This document shows, one piece after another, positions 1 through 64,000 of a stretch of DNA of 64,000 nt. The position numbers were made by a program, and so were the translations under genes. Source of the DNA: Kaistia sp. 32K (GTDB lineage Bacteria; Pseudomonadota; Alphaproteobacteria; Rhizobiales; Kaistiaceae); NCBI RefSeq assembly GCF_016629525.1, contig NZ_AP024269.1:2976001-3040000 (forward strand), given 5' to 3'. The notes below the pieces were generated by a model, which made no database searches, had not been told where the DNA came from, and saw nothing but the letters and a program-made list of their open reading frames with translations. Numbering within the stretch: the stretch's first letter is position 1; every line of letters begins with the position of its first letter.

Positions 1-1
1 C

Positions 2-112
2 GTCGTCGCTAGGCTCGACATGCCCGGCGCCATCAAGAGCCTCAACGTCTCCAACGCGGCGGTGCTGTCGCTCTATCTGGCGCACCGGCATCTCGGCACG
101 CCAAATCTCTGA
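2..112 (+). CDS. rlmB: 3' end of TrmH/SpoU-family RNA methyltransferase (RlmB-like), partial
   Basis: Only the last 36 codons are in the window, open from the left edge to a TGA at 110-112. The peptide contains the signature GAIKSLNVSNAAVLSLY. This is the knot-forming C-terminal motif (K-S-L-N-V-S-N-A) of SpoU/TrmH 2'-O-ribose methyltransferases, where it forms part of the SAM site. The RlmB subtype (23S rRNA G2251) is an inference from the wording of this tail; another TrmH-family enzyme is possible. It is transcribed toward the tRNA-Thr gene 180 bp downstream. Confidence 0.75.
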   Translation, partial: VVARLDMPGAIKSLNVSNAAVLSLYLAHRHLGTPNL

Positions 113-292
113 TGGAACTTCCCACGCGACCCGCGTCACGCGCTTGACGCGGATCGCGTGATGGGAGAAGAGACCGCGTCGTTTGGTTCCGGGCGCAATT
201 CGCAGACGGCACAAGAGACGGCGCATGACAATCGGCCTTTCGAAGGTCATGCATGCGTAACTTATTGAAATCGCGTTAGAATATAACGTTAG

Positions 293-367
293 GCCGGTTT
301 AGCTCAGCGGTAGAGCAGCGGTTTTGTAAACCGAAGGTCGGGGGTTCAATCCCCTCAACCGGCACCA
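293..367 (+). tRNA. tRNA-Thr (anticodon TGT)
   Basis: The sequence folds as a cloverleaf. The 7-bp acceptor stem pairs GCCGGTT (293-299) with AACCGGC (357-363), followed by discriminator A364 and an encoded CCA (365-367). The D arm is AGCTCAGCGGTAGAGC, the anticodon loop reads TTTGTAA with anticodon TGT, and the T arm contains GGTTCAATCC. It reads ACA threonine codons. Confidence 0.97.
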
Positions 368-469
368 GCTTTCTTCCCATCCGCGATAGACGGCCCTGCC
401 GGCCTCGGCTTGCAATCAGCGTCGCCCGGGCCGGCGAGATCGATTCTCCACAGATACGCGCATTCGGGC

Positions 470-1114
470 CTATCGGCCGCCGGGCAGTCCGCCAGCCCAT
501 TCGGCTACCGCCGATGCCATCGTCCGCAGGTGATCGGCCGCCGTGAAGCCGGAGACGCTCTTGCGCGGCTTCAGGTCGTGATCGCCATCCTCGAGCCAAA
601 GAATCTCGATTCGATCCGACAGCGCGTAGGTCGAGACATCGTCGCGCGTACCAAATTCGTCGCGCGTGCCCTGGCAGATCAGCGTCGGTGTCTTGAGGTC
701 GAGGAGATGCGCGGTGCGCAATTGCTCGGGCTTGGCCGGCGGATGGAAGGGATAGCCGAGGCAGAGCAGCCCGACGATGGCGTTCTCGGCCAACAGCTCG
801 TCCGCGACCATGCTGGCGACGCGCCCGCCCATGGATTTCCCGCCGATGATGAGCGGCCCCGTCGCCCCCAGCGCTGCCACGGCGGCGCGATATTCCGGAA
901 TCAGTTTGTCGGCGCGCGGTGGCGGCTTGCGCCCGTCACCAGTTCGCCGCGAGGCCATATAGGCGAACTCGAAGCGGGCGACGCGAAACCCGGCGTCGGC
1001 GAGCGCCTTCGCCGCCGCGGTCATGGAGGCCGAATCCATCGGCGCGCCGGCGCCATGCGCCAGCAAAATGGTCGCCCGGCCGTTTTCCGGCCCGTCGAAC
1101 AGAAATTCGGTCAT
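470..1114 (-). CDS. Alpha/beta hydrolase of the KANL3/Tex30 (dienelactone-hydrolase-like) type
   Basis: The protein is 214 aa and cytosolic, with no signal peptide. It shows the small alpha/beta-hydrolase pattern LLAHGAGAPMDS near the N-terminus (oxyanion region), the nucleophile elbow GGKSMGGR at about residue 93, an acid in GTRDEFG, and the catalytic His in EDGDHDLKP. These features match the KANL3/Tex30-like family, whose bacterial members have no settled substrate. The start is the ATG at 1114, preceded by GAGGGGAG about 5 nt upstream. It stands alone downstream of the gabD-like gene on the same strand, with a 98-bp gap. The substrate is unknown. Confidence 0.8.
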   Translation of the reverse strand: MTEFLFDGPENGRATILLAHGAGAPMDSASMTAAAKALADAGFRVARFEFAYMASRRTGDGRKPPPRADKLIPEYRAAVAALGATGPLIIGGKSMGGRVASMVADELLAENAIVGLLCLGYPFHPPAKPEQLRTAHLLDLKTPTLICQGTRDEFGTRDDVSTYALSDRIEILWLEDGDHDLKPRKSVSGFTAADHLRTMASAVAEWAGGLPGGR

Positions 1115-1212
1115 CGCGCTCCCCTCGCCGGTCGGACAAACACGGAAACGCAGAGCCGATTCGCACCGGCCCTGCGTCCCCTATCCAACATCCGACTTTA
1201 GAGCGGAGGCGC

Positions 1213-2667
1213 TCAGCGATCGAGGCCGCCGACGAAGAGGTACTTCTTCTCGACGAATTCCTCGATGCCGTGATGCGAGCCCTCGCGGGAATTGCCTGAT
1301 TCCTTGACGCCACCGAACGGCGCCAGCTCGGTCGAGATCAGGCCGGAATTGATGCCGACCATGCCGTATTCGAGCGCCTCGCCGACGCGGAAGATCCGGC
1401 CGACATCGCGGGTGTAGAGATAGGCGGCGAGGCCGAACTCGGTGTCGTTGGCCTTGGCGACGACCTCTGCCTCGTCATCGAAGACGAAGACGGGCGCCAA
1501 CGGACCGAAGGTCTCCTCGCCGGCGACCTGCATGGTCTCGTCGACGCCGGCGATCAGCGTCGGCTCGAAGAAGGTGCCGCCAAGCGCATGCCGCTTGCCG
1601 CCGACCAGCGTCCGCGCACCCTTCGCAAGCGCATCGGCGATATGCTCCTCGATCTTCTGAACCGCCTTCTCGTTGATCAGCGGTCCGAGCTGCACGTCGC
1701 CGCCGACACCATTGCCGACCTTCAGGGCCGCGACGGCGGTCGCCAGCTTCTCGGTGAACGCCGCCTCGACACCGCGCTGGACATAGATGCGGTTGGTGCA
1801 GACGCAGGTCTGGCCGGCATTGCGGAACTTCGACAGGATCGCGCCTTCGACGGCCGCATCGAGATCGGCGTCGTCGAAGACGATGAAGGGCGCGTTGCCG
1901 CCGAGCTCCAGCGCCACCTTCTTCACCGTGCCGGCGGACTGCCGCATCAGCTGCTTGCCGACTTCGGTCGAGCCGGTGAAGCCGACGATGCGGATGGCGG
2001 GATGCGAGGTCAGCACCTCGCCGATCGGTCGGGCCGGACCGGTGACGACGTTGAGCACGCCCGCCGGCAGGCCGGCTCGCTGGGCAAGTTCCGCCAGCGC
2101 CAGCGCCGTCAGAGGCGTCTCGCCGGCCGGCTTCAGCACGACGGTGCAGCCGGCGGCGATCGCCGGGCCGACCTTGCGGGTGATCATGGCGGCGGGGAAA
2201 TTCCACGGCGTGATCGCCGCGACGACGCCGGTCGGCTGGCGCAGCACCAGGATGCGGCCGTCGGCGCGGTGGCTCGGCAGCGTCTCGCCGGCGATCCGCT
2301 TCGCCTCCTCGGCGTAGAATTCGACGTAGGCCGCGGCGTAGTCGATCTCGCCCTTGGCCTCGGCGAGCGGCTTGCCCTGCTCCGAAGTCAGGATCAGCGC
2401 GAGGTCGTCGCGGTTTTCGACGATCAGGTCGAACCAGCGGCGCAGGATGTTGGCGCGATCCTTGGCGACGCGCGCCGCCCACGGCCGGAAGGCGCGCTCA
2501 GCCGCCTCGACCGCCTCGGTCGCCTCGGCGGCGCCGAAGGCCGGCACGCGCGCCAGCTCCGCGCCCGTCGCCGGATTGGTGACGGGCGTCTCGCCCTCCC
2601 CGACGAAGACGCCATTGACGTAGCACTGGGTCCGCAAGAGCGAGGGATCGTTCAGGGTCAGGGTCAT
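1213..2667 (-). CDS. gabD: NAD(P)-dependent succinate-semialdehyde-type dehydrogenase (aldehyde dehydrogenase family)
   Basis: The protein is 484 aa, the usual GabD length. It carries the ALDH fold landmarks: ITPWNFP (about 152-158), the cofactor loop GFTGSTEVG (229-237), catalytic Glu254 in LELGGNAPF and nucleophile Cys288 in GQTCVCTNR. The family oxidises succinate semialdehyde to succinate; other omega-amino aldehydes are possible substrates. The ATG at 2667 is preferred because GAGGA lies 6 nt upstream. A longer TTG-initiated frame to 2685 has no ribosome site. It is the last gene of the leftward ABC importer/ureohydrolase operon, 45 bp after the ureohydrolase, which places it at the end of a guanidino or amine degradation route. 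Confidence 0.88.
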   Translation of the reverse strand: MTLTLNDPSLLRTQCYVNGVFVGEGETPVTNPATGAELARVPAFGAAEATEAVEAAERAFRPWAARVAKDRANILRRWFDLIVENRDDLALILTSEQGKPLAEAKGEIDYAAAYVEFYAEEAKRIAGETLPSHRADGRILVLRQPTGVVAAITPWNFPAAMITRKVGPAIAAGCTVVLKPAGETPLTALALAELAQRAGLPAGVLNVVTGPARPIGEVLTSHPAIRIVGFTGSTEVGKQLMRQSAGTVKKVALELGGNAPFIVFDDADLDAAVEGAILSKFRNAGQTCVCTNRIYVQRGVEAAFTEKLATAVAALKVGNGVGGDVQLGPLINEKAVQKIEEHIADALAKGARTLVGGKRHALGGTFFEPTLIAGVDETMQVAGEETFGPLAPVFVFDDEAEVVAKANDTEFGLAAYLYTRDVGRIFRVGEALEYGMVGINSGLISTELAPFGGVKESGNSREGSHHGIEEFVEKKYLFVGGLDR

Positions 2668-2712
2668 CAGGCGTCCTCGTGGCAAGGAAGGGATAGGCTT
2701 GGCGGGAAGGAA

Positions 2713-3720
2713 CTACGCGGGGGCGTGGTTCTTCTTGTAGTCGGCCATCAGCGACAGGAGTTCGAACATCACGACCATGGCGTTCATCGCGGTGATGTTG
2801 TTCGGGTTGTCCTTGGTCGGCATGATGCAGACGACGTCGGCGCCGACGACATTCAGCCCGCGCAGGCCCTGCAGCATGCGCATGGCGTCGCCAATGCGGA
2901 TGCCCGGATAGCCGGGCTCGAGGTTCGAGACGCCGGGGGCGTCGGCCGGATCGAGCGAATCAAGGTCGAAGGTGACGTAGACCGGCAGGTCGCCGATGCG
3001 CTCGCGCATGGTCTTCACCACGCCCTGGACGCCGATCTCCTCGATCTCGTCCATGCCGATGATGCGGTAGCCGAGCTCCTCGCTGGTGTTCTTCGAGCCG
3101 GGCGTGCCGACATTCGGGCGGATGCCGATCTGGGTCGAGGCATGCGCGTCGACATGGCCTTCCTCGACCGTATAGCTCGCCCAATGCGCCGACGAGCGGC
3201 GGCTGCCCAGCCAATGCGGCAGGTGGCGGTAGCTGTCGGTGTGGGCGTCGAAATGCACCAGGGCCACCTTCTGGCCGTTGGTCAGCTTCGAATGCGGGCC
3301 GGCGACCGACTTCAGGAGCGGGCCGGTGATGCCATGGTCGCCGCCCATCGAGACGAGGCGCGTGCCGACATCGTTGAAACGGCGGGCATAGGCCTCGATG
3401 TGCTGGACGCAGACGTCGTTGACCATCGCTTCCGGCAGCGGCACGTCGCCGGCGTCGTTGATGCGGGCGAGATCCCACGGCGTGATGCCGAAGCGGCCGT
3501 GGCTGCGGCGATACTGGGCCGAGACGTTGCGGACGGCGCGGGGGCCGAGATGCTGGTCGCGCTCGGTCGAGCCGTTGCCGGAGCTGTGCGGGACGCCGAG
3601 GAGCGCGATGTCGCTGGCGGCCGGATCCTCGTTCCACTCGCAGCGGAAGAAGGTCGGGATGCCCCACCAGTACCAGCGGCCCATGTCCTTGCGCGCGGCG
3701 TCGAAGTCGAAATCGGTCAT
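2713..3720 (-). CDS. Arginase/agmatinase-family ureohydrolase (guanidino-compound hydrolase)
   Basis: The protein is 335 aa. The binuclear manganese ligands of the ureohydrolase superfamily are all visible: GGDHG (126-130), HFDAHTD (156-162) and FDLDSLDP (251-258). The family releases urea from guanidino substrates such as agmatine, guanidinobutyrate, guanidinopropionate or guanidine; the sequence alone does not tell which. The N-terminus RWYWWGIPTFFRC differs from classical E. coli SpeB. The ATG at 3720 has GGAAA upstream; an upstream in-frame ATG would sit directly on the GAGGA. It lies between an amino-acid-type ABC importer and a gabD-like gene, so a product such as GABA or putrescine would feed that dehydrogenase. 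Confidence 0.85.
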   Translation of the reverse strand: MTDFDFDAARKDMGRWYWWGIPTFFRCEWNEDPAASDIALLGVPHSSGNGSTERDQHLGPRAVRNVSAQYRRSHGRFGITPWDLARINDAGDVPLPEAMVNDVCVQHIEAYARRFNDVGTRLVSMGGDHGITGPLLKSVAGPHSKLTNGQKVALVHFDAHTDSYRHLPHWLGSRRSSAHWASYTVEEGHVDAHASTQIGIRPNVGTPGSKNTSEELGYRIIGMDEIEEIGVQGVVKTMRERIGDLPVYVTFDLDSLDPADAPGVSNLEPGYPGIRIGDAMRMLQGLRGLNVVGADVVCIMPTKDNPNNITAMNAMVVMFELLSLMADYKKNHAPA

Positions 3721-3800
3721 AGCGGTTTCCATTTCCTCGGGACGAGCGAAGCCGTGGCGCAAAGCGGCGCCGGGCGGCCCGATCCCGAACTCAGGGTCGG

Positions 3801-4523
3801 TTAGTGCTGGAGTTGCGACAGGAAGGTCTTGGCGCGGGGCGAGGTCGCGGAGGTGAAGAACTGTTCCGGCGGGGCGACCTCGACGATCTGGCCCTTGTCC
3901 ATGAAGACGATCTGGTCGGCGACCTTGCGGGCGAAGGCCATCTCATGCGTCACGCAGACCATGGTCATGCCGTCGCCGGCGAGCTCCACCATCACGTCGA
4001 GGACTTCGCCGACCATCTCGGGATCGAGCGCCGAGGTCGGCTCGTCGAACAGGATGACCTTGGGCTCCATGCAGAGCGCGCGAGCGATCGCCACGCGCTG
4101 CTGCTGGCCGCCCGAAAGCTGGGTCGGATATTTGTTGGCCTGCTCGCCGATATGGACGCGCTTCAGATACTGGTGCGCGCGCTCGGTCGCTGCGGCGCGC
4201 GAGAGCTTGCGCGCCAGCATCGGCGCCAGGATGCAGTTCTCGAGGATGGTCAGGTGCGGGAACAGGTTGAAGTTCTGGAACACCATGCCGACCTCGCGCC
4301 GCACCGCCTCGCAGCTGCGGCGGTTCTTCGGCTCGACGCCCTCGATGGCGACGACGCCGGTATCGTGGGGAGCGAGGTAGTTCATGCAGCGGATCAGGGT
4401 CGACTTGCCCGATCCGGAGGGGCCGCAGATGACGACCTTGGAGCCCTTGGCGATGGACAGGCTGACATTGTCCAGCACGAGGAAGTCGCCATAGCGCTTG
4501 CTGATGTTCTCGACGCGGATCAT
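3801..4523 (-). CDS. Polar amino-acid-type ABC transporter, ATP-binding protein
   Basis: The protein is about 240 aa, a GlnQ/HisP-type ATPase. It shows Walker A GPSGSGKST, Q-loop VFQNFNLFPHLT, signature LSGGQQQR, Walker B VILFDEPTSALDPE and the H-loop CVTHEM. It would power the permease encoded just upstream (4557-5294) at the inner membrane. The ATG at 4523 gives the usual family N-terminus MIRVENISKRYG. A GTG at 4541 in the same frame is an alternative; neither has a strong ribosome site. It is the third gene of the leftward operon. Confidence 0.9.
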   Translation of the reverse strand: MIRVENISKRYGDFLVLDNVSLSIAKGSKVVICGPSGSGKSTLIRCMNYLAPHDTGVVAIEGVEPKNRRSCEAVRREVGMVFQNFNLFPHLTILENCILAPMLARKLSRAAATERAHQYLKRVHIGEQANKYPTQLSGGQQQRVAIARALCMEPKVILFDEPTSALDPEMVGEVLDVMVELAGDGMTMVCVTHEMAFARKVADQIVFMDKGQIVEVAPPEQFFTSATSPRAKTFLSQLQH

Positions 4524-4556
4524 TTCGGACACGGGGATCACCAATCGACGTGAGGG

Positions 4557-5294
4557 TCAGGAGCGGCGGTAGAAGGCCATCGCCTTCTGCAGCATGCCGG
4601 GCGAGGCCTCGGCGGCGGAGGTGTTCCAGACGAGGCGGCGCTCGAGCCGCGACTGCAGGAAGACCAGCACGTAGACCATGACCAGGTAGTAGACCAAGGC
4701 GGCGGCGTAGTACTCGGTGAACTGGAACGTGGTCGCCACGGCGCGCGAGGTGACGCTCATCAGCTCGGAGAGCGAGATGACCGAAGCGAGCGAGGTGATC
4801 TTCAGGAGCGTGATGAACTCGTTCGCGGTCGAGGGCAGCGCCACGCGCACCGCCTGCGGCAGCAGGATCCGGCGCAGGATCTGGAACCGCGTCAGGCCGA
4901 GCGCGACGCCGGCGGCCTTCTGGCCGGGGTCGATGGCGCCGAGCGCGGCGCGGTTGATCTCGGTCTGGTAGGCGGCCTCGTTCAGGCTGAGCGCGATCCA
5001 GGCCGCCAGGAAGGGCGAGAACCACGGCTCGCGGAACACCGGGAAGAACTGCGGCAGCGCGTTCCAGACGAACAGCAGCTGCAGCAGCGTCGGCGCGCCG
5101 CGAAGCATGCCAAGGATACCCTTGACGAGCCACCGGAGCGGGCTGGGCGGCCCGCTCACATAGAGGGCGGCGGGAATGGAAATCAGGATGCCGACGCCGT
5201 GCGAGAGCAGCGCGAGCAGGACCGTGACCAGGGCTCCGTTCAGGAACGCCGTGGAGAACAGCGCCCCGAAGAAGACCGAACTATCAAAGGCCAT
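4557..5294 (-). CDS. Polar amino-acid-type ABC transporter, permease
   Basis: The protein is 245 aa and hydrophobic, with about five transmembrane segments. It has the cytoplasmic EAA loop near the middle, reading EAAYQTEINRAALGAIDPGQ, which contacts the ATPase. This places it in the HisM/GlnP permease family for polar amino acids, opines and related guanidino compounds. Only one permease gene is present, so the channel is presumably a homodimer. The ATG at 5294 follows GGAGATTACGAC. It sits 25 bp after the binding-protein gene. Confidence 0.9.
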   Translation of the reverse strand: MAFDSSVFFGALFSTAFLNGALVTVLLALLSHGVGILISIPAALYVSGPPSPLRWLVKGILGMLRGAPTLLQLLFVWNALPQFFPVFREPWFSPFLAAWIALSLNEAAYQTEINRAALGAIDPGQKAAGVALGLTRFQILRRILLPQAVRVALPSTANEFITLLKITSLASVISLSELMSVTSRAVATTFQFTEYYAAALVYYLVMVYVLVFLQSRLERRLVWNTSAAEASPGMLQKAMAFYRRS

Positions 5295-5319
5295 GTCGTA
5301 ATCTCCATTCCCGACCGGA

Positions 5320-6144
5320 TTATTGGCTCACGCCGGGAACGAGGCTGTCGACGGAAGTTCCCCACTTCTTGGCGATCTCGCCGAGCGAACCGTCCTTGAC
5401 GAGAGCCGCGACCGCCGCGCTGACGGCAGCCTCGTCACCATCGACGCGCTTGATGAAGACGGCGAAATCGCTGGTGTCGGGGAAGGAATAGAGGGTCTTG
5501 AACTGGCCTTCCTTCTGCAGGTTGCGATAGGCGAGTTCCGTATCCTGCGAGACAGCCGCCTCGGCGCGGCCCACCAGCACCTGCTGGATGACGTCGGTCT
5601 GCTTCGGATAGGTCTGGATCTTGATGGCGGGGCGGCCGGCGGCGGCCAGGGTCTCGTTGATCTTCTCGAGGCGAGCCAGATAGCTGGTGCCGGCCTGGAC
5701 GGCGACGACCTTGCCGGAAAGATCGGTGGCGTCGTTGACGACGAGGCCCGACTTGTCACCCGCGAACACGACGACGGCGGTGGAGAAATACGGGACGCCC
5801 GGATAGGCGGCGACGCGCTCCGGCGTCAGCGGGATGCCGCTGATGACGGCGTCGCAGCGGCCGGCGTCGAGACCGGGAAGCAGACCCGTGAACTCCGAGA
5901 CGATGATGCGGGATTCGGCGCCCCAGTGACCGGCCAGCGCCTTGGCAAGGTCGATGTCGAAGCCGACGGGTTCCGCATTGCCGGCGCTCTCGAAGAACTC
6001 CATCGGCGGGAACGTCGCGTCGGTGCAGACGGTGAATACCTTGTCCCCAACAAAAGACGGCTGCGCTTCGGCGGCAAAGGACGGTACCGTTGCTGCGGCG
6101 AGCGCAAGGGCGCACAAAATTCCGGTCTTGAATGACTGCGACAC
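5320..6144 (-). CDS. Periplasmic substrate-binding protein of the amino-acid-type ABC importer (SBP family 3)
   Basis: The protein is 274 aa with a clear Sec signal peptide (cleavage likely after ...VPSFA, about residue 24). The mature part begins with the family-3 lobe pattern FTVCTDATFPPMEF. It continues with GFDIDLAKAL, DAVISGIPLTPERVAAYP and VGRAEAAVSQDTE, typical of binding proteins for glutamine, arginine and opines. The start is GTG at 6144 with GAGGGGAATT upstream. It is the first gene of the operon running left through permease, ATPase, ureohydrolase and dehydrogenase. The likely ligand, inferred from context, is a guanidino or amino compound. Confidence 0.9.
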   Translation of the reverse strand: MSQSFKTGILCALALAAATVPSFAAEAQPSFVGDKVFTVCTDATFPPMEFFESAGNAEPVGFDIDLAKALAGHWGAESRIIVSEFTGLLPGLDAGRCDAVISGIPLTPERVAAYPGVPYFSTAVVVFAGDKSGLVVNDATDLSGKVVAVQAGTSYLARLEKINETLAAAGRPAIKIQTYPKQTDVIQQVLVGRAEAAVSQDTELAYRNLQKEGQFKTLYSFPDTSDFAVFIKRVDGDEAAVSAAVAALVKDGSLGEIAKKWGTSVDSLVPGVSQ

Positions 6145-6198
6145 GTTAATTCCCCTCTTGGAAACGGAGCAGATTTCCCCCTGCCCCTTATCTATACT

Positions 6199-6226
6199 GT
6201 CCTACCCGGATTTCTCTATAAGTCAA
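6199..6226 (-). promoter_or_regulatory. Candidate promoter of the ABC importer/ureohydrolase operon
   Basis: On the minus strand, TTGACT (6226-6221) and TAGGAC (6204-6199) are 16 nt apart and lie about 55-80 nt ahead of the GTG start at 6144. The -35 hexamer falls inside the operator-like sequence at 6216-6242, so a bound regulator would block it. The -10 match is weak. Confidence 0.35.
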
Positions 6227-6242
6227 CTAATTTCGTTTTTAC
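6216..6242. promoter_or_regulatory. Operator-like site 1 of the guanidino/amine regulon
   Basis: This 27-nt stretch in the divergent region between the binding-protein gene and the XRE-cupin regulator matches the reverse complement of 8619-8645 at 19 of 27 positions. The matching blocks are TATAAGT, AACT and TTCG. The second copy lies just upstream of the FAD oxidase/ridA operon. Two such copies next to one regulator gene suggest a shared binding site for that regulator. This is an inference from comparison within the window. Confidence 0.5.
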
Positions 6243-6255
6243 CGAACTTGCGGTA
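6240..6255. repeat. Short inverted repeat in the divergent promoter
   Basis: TACCG (6240-6244) and CGGTA (6251-6255) form an inverted repeat with a 6-nt spacer, 35 bp ahead of the XRE-cupin start. It could be an autoregulatory operator or chance; the arms are only 5 bp. Confidence 0.3.
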
Positions 6256-6289
6256 TGAGGGTGCTACACCCTGAGTTCAAGGATTACCG

Positions 6290-6877
6290 ATGAAGACGGA
6301 CACTTCGCCTGCGGCCAGCAAGCCACAGAAGCCAGCCCCGAAGTTCGGCGGCCTGATCAAGGAGCGCCGGCGGCAGCTCAACCTGACGCTGGAGAGCGTC
6401 GCGAAGACAGTCGAGCTGACCAAGAGCTTCCTGAGCGACATCGAGAACGACAAGACCTCGCCCTCCGTGGCGTCGCTCGTCCGGCTCTGCGACGCGCTGG
6501 GGCTTTCGATCGGCGATCTGTTCAATTCGACGATGTCGACCGTCGTGCGCGCCGACGAGCGGCCGAAGGTCTCCTTCGGCGGAACCGGCGTCTCGGACTC
6601 ACTGCTGACGGCCAGCAACAGCACGCGCCTGCAGGCGCTCTGGACCGAGATCGAGCCGCTCGGCACGGGTGGTGAGAAGCTCTATTCGCTGCGCGCCGAC
6701 GAAGAGTTCATCCACGTCGTCTCCGGCACGTTGCTGGTGCGGATGGAGAATGAGAGCTTCGAGCTCAACGCCGGGGATTCGATGACCTTCGATCCCCGCC
6801 TCCTGCACACCTTCCTGAATCCCTCCTCCACCGAACGGACGGTCGCGATCTTCGTGATGACGCCGCGACCGTCCTGA
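6290..6877 (+). CDS. XRE-family regulator with C-terminal cupin domain (PuuR-like)
   Basis: The protein is 195 aa. Residues about 20-75 form a helix-turn-helix of the Cro/CI type (IKERRRQLNLTLESVAKTVE, then SFLSDIENDKTSPSVASLVR). Residues about 115-190 form a small cupin barrel (FIHVVSGTLLVRM, ELNAGDSMTFDPRLLHTF). This architecture is that of E. coli PuuR, the putrescine-responsive repressor, and of many amino-acid and amine catabolism regulators. It is divergent from the ABC importer operon and converges on ridA with only 3 bp between the two stop codons. It probably controls both flanking leftward operons through the two similar sites at 6216-6242 and 8619-8645. Confidence 0.88.
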   Translation: MKTDTSPAASKPQKPAPKFGGLIKERRRQLNLTLESVAKTVELTKSFLSDIENDKTSPSVASLVRLCDALGLSIGDLFNSTMSTVVRADERPKVSFGGTGVSDSLLTASNSTRLQALWTEIEPLGTGGEKLYSLRADEEFIHVVSGTLLVRMENESFELNAGDSMTFDPRLLHTFLNPSSTERTVAIFVMTPRPS

Positions 6878-6880
6878 GCG

Positions 6881-7270
6881 TCAGGCGCGCTTGACGGCGA
6901 CCACGTCGATCTCGACGAGGAGGCCCTTGGCGACGAAGCCCGAGACGATGACAACGGTGGAAGCCGGCGGCGGCTCGGGCATCAGCCGGTCGCGCACAGT
7001 CTTGTACGCGCCGACATCGTCCGCGCTGGTCAGATAGCCCGTCACCTTGACGACGTCGGCGAGCGTCAGCCCTTCGGAAGCCAGCAGCGTCTCGATGTGC
7101 TTCCAGGTCAGCTCGGCCTGGCGCTCCGCGCCCTCGGCGATGCTGCCGTCGTCGTTCAGGCCGACCTGGCCGGACAGGAAGACGAATTCGGCATTGGCCG
7201 GCGCGACCGCGACCTGCGAATAGCGGCTCGGCGGCTGCGGAGCGGCGGGCGGATTGGCAAAGCGGATCAT
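6881..7270 (-). CDS. RidA-family (YjgF/YER057c/UK114) enamine/imine deaminase
   Basis: The protein is 129 aa, the family's normal length. It shows FLSGQVGLNDDG near residue 36, the loop AELTWKHIETLLASEG, and the C-terminal segment PEPPASTVVIVSGFVAKGLLVEIDVVAVKR, here with Ser-Thr in place of the common R-x-A-V pattern. RidA enzymes hydrolyse reactive imines or enamines released by amine oxidases and PLP enzymes. The ATG at 7270 has GAAAGG 6 nt upstream. It follows the FAD oxidase gene by 19 bp, so it likely acts on that enzyme's imine product. The substitution in the Arg-containing segment places it outside the best-characterised RidA subgroup; its activity should be treated as unproven. Confidence 0.85.
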   Translation of the reverse strand: MIRFANPPAAPQPPSRYSQVAVAPANAEFVFLSGQVGLNDDGSIAEGAERQAELTWKHIETLLASEGLTLADVVKVTGYLTSADDVGAYKTVRDRLMPEPPPASTVVIVSGFVAKGLLVEIDVVAVKRA

Positions 7271-7289
7271 GATGAGCCTTTCGATGGGA

Positions 7290-8594
7290 TCAGGAGCGGG
7301 AGGGACGATCAAGCCAATCCAGGAAGCGGTAATATTCGCCGATGACGGGAATGAACCACGGATTGCCGGTGTAGCCGGGCACGGTCTTGATCGGATTGAA
7401 GGCGAAAGCGCTTTCCTCGCCGGTGCCGAGGATGTCGCCCGCGAGGCAATTGCCGAAATGGCTCATCAGCGCGACGCCCTGGCCGCAGCAGCCGAGCGCG
7501 TAGTGGACGCCCTCATGCGAACCGAGATGCGGCAGCGAGTCGAAGGTGAAGGCGACGTTGCCGGTCCAGCTATGGGTGACGCCGACATCGGCGAGGCTCG
7601 GGAATACCTCGGCCATCGAGAGGCGCAGCCGGCGCGCGCTTTCGAGCACGCTGATCGGCCGGAAGCTGGTGCGCCCGCCGAAGATCATGCGGCGGCCATC
7701 CGGCGACAGGCGGTAGTAGTAGAGGTTGCGCTTGGTGTCCTGGATCATCCGCTCGCCCGGGATCAGCGCCCGGAGGCGGCCGGGATCAAGCTCTTCCGTC
7801 GCGATGATGTAGCTGCCGATCGGGATGACGCGGCGCTTGAACCAGGAGAGGCCGCCATCCGTATAGGCATTGGTGGCGACGACGACGCGGCCGGCGCGCA
7901 CCGTTCCCTTGGCCGTCGTCAGCGTGAACTGCCCGGCTTCCTTCTTCATCGCCTCAACGCGGCAGCGCGTGACGAAGCGGACGCCGGCCTCGCGGCAGGC
8001 CCGTACCAGCCCCGCGTGATAGCGCGCCGGATGCAGGCCGCCGGCGAAGGTGGTGACGCGGCCGCCGAAATAAAGATCGGAATTGAGCTCGCGCCGCTGG
8101 TCGGCCTTCGCCACCATGCGGGTCTCGACGCCGAGCGCGTCCAGCTGCTCGGCTTCCCGCGCGAGATCGTCATAATGCTTCGGTGCATAGGCGGCGAAGT
8201 ACATGCCGTAGCGCCGGTAGCCGCAGTCAATCGCGTTCTCGGAGATCAGCTTCTCGAGGAAGAGAACCGAATTCTGCGCCTCGAAGAAGATGCGGTCCGC
8301 CCGCTCCTTGCCATAGGTCTTGACCAGCTGCGGGTGCGAGACCTTGAGCGTGCCGGAGACCATGCCGCCGTTTCGCGTGCTGCCGCCTTCGCCGAGTTCG
8401 CCCGCCTCGACGACGAGGACCTGGACGCCCGCCCGCGCCAGCCGCAGCGCGGCGCAGAGACCGGTATAGCCCGAGCCGATGACGGCGACGTCGACGGCGC
8501 CGGACGGCAGAGGTTGATCCTGCCCCCGATCGCGGGCATCCCACCAATAGGGACTTTGAGATATAGCTGAGCTGGTTCCGCCATCGATCAGCAA
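7290..8594 (-). CDS. FAD-dependent amine oxidoreductase, DAO family (PuuB-like)
   Basis: The protein is about 434 aa. The FAD-binding Rossmann motif is DVAVIGSGYTGLCAALRLARAG (about residues 36-57), followed by EAGELGEGGSTRNGGMVSG, which resembles the S-x-R-N-G-G segment of gamma-glutamylputrescine oxidase PuuB. The C-terminal half has GGRTSFRP and ALGCCGQGVALMSHFG. Such enzymes oxidise secondary or primary amines to imines or aldehydes with oxygen as acceptor. The start is set by a strong ribosome site: GGAGG lies 6 nt ahead of a TTG at 8594, whereas an upstream in-frame TTG at 8618 has none. It is the first gene of the two-gene operon with ridA. Confidence 0.87.
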   Translation of the reverse strand: MLIDGGTSSAISQSPYWWDARDRGQDQPLPSGAVDVAVIGSGYTGLCAALRLARAGVQVLVVEAGELGEGGSTRNGGMVSGTLKVSHPQLVKTYGKERADRIFFEAQNSVLFLEKLISENAIDCGYRRYGMYFAAYAPKHYDDLAREAEQLDALGVETRMVAKADQRRELNSDLYFGGRVTTFAGGLHPARYHAGLVRACREAGVRFVTRCRVEAMKKEAGQFTLTTAKGTVRAGRVVVATNAYTDGGLSWFKRRVIPIGSYIIATEELDPGRLRALIPGERMIQDTKRNLYYYRLSPDGRRMIFGGRTSFRPISVLESARRLRLSMAEVFPSLADVGVTHSWTGNVAFTFDSLPHLGSHEGVHYALGCCGQGVALMSHFGNCLAGDILGTGEESAFAFNPIKTVPGYTGNPWFIPVIGEYYRFLDWLDRPSRS

Positions 8595-8618
8595 GACGTT
8601 CCTCCAATTCGCAATCAA

Positions 8619-8645
8619 TTATAAGCGAATAAAGTTCACTTATAA
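8619..8645. promoter_or_regulatory. Operator-like site 2 of the guanidino/amine regulon
   Basis: TTATAAG (8619-8625) and CTTATAA (8639-8645) form a perfect 7-bp inverted repeat with a 13-nt spacer, 25 nt ahead of the FAD oxidase TTG start. Its reverse complement matches 6216-6242 at 19 of 27 positions. It is the likely binding site of the XRE-cupin regulator. Confidence 0.5.
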
Positions 8646-8838
8646 CGAATTACAAATCGGAACAAGACCGGGACGCGCCCGTGCGCGCCGCTTTGGCGCC
8701 CAAGCTTCGGTGCCCCATGCGTCGCACATCGACGCGATCGCCCCGGCCGCTCCTACCTGCCCAACATGACGCATGGTAAAGAAGACCCGGGCGGATGAAG
8801 CCGGCACAGGCCGGCGTCCGCCCGAGGGAGACGACGCC

Positions 8839-9135
8839 ATGAGACAGGTAATGGAACAGGCAGCCCGTCATCAGCTGAAACTAGCGGCGCTGGCCGGCCT
8901 CTTCGCCGCCATCGGGCTGTGGGCCGCCAGCGGCACCAGCGAGGCCGCGGTCTATTGCACCCGGGTCGGCTATCCCGTCGGATGCATCGTGCGGCCGGCG
9001 CCGGTCGTCCGCCCGGCGCCCGTCGTCTATTGCCAGAACGGCGTCTACGTCAAAGGCTGCGTGGCCCGTCGCCCGGCACCCCACGTCGTCTACTGCAAGC
9101 GCGTCGGCTATCCGAAGGGCTGCGTCATGCGCTGA
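8839..9135 (+). CDS. Small secreted cysteine-containing repeat protein, function unknown
   Basis: The protein is 98 aa. A signal peptide covers about residues 1-34 (hydrophobic LAALAGLFAAIGLWAASG, cleavage near SEA-A). The mature part is three copies of a unit of about 16 residues: VYCTRVGYPVGCIVR, VYCQNGVYVKGCVAR and VYCKRVGYPKGCVMR. Each copy has two cysteines eight residues apart, with Pro/Ala-Val linkers between copies. It is likely periplasmic or surface exposed with one disulfide per unit. The ATG at 8839 has GAGGGAG upstream; a longer frame from 8773 would place the signal peptide internally. I recognise the composition from short hypothetical proteins of Hyphomicrobiales but no function. 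Confidence 0.7.
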   Translation: MRQVMEQAARHQLKLAALAGLFAAIGLWAASGTSEAAVYCTRVGYPVGCIVRPAPVVRPAPVVYCQNGVYVKGCVARRPAPHVVYCKRVGYPKGCVMR

Positions 9136-9177
9136 CGCGGCGCCGCAGCGCCACGTCCGGGACGGCAGACCGCCGGC

Positions 9178-11427
9178 TCATTTCGGCTTCATTTCCTCGG
9201 CGAGCGTGGCGAGCGCGCGCTGCGCTTCGCGCGAACCCGTGCCTGCGACGGCGACGAAGATCGTCTTCGCGTCGTTGAAGCGGCGCAGGTGGAAATAGGA
9301 CCAGCCCCGCATCATCATCAGGTCGTTCTGTTCCGGCGCGATGCGCGAGCGCTCGTCGAGCATCAGCAGCGTCTCGATGTAGCGGCCGTCATTGTAGGAA
9401 CCGATCGCGCGCTGCGTCAGGATCTCCCGCTTGAGCTCGATGCCACGGGCAACCGTCTGCTGCGTCGAAGCGGCGGAGGCGGCCGCGAGATCGGTCAGCC
9501 CGGCGCGGAGATAGGCGAGCGTCTTGCCATAGGCGGCGTCCTGCTGGACCTGGCCATAGCTGGTGCGCGCGGCGGCGTCGAAGGCGTCCGCCGCCTCGAT
9601 CGGCCGGTTCAATTCCATCAGGCACCAGCCGCGATTGAGCGCGCTCATGGCGGAGAGCTGGTCGGGACGGATATCGCCCGTGCAGGAACGGCCGCCGCGC
9701 GGCGCGGAGGCGCGCTGCACCGGCCGGGCTTCCGCCGCCGGAGCGCGACGGGGCGCGGCGGCGCGCGGACGCGCCTCGATCCGTTCGACCGGATCGGTAT
9801 CGCCGGAGGCCTCGGCGCTCGCGACATCCGCCGTCTCGACCGCGGCGCCGTCCGGTCCCGGCAGCGCTTCCGCTGCCGGGACCGGACGGCGCGCCTTCGG
9901 GTCCGCCAGCGCCGCGATGCGCGGCGAGCGCGAGCCCCATTCGCTCAGCACCTTCTGGAAGCCGCTCTTGTCCTTGAGCTTCTGATAGGCGAGTGCCAGG
10001 CCATAGGCCGAGGGCTCGTCTTCCGGCATCAACTGCTGCGCCATCGCGAACCAGCGAGCCGCCACGGCCGTCTGGCCGATCTTGTAGGCGTACCAGCCGA
10101 ACTCCTGCGCGCCGGGCGCATATTTCGCGTCGCCGATCGCCTTGGCGATACGCGTCAGCACCTCGCGGTCCATCTTGACCGGAGGATCGACGGCGAGCAG
10201 CGCGGTCGCGACCACCAGATAGGCGTCGAGATTTTCCTTGCCGGCGTCGCGCCACTTGTAGGCGGCCTGCTCGGCCTCGGCCGGGCGCTTCAGAGCGTTC
10301 AGCACATAGGCGTAGCCGCGCGCGATATCCGCCGTGTCGGCACGCCCCTTGGCGAGCTCGTACCACTGCGCGGCACGGGTCGGATCGTTGTGCTGGAACC
10401 AGTAGGCGCCGAGCAGCACCGCGTCGTCCGGCCCGGTGCCTTCGCGCACCAGTCTTTCGACGAGCGCGATGTCGGCGGTCGTCGCCGTCAGGCTCGGATC
10501 CTTGGTCGCGGCGCCGATCCGACGCCGGGCGATGTCGGCCTTGACCGCGGCGAACTCGCCCTGCCCGTCCGGGCCCTGCCGCTCCAGCTTGAGCAGATCG
10601 GTGAGTTCGGCATCGCCGAGATAGCCCATCGCCTTCTGGACGGTGGCGAGACGTTCGGCCGGATCCTGGCAACTGGTCAGGATATAGATGCCGGCGTCGC
10701 GGGCGCGCGCCTGGCGCTCCGTCTTGGCGAACGCCTCGGCGACGCGCCAGAGCACGTCGACGTCGGCGCAGGTGAGCAGGCTCGGCGTCGCGGCGGCGAC
10801 GGTGACGACGGTGTTCCATTGCTGGGCATTGGAGGCGTTGACCAGGCGCTCGCGCGCCTCGCCGACATCCAGCCGCGCCAGCAGGTCCGGCGGCACCACC
10901 CATTGCGGGTTCTTCGCCTGGCGCTCCGCGATGGCGCTGCGGACGGCGGCATACTGCCCCTGCCCGTAGAGCTTCCACATCTGGTCGAGCGCGGGATCGC
11001 CGATCGGCGCCGGCTGCGAGAAATCATCCGGCGGCGTCCAGTCGGGATAGAGCGCGCGCAGGCGCGCGATCTCCGCCTGCAGGCGGCGCTCGTCACCCTG
11101 GCGCGCGAAATAGCGCAGCGCCGTCTCGTCAACGACGGGCGCGGCGGGAGCCGCAGGCGCCGCGGGAGCCGGCTGCGCGGCAGGAGCCGGAGCCTGTGCT
11201 GGCGCAGGGGCTGTGGCCGCGCCGTTCGCCTGCGCGGTGCGCACCGGACGGCCGTCAGCGGCGGAGGTGAAGAAGTCCGACGCGGCGCCGTTCGGGCGCA
11301 CCGGCTGACGCAACACCACCTCGCTCCCGGCTTCCGCCGGGGTGAACAGCTGGTTGAGGAGATACGCTCCCTCGAGGCCGATCACCGCAAGCGTGCCGAA
11401 GATCATCAATTGCTGCTTCACAGGCAT
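9178..11427 (-). CDS. Tetratricopeptide-repeat protein of the cellulose operon (BcsK/BcsC-like TPR component)
   Basis: The protein is 749 aa. A single N-terminal membrane anchor (MIFGTLAVIGLEGAYLLNQL) is followed by a Pro/Ala-rich linker (about residues 65-105) and then helical TPR-like repeats to the C-terminus. Examples are AAQWYELAKGRADTADIARG and DAFDAAARTSYGQVQQDAA. It lacks the outer-membrane beta-barrel that ends E. coli BcsC. Its start overlaps the end of bcsZ by 10 nt, and GGAAAGG lies ahead of the ATG. In type III bcs operons of Rhizobiaceae a TPR gene (named bcsK in the literature, from memory) occupies this role. It probably scaffolds export or assembly of cellulose in the periplasm. 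Confidence 0.75.
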   Translation of the reverse strand: MPVKQQLMIFGTLAVIGLEGAYLLNQLFTPAEAGSEVVLRQPVRPNGAASDFFTSAADGRPVRTAQANGAATAPAPAQAPAPAAQPAPAAPAAPAAPVVDETALRYFARQGDERRLQAEIARLRALYPDWTPPDDFSQPAPIGDPALDQMWKLYGQGQYAAVRSAIAERQAKNPQWVVPPDLLARLDVGEARERLVNASNAQQWNTVVTVAAATPSLLTCADVDVLWRVAEAFAKTERQARARDAGIYILTSCQDPAERLATVQKAMGYLGDAELTDLLKLERQGPDGQGEFAAVKADIARRRIGAATKDPSLTATTADIALVERLVREGTGPDDAVLLGAYWFQHNDPTRAAQWYELAKGRADTADIARGYAYVLNALKRPAEAEQAAYKWRDAGKENLDAYLVVATALLAVDPPVKMDREVLTRIAKAIGDAKYAPGAQEFGWYAYKIGQTAVAARWFAMAQQLMPEDEPSAYGLALAYQKLKDKSGFQKVLSEWGSRSPRIAALADPKARRPVPAAEALPGPDGAAVETADVASAEASGDTDPVERIEARPRAAAPRRAPAAEARPVQRASAPRGGRSCTGDIRPDQLSAMSALNRGWCLMELNRPIEAADAFDAAARTSYGQVQQDAAYGKTLAYLRAGLTDLAAASAASTQQTVARGIELKREILTQRAIGSYNDGRYIETLLMLDERSRIAPEQNDLMMMRGWSYFHLRRFNDAKTIFVAVAGTGSREAQRALATLAEEMKPK

Positions 11428-12482
11428 TGCGCGTGCCTTTCCGTCAGAAAGGACAGAGAGAGGAGATGGAGCGTCGACGGGTAGTAGAGCGTCGGCGTGA
11501 AGGTCTTGAGGTCGTCGGGCACGGGCGCGCCGTCGAGCACGCAGGCGAGCGCCGCGGCCAGGATCCGGTAGCCGGGCTCGTCCAGCTTGTGTTCGACGAC
11601 GTTGGTCTTGACGTTGACGACGGCCGGTCCAGGCTTGCCCGGACCGAGCCAGGCCGTCTTGAACGGTCCGAGCAGGGCCGCATCGGTGATGCCGGCGCGG
11701 ATCATGTAGAGCGGGATGCGGATGGCGTTATAGCCGAAGAGCGGGTCGAAGCCGGTCGCCGGCTCCGGCGTCTTGCCGCGAACCGTGATCCAGTCGGTCG
11801 GCAGCTGCTCCGCGCCGAACCGCGCGCTCTGGATGAGACCGAGCCCGGTGCGCGACAGCGCGGCCCAATCGGTCGCCGGCGCGAGCTGCGCCATGATCGG
11901 CAGCGCCTCGAACACCCAATAGGAGAGATTGACCACCGGGCCGTCCGCCCGCGCGGCGCGGCCGAAGCCGTCGACGCCCGGCAGCATCAGCACACGGTTG
12001 CCGTCCTTGATCACCGTCTCCTTGCCGAGGCTCTCGGCGATCGACACCGCCGCTTTGACGTAGATCGGCTCGTTCCAGGCCCAGCCGGCCTCGGCCAGGG
12101 CATAGGCGATCAGCATGTCGCCGTCGGAAGCGTTGTTGGTGTCGCGGACATGCGGCGCGGTCGGCTGCCAGCTCCAGACCGCGAGCCCGTCATCGCGCAG
12201 CATCAGCTCCGTGCGGGTGAAGCTCCAGATCCGTTCGAAGCCGGCGCGATCGTTGGCAGCGAAGGCGAGCAGCAGGCCATAGCCCTGCCCCTCGCTATGG
12301 CTGATGCCGCCATTCGCGTCGTCGATCACCCGCCCCGAGGGCGCGACGAAGCGCTCGTTGTAGGCGCGCCAGTCGGCGGCCGTGATCGTTCCCTGCATGG
12401 TCAGCACCTCCGCGCCGGAGGCGACGGATGCCGTCAGGCTCAGCGCCGTGAACACGACCGCCGGGATGAGGCCAGACTTCAC
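11418..12482 (-). CDS. bcsZ: Periplasmic endo-beta-1,4-glucanase of the cellulose operon (glycoside hydrolase family 8)
   Basis: The protein is 354 aa with a signal peptide ending near ASVASGA. It has the GH8 catalytic segment GGISHSEGQGYGLLLA with proton-donor Glu64, then ASDGDMLIAYAL and the C-terminal LYYPSTLHLLSLSFL seen in BcsZ. BcsZ trims nascent cellulose during export. The start is GTG at 12482 in a GTGA overlap with the bcsB stop; the open frame further upstream lies inside bcsB and is not real. The 3' end overlaps the TPR gene by 10 nt, so translation is coupled through the operon. Confidence 0.92.
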   Translation of the reverse strand: MKSGLIPAVVFTALSLTASVASGAEVLTMQGTITAADWRAYNERFVAPSGRVIDDANGGISHSEGQGYGLLLAFAANDRAGFERIWSFTRTELMLRDDGLAVWSWQPTAPHVRDTNNASDGDMLIAYALAEAGWAWNEPIYVKAAVSIAESLGKETVIKDGNRVLMLPGVDGFGRAARADGPVVNLSYWVFEALPIMAQLAPATDWAALSRTGLGLIQSARFGAEQLPTDWITVRGKTPEPATGFDPLFGYNAIRIPLYMIRAGITDAALLGPFKTAWLGPGKPGPAVVNVKTNVVEHKLDEPGYRILAAALACVLDGAPVPDDLKTFTPTLYYPSTLHLLSLSFLTERHAQCL

Positions 12483-15199
12483 GACGGCCTCCCCAGGCGG
12501 CGCAGCAGAGCCGTCGTGACGATGCCCAGCACCAGGCAGAGCCCGACCAGGCCGAGCGCGTAGTAGAGGATGTTGCTGGACAGCCAGTTGGCCGCGATCA
12601 GCCGCATATTGCCCAGCGAGAAGGGCTGCGTCTGCACGAAGGTGAACTGGTTGGCCGGGCGGCTCTCGATGGCGTCGGTGGTGGCGTTGAAGGTGCTGAT
12701 GCGACCGCCGAGCTCCGGCCAGCGGGCAATGCCGGTGACGGTCTGGATGCCCGAGACCAGGCGATCCTCGGAGGGCGCCGTGACCATCGTCCACGTCCCC
12801 TCGCCGTTCGGGCTGCCGGACTGAGCGATGATCATCGTCGTCTTGGCAGACGGTTCGAACGGCGGGGTCGCGGCGCTGAAGAAGCTGAGCGTCGAGAAGG
12901 AGATGTCGAAGGTCCGTTTCAGCCAGCCCTCGAGCGCGTTCACCTGGCCGTGCCAGCCGCCGCCGACCAGCTCGTTCTGCCAGCGATCGAAGGTCACGTC
13001 GGTATTCTCGGCTTCGGCGCGCGAGGCCGGCGCCTGAGCGAGTTCGGTGCCGGGCCGCCGCAACACGGCGTCGAGCGGCGCGAAATCATTCGCGGTCGCG
13101 ATGCGCTCGCCGGCCGCCGTCTCGTCGCGCCAGGTGGTGCGGACGGTCTCGGCGATGCCAAGCTGCCCCAGCACATTGCCGGGCATCTGCGCGGCGGCGC
13201 CGATGAACAGCGCGTTGCGATCCCCGACGCTGGCGGCGGGCGTCGGCGCCAGGTCGATCACGCGACCCGCCTGGATCGCCATCCGCGCCAGCAGGCTGGC
13301 GGCGGCGGAATAGTTCTTCGGATCGGTGCGGCCCATCACCAGGGCGGACGGCTCGGTGAAGCGGTTGTACGGCGCGGCCGTGCCGGCGAAGGCGCCGAGG
13401 TCCGGCCGACGCCCGATCCGCGCGAAATTGCCGATCTCGAAGGTCGTGGTGTCGAACAGGACGAAACGCGGGCCGCCCTCGGTCGAGCCGCCCGGCGCGC
13501 AGGCGGCGTCCTCGGCGGTATCGAGCAAAGCATTGATCGAGACGCGGTTCACGCCCGGATGGAAATGCCGGAGCGGGATCTTGATCGGGAACTGGCGGTA
13601 GATGCCGCCCTGCTGGCGCGTGATGCGGGTGGTCGCGGCGATCTGGCCGTTGACGTAGATGTCGATGTGGCTGGCCGGGCGAACGGCGGCGGTATAGGCC
13701 GCGTCGAGCCGCAGCGTCGCCTCGCCATAGGCCTCGGCGTAGAAGTCGGACGGTATGCCGACGGCGAATTCCGTGCGGAAGCGGCGGCCGGAGAATTCCT
13801 GCGTCGTGACGCCGGCATCGAGCAGGCGAAAGCTGTCGCGGCCCATGACGAAGCGAACGTCGGGCGCAAGCCAGGGCGCCGTATTCAAGGTTTTACGCAG
13901 GACGCCGATCGGGCGATCGACGCCGCTGGCGATCTGGTCGATCGCGGAGCCGATCTGCGTCCAGTTGGCGCCGGTCACCACCATCACCGAACGGCCGAGC
14001 GACGGCTCGTCGACGAAGCTGACGATCGGGCGGGAATTGGCGTCGGCCGGCGGCGTCTGCATCAGCGAGCCGAGCTCGCTGCCGACGCCGAGAACGACCG
14101 TGAGCACACCGGCGCCGGCCGGCTCGAGCGCGCGATCCGAGACGGTCACGATCGGATTGGGATAGTTGCCGGCAAGCGTCAGCGCCTGCACCAGCTTCAA
14201 GAGATGCGGCGCGATCGTGGCCTGGTTGCTGCCGGGCGCGATGACGCGGATGGCGGTGACACCGCTTCCGTCGAAGCCGATGGCGGGAAGATCATCGAGC
14301 CCGCGCAGCACCTGCGTCGGCTGTGGGTTCGGCGCGAAGGTCAGCGTCGTGCCCTTGCCGTCGATCTCGGTCCAGAGCTCGTAGGTCGACTGCACCGTGC
14401 AATCGGTGCGGTGGCGCTGGGCGACCTGGAAGCGCACCGTGTTGGCGCCCGCCTGCAGCAGTCCGGGCGGGATCATCGCGGCAACGTCGCGGAACGAATC
14501 CGACGCCGTCAGCGCCGTCTCGAGCACCGCCTGGTTGTTGATCGAGACCCGCAGGAGCGACGCCTCGGGCATGACGACGATCGCGTTCTTGAACGATACG
14601 TCAAGCCGGGCCGGCTGGCCCGCCTGATCGCCGGCGAGATAGATCACCCAGGAATGCTGATCCGTCTCGCCCTCGAGACGCAGCGTCGGCGACGGCACGA
14701 TGAAGCGGCTGTCGGGATTTTCCACCGGAGCCGGCTCTGTCGCGGCCGCGACGACCGGCGCAGGCTCGGACGGCTGCGCGGGCTGTGCCGGCGGCTGGGC
14801 GGGAGCGGGCTGGTCGACGGCTTCGGTCACCGGCGCGGCGGGGGCCGCCGGGGTCAGCACGATCGTCGGCGCTGTCTGCGGCGCAGGGGCCGGCGACGCC
14901 GCGGGTGCTGCCACGGGCGTCTGGGTCACGGCGGGAGCGGCCGGCGCGGCAATCGGTGTCTGTGGCGCAGCCGGTGCAGCCGGCGCGCTGTGCTGCGTCG
15001 GCTCCAGCTGGAACGGAGCGAACGCGCCCTGCCCGGCCGGTGCGCGCTGCGGCGGAGGCGGCGGGGGCGTCGCCGTGCCGGCGCCGGTGTCGACCCGCTC
15101 GCCGCTCATGTCGAACGGCGATGCATTCTGGGCGATGGCCCAGAGCGCGCTGCTGCCGAGAAGACTGACGGCGAGGCCGGTGCGGATCAGCGTTTTCAT
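12479..15199 (-). CDS. bcsB: Cellulose synthase periplasmic subunit BcsB
   Basis: The protein is 906 aa. A signal peptide (about 1-23) leads into a Pro/Ala-rich low-complexity linker to about residue 150. The BcsB body of carbohydrate-binding and flavodoxin-like repeats follows, with segments such as LRVSINNQAVLETAL, DIYVNGQIAATTRI and FHPGVNRVSINALLDTAED. A C-terminal transmembrane anchor (NILYYALGLVGLCLVLGIV) ends in LRRLGRPS. BcsB docks on BcsA and guides the glucan through the periplasm. The start overlaps the bcsA stop (ATGA at 15196-15199). The long N-terminal linker is longer than in E. coli BcsB. Confidence 0.93.
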   Translation of the reverse strand: MKTLIRTGLAVSLLGSSALWAIAQNASPFDMSGERVDTGAGTATPPPPPPQRAPAGQGAFAPFQLEPTQHSAPAAPAAPQTPIAAPAAPAVTQTPVAAPAASPAPAPQTAPTIVLTPAAPAAPVTEAVDQPAPAQPPAQPAQPSEPAPVVAAATEPAPVENPDSRFIVPSPTLRLEGETDQHSWVIYLAGDQAGQPARLDVSFKNAIVVMPEASLLRVSINNQAVLETALTASDSFRDVAAMIPPGLLQAGANTVRFQVAQRHRTDCTVQSTYELWTEIDGKGTTLTFAPNPQPTQVLRGLDDLPAIGFDGSGVTAIRVIAPGSNQATIAPHLLKLVQALTLAGNYPNPIVTVSDRALEPAGAGVLTVVLGVGSELGSLMQTPPADANSRPIVSFVDEPSLGRSVMVVTGANWTQIGSAIDQIASGVDRPIGVLRKTLNTAPWLAPDVRFVMGRDSFRLLDAGVTTQEFSGRRFRTEFAVGIPSDFYAEAYGEATLRLDAAYTAAVRPASHIDIYVNGQIAATTRITRQQGGIYRQFPIKIPLRHFHPGVNRVSINALLDTAEDAACAPGGSTEGGPRFVLFDTTTFEIGNFARIGRRPDLGAFAGTAAPYNRFTEPSALVMGRTDPKNYSAAASLLARMAIQAGRVIDLAPTPAASVGDRNALFIGAAAQMPGNVLGQLGIAETVRTTWRDETAAGERIATANDFAPLDAVLRRPGTELAQAPASRAEAENTDVTFDRWQNELVGGGWHGQVNALEGWLKRTFDISFSTLSFFSAATPPFEPSAKTTMIIAQSGSPNGEGTWTMVTAPSEDRLVSGIQTVTGIARWPELGGRISTFNATTDAIESRPANQFTFVQTQPFSLGNMRLIAANWLSSNILYYALGLVGLCLVLGIVTTALLRRLGRPS

Positions 15200-17400
15200 G
15201 TGCCCGACTTCCCGGCGCTGGCGGGAGCGGCGGCCTTGGCAGGCGCCGCGCGACGGAACGACTTCAACAAGTAGGTGAGCCCGCGTCCGGTCTGGTAGAT
15301 CGAGATGCTGAAGAACCAGATCGTGCCGCGGAGAATTCCGATGTTCGTGCGGCGCGACCACTGGAACTTGGTCCATAGATCGGAGCTGGCGAACACGACG
15401 TCCGAAATCAGCTGGTAGTGACCGGCGACTGACGGCTCATAGCGCACGCCAAGCATCACGCCGTCCGGCGTCCGGGTCATGGCGCGAATGCTGATCGGCA
15501 GCGACTCGGTGGCAATCGGAACATTGGTCTTGAAGCGGACGTCGCAATAGAGATCGCGCGAGATCTCCGGCACCTTCACATTGCCGAGGTTGATGCGCGC
15601 GCCGCCGACAGAGGCATCCTCGATCGTCGCCGGCACGACCAGGTCTCCGACAAGGATCTCGCAGCGACGCTTGACGTCCACGCGACGGCTGGCGCGGCTT
15701 TCGCGCCGTTCCGAGACGACGCCGAGCGCGCAGCCGGCGATGATCAGGTTGAGCAGGTTCCAGCCACCCACCACCATGGCGACGTCGGCCTTGTAGGGTT
15801 CGTTGATGATACGCCACGCAGTCATGCCGACAGCGGCCACCAGCACGAAGAAGATGATGAAGAACGGACGTGACAGCTCGGAGACACGCGCGGTCTCGAG
15901 CGACTCGCTCTTCGCCGTCACCTTGAAGGTCGGCTTCGAGGGATTGAGGATGACCGAGACGAGTGCCGGTAGCAGGTAGACCGACTGCACATACTCATAC
16001 AGCTCCGAGATCCACGGCCAGCGGAAGCGGCCATAGAGGTAGTTCTGCATCATCAGGTTCACGAGCATGTAGGACGCGGTGTAGGCGATGAACTCGCCGC
16101 CAGACGCCGTAAAGATCTCGAGATTGAAGAAGAGGTAGCAGAGCGGCGCGAGCAAGAAGACCCAGCGCGTGATCGGGAAGAACCAGAAGAGCGTGCTGGA
16201 CATGTAGCAGAGGCGCTGCGGGATCGAGAGGCCGCGCTTTCCCGGCGGAAAGCGGAAGCGCAGGATCTGGTACATGCCCTGCGCCCAGCGGCTGCGCTGG
16301 CCAATGAAGGAGGCAAAGGTGGCGGGCTGCAGGCCGGCGATCAGCGGGCGGTCGACATAGACGCTGTGCCAGCCGCTGGCGTGCAGCTCGAGCGCCGTCT
16401 CGGCGTCCTCGGTGATCGACACGCCGGAGAAGCCGCCGGTCTGATCGAGCGCCGCGCGGCGCAGCACCGCGGCCGAGCCGCAGAAGAACGAGGCATCCCA
16501 CTTGTCGAGGCCGCGCTGGATGATGCCGTAGAACATTTCGTTCTCGGACGGCATCGTCTCGAAGGTGCGCAGATTGCGCTCGACGGGATCCGGGTTGAGG
16601 AAGAAGTGCGGCGACTGGACCAGGAAGAGCTTCGGATCTTCCTTGAAGTAGCCGACCGTGTAGAGCAGGAAATCGCGCGCCGGCGCATGGTCCGCATCGA
16701 AGACGACGACGAGGTCGCCCTTCGCATATTTCAGGCCGTTGTTCATGTTGCCGGCCTTGGCGTGCTCGTTGCGCTCGCGCGTCAGGTAGCGGCAGCCCAT
16801 GTCCTCGGCCAGCTTCTGCAGCGTGATCATGCGCTGTTCGGCTTCCTGGGCCGACTGCATGTTTTCCGCGTTGCGCTTCTGCACCGTGCCGCCATCATCG
16901 AGCAGCCAGACGGTCAGCTTGTCGGCCGGGTAATCCATCGCCTTGGCAGCGGCCAGCGTCGTCGCCAGCAGCTCGGGCTCTTCGTTGTAGGTCGGGACGA
17001 ACACGTCGACGGTCGGCAGGTCTGGATCGGACGACGAGATCTTGAGATTGCGCGGCGGATGCGGAAGCATCACCACGAACAAGCTCAGGAACAGCATGAA
17101 GATGCTGTACATTTCGCAGATGTAGACGAGGAAGCCGGGGATGAAGTTCTGCAGTTCGTTGACCGGCGGCAGCGTGCTGGTCGTCCGCCAATAGGCGTAG
17201 CGCAACACGATCGACGTGCCGAGCGCGAGCGCGATCTGACGCCAGACGCCAGCGCTGGTGAAGGTCTTCAACACCATCATCGCGCCGAGCACGGCCGCGC
17301 CGGCGATCAGATGCGTCTGAAGGTTGATCGGCAGGGTGATGAGAAAGACCATCACCAGGCCCACCAGGGCCCAGAGGAGCCCGATGCCGATCCGCGCCAT
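15196..17400 (-). CDS. bcsA: Cellulose synthase catalytic subunit BcsA with PilZ domain
   Basis: The protein is 734 aa, an inner-membrane family-2 glycosyltransferase. It has N-terminal TM helices, a catalytic GT domain and C-terminal TM helices. The GT motifs are DDG (168-170), DAD (235-237), TED (330-332) and QRSRW (368-372). A PilZ domain follows, with R569-x3-R573 and D595-A-S-V-G-G, the c-di-GMP-binding signature. It polymerises UDP-glucose into beta-1,4-glucan and should be activated by c-di-GMP. A diguanylate cyclase is encoded at 48282-49739. The ATG at 17400 has AGGGGG 7 nt upstream. It is the second gene of the operon after bcsN. Confidence 0.96.
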   Translation of the reverse strand: MARIGIGLLWALVGLVMVFLITLPINLQTHLIAGAAVLGAMMVLKTFTSAGVWRQIALALGTSIVLRYAYWRTTSTLPPVNELQNFIPGFLVYICEMYSIFMLFLSLFVVMLPHPPRNLKISSSDPDLPTVDVFVPTYNEEPELLATTLAAAKAMDYPADKLTVWLLDDGGTVQKRNAENMQSAQEAEQRMITLQKLAEDMGCRYLTRERNEHAKAGNMNNGLKYAKGDLVVVFDADHAPARDFLLYTVGYFKEDPKLFLVQSPHFFLNPDPVERNLRTFETMPSENEMFYGIIQRGLDKWDASFFCGSAAVLRRAALDQTGGFSGVSITEDAETALELHASGWHSVYVDRPLIAGLQPATFASFIGQRSRWAQGMYQILRFRFPPGKRGLSIPQRLCYMSSTLFWFFPITRWVFLLAPLCYLFFNLEIFTASGGEFIAYTASYMLVNLMMQNYLYGRFRWPWISELYEYVQSVYLLPALVSVILNPSKPTFKVTAKSESLETARVSELSRPFFIIFFVLVAAVGMTAWRIINEPYKADVAMVVGGWNLLNLIIAGCALGVVSERRESRASRRVDVKRRCEILVGDLVVPATIEDASVGGARINLGNVKVPEISRDLYCDVRFKTNVPIATESLPISIRAMTRTPDGVMLGVRYEPSVAGHYQLISDVVFASSDLWTKFQWSRRTNIGILRGTIWFFSISIYQTGRGLTYLLKSFRRAAPAKAAAPASAGKSGT

Positions 17401-17546
17401 CAGACGCCCCCTGCGAATGCGGACCGCAGCCCGGAAATGATAACGCGAGGCCCGATGCTTCGCGGATGACGGCAAACCCCGGCGAGGCCTTCGGCCCCCG
17501 CCTCAAACTTCCAACGCGCCTCGGCGTCACTGGTCATGTCATGCGC

Positions 17547-18458
17547 TCAGGGTTGCGGGGGTGGAACGGGGGCATAATCCTCGAAACGATTGACGGTCTC
17601 GGCCGCCGGCGGCGCGGCGGGCGCCTCGGCAACCGGCGCCGGCCTCGGCGCGCGGCGGACGGGCGCGGCGCGGACCGGCGCGGGCTCTGGGGCCGCCGGA
17701 ACCGCGACCGCAGCCTCCGGCACGACCGTCGCACCGAGCTGGCCGATCGTCGGCGGGATCGGCGGCGCGCCGCCATAGGGGTTCCAGTTCGCCGCCAGGA
17801 TGTAGGAGCTGATCGTCATGCCGGTCATGACGGCGAGCAGCTCGGCCTCGCTGGAGCGCGGCTCGCAGAGCCGGAGGCGGATCGAGATCGTCCCCTGGCC
17901 GATGGTGAAGTTGGAATCGAGATCGGGCCCGCGCACGCGCTGCCAGGCATAGAGGCAGGTATCGCCCTGGGCCGAGTTGCCCGATGCATAGCCGAACGAG
18001 CCATAGCGGTTCTGGGCGTAGTAGGGCGAAACGCGCATCGGCACGCCGGGAAGCGCCTCGCGCATCTCCGCCCCGACCGCCGACAGGCTGAGCGCCGGGT
18101 TCGACTGCAGGTTCTCGACCCCCGTCACCACCTTCACCGGACCGAACAGCGTGACGTTCACGGCGTTCTGCCCGGCGGTGTGGGAACGGTTGGTCAGGAT
18201 GATCTCCTGCGCCGTCGCGTTGGCATAGTGCCGCTCGATGACGCCGACGACACCCGGACCACCGGGCGGCATGTCGACAAAGGCGGTCTCGATCGGCACG
18301 CGCGTCGCGATCGACCCCGACGTGATCGGCTTGCCGCCGCCGCAGGCGGCGAGGCTGAGCAGCGCCAGCGCGGACGCGACGCCCTTGAGGGAGGGGTGGA
18401 TCGATCGGGGGAGCGGGAGCGGCGTGAGGAGCGACCTGGGGGGCATGGCGGCTCTCAT
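17547..18458 (-). CDS. bcsN: Cellulose biosynthesis protein BcsN (lipoprotein)
   Basis: The protein is about 303 aa. The N-terminus has a lipoprotein signal with lipobox LAAC (LALLSLAACGGGKP), placing it at a membrane on the periplasmic side. The body (NAVNVTLFGPVKVVTGVENL, GDTCLYAWQRVRGPDLD, ISIRLRLCEP) and its position ahead of bcsA match BcsN of type III cellulose operons of Rhizobiales; its biochemical role is not established. A Pro/Ala-rich tail covers about residues 225-290. The start is uncertain between ATG 18458 and ATG 18446. It is probably the first gene of the bcsN-A-B-Z-TPR transcription unit. Confidence 0.83.
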   Translation of the reverse strand: MRAAMPPRSLLTPLPLPRSIHPSLKGVASALALLSLAACGGGKPITSGSIATRVPIETAFVDMPPGGPGVVGVIERHYANATAQEIILTNRSHTAGQNAVNVTLFGPVKVVTGVENLQSNPALSLSAVGAEMREALPGVPMRVSPYYAQNRYGSFGYASGNSAQGDTCLYAWQRVRGPDLDSNFTIGQGTISIRLRLCEPRSSEAELLAVMTGMTISSYILAANWNPYGGAPPIPPTIGQLGATVVPEAAVAVPAAPEPAPVRAAPVRRAPRPAPVAEAPAAPPAAETVNRFEDYAPVPPPQP

Positions 18459-18770
18459 CCGACGAACCGATTCAGGGTTCGCCCGGAACCGCCGGCACAT
18501 CGCCCGGTGGCCCGACCCCAAATTCCTGCCCGCATCGATCGCCCCCATTGCCCGTTCAGCGGCATCGCCGCATCGGCCGCGATGGCTGTTCGGGCCTCGC
18601 CGCGAACCGCCTTCAGCTTTGGAGCTCAACCTGTTCGAGCATGGTTAACAAACGGTTACGATCCGAATGTTAAGGGCCGTTAATCATAAAAAGCAGCGGA
18701 GAAAAATGCGAATAACAGCAAGCCGTTGCGCCGAAGACGCGCCCGTGAGCGCATCCCCTAACGGCAGCCG
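18459..18770. promoter_or_regulatory. Upstream region of the bcs operon with CtrA-like half-sites
   Basis: This 312-bp gene-free stretch lies between bcsN and the HIT gene. On the minus strand it holds TTAACCAT (18648-18641), a known CtrA half-site form. A TTAA-N6-TTAA pair (18670-18683) is one base short of the canonical N7 spacing. A GATTC (GANTC, possible CcrM site) is at 18469-18473. The part from about 18640 to 18720 is AT-rich and is the likely promoter of the cellulose operon. Confidence 0.4.
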
Positions 18771-19190
18771 TCAGCCCGCTTTCGCGACAGCCGACTGCAG
18801 GCGGGAAATCAGCGCCTCGCGCTCGTCCGCCGGATAGGGCTCGCGAGTGCCCTGCCCCCAGACGGGCCCCGGCCAGGCGGCGTCGCCGACCGAGCGGCCG
18901 ATGACGTGGACATGCATCTGGCGGACGATGTTGCCGAGCGCTCCGACATTGAGCTTGTCGAACGTCGCCACGGCGCCGAGCAGGAGGCCGGCGCGCTTGG
19001 TCTCGACCGCCAAGACGGCGAGTTCCGCGTCAGGCAGCTCCGTCCACTCTTCCAGCCCCGGCTTGCGCGGCAGGAGCAGGAGCCAGGGATAGCGGCGATC
19101 ATCCATCAGGCGGAGCTGGCAGAGCGGCCATTCGGCGACGAAGATGCTGTCCGCAGCGATGCGCTCGGCGATTTCGAACGTCTCGCTCAC
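18771..19190 (-). CDS. HIT-family protein (nucleotide hydrolase/transferase)
   Basis: The protein is 139 aa. The histidine-triad region reads [16 protein letters not shown] (about residues 88-103), close to the HIT consensus with a Q before the first His. Residue features KLNVGALGN also fit the family. HIT proteins act on nucleotide phosphoramidates or sulfates; the substrate here is unknown. The start is GTG in a GTGA overlap with the stop of the upstream UDP-glucuronate decarboxylase gene, so the two are translationally coupled. Confidence 0.85.
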
Positions 19191-20143
19191 GCCGCCGACT
19201 CCGACAGCAGGCCGTCGAAATAGGCGATGGTGTGGCGCAGCCCCTCGTCGAGCTCGATCGTCGGCTTCCAGTCGAGCACGCGACCGGCCAGCGTGATGTC
19301 GGGCTGGCGCTGGCGCGGATCGTCGGAGGGCAGCGGCTGGAAGACGAGCTTCGACGACGAGCCGGTCAGCGCGATCACCCGTTCCGCCAGCTGGCGGATG
19401 GTGAATTCGTTGGGATTGCCGACATTGATCGGACCGGTCACCTCGTCGCCGGTATCCATCAGGCGGGTCATGCCCTCGAGCAGGTCGTCGACATAGCAGA
19501 AGGAGCGCGTCTGCTGGCCCTCGCCATAGATGGTGATGTCCTCGCCACGGAGCGCCTGCACGATGAAGTTGGAGACAACGCGCCCGTCATTCGGGTGCAT
19601 GCGCGGGCCATAGGTATTGAAGATCCGCATCACCTTGATGCGCAGCTTGTGCTGGCGCCAGTAGTCGAAGAACAGCGTCTCGGCGCAGCGCTTGCCCTCG
19701 TCGTAGCAGGAGCGGATGCCGATCGGGTTGACGTTGCCCCAGTAATCCTCGGTCTGCGGATGCACGCTCGGATCGCCATAGACCTCGGAGGTCGAGGCCT
19801 GCAGGATCTTCGCCTTCAGGCGCTTGGCCAGCCCCAGCATGTTGATCGCGCCATGGACGCTGACCTTGGTCGTCGCCACGGGATCGTGCTGGTAATGCAC
19901 CGGCGAGGCCGGACAGGCGAGGTTGTAGATCTCGTCGACCTCGACATAGAGCGGGAACGTCACGTCGTGCCGCAACAGCTCGAACCGCTTGTGACCGATC
20001 AGATGCTCGATGTTGCGACGCGAACCGGTGAAGAAATTGTCGGCGCAGAGCACCTCGTCGCCGCGCGCCAGCAGCCGGTCGCAAAGATGCGAGCCCAGGA
20101 AGCCGGCGCCGCCGGTGACGAGTATGCGCTTGTTCGAATGCAT
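19187..20143 (-). CDS. UDP-glucuronate decarboxylase (UDP-xylose synthase), SDR family
   Basis: The protein is 318 aa. It shows NAD-binding [11 protein letters not shown] (about 9-19), the decarboxylase-specific segment [17 protein letters not shown], the active site TSEVYGDP, and the catalytic Tyr-Lys in RSCYDEGKR. The family converts UDP-glucuronate to UDP-xylose, a precursor of surface polysaccharides. The ATG at 20143 has GAGAGG upstream; the longer open frame lacks a ribosome site. It overlaps the HIT gene by 4 nt and lies about 1.7 kb upstream of the cellulose operon on the same strand, suggesting a local polysaccharide region. Confidence 0.92.
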
Positions 20144-20457
20144 GGGGGCCTCTCGAATCGTGTGCGGGCATCCTGACCGGTTTCCCCGACCCCGCCAATG
20201 CGGCGCGGCCGCCGATCGGGCGGCATTTCCGTCACAGGCTATCGGCAAGAACCAGAAATCCAGAATCCGGCGCGATTACACCTTGATTCTGCCCCCGGCG
20301 GTGGGTTTGCATCGAACTGCAACCAGCGCTGGTGAGTCCCCGCCGGCCGGCTTGCCACCCGCACACCGTCCGAGGTCGACGTGTCCACCATCGCCGAGAA
20401 GCGCCGCATGCCGACATGCGCGCGCTTGCATGCGCCGCCACATCGGGAAACCGCCCG
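20144..20457. other. Divergent intergenic region without recognisable genes
   Basis: These 314 bp separate the UXS gene (leftward) from the EamA transporter (rightward). It presumably carries both promoters. I see no RNA gene, repeat or convincing promoter hexamers. Confidence 0.5.
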
Positions 20458-21357
20458 ATGACCGCCGTCCTGCCCGTCTCCAACGACCAGACGGAACGCG
20501 TCGTCGCCGGAATCCTGATCGCCCTCTCCGGCAACATCATGTTCGCCACCAGCGACGCGATCGTGAAGCTGCTGACGGCGCGCTATTCCGTCTTCCAGAT
20601 CATCGTCAGCCAGGCCCTCTTCGCGCTGATCCCGCTCACCGTGATCATCCTGCGCAAGGGCGGCTTCCGCTCGCTCCGGGTCCGCCATCCGCGCCTGGTG
20701 GTGCTGCGCGGCGTCCTCGCCGGCACGGCGACGGTGTTCGGCTTTTATAGTTTCTCGCAGTTGCCGCTCGCCGAAAGCTATTCGATCGCCTTCTGCACGC
20801 CGCTCTTCGTCACGCTGCTGTCGATCCCGATCCTCGGCGAGAAGGTCGGACTGCATCGCTGGGGCGCGGTCCTCGCCGGCTTCGTCGGCATCCTCGTGAT
20901 GGTGCGCCCCGGCTTCGCCACCCTGCATGTCGGCCATGCCGCCGCGTTGATCGGCGCCGGCCTCGGCGCCTTCACCGTGCTCGTCCTGCGCCGCATCGCG
21001 CGCGAAGAGATGCGCGCCGTGATGGTGCTCGCCGTCGTCACCGGGCTGATCGTGGTCAGCCTGCCCGGCATGTTCCTGACGTTCCGCATGCCGACGCTGC
21101 CGGACATGGCGCTCTTCGCCTGCACCGGCCTGCTGATGGGCAGCGCCCAGTTCTTCATCGCGAAATCGCTGTCGCTGGCGCCGGCCTCGGTCATCGCGCC
21201 AATGCAGTATTCGATGATCCTCTGGGCGATCATCTATGGCGCGCTGCTGTTCGGCACGCGTGTCGACCCGATCATGGTGGTCGGCGCGACGATCGTCATC
21301 GCCAGCGGCCTCTACATCATGCACCGCGAGAGACGGCGGGGTCACCGGAGGCGGTAG
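20458..21357 (+). CDS. EamA-family (DMT superfamily) transporter
   Basis: The protein is 299 aa with about ten hydrophobic helices arranged as two EamA repeats (about residues 15-145 and 160-290). It has the family end-of-repeat patterns LSIPILGEKVGLHRWGAVLA and WAIIYGALLFGTRVDPIMVV. It is an inner-membrane drug/metabolite exporter of unknown substrate. The ATG at 20458 puts the first helix at a normal distance; the longer frame from 20332 adds an Arg/His-rich stretch unlikely to be translated. No partner gene is adjacent. Confidence 0.85.
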   Translation: MTAVLPVSNDQTERVVAGILIALSGNIMFATSDAIVKLLTARYSVFQIIVSQALFALIPLTVIILRKGGFRSLRVRHPRLVVLRGVLAGTATVFGFYSFSQLPLAESYSIAFCTPLFVTLLSIPILGEKVGLHRWGAVLAGFVGILVMVRPGFATLHVGHAAALIGAGLGAFTVLVLRRIAREEMRAVMVLAVVTGLIVVSLPGMFLTFRMPTLPDMALFACTGLLMGSAQFFIAKSLSLAPASVIAPMQYSMILWAIIYGALLFGTRVDPIMVVGATIVIASGLYIMHRERRRGHRRR

Positions 21358-21370
21358 AGCCAGGGCTAGA

Positions 21371-21512
21371 GCAAGCCCCTCACCCTACCCTCTCCCGCGA
21401 GCGGGCGAGGGGTTCGGCCGGCAGCCTTCATAACGATTGAGCGTTTCAACAAACGCTGGCGAACTCCCTCGCCCGCTTGCGGGAGAGGGTTGGGGTGAGG
21501 GTCCGCGCTTGC
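21371..21512. repeat. Palindromic intergenic repeat, family A (copy 1)
   Basis: The outer arms GCAAGCCCCTCACCC... and ...GGGGTGAGGGTCCGCGCTTGC are imperfect inverted repeats containing the core CCCTCTCCCGC/GCGGGAGAGGG. A nested hairpin AGCGTTT-CAAC-AAACGCT lies at 21440-21457. It lies between two convergent genes (EamA transporter and folD) and shares its cores with 25097-25230. It may act as a bidirectional terminator. Confidence 0.75.
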
Positions 21513-21548
21513 TTCGCCGCTGCTCGAGGGCGGCGAAGACAGGAGCCC

Positions 21549-22481
21549 CTAGAACTTCGGCTCGGGCTGGCCGGCGGCGCGGCAGGCGGCCGTCAGCGTG
21601 TTGGCCATCAGCATGGCGATGGTCATCGGGCCGACGCCGCCGGGAACCGGCGTGATCGCCGACGCGACGGCAGCCGCCTCGGCATAGGCGACGTCGCCGA
21701 CGAGGCGCGTCTTGCCTTCGCCGCGCTCGGGCGCCGGAATGCGGTTCATGCCGACATCGATGACGACGGCGCCGGGCTTGACCCAGTCGCCGCGCACCAT
21801 CTCCGGCCGGCCCACCGCCGCGACGATGATATCGGCCTTACGCGCCAGCGCCGGCAGGTCGCGGCTGCGCGAATGCGCCACCGTCACCGTGCAGCTCTCC
21901 TGCAGCAGCAATTTCGCCATCGGCTTGCCGACGATGTTGGAGCGGCCGATCACCAGCGCGTCCTTGCCGGCGAGATCCCCGCCCAGCACGCGCTGGATCA
22001 GCAGCAGGCAGCCCGCCGGCGTGCAGGAGACCAGCGCGCGATCGCGCTCGCCGATCGCCAGCCGGCCGACATTGATCGGGTGGAAGCCGTCGACGTCCTT
22101 GGCCGGATCGATCGCCTCGATCACCTTCGACGTGTCGATGTGCCGGGGCAGCGGCAGCTGGACGAGAATGCCGTGGATGGCCGGATCGCGGTTCAGCTGC
22201 TCGACGATGGCGAGGACATCGGCCTCTCTGGTATCGAGCGGCAGCGTGTGCTGCACCGAATGGAAGCCGAGCTCGGTCGCCTTGCGCCCCTTGGCGCCGA
22301 CATAGACCTGGCTCGCGGCATCGTCGCCGACGAGCACGACCGCGAGGCCGGGCGCCACGCCGCCATTGGCGATCAGCCGCGCGGTCTCTGTCGCGACCTG
22401 CGCCGTGATCTCGGCCGCGACCGCCTTGCCGTCGATCACGGCAGCCTTGGCCTCAGCGGAAGATGACAGTCCGTGTGTCAT
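21549..22481 (-). CDS. folD: Bifunctional methylene-THF dehydrogenase / methenyl-THF cyclohydrolase
   Basis: The protein is 310 aa. FolD signatures are all present: [13 protein letters not shown] with the catalytic Tyr-Lys pair, [31 protein letters not shown]-binding [11 protein letters not shown], and [12 protein letters not shown] near the end. It interconverts 5,10-methylene-, methenyl- and 10-formyl-THF in the cytosol. The ATG at 22481 overlaps the end of purU by 29 nt; no better start is visible. With PurU it would convert one-carbon units to formate, as often seen with methylamine or betaine demethylation. Confidence 0.95.
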
Positions 22482-23313
22482 TGAGAAGGACCCGATGCTC
22501 GATGTGGAACTTGACCGCACGGGCCAGCACTGTGTTCTCGATGTCGCGACCGATGGCGATCATCGCCTCGGCCGACATGGAATGATCGACGCGGCCGACA
22601 TCCTGCTCGATGATCGGACCCTCGTCGAGCTCGGCGGTCACGTAATGCGCCGTCGCGCCGATCAGCTTGACGCCGCGCTCATGCGCGCGGTGATAGGGCT
22701 TGGCGCCCTTGAAGCTCGGCAGGAACGAATGGTGGATGTTGATGACGCGGCCGGCGAGACGGGCCGACATGTCATCCGACAGCACCTGCATGTAGCGGGC
22801 GAGCACGACGAGATCGATCTTCTGATCGTCGATCAGGGCGAGGATCTCGCTCTCCTGCTCTTCCTTGCTGCGGCCATCGACGGGAACATAGTGGTAGGGC
22901 AGCCCCTCCCCCTCGACCCGGCGGCGCATCGTCTCGTGGTTGGAGACGACGGAAACCAGATCCATCGGCAGCTGGCCGATCGAATTGCGATAGAGCAGGT
23001 CGTTCAGGCAGTGCCCCATCTTGGAAACCAGGATCATGACGCGCGGCTTGATGCGCAGATCATGCAGCTTCCAGTCGAAATCATAGGCGGTCGCGACCGG
23101 CTCGAAGCCGCGCGAAAAGCTATCCAGCGTCGTATCCGGCAGGCCGGAGAACGAAACGCGCATGAAGAAGCGGCCACTGTCGGGATCGCCATACTGGGCG
23201 CTCTCGACGATGTTGCAACCCTGCGAGGCAATGCAGTTCGCCACGGCGGCGACGATACCTCGACGGTCGCCGCACGACAGGGTGAGTACAAAACGCGCGG
23301 GATCGACTGACAT
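22453..23313 (-). CDS. purU: Formyltetrahydrofolate deformylase
   Basis: The protein is 286 aa. An N-terminal ACT domain (about 5-80, [20 protein letters not shown]) precedes the formyltransferase-type catalytic domain. That domain has [20 protein letters not shown] and [20 protein letters not shown], containing the catalytic His and Asp. PurU hydrolyses 10-formyl-THF to formate and THF. The ATG at 23313 matches the family N-terminus. It is the first gene of the purU-folD pair. Confidence 0.95.
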
Positions 23314-23487
23314 GGGTGCACTGGCCTCGTGTGGATAGAACGGAGCTGCCGCTCCGGAGCCGCGAGGACTAGCGTCCGGATCGCCGGACCGCAACTGACA
23401 ACTGCGTCGCATCCGGCGAAAGCCAGCAACACTTGCACCGCAACACCGCGCCGGACAGAGTACGGCACCCTTATCCAGGAAGCCGCC

Positions 23488-24183
23488 ATGACCGAGCCGA
23501 GCTATGTCGTCACCCCGCCGCCCCGCGTTTCGGTCGGCGTGCGCGATTCGTCCGCCCGCTTTCCCGTGCACCGGATCTACTGCGTCGGCCGCAACTACGC
23601 CGCCCACGCCCGCGAGATGGGGCATGACCCGGACCGCGAGCCGCCCTTCTTCTTCCTGAAGAACCCCGACGACATCGTCGAGGCGGGAACGGCGGTCCCC
23701 TACCCGTCGCAGACGTCCGACCTGCATCACGAGGCCGAGCTGGTGGTGGCGCTCGGTGAGGGCGGCAGCGACATCGCGCCGGAAGACGCGCTCTCGCATG
23801 TCTATGGCTATGCGATCGGCCTCGACCTGACGCTTCGCGACGTGCAGGCGGAAGCGAAGAAAGCGGCGCGCCCCTGGGCCACCGCCAAGGCGTTCGCCGC
23901 CTCCGCGCCGATCGGCGATATCGTGCCGGCGAGCGTCCTCGGCCATCCCGCCTCGGGCCGCCTGACGGCGACCGTCAACGGCCAGCCGCGCCAGGAAGGC
24001 GACCTCGCCGACATGATCTGGTCGGTTCCCGAGATCATCGCGCATCTGTCGCGCTGGTTCGTGCTGGCGCCGGGCGATCTCATCTTCACGGGCACGCCGG
24101 CTGGCGTCGGCGGGCTGGAGCGCGGCGATGTCGTCGTGGCTGAGATCGACGGCATCGGCAGCCTCGAGGTGTCGATCCGCTGA
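23488..24183 (+). CDS. Fumarylacetoacetate hydrolase-family protein
   Basis: The protein is 231 aa. Metal-binding residues of the FAH fold are visible: HHEAELVVALG (His-Glu-x-Glu) and GLDLTLRDVQ (Asp). The C-terminal FTGTPAGVGGLERGDVV is typical. The family cleaves C-C bonds of acylpyruvates or decarboxylates oxaloacetate; at this length it resembles the YcgM/FAHD1 type rather than true fumarylacetoacetase. The ATG at 23488 has AGGA upstream. It is divergent from purU and followed by nadK on the same strand. Confidence 0.9.
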   Translation: MTEPSYVVTPPPRVSVGVRDSSARFPVHRIYCVGRNYAAHAREMGHDPDREPPFFFLKNPDDIVEAGTAVPYPSQTSDLHHEAELVVALGEGGSDIAPEDALSHVYGYAIGLDLTLRDVQAEAKKAARPWATAKAFAASAPIGDIVPASVLGHPASGRLTATVNGQPRQEGDLADMIWSVPEIIAHLSRWFVLAPGDLIFTGTPAGVGGLERGDVVVAEIDGIGSLEVSIR

Positions 24184-24299
24184 CGCCCTTCAAAGCAAGG
24201 GTGTCACAGCAACGGTTTGGAAACACGCCAGCGGCATGATAGGCCCTTGATGAAACGGGCAATACGGCCACGACCCGCCGTCGCGACCGGGAGGAGACC

Positions 24300-25082
24300 A
24301 TGGCGATCGAACCAGCGCGGCACGGGGCGATCGCCTTCATCGCCAGCGGCACCCCGGATTCGACCGAGGCGCAAGCGCGGCTGACGGCGCTCTATGACGG
24401 CACCGATCCCGAGACGGCCGACGTCATCGTCGCGCTCGGCGGCGACGGCTTCATGCTGCAGACGCTGCATCGCTTCATGAATTCGGGCAAGCCGATCTAC
24501 GGCATGAACCGCGGTTCGGTCGGCTTCCTGATGAACGAATATCGCGAGGACGATCTGCGCGACCGCCTGGCGGCCGCCGTCCCCTCGACGCTGCATCCGC
24601 TCCGCATGGACGCCCATGACGCGGCCGGCAACGAACACCGCGCCTTCGCGATCAACGAGGTCTCGCTGTTCCGCCAGTCCTACCAGACGGCGAAGCTGCG
24701 GATCTCGATCGACAACCAGGTTCGGCTGGAGGAACTGATCGGCGACGGCGTGCTGGTTTCGACGCCGGCCGGATCGACCGCCTACAACCTTTCGGCGCAC
24801 GGTCCCATCCTGCCGATCCACGCGCCGCTGCTGGCGTTGACGCCCATCAGCGCCTTCCGGCCGCGCCACTGGCGCGGCGCGCTCATTCCCGATCGCGTCA
24901 CCGTGTCGATCGAGGTGCTCGAGCCCGAGAAGCGCCCCGTCAACGCCGTCGCCGATCACACCGAGATCAAGTCGGTCCTGAAGATCGCCATCAAGCAGGA
25001 CCGGCGCGCCAAGAGCCTCATCCTGTTCGATCCCGGCCACAGCTGGGACGACCGCATCTTGGCGGAGCAGTTCCGCTACTGA
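24300..25082 (+). CDS. nadK: NAD kinase
   Basis: The protein is 260 aa. It carries the kinase motif [13 protein letters not shown] (GGDG), FAINEVSL with the NE pair, and [22 protein letters not shown], the glycine-rich conserved region of NAD kinases. It makes NADP from NAD and ATP in the cytosol. A GGAGGAG ribosome site precedes the ATG. It ends against a family A repeat. Confidence 0.95.
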
Positions 25083-25096
25083 GGCCGAGGCGGACA

Positions 25097-25230
25097 AGAA
25101 GCCCCTCACCCCAACCCTCTCCCGCAGGCGGGAGAGGGAGCGCCGAGAGCTCAGCCTCTCCATCGCCAACCCGCCGGCCCAAAAGCCCTCGCCCGCTTGC
25201 GGGAGAGGGTTGGGTGAAGGTCTTGCTTCT
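25097..25230. repeat. Palindromic intergenic repeat, family A (copy 2)
   Basis: AGAAGC at the left end and GCTTCT at the right end bracket CCTCACCCCAACCCTCTCCCGC and its imperfect reverse complement. The same cores occur in 21371-21512. It again sits between convergent genes (nadK and the nitroreductase). Confidence 0.75.
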
Positions 25231-25248
25231 AGAAACAGTCCGCTCGGC

Positions 25249-25824
25249 TCAGGCGCCGGGCTTCCAGTCGCTGACGATATCGGCGAGCGCCGGGCGCGGC
25301 CGTTCGAACGGCTCGGTGTTCGGCGTCCCGACATAGACCAGGCCGACCAGGCGCTCCGTCTCGGCGAGCCCCAGCACCCGGCGCGCCTCGGCGTCGTAGG
25401 TCACCCATTCGGTCAGCCACTGGGTGGCGAAGCCCATCGCATTGGCGGCGACGATCAAGTTCATGGCGACGGCGCCGGCCGACATCAGCTGTTCCCATTC
25501 CGGGATTTTTACATGCGGCGCCGCGCGGCTCACGACCGCCACCACCAGCGGCGACCGCAGGAAGCGGTTCTTCTCATGCGCCAGCGACTTGTCGTCGATG
25601 TCGGGCCGGTTCTTCAGCAGGACCGCCGCCGTCGCTTCTCCGGCTGCCGCGCGGGCATCGCCGCGGAACAGGATGAACCGCCAGGGCGCCAGCTTGCCGT
25701 GATCGGGCACGCGGCTGGCGATGGTCAGGAGATCGGTGAGTTGCTCGGAATTCGGGCCGGGCTCGACGAGGTTCATGGAGGGGAACGAACGTCGGGTCTT
25801 CAGGAGCGAGATCGTTTCAGTCAT
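25249..25824 (-). CDS. Nitroreductase-family protein (YdjA-like)
   Basis: The protein is 191 aa, a one-domain FMN-dependent nitroreductase. It shows LLKTRRSFP at the N-terminus (FMN phosphate-binding Arg), ASRVPDHGKLAPWRFILF (the RxPxxG-x-LxPW pattern of the YdjA subgroup) and C-terminal GLVYVGTPNTEP. It probably reduces quinone-like or nitro compounds; the physiological substrate is unknown. The ATG at 25824 gives the normal family start; the longer open frame upstream is not supported. Confidence 0.88.
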   Translation of the reverse strand: MTETISLLKTRRSFPSMNLVEPGPNSEQLTDLLTIASRVPDHGKLAPWRFILFRGDARAAAGEATAAVLLKNRPDIDDKSLAHEKNRFLRSPLVVAVVSRAAPHVKIPEWEQLMSAGAVAMNLIVAANAMGFATQWLTEWVTYDAEARRVLGLAETERLVGLVYVGTPNTEPFERPRPALADIVSDWKPGA

Positions 25825-26098
25825 GGGCGCCGCTAGCATCGAGGAAGGGGAGGATGGCGGGCGGCCTGCCAAGGGACAGGCGCGGCTGGCTGGGGCCAGA
25901 CATCGGACGAATCGCCCGGCATTGCAACCCCTGCCCTCGCCGCATGGAGCCGGGCGGAACGCCCGCCCTTCCGCCAGGCGCGCCCGGCTTCCGGGCACTC
26001 CGGTCTTGAAATCGCCATGCTGATCGGGCTCTAAGAAACCATCCGGCATGCTCGTCCGGAATTGGGGTCGAGACCGGATTCGGGGTCAGGAATTGCGC

Positions 26099-27112
26099 GT
26101 GAACGCTTCAAGACGGCTGTTTCAGCTTGCCCGCCGGTCCGGCCCCGCCGCGCTGCTCGGCCTGACACTGTCCGTCGCCACCGCGCAGGCGCAGGGCGGG
26201 CCGATTCCGCCGGCGGATATTCCTGACGGCGCCGCCCCTGCCGATCCGCTGTCGCTGGCGCCGCTGCTCGTGCCGGAACAGACCGATCCCGCCGCTCTTC
26301 TCAAGACGGGCAAATCCGACCCCGCCGCCCCTCGTCCGACCGAAGGACGCCCCCGGCCCGGACTGACGCTGGAGGCCAAGCTGCTGGATGGCGGCCCGTC
26401 AATTCCGAAGGGCGTGATCTGGCGCGTCTTCGCCAAGCAGCCGGGCGCCGACGGACGGCTGCCGCTGATCCAGGAGACCCAGGGCGGCACCGTCAACCTC
26501 CCGCTCAAGAACGGCGACTACATCATTCACGCCGCCTATGGCCGCGCCGGCACCCTGAAAGAGGTGAGCGTCGGCGGCGGCGAGGAGCATGACACGCTGG
26601 TCCTCAACGCCGGCGGCCTGAAGCTCGACGCCCTGGTCGGCAAGGATCAGTCCCCCCTGCCCAATCTCGTCAAGTTCGACGTCTTCGCGAGCGACAGCCC
26701 GACGACGGAAGAGCGCGCGCCAGTCGTCTCGGGGCTCCGCGACGACGAACTCGTTCGCCTCAACGCCGGCACCTACCACATCGTCAGCCGATACGGCGAT
26801 GCCAACGCCATCGCCCGCGCCGACGTCCGCGTCGAAGCCGGCAAACTGACCGAAATGCGGATGTTCCATCAGGCCGCCCGCATCACGCTGAAGCTCGTCT
26901 CCGAAACCGGCGGCGAAGCCCTGGCGAATACCAGCTGGACGGTGATGACGCCCGCCGGAGAAACCGTCTTCGACAGCGCCGGCGCCTTTCCTGACGCCGT
27001 GCTCGCGATCGGCGACTACACGGCGATCGCCAAGCACGACAACCAGATCCACGAGCGCAATTTCAAGGTCGAGCCGGGCCTGAACCGCGAGATCGAAGTC
27101 CTGACGAAGTAG
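26099..27112 (+). CDS. Predicted secreted protein of unknown function
   Basis: The protein is 337 aa from a GTG at 26099 with AGGA 8 nt upstream; an ATG at 26048 in frame is an alternative. The signal peptide ends near ATAQAQG. A Pro/Ala-rich stretch to about residue 75 is followed by three beta-rich repeats of about 85 residues. Their recurring pattern is LEAKLLDGGPSIPKGVIWRV, KLDALVGKDQ...LVKFDVF and ITLKLVSETGGEALANTSWT, each followed by ...G.Y.I.A.YG or GDYTAIAKHDN. This suggests tandem Ig-like or carboxypeptidase-regulatory-like domains in the periplasm or at the surface. I do not recognise a named family. Confidence 0.7.
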   Translation: MNASRRLFQLARRSGPAALLGLTLSVATAQAQGGPIPPADIPDGAAPADPLSLAPLLVPEQTDPAALLKTGKSDPAAPRPTEGRPRPGLTLEAKLLDGGPSIPKGVIWRVFAKQPGADGRLPLIQETQGGTVNLPLKNGDYIIHAAYGRAGTLKEVSVGGGEEHDTLVLNAGGLKLDALVGKDQSPLPNLVKFDVFASDSPTTEERAPVVSGLRDDELVRLNAGTYHIVSRYGDANAIARADVRVEAGKLTEMRMFHQAARITLKLVSETGGEALANTSWTVMTPAGETVFDSAGAFPDAVLAIGDYTAIAKHDNQIHERNFKVEPGLNREIEVLTK

Positions 27113-27880
27113 CGCCTTCGCCGCATTCGCCGCGGCGTCGGGGTTTCACCGTCCCGGTCCCCTCGACAGCCACCGGGACGCGCAATGCGCGAACTGCCCC
27201 CTCCGGATGCGTGTGCCGGAAGCGGCAAGGCACGGGCTCGCCCGAACGGATGAGCCCGCTTCAACTTCCCGAATGAGGATTCTACTTCGGGACACCGACC
27301 CGCGGTCGTGACCGGCTGTTTCGGCATGCTTTGCCGGCGAAGGGGGACGGCGCCGTCCGATCGGCGGCAAGTCCTTGCAGCGCCGACGCTTCCCTGATCT
27401 GGGAGTCTTACCTTACGGAATCATGATGAAGTCGTGAAGCTCTCACATCTGCGTTACTTCGCGTCATCGAAGAACACGTTTGCCGGAAGCGGCTCCATCA
27501 AACTAATCACGAAATAAAATTCCAACAGTTCGCCAGAAGTCAAGCCCGCAAACTCGATCTATCCACAGGCAATATTCAAGCAATGCCGAAATCGCGCGCT
27601 GCCGTAGAGGAGCCCGCGAGGATAGACGATTCGACCAGGTTAACCGCGATGTATCGCGACCGCGCCTTGGCAAAAATGGCTGAATGGCGATTCAAAGCTT
27701 CCCTGATCAGACAAATCGATTGAATCGTCATTCAATACTTTGCCCGATCCGATCGCGTCCAGCGCTTCAATACACCAATAGGATGAAGTAGATTTTAGTA
27801 GCGCGGAGTTTGGTCCAGGCAGGGGACCTCATTCGGCCGAGTCTATTTCGATTTTTTATTTCGGCTTAGGGGTTAAAATC
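27113..27880. promoter_or_regulatory. AT-rich, gene-free leader ahead of the secreted low-complexity gene cluster
   Basis: These 768 bp hold no convincing gene on either strand. The right part (about 27430-27880) is clearly more AT-rich than its surroundings. It contains an 8-bp inverted repeat CGATTCAA/TTGAATCG (27688-27695 and 27720-27727) and three GANTC sites (27628-27632, 27689-27693, 27722-27726). It also has the palindrome GGTTAACC at 27638-27645, which contains a TTAACC half-site. It probably carries the regulatory region of the gene at 27881. Confidence 0.45.
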
Positions 27881-28828
27881 ATGTTCTGGCGAAGGGATGG
27901 GTCCGCCCATGTTGTTGGGCAGGCGACGAGGTTTGTTGCCCTGGCGGCGATTATCTTGATGACTGCCCCGCCGCTCGCCTATGCGGATCGATCCACCGGC
28001 CGCGGCGGTGGCGGCGGCAGCAGCGGAACGTCAAGCGCATCCAGCCCCAGCCAGTCCGGCGGCGGCGGCTCATCCACCTCCACCAGCGGCGGCGGCGCGC
28101 AAACCTCCCAGTCGGAAGGCGGATCGTCCACCAGCGCCGGCGCTGGCACCAGCGCCACAGCCGGTGTCTCCAACGAAGGCCGCGTGATGCGGGCCTGGTC
28201 TTCCGCGACCGGCGCCGCAGGCGCCTCGGCAACGACGCCGACGGATGAGACATCCGCCACGGCAGGCGTGACGGTGAGCGCCGTCGCCACCGCCGGTGAA
28301 ACACCCACCGCGACCACCTCCGCCGGCTCCGAGACCAGCGCAACCGCAATCGGCGGCAAAAACCCGACCACGACGGCCCAGGGCGAAACCGTCGTCAACC
28401 GGCGCACGGCCGGCGGCGGCTCGATGTCGATCGCCTATACCAGCACGGGCACCTATTCGGTTGCGATCTCCAACCATGTGAGCGCCCAGGCAATGTCCAG
28501 CACATTCGCCGCCGGCAGCGCCTTCACCGCCAAGGACGTTTATTCGGCCGCCCGAAGCGCGGCCACGGCCTTCGCGATGGCGACGAAGACCAATGCCTCC
28601 GCGTGGGCACGAGCCACGGCGTCCGCCACTGGCAAAACCCCGCACGGCATATCGAACGCGCAGAGCAGCGCCTGGGCGAGCGCCAATTTCGGCTCCAATC
28701 CCAGCACTTCCGGTCTGAAGAGCGTCCGGATCACCGACGTCAACAGCCTTCGGGGCGACTCCGCCAGCTGTGTCTGGAGCCAACAGCAGAAGACCCTCTT
28801 CTGCCAGCCCTTCCGCGCAGGCCGCTAG
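27881..28828 (+). CDS. Secreted Ser/Thr/Ala/Gly-rich low-complexity protein 1 (function unknown)
   Basis: The protein is 315 aa. The signal peptide covers about residues 1-35 (FVALAAIILMTAPPLAYA). Residues 36-185 are almost only Gly, Ser, Thr and Ala (for example GRGGGGGSSGTSS and GGGGSSTSTSGGG). Residues about 190-285 alternate Ser/Ala/Thr with aromatic residues. The C-terminus SASCVWSQQQKTLFCQPFR carries the only two mature cysteines. The ATG at 27881 follows TTAGGGGTTAAAATC. It is the first of four similar genes in a row. The composition suggests a surface, matrix or fibre protein, but no known adhesin domain is recognised. Confidence 0.75.
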   Translation: MFWRRDGSAHVVGQATRFVALAAIILMTAPPLAYADRSTGRGGGGGSSGTSSASSPSQSGGGGSSTSTSGGGAQTSQSEGGSSTSAGAGTSATAGVSNEGRVMRAWSSATGAAGASATTPTDETSATAGVTVSAVATAGETPTATTSAGSETSATAIGGKNPTTTAQGETVVNRRTAGGGSMSIAYTSTGTYSVAISNHVSAQAMSSTFAAGSAFTAKDVYSAARSAATAFAMATKTNASAWARATASATGKTPHGISNAQSSAWASANFGSNPSTSGLKSVRITDVNSLRGDSASCVWSQQQKTLFCQPFRAGR

Positions 28829-28869
28829 TCCGGCCTCGCCCAGAAAAACAAGACTGAGGAGTATCCACC

Positions 28870-29208
28870 ATGAGCATCATCCACTTCAGACGCTCAGCCT
28901 CCCTTCTCCCGATTGCCCTTGCCGCGGGCTTCCTGGCCCTCGGTGTCTCCGGCGCACAGGCGAGCAACGCTGGCAGCAAGAGCGACCCATCCGAGGTGTG
29001 GGAGGCCGCCGAGACCCCGCCGCCCGCGGCCGGCATGGCCACGCAGCAGAGCAGCGCCTCGGCCTGGTCCGAAAGCGATGGCGATCACGGCATGTCCGTC
29101 ACCACGACCCAGTCGGGCGACAGCACCAGCTGCATGGTCGTCGAATGGAAGCGGGAGAATGGCGGCATCAAGAGATGGCAGTATCGCTGCGATACGGCCC
29201 GACCTTGA
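28870..29208 (+). CDS. Small secreted Ser-rich protein 2 with C-terminal cysteine pair
   Basis: The protein is 112 aa. The signal peptide ends near VSGAQAS (about residue 32). A short Ser/Ala-rich stretch follows, then SGDSTSCMVVEWKRENGGIK and a tail RWQYRCDTARP with a second Cys. The Ser-x-Ser-Cys start and the Cys-Asp/Gln end of this tail resemble those of the first and third genes of the cluster. GAGGAG lies 8 nt before the ATG. It follows gene 1 by 41 bp. Function unknown. Confidence 0.7.
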   Translation: MSIIHFRRSASLLPIALAAGFLALGVSGAQASNAGSKSDPSEVWEAAETPPPAAGMATQQSSASAWSESDGDHGMSVTTTQSGDSTSCMVVEWKRENGGIKRWQYRCDTARP

Positions 29209-29319
29209 ACTGCCAGGTCTAGGCCGGACCGACCTGATTTCCCGGCAGACCGAAGCGATTACATCCATCGAAATTCATTGCCGTTCCTGCCACCAGGAAC
29301 GATTAGGGGATTTTTGATC

Positions 29320-29901
29320 ATGCGCTCCAGTTCCATCACCAGACTATCCCTCGTGACGTCGGCGGCTTTGCTTTCGATCGTCGCCTTCACGGACGTATCG
29401 ATCGCCGCCGGCTCGGCCTCCAGCAGCAGCGGCAGCAATTCGAGCGCCTCCTCCTCCGGACCCAGCGGCTCGGCCACCGCCTCCAACACCTCGAGCGGCA
29501 ACTCCAATGGCGGCGGCGGCGGCGGATCGGCCAATGCCGGTGCCAATGGCAGCTCGACCAGCGGCGTGACGGCATCGACCTCCGGAACCGGCTCGGCGCA
29601 GGGGCTGGCCTATGGCGGCTCGACCTCGACCGGCAACGGCTGGGACGGCGGCTCCGCCACGGCGACACATACCGCGACCGTCGGCACGATCGCCAGCGCC
29701 TACACATCCGGCCCCGGCGGCGACCCCAGCCAGCTCAACCAGCCCAATCAACCCGCCGCCCCGCGGTCGGTCCTGTCAAGGCTGTTCGGCGGCGGCGACG
29801 GCGGCGGATCGTCATCGAGCGATATCAATTGCTCGAACTTCAAGACCAAGACCTGGAACCAGCAAAGGCAACTTGCATATCAATGCGATTACAGGAAGTG
29901 A
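29320..29901 (+). CDS. Secreted Ser/Gly-rich low-complexity protein 3 with C-terminal cysteine pair
   Basis: The protein is 193 aa. The signal peptide covers about residues 1-29 (LVTSAALLSIVAFTDVSIAA). Residues 30-135 consist mainly of Ser, Gly, Ala, Thr and Asn, with GGGGGG near residue 67. A Pro/Asn/Gln segment (PSQLNQPNQPAAPR) and a Gly/Ser hinge lead to the tail DINCSNFKTKTWNQQRQLAY followed by QCDYRK, with two Cys. The leader TTAGGGGATTTTTGATC before the ATG resembles that of gene 1. Function unknown; likely surface or matrix. Confidence 0.75.
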   Translation: MRSSSITRLSLVTSAALLSIVAFTDVSIAAGSASSSSGSNSSASSSGPSGSATASNTSSGNSNGGGGGGSANAGANGSSTSGVTASTSGTGSAQGLAYGGSTSTGNGWDGGSATATHTATVGTIASAYTSGPGGDPSQLNQPNQPAAPRSVLSRLFGGGDGGGSSSSDINCSNFKTKTWNQQRQLAYQCDYRK

Positions 29902-30069
29902 TTTTCTTTTGAATTTCCAAGATTTTTATCACTAGCAGTTCACATAAATATCAACAGAGTTCATTTCCAATTACGTATTTCTTAGAAATAGAACAAATGG
30001 CATCTTGCTAATTTCTGCAAGACGCCAGAACAGCCAGCGCAATGAACCGTGAACCAAAAGGAGTATATT

Positions 30070-30453
30070 ATGACAAAGTATCGCAATATTCTCATCGGCG
30101 TTGCGACTTCCGCGATCGTCGCGATCTCGGCGTCGGCCGCCATGGCCGGCCAGGCGAGCAGCTCCGCTTCGCAGAACGCGGGCGGCACCTCGTCGACGTC
30201 GTCGAACGCCGCCGCCGGCCTCGGCACGGCTAACGGCGCAAGCACGAGCTCGTCCAGCACCTATGCCAACACCACGACCGCTTCCTCGACCAACAGCTAC
30301 GGCTCGGTTGCGGTGGGTGCGGCTCATGGCCGGTCGTCCGGCGGCGCCGGCAGCGGCTACGACGCCACGGGTATCGGCGCTTCGACGAGTGGCGGTTCGC
30401 ATCAGCGCAGCTCGTCCTCGACGAGCGGCCTCAGCTTCTCGTGGGGCCCGTAG
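30070..30453 (+). CDS. Secreted Ser/Thr/Gly-rich low-complexity protein 4
   Basis: The protein is 127 aa. The signal peptide ends near ASAAMA-G (about residue 27). The remainder is Ser/Ala/Thr/Gly/Asn-rich (SSTSSNAAAGLGTANGAS, SSTYANTTTASSTNSYGS) and ends in SSSSTSGLSFSWGP. Unlike the first three genes it has no cysteine. AAGGAG lies 6 nt ahead of the ATG at 30070, so the frame start at 30049 is not used. It is preceded by a 168-bp AT-rich gap that could hold its own promoter, and followed by a strong terminator. Confidence 0.72.
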   Translation: MTKYRNILIGVATSAIVAISASAAMAGQASSSASQNAGGTSSTSSNAAAGLGTANGASTSSSSTYANTTTASSTNSYGSVAVGAAHGRSSGGAGSGYDATGIGASTSGGSHQRSSSSTSGLSFSWGP

Positions 30454-30499
30454 CAGGATCCCTGCCGCTTGCGACGCCGTGAAAAGCGCCGCAGGCGTG

Positions 30500-30527
30500 A
30501 CGCGGCCGGGGGAAACCCCGGCCGCGT
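30500..30527. terminator. Strong bidirectional-type hairpin terminator between secreted-protein cluster and thrS
   Basis: ACGCGGCCGGGG (30500-30511), loop GAAA, CCCCGGCCGCGT (30516-30527) form a perfect 12-bp stem with a tetraloop. It is followed on the plus strand by a T/C-rich TCTTCTGTTC. It lies 46 bp after the fourth secreted-protein gene and 8 bp beyond the thrS stop, so it can end both transcripts. Confidence 0.85.
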
Positions 30528-30535
30528 TCTTCTGT

Positions 30536-32506
30536 TCAGCCGGCCAGATTGGCGCGCACGATGTCCGGCGGCGTTGCTTCCGCCACCAGCTCGGCGATCG
30601 CCTGGTCGAGCGTCGCCGAGACCTGGTCGCGCGAACCGAGACGGCGGATGTTCACCGTCCGCTCCTCCGCCTCGCGCTTGCCGCAGACTAGGATGACCGG
30701 CACCTTGGCGACCGAATGCTCGCGCACCTTGTAGTTGATCTTCTCGTTGCGAAGATCGATCTCGGCGCGGAGCCCGGCCTTCCTGAGCTTGGCCAGGACT
30801 TCCTCGGCATAGTCATCGGCTTCCGAAGTAATCGTCGTGACGACGACCTGCTGCGGCGCGAACCAGAGCGGGAAGTGACCGGCGAAGTTCTCGATCAGAA
30901 TGCCCAGGAACCGCTCCATCGAACCACAGATGGCGCGATGGACCATCACCGGCGTCTTCTTCTCGCCGTCTGAATCGACGTAGAAGGCGCCGAAGCGTTC
31001 CGGCAGGTTGAAGTCGACCTGCGTCGTGCCGCACTGCCATTCACGGCCGATCGCATCGCGCAGCGTGTACTCGAACTTCGGACCGTAGAACGCGCCCTCG
31101 CCTTCGAGGATGCCGGTCTTGATCTTGCCGCCGGACTGTTCCTCGATCGTCTTCAGGACCCGGGTCATGACCTCTTCGGCATGGTCCCAGTTCTCGTCCG
31201 AACCGACGCGCTTTTCCGGGCGGGTCGAGAGCTTGACGACGATCTCCTCGAAGCCGAAATCGGCATAGGTCGAGAGGATCAACTCGTTGATCTTCAAGCA
31301 TTCTTCCGCCAGCTGCTCTTCGGTGCAGAAGATGTGGGCGTCGTCCTGCGTGAAGCCGCGCACGCGCATCAGCCCATGCAGCGCGCCCGAAGGCTCGTAG
31401 CGATGGACATTGCCGAATTCGGCAAGCCGCAGCGGCAGATCGCGGTAGGACTTCAGGCCGTGCTTGAAGATCTGCACATGGCCGGGGCAGTTCATCGGCT
31501 TGATCGCGAAGACGCGCTCGTCCTCGGTATCATCGCCGGCCGACTGCGCCGCGAACATGTTCTCCTTGTACCAGCCCCAGTGACCCGAGGTCTCCCACAG
31601 CGACTTGTCGAGCAGCTGCGGCGCGTTAACCTCCTGGTAACCAAGCGGACGCAGGCGCCGGCGCATATAGGCGATCAGCTCCTGGAACATCGACCAGCCC
31701 TTGGCGTGCCAGAAGACGACGCCAGGCCCCTCCTCCTGGAAATGGAACAGGTCCATCTCGCGGCCGAGCTTGCGGTGGTCGCGCTTCTCCGCCTCCTCCA
31801 GCATGTGGAGATAGGCGTCGAGCTGGACCTGGTCATGCCAGGCCGTGCCGTAGATGCGGGTGAGCATCGGGTTGTTGCTGTCGCCGCGCCAATAGGCGCC
31901 CGCCACCTTGGTCAGCTTGAAGGCGGAGCCGATCTGGCCGGTCGAGGCCATGTGCGGGCCGCGGCAGAGGTCGAACCAGTCGCCCTGGAAGTAGATCTTC
32001 AGGTCCTGGCCTTCGGGGATGGCGTCGACCAACTCGACCTTGTAGGCCTCGCCCCGGTCGGCGAAGACCTGCTTGGCCTTGTCGCGCGACCAGACCTCCT
32101 TGGTGAAGTGAGCATTGCGAGCGATGATCTCGCGCATCTTCTGCTCGATCTTCGGCAGGTCCTCGGTCGTGAACGGCTCGTTGCGGGCGAAATCGTAGAA
32201 GAAGCCGTTCTCGATCACCGGGCCGATGGTGCACTGGGTGCCGGGGAACAGCTCCTGCACGGCCTCGGCCATCACATGCGCCGCGTCATGACGGATCAGC
32301 TCGAGCGCGCGCGGATCCTCGCGCGTCACGATCTCGAGCTTCGCATCCCGGTTGATCGGGTCGGAAAGGTCGGAAAGCACGCCGTCCAGGGTCATGGCGA
32401 CGGACTTCTTGGCGAGCGACTTGGAAATACCCTCGGCGATCGCCTTGCCGGTCACACCGGCTTCGAACTGGCGAACGGAACCATCGGGGAAAGTCAGATT
32501 GATCAT
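30536..32506 (-). CDS. thrS: Threonyl-tRNA synthetase
   Basis: The protein is 656 aa, full length. An N-terminal TGS domain (about 1-61) is followed by the editing domain with [11 protein letters not shown], then the class II core with [13 protein letters not shown] (motif with zinc Cys), [21 protein letters not shown] (motif 2) and motif 3 near [11 protein letters not shown]. The C-terminal anticodon-binding domain includes [17 protein letters not shown]. It charges tRNA-Thr. A GCAGGAG site precedes the ATG. It converges on the secreted-protein cluster. Confidence 0.97.
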
Positions 32507-32556
32507 GTCTGTCTCCTGCTCACTCCCGCAGACGAACGCGGGTAAGCGTTAGGCCG

Positions 32557-32604
32557 AAAAAAGAGCAGGGTCCGGACCCCGCCCACCGGCAAAACTGCCG
32601 GTGG
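32557..32604 (-). terminator. Terminator between the beta-lactamase gene and thrS
   Basis: Read on the minus strand, a perfect 8-bp hairpin (arms 32604-32597 and 32590-32583, sequence CCACCGGC/GCCGGTGG) is followed by the palindrome GGGTCCGGACCC (32579-32568) and a T6 run (32562-32557). This fits a Rho-independent terminator for the beta-lactamase transcript; a thrS leader attenuator is a less likely alternative. Confidence 0.6.
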
Positions 32605-32718
32605 CAGACGGCTATATGATGGCAGCGCGGCAGGCAAGCCGCATGGGCCAAAAGGGCGCGGAACGGGCGAGATCGGCCAGCTTCCCGATCCCGTCCCGCC
32701 CATAGTACCGGGTCTCGA

Positions 32719-33552
32719 TCAGCCGGCGGCGAGGCTGGCAAAATCCTTCAGCATCGCGGCGCGGGCGATCATGCCGCCATAGGTCTTCGAGCGCTCGTTG
32801 CCGAGGTTGAAGCGGGCGAAGGCGATACGCCGGCCGCCCTTCTCGCCCCAGCCGACGAACCAGCCGATCGGCTTGCTGTGGTCGAGCGCGCCCTTGGACG
32901 TGCGGAGAAAGCCGCTTCCCGTCTTGCCATGCAGGTTCCAGCCGCCCTCCGCCGGATATTGCGCCAGGCTCGCCAGCGTCGCGTCATAGGCGTGGTCCGA
33001 GACCGCGAGCTTGCGATCGAGGAACCGCCTGACGAAAGCGACCTGCTCGTCGGGCGAGATCTGCAGCGACGACATCAGCCAGGACTGGGTCAGGCCGTCC
33101 TTCTTGCCGGGATTGCCGGAGATATCCTCATTGCCGTAGTCGAAGCGCGTGACGTAGTCGCGAAAGCGCGCCTCGCCGAGCTTGCGGGTGATCTCTTGCG
33201 AGTACCAGACGATCGAATCCTTGAGCCAGATCGTCGGATCGGTCGCCTTCTTCTGCAGCTCCATCGTGGTCTGGAATTCCGGCCGGTAGTCCCAGAGCGG
33301 GTTGTGCGGGTCGACCAGCACGCCGGAATCGAAGCCCATCACGGCGAGCGGGAACTTGAAGGTCGAGCAGGGCGAGAAGCGCCGCGTGCTCGGTCCGTCG
33401 CGGAAGACGGCCTTGCCGGTCTCGACGTCGACGAGAACCGTACTCACGAATTTCTCTGATGCCTTACGCGCCTCGGCGCGCGTGCCCGCGCCGACCAGCG
33501 CCAGCCCGGCCGAAAGCGCCAATCCCCTGGAAAACTGCCTTCTGTCCATCAT
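32719..33552 (-). CDS. Class D (OXA-type) serine beta-lactamase
   Basis: The protein is 277 aa. A signal peptide with twin arginines (MMDRRQFSRGLALSAG) suggests Tat export to the periplasm. All class D active-site motifs are visible: S63-T-F-K66, S113-I-V115, Y139-G-N141 and K210-T-G212, with WFVGWGEK after it. It hydrolyses beta-lactams; the spectrum cannot be read from sequence. It is divergent from an ampR gene with a 104-bp gap, an arrangement better known for class C and class A enzymes. It ends at a terminator ahead of thrS. Confidence 0.93.
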   Translation of the reverse strand: MMDRRQFSRGLALSAGLALVGAGTRAEARKASEKFVSTVLVDVETGKAVFRDGPSTRRFSPCSTFKFPLAVMGFDSGVLVDPHNPLWDYRPEFQTTMELQKKATDPTIWLKDSIVWYSQEITRKLGEARFRDYVTRFDYGNEDISGNPGKKDGLTQSWLMSSLQISPDEQVAFVRRFLDRKLAVSDHAYDATLASLAQYPAEGGWNLHGKTGSGFLRTSKGALDHSKPIGWFVGWGEKGGRRIAFARFNLGNERSKTYGGMIARAAMLKDFASLAAG

Positions 33553-33634
33553 CCGTGTCGTCCTTCCTATCGATCGGCCTTTTTCCTAGGTCACTCGCCA
33601 GAAGGCGGCAAACGATGATATTTCGGGAAAGCCA

Positions 33635-33647
33635 TTAGAAAAACTAA
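33635..33647. promoter_or_regulatory. LysR-type (AmpR) binding motif between beta-lactamase and ampR
   Basis: TTAGAAAAACTAA is a T-N11-A palindrome (TTAG, 5-nt A spacer, CTAA), the LysR-family half-box form. It is centred in the 104-bp divergent region close to the ampR start, as expected for an AmpR site that represses ampR and controls the bla gene. Confidence 0.6.
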
Positions 33648-33656
33648 GAGATCAGC

Positions 33657-34568
33657 ATGGTCCGCCCGCATCTGCCGCTGAACGCGCTGAAGGCCTTCGA
33701 GGCCTCCGCCCGGCATCTTAGCTTCACCCGCACCGCGATCGAGCTCGCCGTCACGCAGGCGGCCGTCAGCCACCAGGTCAAGTCGCTGGAGGAGCGGCTG
33801 GGATCGCCGCTGTTCCGCCGCCTGCCGCGCGGGCTGGCGTTGACCGACGAGGGTCAGGCGCTGCTGCCCACGCTGCGGGATTCCTTCGATCGCATCGCCG
33901 GCGTGCTGGAGCAGTTCGAGGGCGGCCATCTTCGCGAGGTGCTGGATGTCGGCGTCGTCGGCACCTTCGCCGTCGGCTGGCTGATCGAGCGATTGCCCGA
34001 ATTCAGGCTCGCCCACCCCTTCATCGACCTGCGGCTCTCGACCAACAACAACCGCGTCGACATCGCCGCCGAAGGGCTCGACTTCGCCATCCGCTTCGGC
34101 GATGGCGCCTGGCACAGCACGGAGGCCGAGCGCCTGTTCACGGCGCCGCTTTCCGTCCTCTGCATTCCCGAGATCGCCGAACGCCTCGCCGAGCCCGGGG
34201 ATCTGCATGGCGAGACGCTGCTGCGCTCCTACCGGGCGGACGAATGGCCGAGCTGGTTCGCCGCCGCCGGCGTCGCCGCGCCCACCGTGAAGGGGCCCGT
34301 CTTCGATTCCTCGCGCACCATGGTCGAGGCGGCGATCCTCGGCGCCGGCGTGGCGCTCGCCCCGCCGCTGATGTTCCGCCGCCAGCTCGGCGACGGCGCC
34401 ATCCGCCAGCCCTTCGAGACCTCGGTCACCAACGGATGCTACTGGCTGACCTGGCTCAAATCCTCGACGCCGACGCCGGCGATGCGCGCCTTCCGCGCCT
34501 GGATCCTCGCCGCCTCGCAGCCCTATGCGGAAGCCCCGGGGCAGGCTGGCCCTCAAGCCGGCACGTAG
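33657..34568 (+). CDS. ampR: LysR-family regulator AmpR (beta-lactamase regulator)
   Basis: The protein is 303 aa. The N-terminal winged helix-turn-helix reads NALKAFEASARHLSFTRTAI with QAAVSHQVKSLEERLG. It is very close to known AmpR proteins over the DNA-binding helix and through FDRIAGVLEQFEGGHLRE, HPFIDLRLSTNNNRVDIAAE and LLRSYRADEWPSWF. AmpR senses muropeptides (UDP-MurNAc-pentapeptide and anhydro-muropeptides) through its C-terminal domain. It is divergent from the class D beta-lactamase gene, its probable target. Its end overlaps the convergent RibD-like gene by 16 bp. Confidence 0.93.
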   Translation: MVRPHLPLNALKAFEASARHLSFTRTAIELAVTQAAVSHQVKSLEERLGSPLFRRLPRGLALTDEGQALLPTLRDSFDRIAGVLEQFEGGHLREVLDVGVVGTFAVGWLIERLPEFRLAHPFIDLRLSTNNNRVDIAAEGLDFAIRFGDGAWHSTEAERLFTAPLSVLCIPEIAERLAEPGDLHGETLLRSYRADEWPSWFAAAGVAAPTVKGPVFDSSRTMVEAAILGAGVALAPPLMFRRQLGDGAIRQPFETSVTNGCYWLTWLKSSTPTPAMRAFRAWILAASQPYAEAPGQAGPQAGT

Positions 34569-35083
34569 GTCAGCCGGATCACGCCCTCGCCGACGGCCTC
34601 GTTGGCGACGAGGCGGACCGGTGGCCGCGGGCCGGCGAAGAACGGCTCGCCGCGCCCGAGCACGACGGGGTGAAGATAGAGGCGATACTCGTCGATGAGG
34701 CCGAGATCGGTCAGGCTCTGCGCCAGTTCCGGTCCGGCAACCGCGATCTCGCCCTCGAGTCGAGCCTTCACGTCCCGGATCACCGCCTCGACGTTATCCG
34801 AGACCAGCGTGGCGTTCGGGCCGACGGACGTCAGCGTGCGCGACACCACCCATTTCGGCTGGCGCCGCCACGCCGCCGCGAATTCGCGTTGATCCGCGCT
34901 CTGGTCGGGACGGTCTTCGTCCCAATAGCGCATGAGCTCGTAGACGTGACGACCGTATACGCTGCCTGCCAGACCGCGCACATGCTCCGTCCAGTGACGA
35001 AAGAGCTCGGGGCCCGTCGTCATTTCCATGTAGTCGACGTAACCGTCCAGGGACTGGTTCATTCCGAAGACGAACTTCGCCAT
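34553..35083 (-). CDS. Dihydrofolate reductase-like (RibD C-terminal domain) family protein
   Basis: The protein is 176 aa. It has the RibD_C/DHFR-like fold pattern: KFVFGMNQSLDGYVDY at the N-terminus, VYGRHVYELMRYW, KWVVSRTLTSVG and LYLHPVVLGRGEPFFAG near the C-terminus. These stand-alone proteins of the YyaP/YwjB type are probably NADPH-dependent reductases with unknown substrates, often found as resistance or stress genes. A GGAGA site precedes the ATG at 35083. It overlaps ampR tail to tail. Confidence 0.88.
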   Translation of the reverse strand: MAKFVFGMNQSLDGYVDYMEMTTGPELFRHWTEHVRGLAGSVYGRHVYELMRYWDEDRPDQSADQREFAAAWRRQPKWVVSRTLTSVGPNATLVSDNVEAVIRDVKARLEGEIAVAGPELAQSLTDLGLIDEYRLYLHPVVLGRGEPFFAGPRPPVRLVANEAVGEGVIRLTYVPA

Positions 35084-35202
35084 GCTGCAGTCTCCACCGC
35101 TGGATTTTTGGAACAGCCGGAGGCGAGCTTACGCAAAGTAAAGCCGGTCATAAACGGCACACGGAGATTTCTGCCCGGGCAAGAAGCGCCCGCTTCCTTC
35201 AG

Positions 35203-35679
35203 CTAGAGATCCAGCCGCGTCTTCGGATCGATATGCCTTCCCGTCCACTGGCCGTAGCCCCAGGGGCGGTACCAGCGGCCCCTGCCTGGCAGATGCTCCG
35301 GCACCGGGTCGTAGCCCGAGGCCCCGAACGGGCCGCAGCGCTGGAAGCGGGCGAGCGTCATCCAGACGCCGGCCCAGAGGCCGTAGCGGCGGATCGCCTC
35401 CTCGCCATAGCTCGAGCAGGTCGGAAGATAGCGGCAGTTCTGGCCGAGGAAGGGCGACAGGGCGAGCTTGTAGACGCGGATCAGGCCGATGCCGATCCTC
35501 CCCGGCAGCTGGCTGAGCGAAAACAGAGACGCCTCCGGCCCGTTGCCGGGCGCGCTCGTCCGTTCGGCCCCGTGGCCGGGATCGGCGGCATGGCAGCCGG
35601 CCGAATGGTCATGAGCAGTGGAAGTACAGATAGCGTCCGGCCTCCTGGCCCGCGGCCCGCGCCACCGCGTGGTCGCCAT
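35203..35679 (-). CDS. yidD: Membrane protein insertion efficiency factor YidD
   Basis: The YidD domain lies in the C-terminal two thirds: LIRVYKLALSPFLGQNCRYL, PTCSSYGEEAIRRYG and RFQRCGPFGASGYDPVP, with the three conserved Cys. YidD helps YidC-dependent membrane insertion at the inner membrane. The start is problematic: from 35679 (ATG, weak ribosome site) to the domain there is no in-frame ATG, GTG or TTG. The protein therefore either has a 57-residue Arg/His-rich extension overlapping the next gene by 71 bp, or uses an unusual start codon. Confidence 0.88.
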   Translation of the reverse strand: MATTRWRGPRARRPDAICTSTAHDHSAGCHAADPGHGAERTSAPGNGPEASLFSLSQLPGRIGIGLIRVYKLALSPFLGQNCRYLPTCSSYGEEAIRRYGLWAGVWMTLARFQRCGPFGASGYDPVPEHLPGRGRWYRPWGYGQWTGRHIDPKTRLDL

Positions 35680-35905
35680 TGATCTTCTTCGCCTCGGCGA
35701 GCGCGATCGTCGCCGCCGTGACCACCTTGGTCAGCTGGCCGCGATCCGAGCAGACGGGCTTCAGGTTCGGCGTCGTCGCCTTGACGCGGTCGACGATCGC
35801 CTGGGCGTCGTTGGAGAGCGCCAGCGCGGCGCCGGTGCCGAGCGCCATCGCGACCGTTAGACCGAAGACCGCCGTCAGCAGGCGGGGATGGACGAACAGG
35901 GACAT
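35609..35905 (-). CDS. Small predicted exported protein, function unknown
   Basis: The protein is 98 aa. The signal peptide (LLTAVFGLTVAMALGTGAALA, cleavage near residue 29) is followed by a helical mature part: LSNDAQAIVDRVKATTPNLK, PVCSDRGQLTKVVTAATIAL, AEAKKINGDHAV. It ends in YLYFHCS with two cysteines in total. The ATG at 35905 has GGAAAGG upstream. It overlaps the yidD frame at its 3' end. No family recognised. Confidence 0.65.
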   Translation of the reverse strand: MSLFVHPRLLTAVFGLTVAMALGTGAALALSNDAQAIVDRVKATTPNLKPVCSDRGQLTKVVTAATIALAEAKKINGDHAVARAAGQEAGRYLYFHCS

Positions 35906-35967
35906 GTTTCTTGCCTTTCCGCTCGGTTCTCTTTCCGCTTGGACGCCGGACCCGCCGGCGCCGTACA

Positions 35968-36423
35968 TCATCCGGCGACCAGAGAGCCCTTCGCGCGCTG
36001 CGCCTCGATCTGGCCGATCGCATCGACCACGGCGTCGAAAGTCAGCATGGTCGAGGCATGGCGGGCCCGGTACTCCCGGACCGGCTCCAGGAACCTGAGA
36101 TCCGCGAAGCGTCCCTCCGGCGGCGGGCCGTTCTCCTTCAGCATGGCGAGCATCGTCGCGCGCAGCGCCCTGAGCTCCGGCGCCCCGGCGCCGACGATGT
36201 GCCGCGCCATGATCGAGGACGTCGCTTGGCCGAGCGCGCAGGCCCGCACCTCATGCGAAAAATCGGTGACGACGTCGCCCTGCATCGCCAGATGCACGGT
36301 GACGGTCGAGCCGCAGAGCTTCGAATGCGCGGTCGCGCTCGCATCCGGCCGCTCGAGCCGACCGAGGCGGGGGATGTTGCCGGCGAATTCGAGAATCCGG
36401 GCGTTGTAGATGTCATCGATCAT
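35968..36423 (-). CDS. IscU/SufU-like iron-sulfur cluster scaffold homologue lacking the third cysteine
   Basis: The protein is 151 aa. It has the NifU/IscU N-terminal fold with Cys37 in SKLCGSTVTV and Cys62 in VRACALGQATSSI. The third cluster-binding cysteine expected late in the protein is absent: the region reads RHASTMLTFDAVVDAIGQIE. This variant recurs in rhizobia according to my memory. It may be a scaffold of altered type, or not a scaffold at all. AGGAGG lies 6 nt ahead of the ATG. It is divergent from folE. Confidence 0.85.
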   Translation of the reverse strand: MIDDIYNARILEFAGNIPRLGRLERPDASATAHSKLCGSTVTVHLAMQGDVVTDFSHEVRACALGQATSSIMARHIVGAGAPELRALRATMLAMLKENGPPPEGRFADLRFLEPVREYRARHASTMLTFDAVVDAIGQIEAQRAKGSLVAG

Positions 36424-36586
36424 TGCGACCTCCTGCCGCCAATATAGAAACTCGCCAGCGGACGGACCAGATAGTAGGAGTGCGGCCATATCGCGGTCGC
36501 ACGCTCGGCCCGATATGACCCGCACGATCTTTCCGCGATCTGGCCGGATCGCGGCCGGGTCCGTCGTGACCACTAGGAGTTAGACC

Positions 36587-37213
36587 ATGGACGCCAAGAG
36601 CCCAGAGGCAAAGCACGACGCGGCGGAGCCGGGCCATGCGCCGCGCCGGCCGAGCCGGGAAGAGGCGGAAGCCGCCGTCCGCACGCTGATCGCCTGGGCC
36701 GGCGACGACCCGGCGCGCGAGGGCCTGATCGACACGCCGAAGCGCGTGACGAAGGCGTTCGGCGAATTCTATCGCGGCTATCACGAGGACGCCGCCGAGA
36801 CGCTCGACCGCGTCTTCGACGAAGCCGGCGGCTATGACGACATCGTGCTCGTGCGCGATATCCCGTTCTTCTCGCATTGCGAACATCACATGGTGCCGTT
36901 CATCGGCAAGGCGCACATCGCCTATTATCCGAAGGGCGGCGTGGTCGGCCTGTCGAAGCTGGCGCGGGTGGTCGACATCTTCGCCCGCCGCCTGCAGATG
37001 CAGGAGCGGCTGACCAACCAGATCGCGCATGCCGTCGACAAGGGCCTCGCCCCGCGCGGCGTCGCCGTGATGGTCGAGGCGGAGCATCATTGCGTGTCGA
37101 TGCGCGGCGCCCACAAGTCGGGCGTCTCCACCATCACGACGAGCTTCACCGGCGTGTTCCACAAGGAAGCCGCCGAACGCGCCCGCTTCCTCTCCCTCGT
37201 CCAGGGGCGGTAG
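36587..37213 (+). CDS. folE: GTP cyclohydrolase I
   Basis: The protein is 208 aa. Active-site and zinc motifs are intact: [20 protein letters not shown] (Cys and His ligands), [20 protein letters not shown], and [20 protein letters not shown] with the second zinc Cys. It converts GTP to dihydroneopterin triphosphate in folate synthesis. GGAG lies 8 nt before the ATG. hisI follows on the same strand after 96 bp. Confidence 0.97.
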
Positions 37214-37309
37214 GGCGTCCATCGAGACCAACGCCGGCCATCGGCCGCCACGACCCCTTCCCTTGCGATCGCGCCGGCGCTATGCCCGGCGCGACAGCCG
37301 GAGTTCGAC

Positions 37310-37789
37310 ATGACCACGACCACGCCCGATACCGCCCCGCCCCGTTTCGCCGCCCCGGGCTCGCATGCCGAGGTCGAGGAAGGCACGACGCTGATGCCGC
37401 GCTTCGGCGCCGACGGCCTGATCGCGGCGGTCGTCACCGATTTCGAGACGGGCGACGTCGTCATGCTGGCCTGGATGAACGCCGAGGCGCTGGCGAAGAC
37501 GATCGAGACCGGCGAAGGCTGGTACTGGAGCCGTTCGCGCCAGGAGCTCTGGCACAAGGGCGCGACCAGCGGCCATGCCCAGACCGTCAAGGAGATGCGG
37601 GTCGACTGCGACCAGGACGCGATCCTGATCAAGGTCGCGACCGCCGGCACCGGCGCCAACTGCCACACCGGCCGCAAGGGCTGCTTCTACCGGACGGTTC
37701 CGGTCGGCCACAAGGTCAGCCCGACGCTTGCGCTCGACTTCACCGGCGACGTGCCGCTGTTCGACCCGAAAAAGGTCTATGGCGGCTGA
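37310..37789 (+). CDS. hisI: Phosphoribosyl-AMP cyclohydrolase
   Basis: The protein is 159 aa, a stand-alone HisI without the HisE domain. It has VVMLAWMNAEALAKTIETGE, YWSRSRQELWHKGATSGHAQ, then VDCDQDAILIKV and CHTGRKGCFYR with the zinc-binding cysteines. It hydrolyses the adenine ring of PR-AMP in histidine biosynthesis. The N-terminal 25 residues are extra compared with the shortest homologues. Confidence 0.96.
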   Translation: MTTTTPDTAPPRFAAPGSHAEVEEGTTLMPRFGADGLIAAVVTDFETGDVVMLAWMNAEALAKTIETGEGWYWSRSRQELWHKGATSGHAQTVKEMRVDCDQDAILIKVATAGTGANCHTGRKGCFYRTVPVGHKVSPTLALDFTGDVPLFDPKKVYGG

Positions 37790-37832
37790 CGGAGGCCGCC
37801 CTGCCTTTCCGGCAAACCCACCGAGACCCTCC

Positions 37833-39605
37833 ATGCTGCGCCGCTTCTTTTCCTATTACGCCCGCTACAAGCGGCTGTTCTTCCTGGATTTCGGCTGCGC
37901 GGTTCTCGCCGGATTGCTGGAGCTCGGCTTCCCCCTCGCCGTGAAGGTGTTCGTCGACCGGCTGCTGCCGAGCCAGAACTGGGGCTGGATCGCCGGCGTC
38001 GCGGCGCTGCTCCTGGTGATCTACGTCCTCAACACGGGCCTGATGGCGATCGTCAACTATTGGGGGCATGCGCTCGGCATCAGCATCGAGACGGACATGC
38101 GCCGCGAGGCGTTCGACCACATCCAGAAGCTCAGCTTCCGCTATTTCGACAACAACAAGACCGGCCACCTGATCACGCATGTGACCAAGGACCTGGAAGA
38201 GGTCGGCGAGGTCGCGCATCACGGGCCGGAAGACGTCTTCATCGCCGTCATGACCTTCGTCGGCGCCTTCGTCCTGATGTTCCTGGTGCACTGGAAGCTG
38301 GCGCTGATCACCACGGCGATCATCCCGGTCATCACCTGGCTGGTCAGCCGCTACGGCGCCAGGATGACGGAGAACTGGCGCCGGCTGTTCCGCCAGGTCG
38401 GCGACTTCAACACCCGCGTCGGCGAGAGCGTCGGCGGCATCCGCGTGGTCAAGGCCTTCGCCAACGAGGACCATGAGCGCGCCCTGTTTGCCGAGAACAA
38501 CGAGAGCTACAAGACCACCAAGCTCAGCGCCTATGCCTACATGACGGCGAGCCTGGCGATGTCCTATTTCAGCACGCGCTTCGTGCAGCTCGTGGTGATG
38601 ATCGCCGGCACCTATTTCGTCATCCGCGGCGAACTGAGCAATGGCGGCTTCGTCGGCTTCCTGCTGCTCGTCAACGTGTTCTTCCGGCCGATCGACAAGA
38701 TCACCTCGGTGCTGGAGAGCTATCCGAAGGGCATCGCCGGCTTCAAGCGCTTCGTCTCGCTGCTCGATACCGCGCCCGACATCGCCGACCGGCCCGGCGC
38801 CATCGCCGTCGACCATCTCAAGGGCGACATCGTCTATCGCGACGTCGACTTCGGCTACAACGAGCACGGCAAGGTGCTGCAGGGGCTGGACCTCACGATC
38901 CGCGCCGGCGAGACGGTCGCCTTCGTCGGTCCGTCCGGCGCCGGCAAGACGACGATCTGCTCGCTGCTGCCCCGCTTCTACGAGGTCGATAGCGGCGCGA
39001 TCACCATCGACGGCATCGACATCCGCGACATGACGCAGGCGTCGCTGCGGGCCCAGATCGGCATCGTGGCGCAGGACGTGTTCCTGTTCGGCGGCACCAT
39101 TCGCGACAACATCGCCTATGGCCGGCTCGACGCCACCGATGAGGAGATCATCGAGGCGCTGCGCCGCTCGGCGCTGGACCAGTTCGTGCTGTCGCTGCCG
39201 GACGGGCTCGACACGCTGACCGGCGAGCGCGGCGTCAAGCTCTCCGGCGGCCAGAAGCAGCGGCTGGCGATCGCCCGCATCTTCCTGAAGAACCCGCCGA
39301 TCCTGATCCTCGACGAGGCGACCTCGGCGCTCGATACCGCGACCGAATTCGCGATCCAGCAATCGCTGGCGGAGCTGTCTCAAGGACGCACGACGCTGGT
39401 CGTCGCGCACCGGCTGGCGACGATCCGCAATGCCGACCGCATCGTGGTGGTCGGCACCGACGGCATCGTCGAGCAGGGCACGCATGCCGAACTGCTGGCG
39501 CGCCAAGGCGTCTATGCCCGTCTGCACGAGACGCAGTTCGGCGCGGCGCCGCAACCGGCGCCGCCGGAACCCGGCTCGCCCCGGCCTCAGGCCATGGCGA
39601 TATAG
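37833..39605 (+). CDS. ABC exporter (MsbA/lipid A-type half transporter)
   Basis: The protein is 590 aa. Six TM helices (about 1-310) are fused to an ATPase domain with Walker A GPSGAGKTT, Q-loop, signature LSGGQKQR, Walker B ILILDEATSALD and H-loop VVAHRLATI. It works as a homodimer exporting lipid or hydrophobic substrates; the substrate is not determined. The ATG at 37833 lies 44 bp after hisI. The end overlaps the convergent CBS gene by 19 bp. Confidence 0.9.
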   Translation: MLRRFFSYYARYKRLFFLDFGCAVLAGLLELGFPLAVKVFVDRLLPSQNWGWIAGVAALLLVIYVLNTGLMAIVNYWGHALGISIETDMRREAFDHIQKLSFRYFDNNKTGHLITHVTKDLEEVGEVAHHGPEDVFIAVMTFVGAFVLMFLVHWKLALITTAIIPVITWLVSRYGARMTENWRRLFRQVGDFNTRVGESVGGIRVVKAFANEDHERALFAENNESYKTTKLSAYAYMTASLAMSYFSTRFVQLVVMIAGTYFVIRGELSNGGFVGFLLLVNVFFRPIDKITSVLESYPKGIAGFKRFVSLLDTAPDIADRPGAIAVDHLKGDIVYRDVDFGYNEHGKVLQGLDLTIRAGETVAFVGPSGAGKTTICSLLPRFYEVDSGAITIDGIDIRDMTQASLRAQIGIVAQDVFLFGGTIRDNIAYGRLDATDEEIIEALRRSALDQFVLSLPDGLDTLTGERGVKLSGGQKQRLAIARIFLKNPPILILDEATSALDTATEFAIQQSLAELSQGRTTLVVAHRLATIRNADRIVVVGTDGIVEQGTHAELLARQGVYARLHETQFGAAPQPAPPEPGSPRPQAMAI

Positions 39606-40015
39606 GCGCGCATCTCGTCGGCCTCGCGCTCGACCTGCTCGATCCGCGCCTTGACGACGTCGCCGATCGAGACGATGCCGGCGAGCCGGTCATCCTCGAC
39701 GACGGGCAGGTGGCGGAAACGCCCCTCGGTCATCCGCGTCATCACGTCGTTGATGGTGTCGCGGTCGGTGCAGGTGACCACCTTGGCGGTCATGATGCTC
39801 TCGACCACGCCATCGAGCGCCCCGGGGCCGCGGGCCAGCGCCCGCACCACGTCGCGCTCGGAGACGATGCCGAGGATACGGCGATCCCCGTCGGTGACGA
39901 CCACCGCGCCGATCCGGTGCTCGGCCAGCATCTGGATCACGGTGGCGATACTGAGGTCGGTCGGGACGGTGACGACCTCCCGGCCTTTCCTGGACAAAAT
40001 GGCAGCTACGGTCAT
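39587..40015 (-). CDS. Tandem CBS-domain protein
   Basis: The protein is 142 aa made of one CBS pair: IATVIQMLAEHRIGAVVVTD...GIVSERDVVRAL (about 20-65) and TINDVMTRMTEGRFRHLPVV...GIVSIGDVV (about 85-125). CBS pairs bind adenosyl nucleotides and act as regulatory modules. No catalytic domain is attached, so its partner is unknown. It converges with the ABC exporter. Confidence 0.9.
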   Translation of the reverse strand: MTVAAILSRKGREVVTVPTDLSIATVIQMLAEHRIGAVVVTDGDRRILGIVSERDVVRALARGPGALDGVVESIMTAKVVTCTDRDTINDVMTRMTEGRFRHLPVVEDDRLAGIVSIGDVVKARIEQVEREADEMRAYIAMA

Positions 40016-40201
40016 GGGCGTCGGCTCCCTGTTGACGGGGCCGGCCGCTCTTCGAGGTGGACCAGTCCGAACCCCAAGGCATCAGGCCGCGATCTCAGCG
40101 GTCCTGTCGCAGGCCGGCGCGGCGATAGCGCCCGCTCCTGCCGATCCCTGCGATGATGGGGCCGTGGGTCGCCGTTTGCAAGGCGCGGCGCCGTTGCGGC
40201 G

Positions 40202-40951
40202 CTATGCCCGGCGCGCCCTGCCTACGGGATCGAACCAGGGAAAGGCCAGCAGGCCGAACACGAAGCCGCCGAGATGCGCCTCCCAGGCGATCGAGCTGGT
40301 CGTCACGCCGGGCGGCGTGAAGAACAGGCCGAACAGCAGGTTGAAGACGAACCAGACGCCGAGGAAGGCGACAATGCGCCGGTCGCGGAACATCTCGACG
40401 ATCGAAAGCGCGGGGCGGAAATCGGCGTCGCTGCGGGCGATGCCGCCGCCGAGCCGGCCGCCGGCGGAAAAGGCAAAGCGGGCCGACGCCGCCATCTGCG
40501 CCGAGATCGCCGCCGACGCTCCGATCAGCGGCGAGGTGCCGGCGGGATAGAGCAGCATATGCGCCGCCGCGCCGGCCGCCGCCCCCAGCAGCGAGAAGAT
40601 CAGGAAGCGCACGCTGCCGAACCGGCGCGCCAGCGGCGTGCCGAACGCCGCCAGCCACAGGCCGTTGACGGCGTAGTGCATCCAGTCGCCATGCAGAAAG
40701 GCGTAGCTGAAGAAGGTCCAGACGTCGCCGGCAAGCCCGCCGGGCCAGTAGAAGCCCGGAATGTCGGGCCCGGTGATGCGAATCGGGATGAAGGCGAAGG
40801 CGGCGATGAACCAGCTCGCCTGCGCTTCCGTCAGCACATAGACGCGGACGATGTGCACGATCGCGAGCACCGCCAGCGAGGCGACGATGACCGCGGGCAG
40901 ATTGAAAACCGGCTCGCGCGCCGCGCGTTCGCTTCTGGGGCTCATGTCCAT
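40202..40951 (-). CDS. Rhomboid-family intramembrane serine protease
   Basis: The protein is about 249 aa with six or seven TM helices. The catalytic Ser lies in LIGASAAISAQ (G-A-S-A) and the catalytic His in WEAHLGGFVFGLLAFP. The segment FLHGDWMHYAVNGLWLAAFG provides the conserved His and Asn of rhomboids. The start is uncertain among ATGs at 40972, 40951 and 40945. Substrates are unknown. Confidence 0.9.
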   Translation of the reverse strand: MDMSPRSERAAREPVFNLPAVIVASLAVLAIVHIVRVYVLTEAQASWFIAAFAFIPIRITGPDIPGFYWPGGLAGDVWTFFSYAFLHGDWMHYAVNGLWLAAFGTPLARRFGSVRFLIFSLLGAAAGAAAHMLLYPAGTSPLIGASAAISAQMAASARFAFSAGGRLGGGIARSDADFRPALSIVEMFRDRRIVAFLGVWFVFNLLFGLFFTPPGVTTSSIAWEAHLGGFVFGLLAFPWFDPVGRARRA

Positions 40952-41144
40952 CGGAGATAGTCGGCTCGCCATGTCGGCGCAAGCGGATCGACGCGGCGGG
41001 CTCAGAAAACCAGCGGGGTCCAGAAACAAGTCGGCCGTCCGGCGCGCTTCTCAAATGGGCGCGCACGGACGGCCTTGTCACGCCCCGTCTAGCCCCCCGG
41101 CATAAGACGCCCCGTGAACAAGGTCAGACTGTCACGCTTCAAAA

Positions 41145-41160
41145 TTGAGTGCAATCTCAA
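41145..41160. repeat. Short inverted repeat upstream of the PAS_5 gene
   Basis: TTGAG (41145-41149) and CTCAA (41156-41160) with a 6-nt spacer lie in the AT-richer part of the region between the rhomboid and PAS genes. Possible operator; short arms. Confidence 0.25.
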
Positions 41161-41315
41161 AATACCGTCAACCTGTGCGTAACCGTATCCGGAGGGAATA
41201 GACCCGGGCCTCCGGGCCGCATGCTATGACGGCCTAACCAATGCCGCGAAAGCAGCAATTCGGCCAGCCCCCTAGCGGGGAGGCACGGACAGACCCGACA
41301 CAGCAAGTGGACGCC

Positions 41316-41990
41316 ATGCAGCATCCATCGACCGCGGCGCTCTACGCCTACTGGAACCGCCAGCGCGGCGCCGCGCCGGCGCCCATCCGCCGCGACATCG
41401 CGCCGGACCAGATCAGCGGCCTGCTCGGCGACATGTTCATCCTGCAGGCGGACGAGGACGGCGCCTTTCCGTTCCGGCTCGCCGGCACCCGCCTCTGCGC
41501 CATCTTCGGCCGCGAGCTGACGGGCCAGGATTTCCGCTCGCTCTGGAGCGGCGAGGAGCGCCGCGCGATGACGGCGTCGCTGCAATCAGTGCGCGAGGGC
41601 ACGGTGATCGTTCACCGCCTCACCGGCTTCAATGGCCGCGGCCAGACGCTCACCGCCGAAATGATCCTGTTGCCGCTCAGCCAGGACGGCCTGGCGATCG
41701 ACCGCGTCCTCGGCCTGTTCGCCCCGGTCGAGCGGCCCTACTGGCTCGGCCTGCATCCGCTGACGCGGCAGACGATCGTCGATACCGCCCGGATCGCGCC
41801 CAGCGAGACGAAGCGCCCGCGCCGCCCCGTCGCCCCGCGCGCCGCGAAGCTCCCTTCCACGCCGCCCGCCACCGTCCCCGGCACGATCCCCTCGCCCGAG
41901 GGCGACCGGCAGGCCGAGCCTTCCGGCGCCTCGGAGCCGGACGGCTCGCGACGCCCGCGCCTCGTCGTCTTCGAGGGCGGCCGGCGCTGA
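41316..41990 (+). CDS. PAS-domain protein of the PAS_5 type
   Basis: The protein is 224 aa. Residues about 5-140 follow the alphaproteobacterial PAS_5 pattern: STAALYAYWNRQRG, RRDIAPDQISGLLGDMFIL, FRLAGTRLCAIFGRELTGQD and EMILLPLSQDG. The tail is Pro/Arg-rich and disordered, ending in RPRLVVFEGGRR. The family is sensory or regulatory with unknown ligand. ATG 41316 gives the usual N-terminus; ATG 41241 upstream is possible but has no ribosome site. Confidence 0.82.
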   Translation: MQHPSTAALYAYWNRQRGAAPAPIRRDIAPDQISGLLGDMFILQADEDGAFPFRLAGTRLCAIFGRELTGQDFRSLWSGEERRAMTASLQSVREGTVIVHRLTGFNGRGQTLTAEMILLPLSQDGLAIDRVLGLFAPVERPYWLGLHPLTRQTIVDTARIAPSETKRPRRPVAPRAAKLPSTPPATVPGTIPSPEGDRQAEPSGASEPDGSRRPRLVVFEGGRR

Positions 41991-42377
41991 CGGAACATGA
42001 CGCCCGCGCGCCTCGGCGGCGGACTGCGGCAGCGATGTCCAGCGATCGCATGACGATCGCGCTGCCCCAAAAGGCCTCGCGCGGGCCCCTCGCCGCCCCT
42101 CGGCCGCGATTATTCACAATTTCCTAACCATGATGTGGCGGCGCGAACACAGCCGCTTCACAAAGCCTGCATTTCCGCCATTTCGGTGAACCACCCCGGG
42201 CGCCATTGTCCACGCCGGGGAGACAATCGCCCAAGGTCAAATGGTTAATCGTTCATTAAACCAAAGCTTAAATTGCAATTATAATTCGACGAGAAGTCGA
42301 TTAGAAACATCGCACTTGGCTTAGATCCGAGTAAAAGTCTATATGGCATAGTCTTCCTCAGACAAGAGGACGGTTTT
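41991..42377. promoter_or_regulatory. Gene-free region upstream of the cysteine peptidase gene
   Basis: These 387 bp hold no gene. The right half is AT-rich and contains the full CtrA-type box at 42245-42259. CTAACCATG at about 42123 resembles a half-site. No clear -35/-10 pair was found. Confidence 0.45.
42245..42259. promoter_or_regulatory. Full CtrA-type box TTAA-N7-TTAA
   Basis: TTAA (42245-42248), exactly 7 nt, TTAA (42256-42259), followed by ACC. This is the canonical binding pattern of the cell-cycle regulator CtrA in alphaproteobacteria. It lies 119 bp before the start of the transglutaminase-like cysteine peptidase gene. Confidence 0.55.
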
Positions 42378-42992
42378 ATGTCGTTTGTACGCGTATCGAG
42401 TTGCATTGCCGGGCTTGCCCTGGTCCTCGGCCTGGTGGCGAGCGCCGCCGCGCAGGAACACCCCGCCTTCATGCGGGTGACGGGGAAGACCAGCCAGCCG
42501 GTCGGGCATCACGAGCTCTGCTCGCGGATGCCGGTCGAATGCAACGAGACCACGCGCGACACGACCCCGATGCACCTCACGGTGACACGGTGGAACGAGC
42601 TGATCGCCGTCAACGACAACGTCAATACTGCGATCGAGCCTGTAACGGACCTCGAACTCTATGGTCGCGAGGAATACTGGAACTATCCGGACGAAGGTAA
42701 AGGCGACTGCGAAGACTTCGTCCTGTTGAAGCGTCGCGAGTTGATGGAGCGCGGCTGGCCGGCAGGCGCCGTTCTGATCACCGTCGTCCGCCAGACCAAT
42801 GGCGAAGGCCACGCCGTTCTCACCGTCCGCACCGATCGCGGCGACCTCGTGCTCGACAATCTCGAGCCGAAGATCAAGCTCTGGGGCGAGACCGAATACC
42901 AGTTCGTCAAGCGCCAGTCGGACCGCAACAGCGGCCGCTGGGTCTCGATCGACGACGACCGCCCGACGCTGGTCGGCAGCATCCGCCGCTAG
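42378..42992 (+). CDS. Transglutaminase-like cysteine peptidase (BTLCP, DUF920)
   Basis: The protein is 204 aa with a signal peptide ending near SAAAQ (about residue 26), so it acts in the periplasm. The catalytic triad of the BTLCP family is visible: Cys111 in KGDCEDFVLLKR, His145 in GEGHAVLTV and Asp160 in LVLDNLEP. The family includes LapG, which cleaves surface adhesins under c-di-GMP control. Here no LapA- or LapD-type gene is adjacent, and the N-terminal HELCSRMPVEC pattern is that of the stand-alone rhizobial group. AAGAGGA precedes the ATG. Confidence 0.9.
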   Translation: MSFVRVSSCIAGLALVLGLVASAAAQEHPAFMRVTGKTSQPVGHHELCSRMPVECNETTRDTTPMHLTVTRWNELIAVNDNVNTAIEPVTDLELYGREEYWNYPDEGKGDCEDFVLLKRRELMERGWPAGAVLITVVRQTNGEGHAVLTVRTDRGDLVLDNLEPKIKLWGETEYQFVKRQSDRNSGRWVSIDDDRPTLVGSIRR

Positions 42993-43078
42993 GAGCGGGC
43001 GCCTCTCCCTCGGGGAGGCTGGATGGATGCTGACGGAGCGCATCCTGCGCCCTCCGTTTCGGGCCTACATCATGAGCG

Positions 43079-43136
43079 TTTCCTGGACCCTCCTTCGCGG
43101 CCCGGCTTTGCCGGGCACCTCAGGATGATGGTCGAG
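43079..43136 (-). repeat. Family B palindromic repeat, copy 1
   Basis: It contains TCCTGGACCCTCCTTCG, the hairpin CCCGGC-TTT-GCCGGG, and CACCTCAGGATGATGG, the shared family B order. Confidence 0.8.
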
Positions 43137-43307
43137 AGTTTGCAAATGCGGTCCGGAAGAAAGACACGGTCGCCGATCGACCGGCTACGCGCCACCTCAT
43201 CCCCGATATCCAGTCCGGAGCTCGAAACTGAGGTCTGGCTGGAAGCTTCGGCTAGCGGGCATCCGTCCGAAGCCCTGAGCCTCCCAGGCCGATCCACCAG
43301 CCTCCGC

Positions 43308-43358
43308 CATCATCCTGAGGTGCTTCGCGTCAGCGAAGCCTCGAAGGAGGCTCCAGCG
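43308..43358 (+). repeat. Family B palindromic repeat, copy 2
   Basis: It reads in the opposite direction to copy 1: CCATCATCCTGAGGTGCTTC, the hairpin GCTTCGC-GTCA-GCGAAGC in the centre, then CTCGAAGGAGGCTCCAG. Confidence 0.8.
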
Positions 43359-43400
43359 AGGCACTCCGGTTTGCCGACGAGATCCGCCCCATCAGACGTA

Positions 43401-43457
43401 TTTCCTGGACCCTCCTTCGAGGCCCGGCTTCGCCGGGCACCTCAGGATCATGGTCGA
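43401..43457 (-). repeat. Family B palindromic repeat, copy 3
   Basis: It has the same orientation as copy 1: TTTCCTGGACCCTCCTTCGA, the stem GCCCGGC-TTC-GCCGGGC, then ACCTCAGGATCATGG. Confidence 0.8.
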
Positions 43458-43497
43458 GTGTTGGAAATGCAGTCCGAACTCTGGCCGGCCGAACCGA

Positions 43498-44028
43498 TCA
43501 ATCGACCCGGCGCAGGCCTGCTGCATAACGGCGCCAGTTGGCGACATAGTGGTCGGCGCCGGCGCGGAGTTTTGCGAACACCGTCTCGTCGAGCGCGCGG
43601 ATGACCTTGGCCGGCATGCCGACGACGAGCGATCCGTCTGGAATGACCTTGCCCTCCGGCACCAGCGCGCCGGCGCCGATGACGCAGTTGGAACCGATGC
43701 GGGCGCCGTTCATGACGGTCGCGCCCATGCCGATCAGGCTGTTGTCGCCGATCACGCAGCCATGCAGGATGGCGCGATGGCCGATCGTGCAGCCCTCCCC
43801 GATCTCGAGGGGGAAGCCCATGTCGGTGTGGAGCACGCAATGCTCCTGGATGTTCGAGCGCGCGCCGACCGTGATGCGCTCATTGTCGCCGCGGAGCACC
43901 GCGCCGAACCAGATGCCGACCTCGTCGCCGAGCGTCACCTTGCCGATCAGCGTCGCGTCGGGCGCGACCCAGTGGCGATCGGCGGGCGGGAGTTCCGGCG
44001 AGATGCCGTCGAGGGCGTAGATGGCCAT
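43498..44028 (-). CDS. Gamma-carbonic anhydrase-family protein (left-handed beta-helix)
   Basis: The protein is 176 aa built from hexapeptide repeats ([54 protein letters not shown]). The putative metal His residues lie in QEHCVLH and GHRAILHG, as in the YrdA/PaaY and CaiE groups. Carbonic anhydrase activity is not certain for this group. It converges on the repeat-filled gap. Confidence 0.9.
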
Positions 44029-44304
44029 GGCGGATCCAGTTCGTCAGCGCGAGGGTGGCCGGTCCCGGCTGAGCGCCGCCGCGACCCGGGGTCGCCGGAC
44101 GCGATCCGCGTCCGCTCCGGAGCGTCGCATCGCTTCAAGGAAACGACGGAACGCCCGATTGTCTGTCTTGTCGCGTCTTCGTCCGCGCGAACCGGTATCC
44201 GCTTCGCTCGAAACGCTGTCGCGGCACCCACGATCGGCGCTCGCCGGGAGCCGGCGCCAATCATGGCTACACCTCGGGAGACCGGGGCCTCCCGCGCGGA
44301 AAAC

Positions 44305-44526
44305 TCAGGCTTCCTCGAGATCGATGTCGAGAATGGCCATGGTGAAGTTGTAGGACAGTTCACCTTCCTCATCGTCCCGGAACAGGACGCCGACGAACTC
44401 GTCGCCGAAATAGACCTCGGCGGAATCGTCCTTGCGGGGACGCGGACGAATGGTGATGCCCTTCGAATTGAAGCGGCGCTGGAAGAAGCTCTCGAGCTTC
44501 TGGACCTCTTTGCGATCCAATTTCAT
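44305..44526 (-). CDS. DUF3126-family protein
   Basis: The protein is 73 aa: a basic N-terminal helix (DRKEVQKLESFFQRRF) and RPRPRKDDSAEVYFGDEFVG, VLFRDDEEGELSYNFTMAIL, DIDLEEA. This is the conserved short alphaproteobacterial family DUF3126. The ATG at 44526 has CAGGAG immediately in front, which is unusually close; a longer form from an upstream start is possible. Function unknown. Confidence 0.85.
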   Translation of the reverse strand: MKLDRKEVQKLESFFQRRFNSKGITIRPRPRKDDSAEVYFGDEFVGVLFRDDEEGELSYNFTMAILDIDLEEA

Positions 44527-44636
44527 CTCCTGATCAACGGGGAACAACAGGGCATTGCCATGGCGCATCCGCGCCACGGCCCGTCGCATCGCCGCCCCGA
44601 GCGGCGCCGCCACAGCCCACGAAAAGTCGTCTGGTA

Positions 44637-45461
44637 TTATGCCTGATCCGGCAGGATCTGGTCCATCATCCGCGACGGCTCGGCGCAGGGCGCCTTGCCG
44701 ACCACCCGCGCCGGGACACCGGCGACCGTCGTGTTCGGCGGAACCGAATGCAGCACGACCGAGCCGGCGGCGACGCGCGAGCAGGGTCCGATCTCGATAT
44801 TGCCGAGAATCTTGGCGCCGGCGCCGATGAGGACGCCGTGGCGGACCTTCGGATGGCGGTCGCCGGTTTCCTTGCCGGTGCCGCCGAGGGTCACGCCCTG
44901 CAGCAGCGAGACGTCATCCTCGATCTCGGCGGTTTCGCCGACGACGAGGCCGGTGGCGTGGTCGAGGAAGATGCCCTTGCCCATCGGCACGGCCGGATTG
45001 ATGTCGACCTGGAACACCGACGAGGAACGGCTCTGCAAGTAATAGGCGAAATCGCGCCGGCCCTGACGCCAGAGCCAGTTGGCCAGGCGATGGGTCTCGA
45101 TGGCGTGGAAGCCCTTGAAATAGAGCACCGGCTCGATGGCGCGGTTGCAGGCGGGATCGCGGTCGTAGACAGCCTGGATGTCGACCCGGACCGCGCTGGC
45201 GATCTCCGGCTCCGACGCAAAGGCTTCGGCGAAGGCCTGGCGGATGAACTCCGCCGGCAGGTCGGCGTGATGCAGGCGCTCGGCGATCCGGTGCGCGACC
45301 GCGTCTTCAAGGCGCGTCTGCGAGAGAATGGTGGCGTAGACGAAGCTGGCGAGCGCCGGCTCGACGCGCAGGATCTCCTCGGCCTCGACCCGCATCTCGG
45401 ACCAGAGCGGATCGAAGCTGGCGACCCCTTCACCGACGACGCGGGAATTAACAGCTGACAT
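44637..45461 (-). CDS. cysE: Serine O-acetyltransferase
   Basis: The protein is 274 aa. An N-terminal helical domain (about 1-150) precedes the left-handed beta-helix with GIFLDHATGLVVGETAEIED (catalytic His-Asp region) and GVTLGGTGKETGDRHPKV, HGVLIGAGAKILGNIEIG. It makes O-acetylserine for cysteine synthesis. AAGGAG 6 nt ahead fixes the ATG at 45461. DUF3126 follows 110 bp downstream on the same strand. Confidence 0.95.
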   Translation of the reverse strand: MSAVNSRVVGEGVASFDPLWSEMRVEAEEILRVEPALASFVYATILSQTRLEDAVAHRIAERLHHADLPAEFIRQAFAEAFASEPEIASAVRVDIQAVYDRDPACNRAIEPVLYFKGFHAIETHRLANWLWRQGRRDFAYYLQSRSSSVFQVDINPAVPMGKGIFLDHATGLVVGETAEIEDDVSLLQGVTLGGTGKETGDRHPKVRHGVLIGAGAKILGNIEIGPCSRVAAGSVVLHSVPPNTTVAGVPARVVGKAPCAEPSRMMDQILPDQA

Positions 45462-45739
45462 AGACCACTCCTTCGCTGCCAAGCATCGCCGCAGCCATTT
45501 TCGATCGGCACCCTAACATGGTGCCGGATGCCGCAAAACCGGCACCCTTGAGTAAATAATGCTCCGAGCCGCTTCCGGCGACGGGGAGCGGCAAAGGTCG
45601 AAGACATATCGGCCGGAGGTGAAAATGCAACGGAAATCAAAACAGCTCCCCGGCAAAGCCGTGCGGAACGCCGCCGTGGGCTGAATCAATCTCTGCGCGA
45701 TCCCCTTCAAGTCCTTGAAAACGCGTCGCTTCCCGCCGC

Positions 45740-46498
45740 TCAGCTCAGGCCGCGCCTGGCCAGAAATTCCAGCACGCCGGCCTTGTAGACCTTGTCACCG
45801 ACGGCGAGCATGTGGTCCCGCTTCGGGATGTCGAGCACCTCGGCGCCGGGGATGATGGCCGCGAGATCGGCGGCGGAGCCGGCCAATTCGTCGCGCTCGC
45901 CGACGGCGATCAGGACGGGCACATGCAGCGTCGCGAGGTCGTCGGCCGAGATTGGCTGGCGGGTCGCCTTCATGCAGGCGGCGAGCGCGACGCGGTCGCT
46001 GCCGGTCTGCTCGGCGAACTTGCGGAACATCTGGCCGATCGGATCGGTGATCGTCTCGGGGTGGTCCGTCTGCAGCGCGTCGACCACCGGCTCCCAGGGG
46101 CCGATGCCGGTAACGATGCCGTAGCCGAGGCCCCCGAGGACGATCGCCTTCACCATCTCCGGATGCGTCAGCGCCAGGAAGGCGGTGATGCGGGCGCCCA
46201 TCGAGTAGCCCATGACATCGGCCTTCGCGATGCCGAGATGCTTCAGGAGGTTGCGCGCGTCCTCCGCCATGGCGGCGATGCGGTAGGCGGAGACGTCGTG
46301 CGGCTTGTCGCTGGCGCCATGGCCGCGATTGTCGAAAGCGATGACCCGGCGGCCGGCCTTGACCAGCGTGTCGACCCAGCCCGGATTGACCCAGTTGACC
46401 CTGGCGCTCGACCCGAAACCGTGGATGAGGAGGATGGGCGGGCCCTCGCCTTCATCCAGATAGGCCAGGGAGACGCCGTTCGATTGGAAATTTTGCAT
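45740..46498 (-). CDS. Alpha/beta-fold hydrolase
   Basis: The protein is 252 aa. It shows the oxyanion motif LIHGFGSS, nucleophile elbow VMGYSMGARI (Ser at about 98), acid in VGERDELAG and His in KRDHMLAVGD. The FDNRGHGASDKP segment is typical of esterase and C-C hydrolase members. Substrate unknown. The ATG at 46498 is chosen over the longer frame. It is divergent from the zinc-finger gene. Confidence 0.88.
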   Translation of the reverse strand: MQNFQSNGVSLAYLDEGEGPPILLIHGFGSSARVNWVNPGWVDTLVKAGRRVIAFDNRGHGASDKPHDVSAYRIAAMAEDARNLLKHLGIAKADVMGYSMGARITAFLALTHPEMVKAIVLGGLGYGIVTGIGPWEPVVDALQTDHPETITDPIGQMFRKFAEQTGSDRVALAACMKATRQPISADDLATLHVPVLIAVGERDELAGSAADLAAIIPGAEVLDIPKRDHMLAVGDKVYKAGVLEFLARRGLS

Positions 46499-46650
46499 GG
46501 GGAGATCCGCGATCGATGTCCCGCCCTTATGACGGATCGGGCCGACCGCGCCAAGGTGTCGCCACGACACACCTCTCGCCACCCTGTTCATCCCGCGCCT
46601 GCGACGCTATGGTCCGGCCAATTGCTGCTTCGAACCGACGGACCCGCGCC

Positions 46651-46899
46651 ATGGCCGCCCATGTGATCCCCCATTTCCACAATGATTCCGGTGTCGAGAC
46701 GATTGAAATCGGCGTGAAGGAATTCATGTGTGTCGGCGCCAAGCCGCCCTTCGACCATCCGCACATCTATATCGACATGGGCGAGGACTCGGAGAAGGTC
46801 TGCTCCTACTGCTCGACCCTCTACCGCTTCAATCCGCGCCTGCACGGCCCCGAGACGCTGCCGCCGGGCCATCTCTACGTCGAGCCCGTCGCGGCCTGA
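46651..46899 (+). CDS. CHCC-type zinc-finger domain protein (zf-CHCC, NDUFS6-like)
   Basis: The protein is 82 aa. The ligands follow the CHCC pattern: Cys27 in FMCVGAKPP, His in FDHPHIYIDMG, and Cys-x2-Cys in VCSYCSTLYRF. The family corresponds to the short zinc-binding protein related to complex I subunit NDUFS6 in alphaproteobacteria. It sits 10 bp before the FAD monooxygenase gene on the same strand. Confidence 0.9.
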   Translation: MAAHVIPHFHNDSGVETIEIGVKEFMCVGAKPPFDHPHIYIDMGEDSEKVCSYCSTLYRFNPRLHGPETLPPGHLYVEPVAA

Positions 46900-46909
46900 G
46901 CCGCTTTCG

Positions 46910-48097
46910 ATGAGGCCTCTCCGCGTCGGAATTGCGGGCGCGGGCATTGCGGGCCTGACGACTGCCCTCGCTCTTGCTCATCGCGGCATCGGCTCGACCG
47001 TGTTCGAGCGCGCGGCGAAGCTTTCGGAAGTCGGCGCCGGCCTGCAGGTATCGCCGAATGCCGGCCGCATCCTCGAGGGGCTCGGCCTGACCGCCGCCCT
47101 CGACCGCGCCGCGGTGCTGCCGGAAGCGATCGACATGCGTTCCGGCCGCACCGGCGAGCCGATCGTCACCCTGCCGCTCGGCGAGAGAGCGCGCGCCGCC
47201 TATGGCGCGCCCTATCGCCTCGTCCATCGCGCCGATCTGCAGGCGCTGCTGCTCGAAGCCGTCGACGCCGATCCCCGCATCACGCTGAAGCTCGGCGCAG
47301 AAGTGACCGGTTCCCGCCAGTCCGCCGAGGCGGCGACGCTGGTGGTGGACGGCGCGGCGCATGAATTCGATTGCCTCGTCGCCGGCGACGGCGTCCGCTC
47401 GACGCTGCGCAGCGCCGTCCCCGGTGCTGCGCCGTTCAAGCCCTCGGGTCGCACCGCCTGGCGCACGACGATCCCGATCGGCATCGCCCCGCGCGACTTG
47501 CCGCATCAGCGCACCACCGTGCTCCTGAACCGCGCCGCGCATGTCGTGATCTATCCGGTGCGCGGCGGCCGGCTGATCAACGTCATCGTCGTGATCGAGG
47601 AAGACTGGGACGGGCCGGAATGGAGCGCGCCGGGCGACGCCGCCGTGCTGCGCCGCCGCTTCGACGCCGACAGCACGCGCTTCGTCAGCCGCTTCACCGG
47701 CCTCGACCTGCAATGGACGCGCTGGTGCCTAACCGAGGTCGACCCGCGCGGCAGCTGGGTCGACGGCCGGATTGCGCTGATCGGCGACGCGGCGCACGCC
47801 ATGGTGCCATTCCTCGCCCAGGGCGCCGCCATGGCGATCGAGGACGCCGACGCGCTGGCGACCGTGATCGCGACCGCCGGGAACAGCGTCCCCGAGGCGC
47901 TCCGCCGCTACGAGGCGATCCGCCGCCCGCGCGCCACGCGCGTCTGGAAGACGGCCCGGCAGGCGGGGCAGATCTATCATCTCGGCGGCCCGATGGCGGT
48001 CGCCCGCGACATGACCATGACCGCGCTCGGCGGCGCCAGCCTGCTCAAGCGCTACGACTGGATCTATGGCTGGCAGCCGGGCCAGGACGCAGCCTGA
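46910..48097 (+). CDS. FAD-dependent aromatic-type monooxygenase (UbiH/salicylate hydroxylase family)
   Basis: The protein is 395 aa. It has the N-terminal FAD fold GIAGAGIAGLTTALALAHRG, the second motif LVAGDGVRSTLR (DG) and the third GDAAHAMVPFLAQGAAMAIE. The family hydroxylates aromatic rings with NAD(P)H; the substrate is unknown. It ends against a family A-like repeat and converges with the diguanylate cyclase. Confidence 0.9.
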   Translation: MRPLRVGIAGAGIAGLTTALALAHRGIGSTVFERAAKLSEVGAGLQVSPNAGRILEGLGLTAALDRAAVLPEAIDMRSGRTGEPIVTLPLGERARAAYGAPYRLVHRADLQALLLEAVDADPRITLKLGAEVTGSRQSAEAATLVVDGAAHEFDCLVAGDGVRSTLRSAVPGAAPFKPSGRTAWRTTIPIGIAPRDLPHQRTTVLLNRAAHVVIYPVRGGRLINVIVVIEEDWDGPEWSAPGDAAVLRRRFDADSTRFVSRFTGLDLQWTRWCLTEVDPRGSWVDGRIALIGDAAHAMVPFLAQGAAMAIEDADALATVIATAGNSVPEALRRYEAIRRPRATRVWKTARQAGQIYHLGGPMAVARDMTMTALGGASLLKRYDWIYGWQPGQDAA

Positions 48098-48106
48098 AGG
48101 GCGCCG

Positions 48107-48238
48107 CCCCTTCACCTCTCCCATGGGGAGAGGTCGGAGCGAAGCTCCGGGTGAGGGGTTGGGAATTCTCCGGTGAGGCCGCAACCCCTCACCCGCCGGC
48201 CTTCGGCCGTCGACCTCTCCCTGTGGGAGAGGTGAAGC
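48107..48238. repeat. Palindromic intergenic repeat related to family A
   Basis: CCCTTCACCTCTCCC at the left and GGGAGAGGTGAAG at the right are inverted arms. Inner segments GTGAGGGGTT and AACCCCTCAC form a second inverted pair. It fills the gap between the convergent monooxygenase and diguanylate cyclase genes. Confidence 0.7.
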
Positions 48239-48281
48239 CGGGCCTCCCCTCCTCAACAAGAGGCAGCCGAGGATCAAGGCC

Positions 48282-49739
48282 TCACCCCGTGGCGGCGGCC
48301 GCGGCGCGCGGCGGCGGGGCGTGGCAGACGATGCGGTTGCGTCCCCTCGCCTTCGCCTGGTAGAGCGCCGCGTCGGCGAGCGGCAGCATCTCGATCACGC
48401 CGCCGCTCGGATAGCGCACCCGGTGGACGATGCCGATGCTGATCGTCGTCCGGAGCGCCGGACCGGCGCCGGCCGGGATCAGCAGCCGCTCGATGACATG
48501 GCGCAGCCGCTCGGCCATGGCGATCGCGTCCTGCCGTGTGATATCCGGCAAGGTGACGGCGAACTCCTCGCCGCCGATCCGGCCGAACAGGTCGTTGCGG
48601 CGCAGTTCGCCGCCGATCGCATCAGTCACCGCGATCAGCACCGCGTCGCCGACGGCATGGCCGTGCAGATCGTTGACCTGCTTGAAGTGATCGATGTCGA
48701 TCATCAGCACGGCGACGCCCGAGAACAGATTGTATTGCGGGCGGGCCAGCAGCGCGCCGCTGCGCTCGAGAAAGGCGCGTCGCGCCAGGATGTTGGTCAG
48801 GCCGTCCATGCTGACGGCGTGGTCGAGCCGCTTGAGCAGCCGCCGCTGCGCCACCGTGATCGTCGTCACCGTCAGCGGCCCGAGCGCCACCAGCGTGATG
48901 CCGAGGCGGAACGAGGTGCTGCGGTCGAAGACGTCGAGGCTCGTCGGCAGGAACAAGAGGCCGGCGACTTCCGCCGACAGCATCGCCAGGCTCGACAGCA
49001 TGACGATGATGCTCATCGGGAACAGGCCGTAGGTAAGCGAGCACCAGAGGAGCGCGGGAACCGGAAAGGCGATCGCGCCGGGGCCGCCGATGGCGATGGA
49101 GGCTGCGACGGAAAGGCAGAGCGCCGCGATCGGCATCGTCGTCGACGCCTCGGGCACGACGTCGCGCAGCCATCGCCCGAAAGCCTGCACGTCGAACGGC
49201 GTCGGCGCGGTCAGGAGCACCGGCAGCACGACGACGTAATTGCCGAGCTCCGAGATGAACCAGAAGACCAGGCCGGTGCGCAGCGTCGGATCGATGGTGA
49301 GCCCGGCGCCGACCAGCGCCGAGGCGGCGGCGGCGGCAACGGAGATCAGCAGCATGTGCAGGACGGAGAGCGGCCGCTGCAGCGCGCGATCCTCCGGATC
49401 GAGCCGCAGGAACAAGACAAAACCGGTCACGACGCCGGCCAAATTGGCGCCCGTCAGCCAGAGATTGGTGACGAGGGCGTCGCCGCTGACATAGCCGGCG
49501 GCGAGATAGCCTGTGATCGCCCCGACCCAGCCTGGCCAGCCGGCCAGCCCCGGCCGGAGCACGAAGAGGCCGAGCAGCACGGCATTGGCCGGCCAGAGCG
49601 CCGCCAGGAAGCCGAGCGGCCGCGTGTAGATACCGAAAAGCGATATGCCGAAGACGACCGCCGCGACGACGCAGGCAGCCCCGAGACCTGGCGCGAACGT
49701 CCGCGCCAACTCCTTCATGCCTCCGGTCGATTCGCTCAT
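48282..49739 (-). CDS. Membrane diguanylate cyclase with MASE1-type sensor (GGEEF)
   Basis: The protein is 485 aa. Residues about 15-300 form eight or more TM helices of the MASE1 type (start FAPGLGAACVVAAVVFG, LAALWPANAVLLGLFVLRPG). The GGDEF domain has ARRAFLERSG, MIDIDHFKQVNDLHGHAVGD and the active site GGEEF at 389-393. An inhibitory I-site R380-R-N-D383 lies five residues ahead. It should make c-di-GMP, which could activate the PilZ domain of BcsA. Confidence 0.92.
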   Translation of the reverse strand: MSESTGGMKELARTFAPGLGAACVVAAVVFGISLFGIYTRPLGFLAALWPANAVLLGLFVLRPGLAGWPGWVGAITGYLAAGYVSGDALVTNLWLTGANLAGVVTGFVLFLRLDPEDRALQRPLSVLHMLLISVAAAAASALVGAGLTIDPTLRTGLVFWFISELGNYVVVLPVLLTAPTPFDVQAFGRWLRDVVPEASTTMPIAALCLSVAASIAIGGPGAIAFPVPALLWCSLTYGLFPMSIIVMLSSLAMLSAEVAGLLFLPTSLDVFDRSTSFRLGITLVALGPLTVTTITVAQRRLLKRLDHAVSMDGLTNILARRAFLERSGALLARPQYNLFSGVAVLMIDIDHFKQVNDLHGHAVGDAVLIAVTDAIGGELRRNDLFGRIGGEEFAVTLPDITRQDAIAMAERLRHVIERLLIPAGAGPALRTTISIGIVHRVRYPSGGVIEMLPLADAALYQAKARGRNRIVCHAPPPRAAAAATG

Positions 49740-49869
49740 GCCGTTCTACCTGGATCGATACATGGCAACTCGTACCAATGCGTCAGGGACGGCCATCGAG
49801 GCCCGCCAGCTGGCGCGCACGCTATGGATGTAACTGCGTCGGGTCAACCACCGAACGCATGTCCTGCGA

Positions 49870-51474
49870 TCATTCCCCGCCTGCCGCGCCTCCCCGGCGA
49901 GCCAGCTCCGCGATAGTCAGATAATCCGTCTTGCCGGTCGCCAGCATCGGAAACGCCTCGACCGTGACGATCCGCTTCGGCACCATGATTTCCGGAACGC
50001 CATGCGCCTTGGCCGACGCGATCAGCGCGTTGCGATCCGGCGCGACGCGATCCGTCACCAGCACCAGCTGCTCGCCCTTGCGCTCATCCGGCACGGAAAC
50101 GACGGCATGGACGTTGTCGGGCCAGACCTGCGCCGCATAGGCCTCGACGGCGGCCAGCGAGATCATCTCGCCGCCGATCTTGGCGAAGCGCTTGGCGCGG
50201 CCGCGAATGGTGATGTAGCCCTCGGGGTCGAGGCTGACGATGTCGCCGGTATCGTGCCAACCGTCCGGCGTCTGCTCGAGGATGCCCGGCGCGCTGTCGC
50301 GCATGTAGCCGAGCATGACGTTCGGTCCCTTGATCCAGAACCGGCCACCCTCGTCCAGGCCCGGCACCGGCTCGATCCGGTACGACATGCCAGGCAGCAG
50401 CCGGCCGACCGTGCCGTCCTTGTGATAGAGCGGCGTATTGGCCGAAACGACGGGCGCCGCCTCGGTGGCGCCGTAGCCTTCGAACAGCTCGATGCCGGAG
50501 CGGTCGCGCCAGAGCGTGCGGGTCGCCGGCTTGATCTTCTCGGCGCCGAGCACGACGAGGCGGAGATTGGCGAAATCCCCCGCCTCCGCCATGCGCGCCC
50601 AGCCGGCGGCGAAGGTGTCGGTGCCGATCAGGATGGTGGATCCGCTCTCGCGCACCAGCGTCGGGATCTGTTTGTAGTGCAGCGGCGTCGGATAGAAGAA
50701 CACCCGCATGCCGATCGCGAACGGCGCGATCAGGCCGACCGTCATGCCGAAGGAATGGAAGACCGGCAGCGGATTGAACAGCGAGTCGTCCGGCCGGAGC
50801 GCCAGCGTGCGCAGGAACTGCTCGACATTGCAGAGCACGTTGGCGTGGGTCAGCGCCACGCCCTTCGGCGCGCCTTCCGAGCCCGAGGTGAACAGGATGA
50901 CGGCGATATCGTCCGGCTTGGCGCCCGACCAGCCATGCAGCCGGCGCGCGAACCAGGACGAGACGACGCCGCGCACCTTGTCGAATCCCGTAACCGTCTT
51001 CGCCAGATCCTCCAGCCAGATGATCTCGACATGGGCCGAGAGCGCCGCCACCAGCTCTTCCAGCTTGCCCTCGGCGACGAAGCGCCGGGACGAGATCACA
51101 TGCCGGATCTCGGCCGCCTTGCAGGCGACGAGCAGGTTCTTCGGGCCGGCCGAGAAATTCAGCATGGCGGGAACGCGCCCGAAGGCGACGAGGCCGAAGA
51201 AGGCCGGCGCCACCGTGGCGACGTTCGGCAGCAGCATGCCGACCCGCTCGCCCTTCTGGGTACGCCGCGCAAATATCCGGCCGAGCACCATCGCGCCGAT
51301 CAGCACGCGGTCGAAGGTCATCGGCTTGCGCTGGTTGTCCTCGATCACCTCGCGCTTGCCGCCGAAGCGGGCGCGGGAATCGAGCAGCATGCCGAACAGC
51401 GTCTTGCGCCAGCGCCGCGCGTCGAGCGGGATTTCCTTGGTGGCGGGGCTCGGGATGGCAGTCGGCATATCCAT
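49870..51474 (-). CDS. AMP-dependent acyl-CoA/acyl-ACP synthetase (Aas synthetase-domain-like)
   Basis: The protein is 534 aa. It has the adenylate-forming motifs: P-loop ILFTSGSEGAPKGVALTH, FEGYGATEAAPVVSANTPL, and DTGDIVSLDPEGYITIRGRAKRF. It resembles the synthetase half of Aas (2-acylglycerophosphoethanolamine acyltransferase) but lacks an acyltransferase domain. The C-terminus ends in AMLATGKTDYLTIAELARR with the catalytic Lys. It probably activates fatty acids at the membrane. Confidence 0.88.
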   Translation of the reverse strand: MDMPTAIPSPATKEIPLDARRWRKTLFGMLLDSRARFGGKREVIEDNQRKPMTFDRVLIGAMVLGRIFARRTQKGERVGMLLPNVATVAPAFFGLVAFGRVPAMLNFSAGPKNLLVACKAAEIRHVISSRRFVAEGKLEELVAALSAHVEIIWLEDLAKTVTGFDKVRGVVSSWFARRLHGWSGAKPDDIAVILFTSGSEGAPKGVALTHANVLCNVEQFLRTLALRPDDSLFNPLPVFHSFGMTVGLIAPFAIGMRVFFYPTPLHYKQIPTLVRESGSTILIGTDTFAAGWARMAEAGDFANLRLVVLGAEKIKPATRTLWRDRSGIELFEGYGATEAAPVVSANTPLYHKDGTVGRLLPGMSYRIEPVPGLDEGGRFWIKGPNVMLGYMRDSAPGILEQTPDGWHDTGDIVSLDPEGYITIRGRAKRFAKIGGEMISLAAVEAYAAQVWPDNVHAVVSVPDERKGEQLVLVTDRVAPDRNALIASAKAHGVPEIMVPKRIVTVEAFPMLATGKTDYLTIAELARRGGAAGGE

Positions 51475-51629
51475 GGGGGCTGCGTCGCTCTTTTTAGATC
51501 GGACCCGCTGACATCATGCGGACGGCGCATCATCATACAATGACGGCCGCCACACATGCGAGCGCGCATCCGGAAAGCCCAAGGCGGAACGAAGCCGATG
51601 CCGGGTTCGTAAATTGCGCGACATGTCGT

Positions 51630-51641
51630 AAGATATATCTT
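51630..51641. promoter_or_regulatory. PadR operator 1 (perfect palindrome)
   Basis: AAGATATATCTT is a perfect 12-nt palindrome 61 bp ahead of the padR-type gene and overlaps a TTGACG (-35-like, 51640-51645). A related palindrome lies at 51681-51690. Likely autoregulatory. Confidence 0.55.
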
Positions 51642-51680
51642 GACGCAGGGGTTGCATGCTTCTAGCGATGGATACCCTTA

Positions 51681-51690
51681 CGATATATCG
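51681..51690. promoter_or_regulatory. PadR operator 2 (perfect palindrome)
   Basis: CGATATATCG is a perfect 10-nt palindrome 12 bp before the ATG of the padR-type gene and shares the GATATATC core with 51630-51641. Confidence 0.5.
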
Positions 51691-51701
51691 GACCCCTTCT
51701 C

Positions 51702-52334
51702 ATGGGCCAGACCCCGACCGACCGAGATACCCCGACCCGCCGCCTCCCCGGCCCCGGCAGCACCGTGCGCGGCCGCGGCGGCGAAGGCCTGCGCGTCGGC
51801 CGGATGGTCGCCGATGGCGATCTCCGCCTCGTCGTGCTCTCGCTGATCGAGCGTGGCCCCCGCCACGGCTACGAGATCATCAAGGCGATCGAGGAACTGA
51901 CATCCGGCAGCTACAGCCCGAGCCCCGGCGTCATCTATCCAACCCTGACCGCCATCGAGACGGCCGGGCATGCGACCGTGGCGACGCAGGGCAACAAGCG
52001 CGTCTATTCGATCTCGGACGCCGGCATCCGCCACCTCGCCGACCGGCGCGCCGCCACCGACACGATCCTCGACCATCTCGACAAGATCGGCCGCCGGATC
52101 GCGCGGACGCGCGAATGGTTCGATCGCGGCGAGACGGCGCTGCGCGACGAGCGGCCGGACCGCGACATACCCGGCGTCGTGCCGGAGCTGAACGACGCCC
52201 GCCGCGCGCTGAAAGCGGCGATCGCCGGCAAGGTTGGCAGTTCCTCGATCGAGCAGCACCGCGTCGCGGAAATCCTGCTCGCCGCCGTCGCCGCGATCCA
52301 GGCCAGGTCGCCGGAAGGCGACATCGATCTCTGA
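51702..52334 (+). CDS. PadR-family transcriptional regulator
   Basis: The protein is 210 aa. The PadR winged helix (about 38-105) reads LRLVVLSLIERGPRHGYEII, KAIEELTSGSYSPSPGVIYP, TLTAIETAGHATV and YSISDAGIRHL. The C-terminal part is a helical dimerisation region. An N-terminal Gly/Arg-rich stretch of about 30 residues is extra. Two palindromes with GATATATC cores lie in its promoter. Similar PadR regulators (YqjI/NfeR type) often control siderophore-reductase genes; none is adjacent here, so the target beyond itself is unknown. Confidence 0.88.
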   Translation: MGQTPTDRDTPTRRLPGPGSTVRGRGGEGLRVGRMVADGDLRLVVLSLIERGPRHGYEIIKAIEELTSGSYSPSPGVIYPTLTAIETAGHATVATQGNKRVYSISDAGIRHLADRRAATDTILDHLDKIGRRIARTREWFDRGETALRDERPDRDIPGVVPELNDARRALKAAIAGKVGSSSIEQHRVAEILLAAVAAIQARSPEGDIDL

Positions 52335-52650
52335 GGGCGGGCCGGCCGGCGGTGGACGCACCGCCGTTTTTCTCCGTGTCTCTTCGGCCGTCGGCCTCTC
52401 CCTCAGGAGGCCTCTGCAAAACGCCACCCTCATCATGCTGAGGGGCCCGCAGGGCCGTCTCGAAGCACGCAGAGCGGCCGTGCAATCGAACGGCTGCACC
52501 CCGGAAGCCCCTCCCGAGATCCCGCGCCCACTGCCTCCGCAGGCGATCGTGCGCGCTCATTCCCCATGGCAGCCGCCGTCACGCTTGACATCTATTTTAC
52601 CCGGGTAATAATAGAGGCATCTTCTCACCCCGGCAAAAGCGCGTGTGACC
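52335..52650. other. Intergenic region with a repeat remnant and a promoter
   Basis: These 316 bp hold no gene. A GC-rich element at about 52424-52470 (CATCATGCTGAGGGGCCCGC followed by AGGGCCGTCTCGAAGCACGC) resembles the dispersed family B repeats but is a divergent subtype. The promoter and TTACCCGGGTAA palindrome at 52585-52613 lie at the right end. Confidence 0.5.
52585..52613 (+). promoter_or_regulatory. Promoter with embedded palindromic operator ahead of the alpha/beta hydrolase
   Basis: A consensus TTGACA (52585-52590) is followed after 17 nt by ATAATA (52608-52613). The spacer contains the perfect 12-nt palindrome TTACCCGGGTAA (52597-52608). A repressor bound there, possibly of the TetR type, would block the promoter. 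The cognate regulator is not evident nearby. Confidence 0.6.
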
Positions 52651-53553
52651 ATGCCCCACCTGAAAGCCAACGGCATCGACCTGGCCTATGACAGCTTCGG
52701 CGACGATGCCGCCGAGGCGATCCTGCTCATCTCCGGCCTCGGTACCCAGCGGATCCGCTGGACCCTGTCGTTCTGCGAGGCGTTGGCGCGGCGCGGCTAT
52801 CGCGTCATCCGCTTCGACAATCGCGACGCCGGCGGCTCGACCCATTTTTCCGATCATCCGGCTCCGGACTTCGGTGCGCTTGCCGCCGAGCTCGGGGCGG
52901 GACGACGGCCGGCCGTGCCCTACACCCTCCACGAAATGGCCGCCGACGCGATCGGCCTTCTCGATGCGCTGGCGATCTCGCGGGCGCATGTCGTCGGCCG
53001 CTCGATGGGCGGTATGATCGCCCAGATCGTGGCCAGCGAATATCCGGATCGCGTGCTGTCGCTGACCTCGATCATGTCCGGCACCGGCAATCCGGCGCTT
53101 CCCTCGGCCGCGCCGGACGTGATGGCGATGATGATGCGCCCGACGCCCGACCCCTTCGCCGACGAGGCCGGCTATCTGGCGGCACGGCTCGCCTTCGCGA
53201 AACGTATCGCCGGCCACCCGTTCGACGAAGCGCTCCATCGCGAGTTCCTTCTCGGCGAGCTTCGATGCGCCTATGACCCGGCCGGCTCCGCCCGGCAGAT
53301 CGCGGCGATCGCCGTCACTGGCGACCGGCGGGCGCGGCTCGCGACCATCCAGGTCCCGGCCCTCGTCATTCACGGCACGGACGATCCGCTGATCCCGCCG
53401 GCCTGCGGCGAGGACACGGCGGCAGCCATCCCCGGCGCCGAGCTTCTGCTCCTCGACGGCATGGGCCATGACCTGCCGGCCGAACTCGACGCAACGGTGA
53501 TCGACGCCATTGTTCGGACGGCGGAGCGCGGCAGCAAGCCGGCGACCGCGTGA
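52651..53553 (+). CDS. Alpha/beta-fold hydrolase (esterase/EstB-like)
   Basis: The protein is 300 aa. It has ILLISGLGTQRIRW (oxyanion), FDNRDAGGSTHF, nucleophile elbow HVVGRSMGGMIAQ, acid in HGTDDPLIPP and His in DGMGHDLPAEL. The FDNRD-G-x-S pattern is common to a group of bacterial alpha/beta hydrolases with unknown substrates. A GTG at 52645 is an alternative start. It is transcribed from the promoter at 52585. Confidence 0.88.
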   Translation: MPHLKANGIDLAYDSFGDDAAEAILLISGLGTQRIRWTLSFCEALARRGYRVIRFDNRDAGGSTHFSDHPAPDFGALAAELGAGRRPAVPYTLHEMAADAIGLLDALAISRAHVVGRSMGGMIAQIVASEYPDRVLSLTSIMSGTGNPALPSAAPDVMAMMMRPTPDPFADEAGYLAARLAFAKRIAGHPFDEALHREFLLGELRCAYDPAGSARQIAAIAVTGDRRARLATIQVPALVIHGTDDPLIPPACGEDTAAAIPGAELLLLDGMGHDLPAELDATVIDAIVRTAERGSKPATA

Positions 53554-53658
53554 GCGAAGGGCGGTTACCGCCCTGCGAGAGCCGATTTGCACAACCGGCT
53601 CTCGCTCCGCGCGATTTGGCTATCCATCGCGCGCCAGAGATGGCAGAAAGCCGCCGCT

Positions 53659-53743
53659 GCGGGCGTGGCGAAACTGGTAGACGCAAGCGACTTAAAATCG
53701 CTCGACTTCGGTCATGCGGGTTCGATCCCCGCCGCCCGCACCA
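53659..53743 (+). tRNA. tRNA-Leu (anticodon TAA)
   Basis: Acceptor arms GCGGGCG (53659-53665) and CGCCCGC (53733-53739) pair, with discriminator A and encoded CCA (53741-53743). The anticodon loop CTTAAAA carries TAA. The long variable arm (CGACTTCGGTCAT region) marks a class II tRNA. The T arm GGGTTCGATCCCC is intact. Confidence 0.97.
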
Positions 53744-53979
53744 GGCGCCTACGCGGCGCCAAACGCGCCTTCGGCAAGGACTGCCGAAATCTCCCAACAC
53801 CTTGTTTCATAACGATTTATTCCCGCGAACCGCGTTCCTGCGGCGGGCTCCTCGACGCATCGCGCGAAATTCCCCTTCAAATCGGTTGCGTCCCGCTGCT
53901 ACATCCGGCGCGGGGGATTCGTGGCACCACGACGGCTCGCCCGACCGACATTCGACGACGAGCCAAAGAAGGTGCTCCC

Positions 53980-54675
53980 ATGACCGAACCCGTGACTGAA
54001 CCCGTTTCGCATCGCCAGGCGCTCGCGCTCGACCCGTTCGCCGTCCTGAGCCGCGTGCCGGCGATCGGCAACATGATCCTCGGCGTGCGCGCCGACGGTG
54101 CGCTGCTGGAAGGCCTCGGCGCGATCGACAGCGTCGAGCTCGACAATGGCTTCGCCGTGCTGCGCGGCCCCGCGCGCGAGACGCGGTTCGAGCTCGCGGC
54201 GATCGCCAAAATCGTCACCGACCAGATGGTGATGAAGAACGTCCTGCCCTTCATCGAGATCTTCGACGCGGACGGCAACACCATCGCCAAGATGACCGCG
54301 CTGGACGGGCTCGAGCGCTTCGACGCCGCGCTGGAGGGCCTTGCCCGCACGCCGCTCGACGCCGCGCCGCCGGCGGCCCGCCCCGGCCCCGGCGACGGGC
54401 CCGCCGATGGCCCGCTAAAGGCGGCGGAAGCAGCCGGCAAGCCCGTCACGCTCAAGGCGGTGAAGCACGGCGTCGAGCACCGCTGGACCGGCACGCTCAC
54501 CAGCGTCTCGTTCAGCCATGGCTTCCTGAACGCGATGGAAGCGGACATGCACCTGCACATCCGCGCCGGCGCGATCGCCTCGTGGCGGGAAGAGAGCGTC
54601 GACGGCCTGACCGTGTTCAGCGCGATCGACGGCAATGGCAAGGCGATCGGCCTGTCGCTCTCGATCGAGGCCTGA
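53980..54675 (+). CDS. Conserved-type protein of unknown function, possible heme-utilisation-like fold
   Basis: The protein is 231 aa without a signal peptide. An ordered N-terminal domain (about 10-120: NMILGVRADGALLEGLGAID, FVLRG-like strands, LPFIEIFDADGNTIAKMTAL) is separated by a Pro/Ala/Gly-rich linker (about 128-150) from a second domain ending in FSAIDGNGKAIGLSLSIEA. The FDADGNTIAK segment recalls ChuX/HutX/HemS repeats, but the match is too short to assign. AAAGAAGG precedes the ATG at 53980. No recognised family. Confidence 0.65.
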   Translation: MTEPVTEPVSHRQALALDPFAVLSRVPAIGNMILGVRADGALLEGLGAIDSVELDNGFAVLRGPARETRFELAAIAKIVTDQMVMKNVLPFIEIFDADGNTIAKMTALDGLERFDAALEGLARTPLDAAPPAARPGPGDGPADGPLKAAEAAGKPVTLKAVKHGVEHRWTGTLTSVSFSHGFLNAMEADMHLHIRAGAIASWREESVDGLTVFSAIDGNGKAIGLSLSIEA

Positions 54676-54695
54676 CGCTTCACGCCTGACGCGCC

Positions 54696-55556
54696 TCAGG
54701 CGGCGCGCGCCAGCCCTTCCCGCTCGCAAAAGGCGATGACGAGATCGGCGAGATCCCGCACGGGACGGCGCGCGCCCGAGGCGACCCGAAGCGCCAGCTC
54801 CGTCGGCGGGACGGGCAAGAACCCGCCTCCCGACAGGACGACATAGCCCGGCCGCACCGCCCGCGCCTCGACCAGCGCGACGCCGAGCCCGCCGGAGATC
54901 GCCGCTTCGATGCCGATCAGGCTGGCGCTCTCATAGGCGATGCGCCAGCGCCGACCGGAGCTTTCCAGCGCATGCACGGCGCGGTCGCGATAGCGGCAGC
55001 TTTGCGGGAAGGCGATCAGCGGCACCGGATCGACGCTCTTCCAGTCGACATCGCGCGCGCCGACCCAGACCAACGTCTCCGGCCAGACGCCTTCGGCCGG
55101 GCCGCCGCCGGCGTCGCGCTTCATCAGCACAATGTCGAGGTCGCCGCGCTCCAGCCCCCGCTCCAGCTCGACGGAGAGATCGCAGCGGACATCGAGCCGG
55201 CATTCCGGCCGCAGTCGCGCGAACTGCGCGACCAGCCCGGTCAGTTCGGCAACGGCGAAATCCTCCGTGAGCCCGAGACGGACATGCTCGGAGGCGAAAG
55301 ACGCGCCGACGACGCTGCGCGCCTCCTCCGACAGCGCCAGGATGCGGCGGGCATAGCCGAGCAGCCGCTCGCCTTCGAGCGTCAGCGCGACGCCCTTGCC
55401 CTCGCGGACCAGAAGCGGCGCTCCCGCCAGGTCCTCGAGCTTGCGGATCTGCTGGCTGATCGTCGACTGGGTGCGATGCACGCGCTCGCCGGCGCGGGTG
55501 AATCCGCCGGCATCGACGACGGAGACGAAGGTCTTGAGCAGATCGAGGTCGAACAT
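54696..55556 (-). CDS. LysR-family transcriptional regulator
   Basis: The protein is 286 aa. The N-terminal winged helix reads LLKTFVSVVDAGGFTRAGER with QSTISQQIRKLEDLAGAPLL. The rest is a substrate-binding-like domain. AAGGAGG precedes the ATG. It is divergent from an EamA transporter with a 132-bp gap, a standard arrangement in which the regulator controls the exporter. Confidence 0.92.
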   Translation of the reverse strand: MFDLDLLKTFVSVVDAGGFTRAGERVHRTQSTISQQIRKLEDLAGAPLLVREGKGVALTLEGERLLGYARRILALSEEARSVVGASFASEHVRLGLTEDFAVAELTGLVAQFARLRPECRLDVRCDLSVELERGLERGDLDIVLMKRDAGGGPAEGVWPETLVWVGARDVDWKSVDPVPLIAFPQSCRYRDRAVHALESSGRRWRIAYESASLIGIEAAISGGLGVALVEARAVRPGYVVLSGGGFLPVPPTELALRVASGARRPVRDLADLVIAFCEREGLARAA

Positions 55557-55688
55557 GGCGAGGCCTCCTTGGGCATCGATTTATCGAATGAATATCATCC
55601 AAACATCGAATTTCCAAATGGCTGACAGAACGCCTACTGCCTTGGAGCCCGGCCGCGGCCGGCGTTTCAACCAGCAGGCAGACAGAGC

Positions 55689-56606
55689 ATGACCGATAGA
55701 GTGGCAACCCCAGCAGCCGTGACACCGATCCCTATGGGGCGCGGCGGCAGCCTCGCCGATCTCGGGCTGATCGCGCTCTTCTGCCTGATCTGGAGCTCGG
55801 CCTTCGCGGCGGGGAAGCTTGCCCTGCCGGACTGTCCGCCTCTGATCCTACTGTCGAGCCGCTTCCTGGTCGCCGGCCTGTTCCTGTTCGGTCTGGCCGC
55901 GCTCGTCGGTCGACCGTCATGGCCGGACCGGCGCACGACCGCGAGCTGGGTCGTTCTCGGCGCCCTCAACGGCGCGCTCTATCTCGGCCTCAGCTACTCC
56001 GGCATGCGGACGGTATCCTCCGCCTTCACGGCCGTACTGATCAGCGCCAATCCGCTTTTGACCGCGCTGGTCGCCAGCCCGGTTCTGGGCGAGCGACTTT
56101 CGCCGCTGAAGCTCGGCGGGCTGCTCCTCGGCATGATCGGCGTCGGCATCGTGCTGCGCTCGCGGCTCGTGGGCGGTGCGGAGGACTGGCACGGCACGCT
56201 GCTGGTGCTGGCCGCGCTGGTGGCGCTGGTCGGCGGCACCATCCTGTTCAAGAAGCTGAAGCCCGGCGGCGATCTCTGGACCGGCACGGCGATCCAATCA
56301 CTCTCGGCCGGGATCCTGCTGCTGCCCCTGGCGCTCGCAACCGAGAGCCTCGGCGATGTCCGTCTGACACCGGCGCTCATCGGCGGCTGGCTCTATCTGG
56401 TGGTCGTGACGTCGATCGGCGGCTACCTGCTCTGGTTTCGACTCCTGCGGAAGAAGACGGCCACCGAGGCGTCGTCGCTGCATTTCCTGATGCCGCCACT
56501 CGGCCTCTTCTTCGGCTGGCTGGTATTCCGCGAGCCGGTCAGCCTGGTCGACTGCCTCGGCATCATCCCGATCGCGATCGGCATCGCCATGGTGACGCGC
56601 GGGTAG
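55689..56606 (+). CDS. EamA-family (DMT superfamily) transporter
   Basis: The protein is 305 aa with about ten TM helices in two EamA repeats: LIALFCLIWSSAFAAGKLAL at the start and LLTALVASPVLGERLSPLKL closing repeat 1. SSLHFLMPPLGLFFGWLVFR and EPVSLVDCLGIIPIAIGIAM close repeat 2. It is an inner-membrane exporter, possibly for amino acids. The divergent LysR gene is its likely regulator. Confidence 0.9.
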   Translation: MTDRVATPAAVTPIPMGRGGSLADLGLIALFCLIWSSAFAAGKLALPDCPPLILLSSRFLVAGLFLFGLAALVGRPSWPDRRTTASWVVLGALNGALYLGLSYSGMRTVSSAFTAVLISANPLLTALVASPVLGERLSPLKLGGLLLGMIGVGIVLRSRLVGGAEDWHGTLLVLAALVALVGGTILFKKLKPGGDLWTGTAIQSLSAGILLLPLALATESLGDVRLTPALIGGWLYLVVVTSIGGYLLWFRLLRKKTATEASSLHFLMPPLGLFFGWLVFREPVSLVDCLGIIPIAIGIAMVTRG

Positions 56607-56625
56607 CGGAACTGAAAACAAAAAA

Positions 56626-56656
56626 ACGGCGGCGCCATTCGATGGCGCCGCCGTTC
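56626..56656 (-). terminator. Rho-independent terminator of the gpt operon
   Basis: A perfect 14-bp stem (56626-56639 with 56643-56656, AACGGCGGCGCCAT/ATGGCGCCGCCGTT) with a 3-nt loop is followed on the minus strand by TTTTTGTTTT. It ends the leftward 57-kb genes and may also stop the transporter transcript. Confidence 0.85.
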
Positions 56657-56679
56657 AAACTCAAGCGAAGCGTAGCCGA

Positions 56680-57018
56680 TCAGGCCTCGCCTTCGCCCTC
56701 TTCGCGCTGCGCCTTGACTTCGGCGATGAAGCTCTCAGCGTCCTGCTTGGCGGAACGCGCATGCTCTTCCGCGTCCTTGCTGAAGCGGTCGAGTTCCAGC
56801 TTCAGGCCGCTGACGGACGGCTTCTCGACGCTGTTGGCGTAGCCGATCATGCGCAGGGAGACGGCGAGATCGAGCACCATGGCGGCGAGCAGGCCGTCAT
56901 CGAGCTGCTCGTTGTCGGCATAGTCCGAGATCAGGTCGTAGAGGGCGTCGCGATGCTCCTCATACTCTTCGGCAAAGGCCTCGAAATCCTCGTCGGCGGG
57001 TTCGTTCGGTTCGGTCAT
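56680..57018 (-). CDS. Small acidic protein of unknown function
   Basis: The protein is 112 aa, strongly acidic at both ends (NEPADEDFEAFAEEYEEHRD and REEGEGEA) with a helical centre. No signal peptide or cysteine. A GGAGA site lies ahead of the ATG at 57018. It follows gpt by 11 bp and precedes a terminator, so it is probably cotranscribed. No family recognised. Confidence 0.72.
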   Translation of the reverse strand: MTEPNEPADEDFEAFAEEYEEHRDALYDLISDYADNEQLDDGLLAAMVLDLAVSLRMIGYANSVEKPSVSGLKLELDRFSKDAEEHARSAKQDAESFIAEVKAQREEGEGEA

Positions 57019-57029
57019 TTGTTTGTCTC

Positions 57030-57530
57030 CTAGCCGACGATCGGCGGTTGAAAGGCGAGACCCATGTCCCACGGGAAATAGATCCACGTATCCTGTGACA
57101 CTTCGGTGATGAAGGTGTCGACAACGGGGCGGCCCATGGGCTTGGAATAGAGCGTCGCGTAGTGCGCCTTCGGCAGCATGTCGCGCACGAGGCGGGCGGT
57201 GCGGCCGGTATCGACGAGATCGTCGATGACCAGGACGCCGGCGCCCTCGCCGCCGCCGAGATCGATGATCTCCTGGCTGACCGGCTTCAGCACCTTGAGC
57301 GAGCCCTGCTCCTTGTAGTCATGATAGGAGGCGACGCAGATCGTCTCGATCATGCGGATGCCGAGCTCGCGCGCCACGATCGCCGCCGGCACGAGGCCGC
57401 CGCGCGTCACGCAGACGATCGCCTGCCACTTCTGGTCGCCCGAAAGGCGCCAGGTCAGCGCCCGCGCATCCCGGTGGAACTGATCCCAGGATACGGGAAA
57501 CGCCTTGTCGCTGCGAGCATCGACCATCAT
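57030..57530 (-). CDS. gpt: Xanthine(-guanine) phosphoribosyltransferase
   Basis: The protein is 166 aa. It has the PRPP-binding motif [14 protein letters not shown] and the segment [20 protein letters not shown], as in E. coli Gpt, and ends in [16 protein letters not shown]. It salvages xanthine and guanine. The ribosome site GCAGGAGACA fits the second ATG (57527) slightly better than the first. Confidence 0.92.
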
Positions 57531-57623
57531 TGTCTCCTGCGCGTGAATGGAGCGGAACGTGTGTGCCGGGGCTTGCCGTCATGCAATCGAATCGGCGCGC
57601 GATCCACAGAAATTGCCGACATG

Positions 57624-58382
57624 TCAGCTATTCGCCTGCATCATGGCTGCGACCATCTTCTCGACGGTCTGGGCCGCCTCGTCGAGGCGGGCGGCGTCGC
57701 GCGAGCGCAGCACGACGTCGGTGGCGAACGACCCGTCGAGCATCTTCGGATAGCTGCCGATCGAGACGTCGGGAAACTCGAGCTGGATCTCGCCGAGCTG
57801 CTTGGCGATCCGCCCCTCGCCCATGCCGACCGGCACGGTGCGCGACAGCATCTTGGCGCCGGTCGGGATCTTGGCGGCGACCTCGTCGAACATCGCCTGC
57901 ATGATCGACGGCACACCGGCCATGACATGCACGTTTTCGAGCGTGAAGCCGGGCGCCTTGGAGACCTTGTTCAAGATCAGGTCGGCGCCGGCCGGAATGC
58001 GGGCCATGCGCATCCGCGCCTCGTTCAGCTGCCCGGCCGCATAATGGTCGGTCAGGATGGCGACGGCGCGCGGATCATGGTCGATGGGGACGCCGAACGC
58101 CTTGGCCATCGAATCCGCCGTGATGTCGTCATGCGTCGGTCCGATGCCGCCGGTCGAGAAGACATGGTCATAGCGGGCGCGGAGCGCGTTCACCGCCGCG
58201 ACGATCTCCGCTTCGACATCCGGCACGATCCGGACTTCGCGGATGTCGATGCCGATATTGGTGCAGTATTCGGCGATATAGCCGATGTTCTTGTCCTTGG
58301 TCCGTCCCGACAGGATCTCGTCGCCAATGACGAGGATCGCGGCGGTGACGACAGGCACGGCTTCCGGGGTAGGCTCAGCCAT
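57624..58382 (-). CDS. Molybdopterin-binding/CinA N-terminal-domain protein
   Basis: The protein is 252 aa. The MoCF/CinA N-terminal fold shows ILVIGDEILSGRTKDKNIGY, VFSTGGIGPTHDDITADSMA and VHVMAGVPSIMQAMFDEV. It lacks the C-terminal nicotinamide-nucleotide amidase domain of full CinA. The family hydrolyses ADP-ribose or binds pterin-like ligands; its role here is unknown. It is the first gene of the run ending with gpt and the small acidic protein. Confidence 0.9.
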   Translation of the reverse strand: MAEPTPEAVPVVTAAILVIGDEILSGRTKDKNIGYIAEYCTNIGIDIREVRIVPDVEAEIVAAVNALRARYDHVFSTGGIGPTHDDITADSMAKAFGVPIDHDPRAVAILTDHYAAGQLNEARMRMARIPAGADLILNKVSKAPGFTLENVHVMAGVPSIMQAMFDEVAAKIPTGAKMLSRTVPVGMGEGRIAKQLGEIQLEFPDVSIGSYPKMLDGSFATDVVLRSRDAARLDEAAQTVEKMVAAMMQANS

Positions 58383-58522
58383 TCGCAAACTCCATCGGTA
58401 TCCGCCCGGTTTAGCGCCCCGGCGCCGGCCGCTCAAGGGAGCGCGGGCGCGGCGAAAGCATCGCGGGCAGCGAATGTCGCCCATCGGAGACATCCTCTGC
58501 AGACTGCATTGGCAAATCTCAA

Positions 58523-58571
58523 CCATCATCCTGAGGTGCCCGGCGCAGCCGGGCCTCGAAGGAGGGTCCAG
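58523..58571 (+). repeat. Family B palindromic repeat, copy 4
   Basis: CCATCATCCTGAGGTGCCCG with the hairpin GCCCGGC/GCCGGGC and TCGAAGGAGGGTCCAGG, in the same order as copy 2. Confidence 0.8.
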
Positions 58572-58602
58572 GGAACTCGCTTGTCATGAGCGGCGGGGTC
58601 CG

Positions 58603-58652
58603 CTGGATCCTCCTTCGAGGCTTCGCTCCCGCGAAGCACCTCAGGATGATGG
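58603..58652 (-). repeat. Family B palindromic repeat, copy 5
   Basis: GGATCCTCCTTCGAGGC, stem GCTTCGC-TCCC-GCGAAGC, then ACCTCAGGATGATGG. It is inverted relative to copy 4, 31 bp away. Confidence 0.8.
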
Positions 58653-58880
58653 CAGAGCGTGGACATACTCTTGCTCTTGGCCGCGCTGGGGGTCCGGCTC
58701 ACGGTCGTGCCGACCGACAATGAGGCGGCGTAGCGGCGTCGCAGCGTCGCGGCGCGGTCACTCCGGCGCGAAAACTCTTGTAACTCGCCGCCCGATACGC
58801 CAGATCGGGGATAAACCTTCATTATCAGACTTGTTCCCGAGGCCGCAGAATGGTGTGCTGACGGGGCACGGAGTTCCCAG

Positions 58881-59714
58881 ATGGTCACCTATGTCGACGC
58901 CGACGCCACCCCGCTGAAGAACACGGGGCAGATCCGCCTCTATGGCAAGGAGGCCTTCGCCGCCATGCACCGCGCCGGCCAGCTGGCGGCGGCCTGCCTC
59001 GACGGCCTCGCCGAGATCGTCAAGCCGGGCGTGGCGACGGACGAGATCGACCGCTACGTCTACGAATTCGGCGCCGCCCATGGCGCGCTGCCGGCGACGC
59101 TGGGCTATCGCGGCTACACCAAGTCGACCTGCACCTCGATCAACCATGTCGTCTGCCACGGCATTCCCGACGACAAGCCGCTCAAGGACGGCGACATCGT
59201 CAATGTCGACGTCACCTACATCCTCGACGGCTGGTATGGCGATTCGAGCCGGATGTACCTGGTCGGCGACGTCAAGCGCGCCGCCGTGCGCCTCGTCGAG
59301 GTGACCTATGAATCGCTGATGCGCGGCATCGCCGCCGTGAAGCCCGGCAACACCACCGGCGACATCGGCTACGCGATCCAGTCCTTCGCCGAGGCCGAGC
59401 GCTGCAGCGTCGTGCGCGATTTCTGCGGCCATGGCGTCGGCAAGGTCTTCCACGACACGCCGAACATCCTGCACTACGGCAATCCCGGCGAGGGCGTCGA
59501 GCTGCGCCCCGGCATGATCTTCACCATCGAGCCGATGATCAATCTCGGCCGACCGCATGTGAAGGTGCTGCGCGACGGCTGGACCGCCGTCACCCGCGAC
59601 CGTTCGCTGTCGGCCCAGTTCGAGCACACGGTCGGCGTCACCGAGACCGGTTGCGAGGTGTTCACCCTGTCGCCGCGCGGCTACGGCTGCCCGCCCTACC
59701 CGACAGGGGCATGA
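58881..59714 (+). CDS. map: Methionine aminopeptidase, type I
   Basis: The protein is 277 aa. Metal ligands of the pita-bread fold are visible: [19 protein letters not shown] (Asp pair), [11 protein letters not shown] (His), FTIEPMIN (Glu) and AQFEHTVGV (Glu). It removes the initiator Met from nascent proteins. GGAG precedes the ATG. The stop overlaps the radC start (ATGA), so the two are coupled. Confidence 0.95.
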
Positions 59715-60412
59715 GCGGGTTTTCCGAAAACCCCAACGATCCGCCCCATTTCCTGGGGCATCGCGAACGGCTGAAGACGCGTTTTCGCGATGGCGGCGCC
59801 GAGGCGATCGCCGATTATGAGCTGCTGGAACTGATCCTGTTCCAAGCCCTGCCGCGCCGCGACACCAAGCCGATCGCCAAGGCGCTGCTGGCCCGTTTCG
59901 GCACGTTTTCCGACGTTCTGGCGGCGCCCGAGGCGCGGCTCACTGAAATTCCCGGCGTCGGCGCCTCCGTCGCCACGCATCTGAAGCTCGTGCATGCCGC
60001 CGCCACCCGCTATGCCCGCGGCGCGGTGCGCCAACGGCCGCTGCTCGGCTCGTGGAGCGCCGTGGTCGACTATTGCCGCGCCGCCATGGCGTATGAGGAA
60101 AAGGAGCAGTTCCGCATCCTCTTCCTCGATCGCAAGAACGTGCTGATCGCCGACGAGGTCCAGCAGGTCGGCACCGTCGACCACACGCCGGTCTATCCGC
60201 GCGAGGTGGTGAAGCGGGCGCTGGAACTATCGGCCACCGCCCTGGTGCTCGCCCATAACCATCCTTCCGGCGACCCGACGCCGTCGCGCGCCGACATCGA
60301 GATGACCAAGACGATCGTCGAGATCGCCGGCCCGCTCGGCATCGCCGTGCATGATCACATCATCGTCGGCCGCCAGGGCCATGCGAGCTTTCGCGGCCTC
60401 AAGCTGATCTGA
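59711..60412 (+). CDS. radC: RadC/YeeS-family JAB1/MPN-domain protein
   Basis: The protein is 233 aa. The N-terminal helical part ([33 protein letters not shown], with the helix-hairpin-helix [12 protein letters not shown]) is followed by the JAMM metal motif [16 protein letters not shown]. The family was once linked to DNA repair; its actual role is unclear. It overlaps map by 4 nt and the convergent MFS gene by 14 bp. Confidence 0.93.
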
Positions 60413-61883
60413 GCGCCGCCTTGCCGTCCGAAGCGGCCGGCTGAGCGTCCGGCCCGTGCCGCTGCTCCAGGCTCGCCGCGCCGCCCAGTTCCTCGACCAG
60501 CACCGCCGTCACGAGCGCGCCGAGAAGGCTGACGCCCGCCACCAGCAGCAGCACGGCCGAAAGCCCGTATTCCGCCTTGACGATCGGCAGCAGGAAGGCG
60601 CCGAGCGCCGCGCCCACCTTGGCCGAGGCCGAGGCGAAGCCCGAGCCGGCGCCGCGCAGCTGCGTCGGGAACAGTTCCGCCGGCAGCGCGAAGGTGGTCG
60701 AATGCGGCCCGACATTCATGGCGAGGTTGAACAGGATGAAGCCGGCGAATATGACGGCGACGGACGGATGGGCGGGACCACCGGCCCAGAGCGCCGCGAC
60801 CAGGACCAGCATGCCGGCGGTCATGCCGAGGAAGCCATAGACCTGCGGGCGCAGATGGCCATAGCGCGGGATGACCCAGAACGCCGCCAGGAAGCCGACC
60901 AGCAGGAAGATGTCGATCAGCGAGGAGCCGCCGATCTCCGAGAAATCGGCAAGCACCGCCCCGCTGCGGGCCGAGCCGAAATGCAGGTCCGCCAGCAGCA
61001 TTGGGGTGAAGAGGCCGATGCCGTAGGAGGCGATATCCATCAGGAACCACGGCACGCAGGCGAGCCAGGTGCGGCGGCGATAGGCGCTGCCGAACAGCGC
61101 GGCGATGCCGTCGGATTTCACCGCCTCCGGCGTCTTGGCGACCAGATGCACGGCCTCGGCCGCCGCGGCCCCCATCTCCGCGAGCTTCGCCCGGTCGGCG
61201 GCGATCACCGCGCCGATCGACCGCGCCGCCTCGCGGTTTCGCCCCCGGCTCATCAGCCAGCGCGCACTCTCCGGCGTGAAGAGGCGGCCGAGAAGAAACA
61301 GCAGCGGAAGGGCCGCCAGCGTCGCCATGAAGCCGCGCCACGCGTCGGTGGCGTCGACGACGGCGAGGATCGCGGCCGTCAGCGCCGCCGCCAGCATGAA
61401 GCCGACCGCCTGGAAGGTGATCGTCGCAACCATGATCCGGCTGCGCGCCGCGGCCGGCATCCACTCGGCGACATAGGTGCTCGATACCGGATAGTCGATG
61501 CCGACGCCGACGCCGAACACGAAGAGGCCGAGCATCAGGATGGTGGCGTCGCCGGCGAAGACAGCGATCAGCGCGCCTGCCATCATCACCAGCGTGTCGA
61601 TGAGCATCAGCGGCTTGCGCCCGAAGCGGTCGGCGAGCGGGCCGCCGAGTGCGGCGCCCGGAACCGCGCCGGCGAGCAAAGCCGCGCCGAGCAGGCCCTG
61701 CATCGCGGCGTTTATTGCGAAGCTCTGGACCAGCAGCGGCAGGGCGACGCCGAGCGTGAAGACGGAAACGCCGCCGAGCATGGTGCCGCCGGTCGACAGC
61801 AGGAAGAGCCAGTAATGCGCGATGCCCATCGGCGCGCGATCCAGCATGGCCAGCATGGCCTGTTGCTGTGAGGTCTGCTGCAT
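60399..61883 (-). CDS. MFS transporter (sugar/metabolite porter type)
   Basis: The protein is 494 aa with 12 TM helices. Conserved loops are [15 protein letters not shown] between helices 2 and 3 and [20 protein letters not shown] in helix 4-5. [20 protein letters not shown] follows helix 6, and [19 protein letters not shown] lies in the second half, as in the sugar porter and phosphate/aromatic acid porter groups. Substrate unknown. Confidence 0.9.
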
Positions 61884-62039
61884 GTCCCGGTCCCTGTCGT
61901 CTCAGCGGTAAGCCCGACCCACCTTTGTCGTCAGGCCCATGGATTCGCAAGGTCGGTTGTTCTCCTTTCCGCCCGCCCGCCTGACGCGCCCTTGCCGCGA
62001 CCTGAGTATCTGGCCCGCAATTTCCCCCGCCCGCTCGCC

Positions 62040-62215
62040 GTCATCCCGGACGCAGCGAAGCGGAGATCCGGGATCCATCTGTCAGCAGCGGGACAGTCGG
62101 CCGCCTGGCGCAGCGGAGCGGGGTCGCGCAGCGACAAACACGGATTTGTCGCCGAGCCACGAGCGTCGGCGCGAGCGGCGCCGAGGCATGGATCCCTGCT
62201 TTCGCAGGGATGACG
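62040..62215. repeat. Family C intergenic repeat
   Basis: The left end GTCATCCCGGACGCAGCGAA and the right end CCCTGCTTTCGCAGGGATGAC bracket a GC-rich interior. The ends form imperfect inverted arms (GTCATCCC.../...GGGATGAC). This type of element is widespread in rhizobial intergenic regions, from general knowledge. Confidence 0.65.
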
Positions 62216-62310
62216 GCGGAGGGTGAACCAGACTTCAGCGCCTCAACGAGGGCCCTTCACCTCTCGCCTCAAGGTGACCCCTCGCGCATCTCTGGCCAGG
62301 AACCGGCCTG

Positions 62311-62460
62311 GAACCCTCCCCTTGAGGGAGGGTCAAGACCGCCATCAGGCGGTCTTGGGGAGGGGTTCTTCGTCAGGCTTGCCGCAGACTCCGCGAACTC
62401 CCCCCTCCCGAAAACGCGAAGGGCGTTTTCGCCCCCCCCTCAAGGGGGAGGTTCAAGAAG
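62311..62460. repeat. Two-hairpin intergenic repeat block related to family A
   Basis: It contains the perfect hairpin CAAGACCGCC-ATCA-GGCGGTCTTG (62333-62356) within arms AACCCTCCCC/GGGGAGGGGTT. A second hairpin GAAAACGC-GAAGG-GCGTTTTC (62409-62429) has arms CCCCCTC/GGGGGAGG around it. Confidence 0.65.
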
Positions 62461-62627
62461 GAGGCCGGCTTCCACCTAAGTCCCAACATTCCGGACCAGA
62501 CACTCAGGCAGAGGCCCAGAACGGCACGCCGCCCTTCGATCCTGCATTCCGGGCCTCACTCCGGTCCCCTCACCCTCCTCGCCTCCCGCCATCACTCCCA
62601 CCCCATGTCATCGCTACGTCATTCTTT

Positions 62628-62644
62628 TTGCGAATGAGTTGCAA
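62628..62644. promoter_or_regulatory. Mur/Fur-like box 1 (imperfect)
   Basis: TTGCGAATGAGTTGCAA resembles the perfect box 27 bp downstream; in the 7-1-7 arrangement five of seven arm positions pair. It is the weaker of a tandem pair, as described for the Mur-responsive sequences of rhizobial sit operons. Confidence 0.5.
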
Positions 62645-62670
62645 TTGCGCTTCTGCCGTGCAAACGTGAC

Positions 62671-62685
62671 TGCGAATAATTCGCA
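62671..62685. promoter_or_regulatory. Mur/Fur-like box 2 (perfect 7-1-7 palindrome)
   Basis: TGCGAATAATTCGCA is a perfect 15-bp palindrome 25 bp ahead of the sitA start. Its form matches Fur-family (Mur) operators of alphaproteobacteria, which repress sitABCD when manganese is sufficient. Confidence 0.7.
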
Positions 62686-62710
62686 ATTGCAGCATCAGGA
62701 AATGGAAAAC

Positions 62711-63676
62711 ATGCTCGACCGCGTGCGTCGCCGCCTTCTCTTCGCCCTGTCCGGACTGCTCGTGGCAACCGCCCTCTCCTCGGCGGCGCTGCCGGGCCAT
62801 GCATTCGCTGCCGAAGAGACCCGGGCCGCCGAAGGCCAAAAACCCTTCAAGGCGGTCACGACCTTCACCATCATCGCCGACATGGCCCAGAACGTCGCCG
62901 GCGATGCCGCGATCGTGGAATCCATCACCAAGCCGGGCGCCGAGATCCATAATTACCAGCCGACGCCGGGCGACATCGTGAAGGCGCAGGACGCGCAGCT
63001 GATCCTCTGGAACGGGCTCGGCCTCGAACTCTGGTTCGAGAAATTCTTCGCCAATCTCGACGGTGTGCCGCAGGCGACGATCTCGGCCGGCGTCGAGCCG
63101 ATGGGCATTTCGGAAGGGCCCTATTCCGGCAAGCCCAACCCGCATGCCTGGATGTCGCCCACCGCGGCGCGTCTCTACGTCGACAACATCCGCGACGCCT
63201 TCGTGAAATACGACCCGGCCAACGCCGAGACCTACAAGGCGAATGCCGAGGCCTACAAGGCGAAGATCGACGCCACGGTCGCGCCAATCCGCGACGCGCT
63301 CGCCGCCATTCCGGAAGAGAAGCGCTGGCTCGTTTCGAGCGAAGGCGCGTTCTCGTATCTCGCGCGCGATTTCGGCCTGAAGGAGCTCTATCTCTGGCCG
63401 ATCAACGCCGACCAGCAGGGCACGCCGAAGCAGGTGCGCAAGGTCATCGACGCGGTGCGCGCCAACAAGATCCCCGTCGTCTTCAGCGAAAGCACGATCT
63501 CGGCCAATCCGGCCAAGCAGGTGGCGCGCGAGACCGGCGCTGCCTATGGCGGCGTGCTCTATGTCGACAGCCTCAGCGAGGCGGACGGCCCGGTGCCGAC
63601 CTATCTCGATCTCTTGCGCGTCACCTCCGAGACGATCGCCAACGGCATCGTCGAAAACCCGGTACTCGGCGAATGA
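62711..63676 (+). CDS. sitA: Manganese(/iron) ABC transporter, substrate-binding protein
   Basis: The protein is 321 aa with a signal peptide ([20 protein letters not shown], cleavage near HAFA-AEE). Metal ligands of cluster A-I binding proteins are visible: a His in [13 protein letters not shown], a second in [11 protein letters not shown], Glu in [20 protein letters not shown] and Asp in [13 protein letters not shown]. This pattern is of the SitA/MntA group for Mn(II) and Fe(II), rather than ZnuA with its His-rich loop. ATG 62711 is preferred; ATG 62702 sits on the AGGA. It overlaps the ATPase gene by 4 nt. Confidence 0.93.
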
Positions 63677-64000
63677 ACGCGCCCCTTCCCTCCCGTTCGG
63701 CGCTCGCCGCCGGCATCGCGGTCGCAGGCGCGACGGTCACCTATCGCAACGGCCACACGGCGCTGCGCGACGCCAGCTTCTCCATCCCGACCGGCACGAT
63801 CACGGCGCTGGTCGGCGTCAACGGCAGCGGCAAGTCCACGCTCTTCAAGGCGATCATGGGCTTCGTCCGCGTCTCGCGCGGCTCGATCACCATCCTCGGC
63901 CAGCCGGTCGAGAAGGCGCTCCGGCAGAACCTCGTCGCCTATGTGCCGCAGAGCGAGGACGTCGACTGGAACTTTCCGGTCCTCGTCGAGGACGTCGTGA
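63673..64000 (+). CDS. sitB: Manganese(/iron) ABC transporter, ATP-binding protein (5' part)
   Basis: The first 109 codons lie in the window. They contain Walker [19 protein letters not shown], and the Q-loop region [20 protein letters not shown] that is characteristic of metal-type (SitB/MntB/ZnuC) ATPases. The start overlaps the sitA stop (ATGA at 63673-63676). The rest, with signature and Walker B motifs and the permease genes, lies beyond the right edge. Confidence 0.92.

Follow-up and report, generated by a model that had tools for sequence, protein, structure and literature searches.

Four secreted-type proteins encoded together in one Kaistia clade: most likely a clade-specific structural set

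Curli subunits CsgA and CsgB are secreted, Ser/Gly/Asn/Ala-rich, beta-prone proteins that are encoded together; curlins are not known to carry a two-cysteine hairpin tail. In the Fap system, FapF is the transporter and is distinct from the fibre. Chaplins, which are hydrophobic and come from Gram-positive bacteria, are small secreted surface proteins, some of them with a cysteine pair. Silk fibroin-type sheets are antiparallel, Ser/Gly/Ala-rich and built on an alternation of Ala with other small residues.

The window studied here is a stretch of 64,000 nucleotides from the environmental bacterium Kaistia sp. 32K; the host genome is one contig of 5.35 Mb. Four consecutive rightward ORFs form the cluster under study:

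27881..28828, + strand: g1, 315 aa, secreted-type, Ala/Ser/Thr/Gly-rich
28870..29208, + strand: g2, 112 aa, secreted-type protein
29320..29901, + strand: g3, 193 aa from its ATG, secreted-type, Ser/Gly/Ala/Asn-rich
30070..30453, + strand: g4, 127 aa, secreted-type, Ser/Thr/Gly/Ala-rich, without Cys

The initial annotation of the locus is correct for the most part, and the coordinates and lengths that it gives for these ORFs, at 27881-30453, are confirmed. Stop-to-start gaps are 41, 111 and 168 bp, and thrS lies downstream, convergent with g4.

The cluster resembles CsgA/CsgB in that secreted, Ser/Gly/Asn/Ala-rich, beta-prone subunits are encoded together, secretion and beta structure being predictions in the case of the cluster. 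Unlike curli subunits, g1-g4 give no curlin match: scanned against Pfam and NCBIfam (E up to 1, at hmmscan sensitivity), they revealed no curlin repeats. Among the flanking ORFs scanned, no csgG, csgE or csgF was found. With the models that they contain, the same databases gave no Fap match for g1-g4. No family match to the C-terminal beta-barrel of autotransporters (type V) was found in g1-g4 either, and the proteins differ from autotransporters in being only 112-315 aa long and in ending in a Cys tail or in SWGP, the latter being the g4 C-terminus kept in 6/6 species. Streptomyces chaplins share with the cluster a small size, secretion and, for some, a Cys pair, the secretion and surface location of the cluster proteins being putative; they differ in that g1-g4 match no family. 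It is improbable that the locus encodes a functional amyloid, curli- or Fap-like in its working but new in sequence, in which g1, g3 and g4 would polymerise outside the cell and g2 or g4 would nucleate or cap. The presence of several small secreted-type Ser/Gly/Asn/Ala-rich proteins encoded together, and beta-prone where modelled, speaks for it; against it, neither the four proteins nor the Pfam lists for their aligned relatives show a curlin match, and no secretion gene is found among the flanking ORFs scanned. FapF does appear in the Foldseek list of g1, but with E no better than 0.18 and TM no higher than 0.18, which was taken as noise.

All four proteins pass a crude signal-peptide script, in agreement with the signal-peptide-like starts described earlier. 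Among 199 ORFs of at least 80 aa from the first ATG, six are signal-like with at least 45% S+T+G+A+N counted after residue 30, namely g1-g4 and two others, which on inspection resemble chance frames. By the same count, the S/T/G/A/N content is 68% in g1, 48% in g2, 71% in g3 and 81% in g4. The description of all four as low-complexity proteins thus stands for g1, g3 and g4; it fails for g2, because of its lower content and because a normal conserved domain makes up the second half of the protein. Across all species pairs, substitution fractions at codon positions 1, 2 and 3 are 0.242, 0.210 and 0.452 for g1, 0.324, 0.277 and 0.452 for g2, 0.237, 0.218 and 0.497 for g3, and 0.200, 0.182 and 0.374 for g4. 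The excess at the third position over the first and second is about twofold in g1, g3 and g4 and smaller in g2. Judging from this coding pattern and from ordered orthologues in six genomes, the four ORFs are real genes and not chance frames.

The initial annotation had regarded an absence of clustering in related genomes as telling against its proposal, which survives this test. The cluster is present, with all four genes in the same order between the ORF o26048 and thrS, in 6 of the 14 genomes of the genus (G000, G002, G003, G010, G011 and G012), and the gaps in the other five carriers are 27-43, 73-131 and 164-185 bp. The neighbours of the cluster also flank the site in genomes that lack it. 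o26048 (window 26048-27112, 354 aa), which has no Pfam match at cut-off, adjoins the site in 13/13 genomes where the site is visible. thrS was found in 14/14 genomes. In the one genome where the site is not visible, G007 (a 92%-complete assembly), the contig ends inside thrS, so that the absence of the cluster there rests on protein searches. With matches listed at E up to 0.1, g2 appeared in 12/14 genomes of the genus, six of them strongly (E 4.8e-31 or better). The other six, all in non-carriers and at E 0.026 to 0.085, were dropped as weak, and so were three secondary ones in G003, G002 and G000 (E 0.011 to 0.098). A second g1 match in G000 (E 0.006) and a second g3 match in G003, at the place of g4 (E 0.007), each with a stop inside, were dropped too.

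A tree of four flanking genes from 13 genomes, with G007 left out and a midpoint root used for drawing only, separates the six carriers from the other seven genomes by a branch supported at 100/100. A single gain within Kaistia, between o26048 and thrS, is the simplest reading. The space between these two genes is nearly empty in three genomes, with 22 bp in G004, 81 bp in G005 and 480 bp, holding a 133-aa ORF, in G009. Four genomes hold other genes at the site, over 2.5 and 3.8 kb (G001, G008) or 9.6 and 9.4 kb (G006, G013). This variability speaks for a reading in which the cluster is just one of the contents that the site can have, and the four are rapidly evolving orphan proteins of the surface with a minor function; in the same sense, no relative was found outside the genus in the genome samples, one low-complexity match apart. 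Against this, each of the 6 group members with a visible site has retained the cluster, and strong constraint acts on the g2 domain and the g1 core; the orphan reading is distinctly unlikely, and it does not exclude a structural role.

Separately, the two genomes with the longest inserts carry at the site a giant gene of about 2,770 aa, Ser/Thr/Gly/Ala/Asn-rich (about 4720-13062 of locus L061 in G006; 5783-14095 of L062 in G013). The end of its product resembles an autotransporter barrel by eye, although Pfam, searched at E up to 0.01, gave no match. An IalB-like gene adjoins it in both genomes (Pfam IalB was tested on the G006 copy).

None of g1-g4 matches Pfam or NCBIfam at curated cut-off, nor do their aligned relatives reach such a cut-off in Pfam. 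LplAB with g1 (E 0.05) and Peptidase_M66 with g4 (E 0.14) are both far below cut-off. For g2 relatives, the Pfam family 'New_glue' (4/31, best E 0.004) was dropped as weak, as were 14 further Pfam families at E 0.011 or worse and, in PHROGs with g2 itself, phrog_23043 (E 0.0058) and phrog_19618 (E 0.061). Profiles of g1, g2 and g3 reached at best E 0.097 against PDB sequences. Fold searches with the g1 and g2 models returned middling matches only, gasdermin pores, methyltransferases and barrels among them, and none was confident.

The genome searches are samples, in which some first-look candidates were scored per genome. Within them, g2 gave 5 matches in 397 genomes of the order, and g3 and g4 gave 3 each in 347, all of them in Kaistia; g3 was absent from 27 sampled genomes of other genera. 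A profile of g1 plus the metagenome protein P0007 matched the window's own genome alone among 385 genomes of the class. P0007 by itself found g1 in 5 Kaistia among 397 order genomes; a stretch of a 1041-aa frame in G034, matching it at E 4e-4, was taken as low-complexity. Plasmids gave no match for P0007 or P0002. In the protein collection, the g1 profile found three proteins (the window's own, P0006 and P0007) from 7996 scored candidates, and a region search with g1 found the window's own protein alone. The collection is a poor guide for g1, because orthologues known from genomes were missed there.

P0007, annotated as a 'hypothetical protein', has 297 aa and comes from a 1051-base contig of a JGI metagenome. 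The six-species profile of g1 detects it at E 2e-5, and as a query it finds g1 of G010 at E 2.7e-9, with an alignment to g1 that runs through both tail Cys. Like g1, it has a signal-like start, an S/T/G/A-rich front and a two-Cys C-terminal tail. Identity is 35-36% over part of the length and 29% over the whole alignment; unlike in g1, the tail is more basic and the Cys spacing longer. As judged by sequence, P0007 points to a wider, unsampled family. P0006, a 168-aa metagenome fragment, is almost the same as G010 g1 in its second half, and its start resembles by eye an out-of-frame stretch of G010 g3, perhaps owing to a misassembled contig.

Residues 83-270 of g1 are conserved and predicted all-beta. 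The g1 model, made from 7 sequences, is all-beta with a mean pLDDT of 63; ten-residue blocks from residue 81 to 270 have pLDDT 69-87, except 65 at 211-220. Ala occurs above shuffled sequences at lags 2, 4 and 6 (z 4.3, 3.2, 2.3) and below them at lags 1, 3 and 5 (z -2.2, -1.3, -2.0). The alternation is weaker for a wider hydrophobic set in g1 (z 2.3) and, for Ala at lag 2, in g3 (z 2.6); it is absent from g2 and g4 (z -0.1, -0.9). Silk fibroin-type antiparallel sheets share with g1 the alternation of Ala with other small residues and the Ser/Gly/Ala richness, a likeness of composition only, for which no homology is claimed. On the other hand, g1 is not a short tandem repeat, and it carries a Cys-pair tail.

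The second half of g2 holds a conserved domain:

29041..29193, + strand: g2 conserved domain, residues 58-108, predicted four-stranded beta-meander, with Cys88 opposite Cys107 by register

Its conservation is 0.87, versus 0.44-0.50 elsewhere in the protein. A search of the protein collection with g2 returned 31 proteins including the window's own, most of them from metagenome sources, and the two that carry an organism name are Kaistia. The domain is recognisable in 31/31 aligned rows, one of which is cut before the second Cys. AlphaFold2, run on the 31 sequences, places strands at 58-67, 73-82, 85-96 and 99-106, with pLDDT 84-91 by ten-residue block over residues 61-110 and a whole-chain mean of 66.

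Two mature Cys lie near the C-terminus of g1, g2 and g3 and none in g4, in 6/6 species for each gene, as the initial annotation had noted for the window. The g2 of G011 has one extra Cys, at residue 16, within the signal peptide. The tails of g1 and g3 are located as follows:

28763..28825, + strand: C-terminal tail of g1 (CVWSQQQKTLFC), containing Cys297 and Cys308 and modelled as a short hairpin at a pLDDT of about 49
29830..29898, + strand: g3 C-terminal tail, from Cys171 to the end, with the second Cys at 189; its last ten columns resemble the g2 tail

Of the two-Cys tail said to be shared by the three proteins, the similarity between tails 2 and 3 holds: their profiles align with an hhalign probability of 82%, which 0/200 column shuffles reached, over ten columns that include a single one of the paired Cys. 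For tail 1, the alignment with either of the others is no better than in shuffled controls (g1-g3 matched by 30/200 column shuffles, g1-g2 by 116/200), and a single tail family for g1, g2 and g3 was rejected. Nor is it a kept rule that Gln or Asp and next a basic residue come after the second Cys: g1 reads C-Q-P-F-R, several g2 orthologues end in CDTAQP and so lack the basic residue, and g3 of G003 stops at the Cys. In its strict form, the pattern KxWxYxC[DE] is found in 2/6 g3 orthologues (G002, G010; counted by eye), and a looser [KR]x[WL]xYxC[DE] in 4/6 including the window's own, with G012 and G003 departing (also by eye). The conservation of g3 is 0.86 in the body versus 0.70 in the tail. 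In G003, the tail of g3 (10169-10726 of locus L038) is largely lost, and the protein stops at the second Cys.

Strand registers were deduced from the predicted strand ends. If residue 96 of g2 faces 99, pairs have i+j = 195, and 88+107 = 195. In the g1 model, tail strands 294-300 and 305-308 give i+j = 605 = 297+308, a suggestive pairing at a tail pLDDT of about 49. Since Cys88/Cys107 in g2 and, at low confidence, Cys297/Cys308 in g1 would be opposite by register, an internal disulfide clamp of the hairpin appears likelier than an intermolecular cross-link. The earlier proposal that the proteins are cross-linked through their tails is therefore not supported.

A clamp of this deduced geometry would work without a partner. 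It would also suit soluble periplasmic or envelope proteins with no fibre role, for instance protective low-complexity proteins in which the disulfide hairpin stabilises the fold. Signal peptides alone lead to the periplasm, and the flanking ORFs scanned hold no exporter or assembly gene; the proteins may therefore stay in the periplasm, which counts against a coat. However, four different proteins kept together across a clade suggest a joint product, and the Ala alternation and long predicted strands of g1 suit a sheet better than a disordered protectant. We consider this soluble, periplasmic role rather unlikely.

Conserved stretches flank the genes in the six-species alignment:

27765..27790, + strand: conserved stretch upstream of g1 (CTTCAATAC in 5/6 species; TG[AC]AGTA in 6/6)
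29940..29966, + strand: conserved AT-rich stretch upstream of g4 (ATATCAACA in 5/6 species)
30499..30528, + strand: terminator-like hairpin that separates g4 from thrS, the two genes being convergent; conserved in six species, two of which show one substitution in the stem

By sequence conservation, the first stretch is a possible promoter or operator and the second a possible separate promoter for g4. A promoter scan gave one promoter-like site, on the - strand. The terminator scan gave 4 terminator-like sites versus 3.1 expected, so the hairpin at 30499 is backed by its conservation alone. Together, these flanking signals are compatible with two possible transcripts, g1-g3 and g4. For an 11-pair hairpin between g3 and g4 (window 29998-30027), inspection by eye shows no clear conservation in the five other carriers.

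A cellulose operon (TPR protein, GH8, BcsB and a glycosyltransferase with PilZ) lies at 9178-17475 of the window, 10.4 kb from g1 and not about 9 kb as given earlier. BcsB was scored at E up to 1e-10 in the 14 genomes of the genus, with a control that rang in 2/14 named genomes. It was found in 12/14 genomes, that is in 4/6 carriers versus 8/8 non-carriers. The joint role with cellulose that had been thought conceivable is thus unsupported, and a partnership was rejected on the co-occurrence of BcsB and the cluster; by this measure, the cluster and the operon are inherited independently. The two genomes in which BcsB was not found, G003 and G011, are both carriers, and cellulose synthesis has possibly been lost there.

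Overall, the locus most likely encodes a clade-specific set of secreted structural proteins. Of the structural-subunit idea put forward at first, the conserved, co-inherited set without a known family remains, and the predicted beta structure of g1 and g2 is compatible with it; cross-linking, the link to cellulose and a single tail family do not, and the part of a variant or cap given to g4 is a conjecture. In the mechanism that we favour, the four-gene set was gained once in Kaistia between o26048 and thrS, and each protein would be exported by Sec, as their starts suggest. Outside the cytoplasm, g1 would form an extended beta-rich structure, g3 and g4 probably likewise, and g2 a small beta-meander, according to the predictions for g1 and g2. 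The C-terminal Cys pair would most likely form an internal disulfide that clamps the terminal beta-hairpin, from the predicted registers in g2, weakly in g1, and by extension in g3, and that provides a stabilised end or a docking face. The joint product of g1-g4 would most likely be a coat, fibre or matrix layer at the cell surface. Of the functions considered for the set, such a role in a coat or matrix is the likeliest, and we hold it tentatively, at somewhat less than even confidence. Its most specific form is an undescribed surface material, namely a four-component, silk-like antiparallel beta-sheet coat or fibre with disulfide-clamped hairpin ends, gained once in one Kaistia clade at a site which in other Kaistia is empty or occupied by different genes, the giant autotransporter-like one included; in that full detail it is unlikely.

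Secreted low-complexity proteins are easily overlooked because they lack a family match. In this case, a real co-inherited set of four genes is shown by synteny, phylogeny and the pattern of codon positions, and g2 offers a small predicted domain that is open to expression and structure solution. If the surface layer is real, bacteria would have in it a structural material that is small and simple in its genetics. If there is no such layer, the locus is still a clean case of a set of secreted genes gained at one site in one clade.
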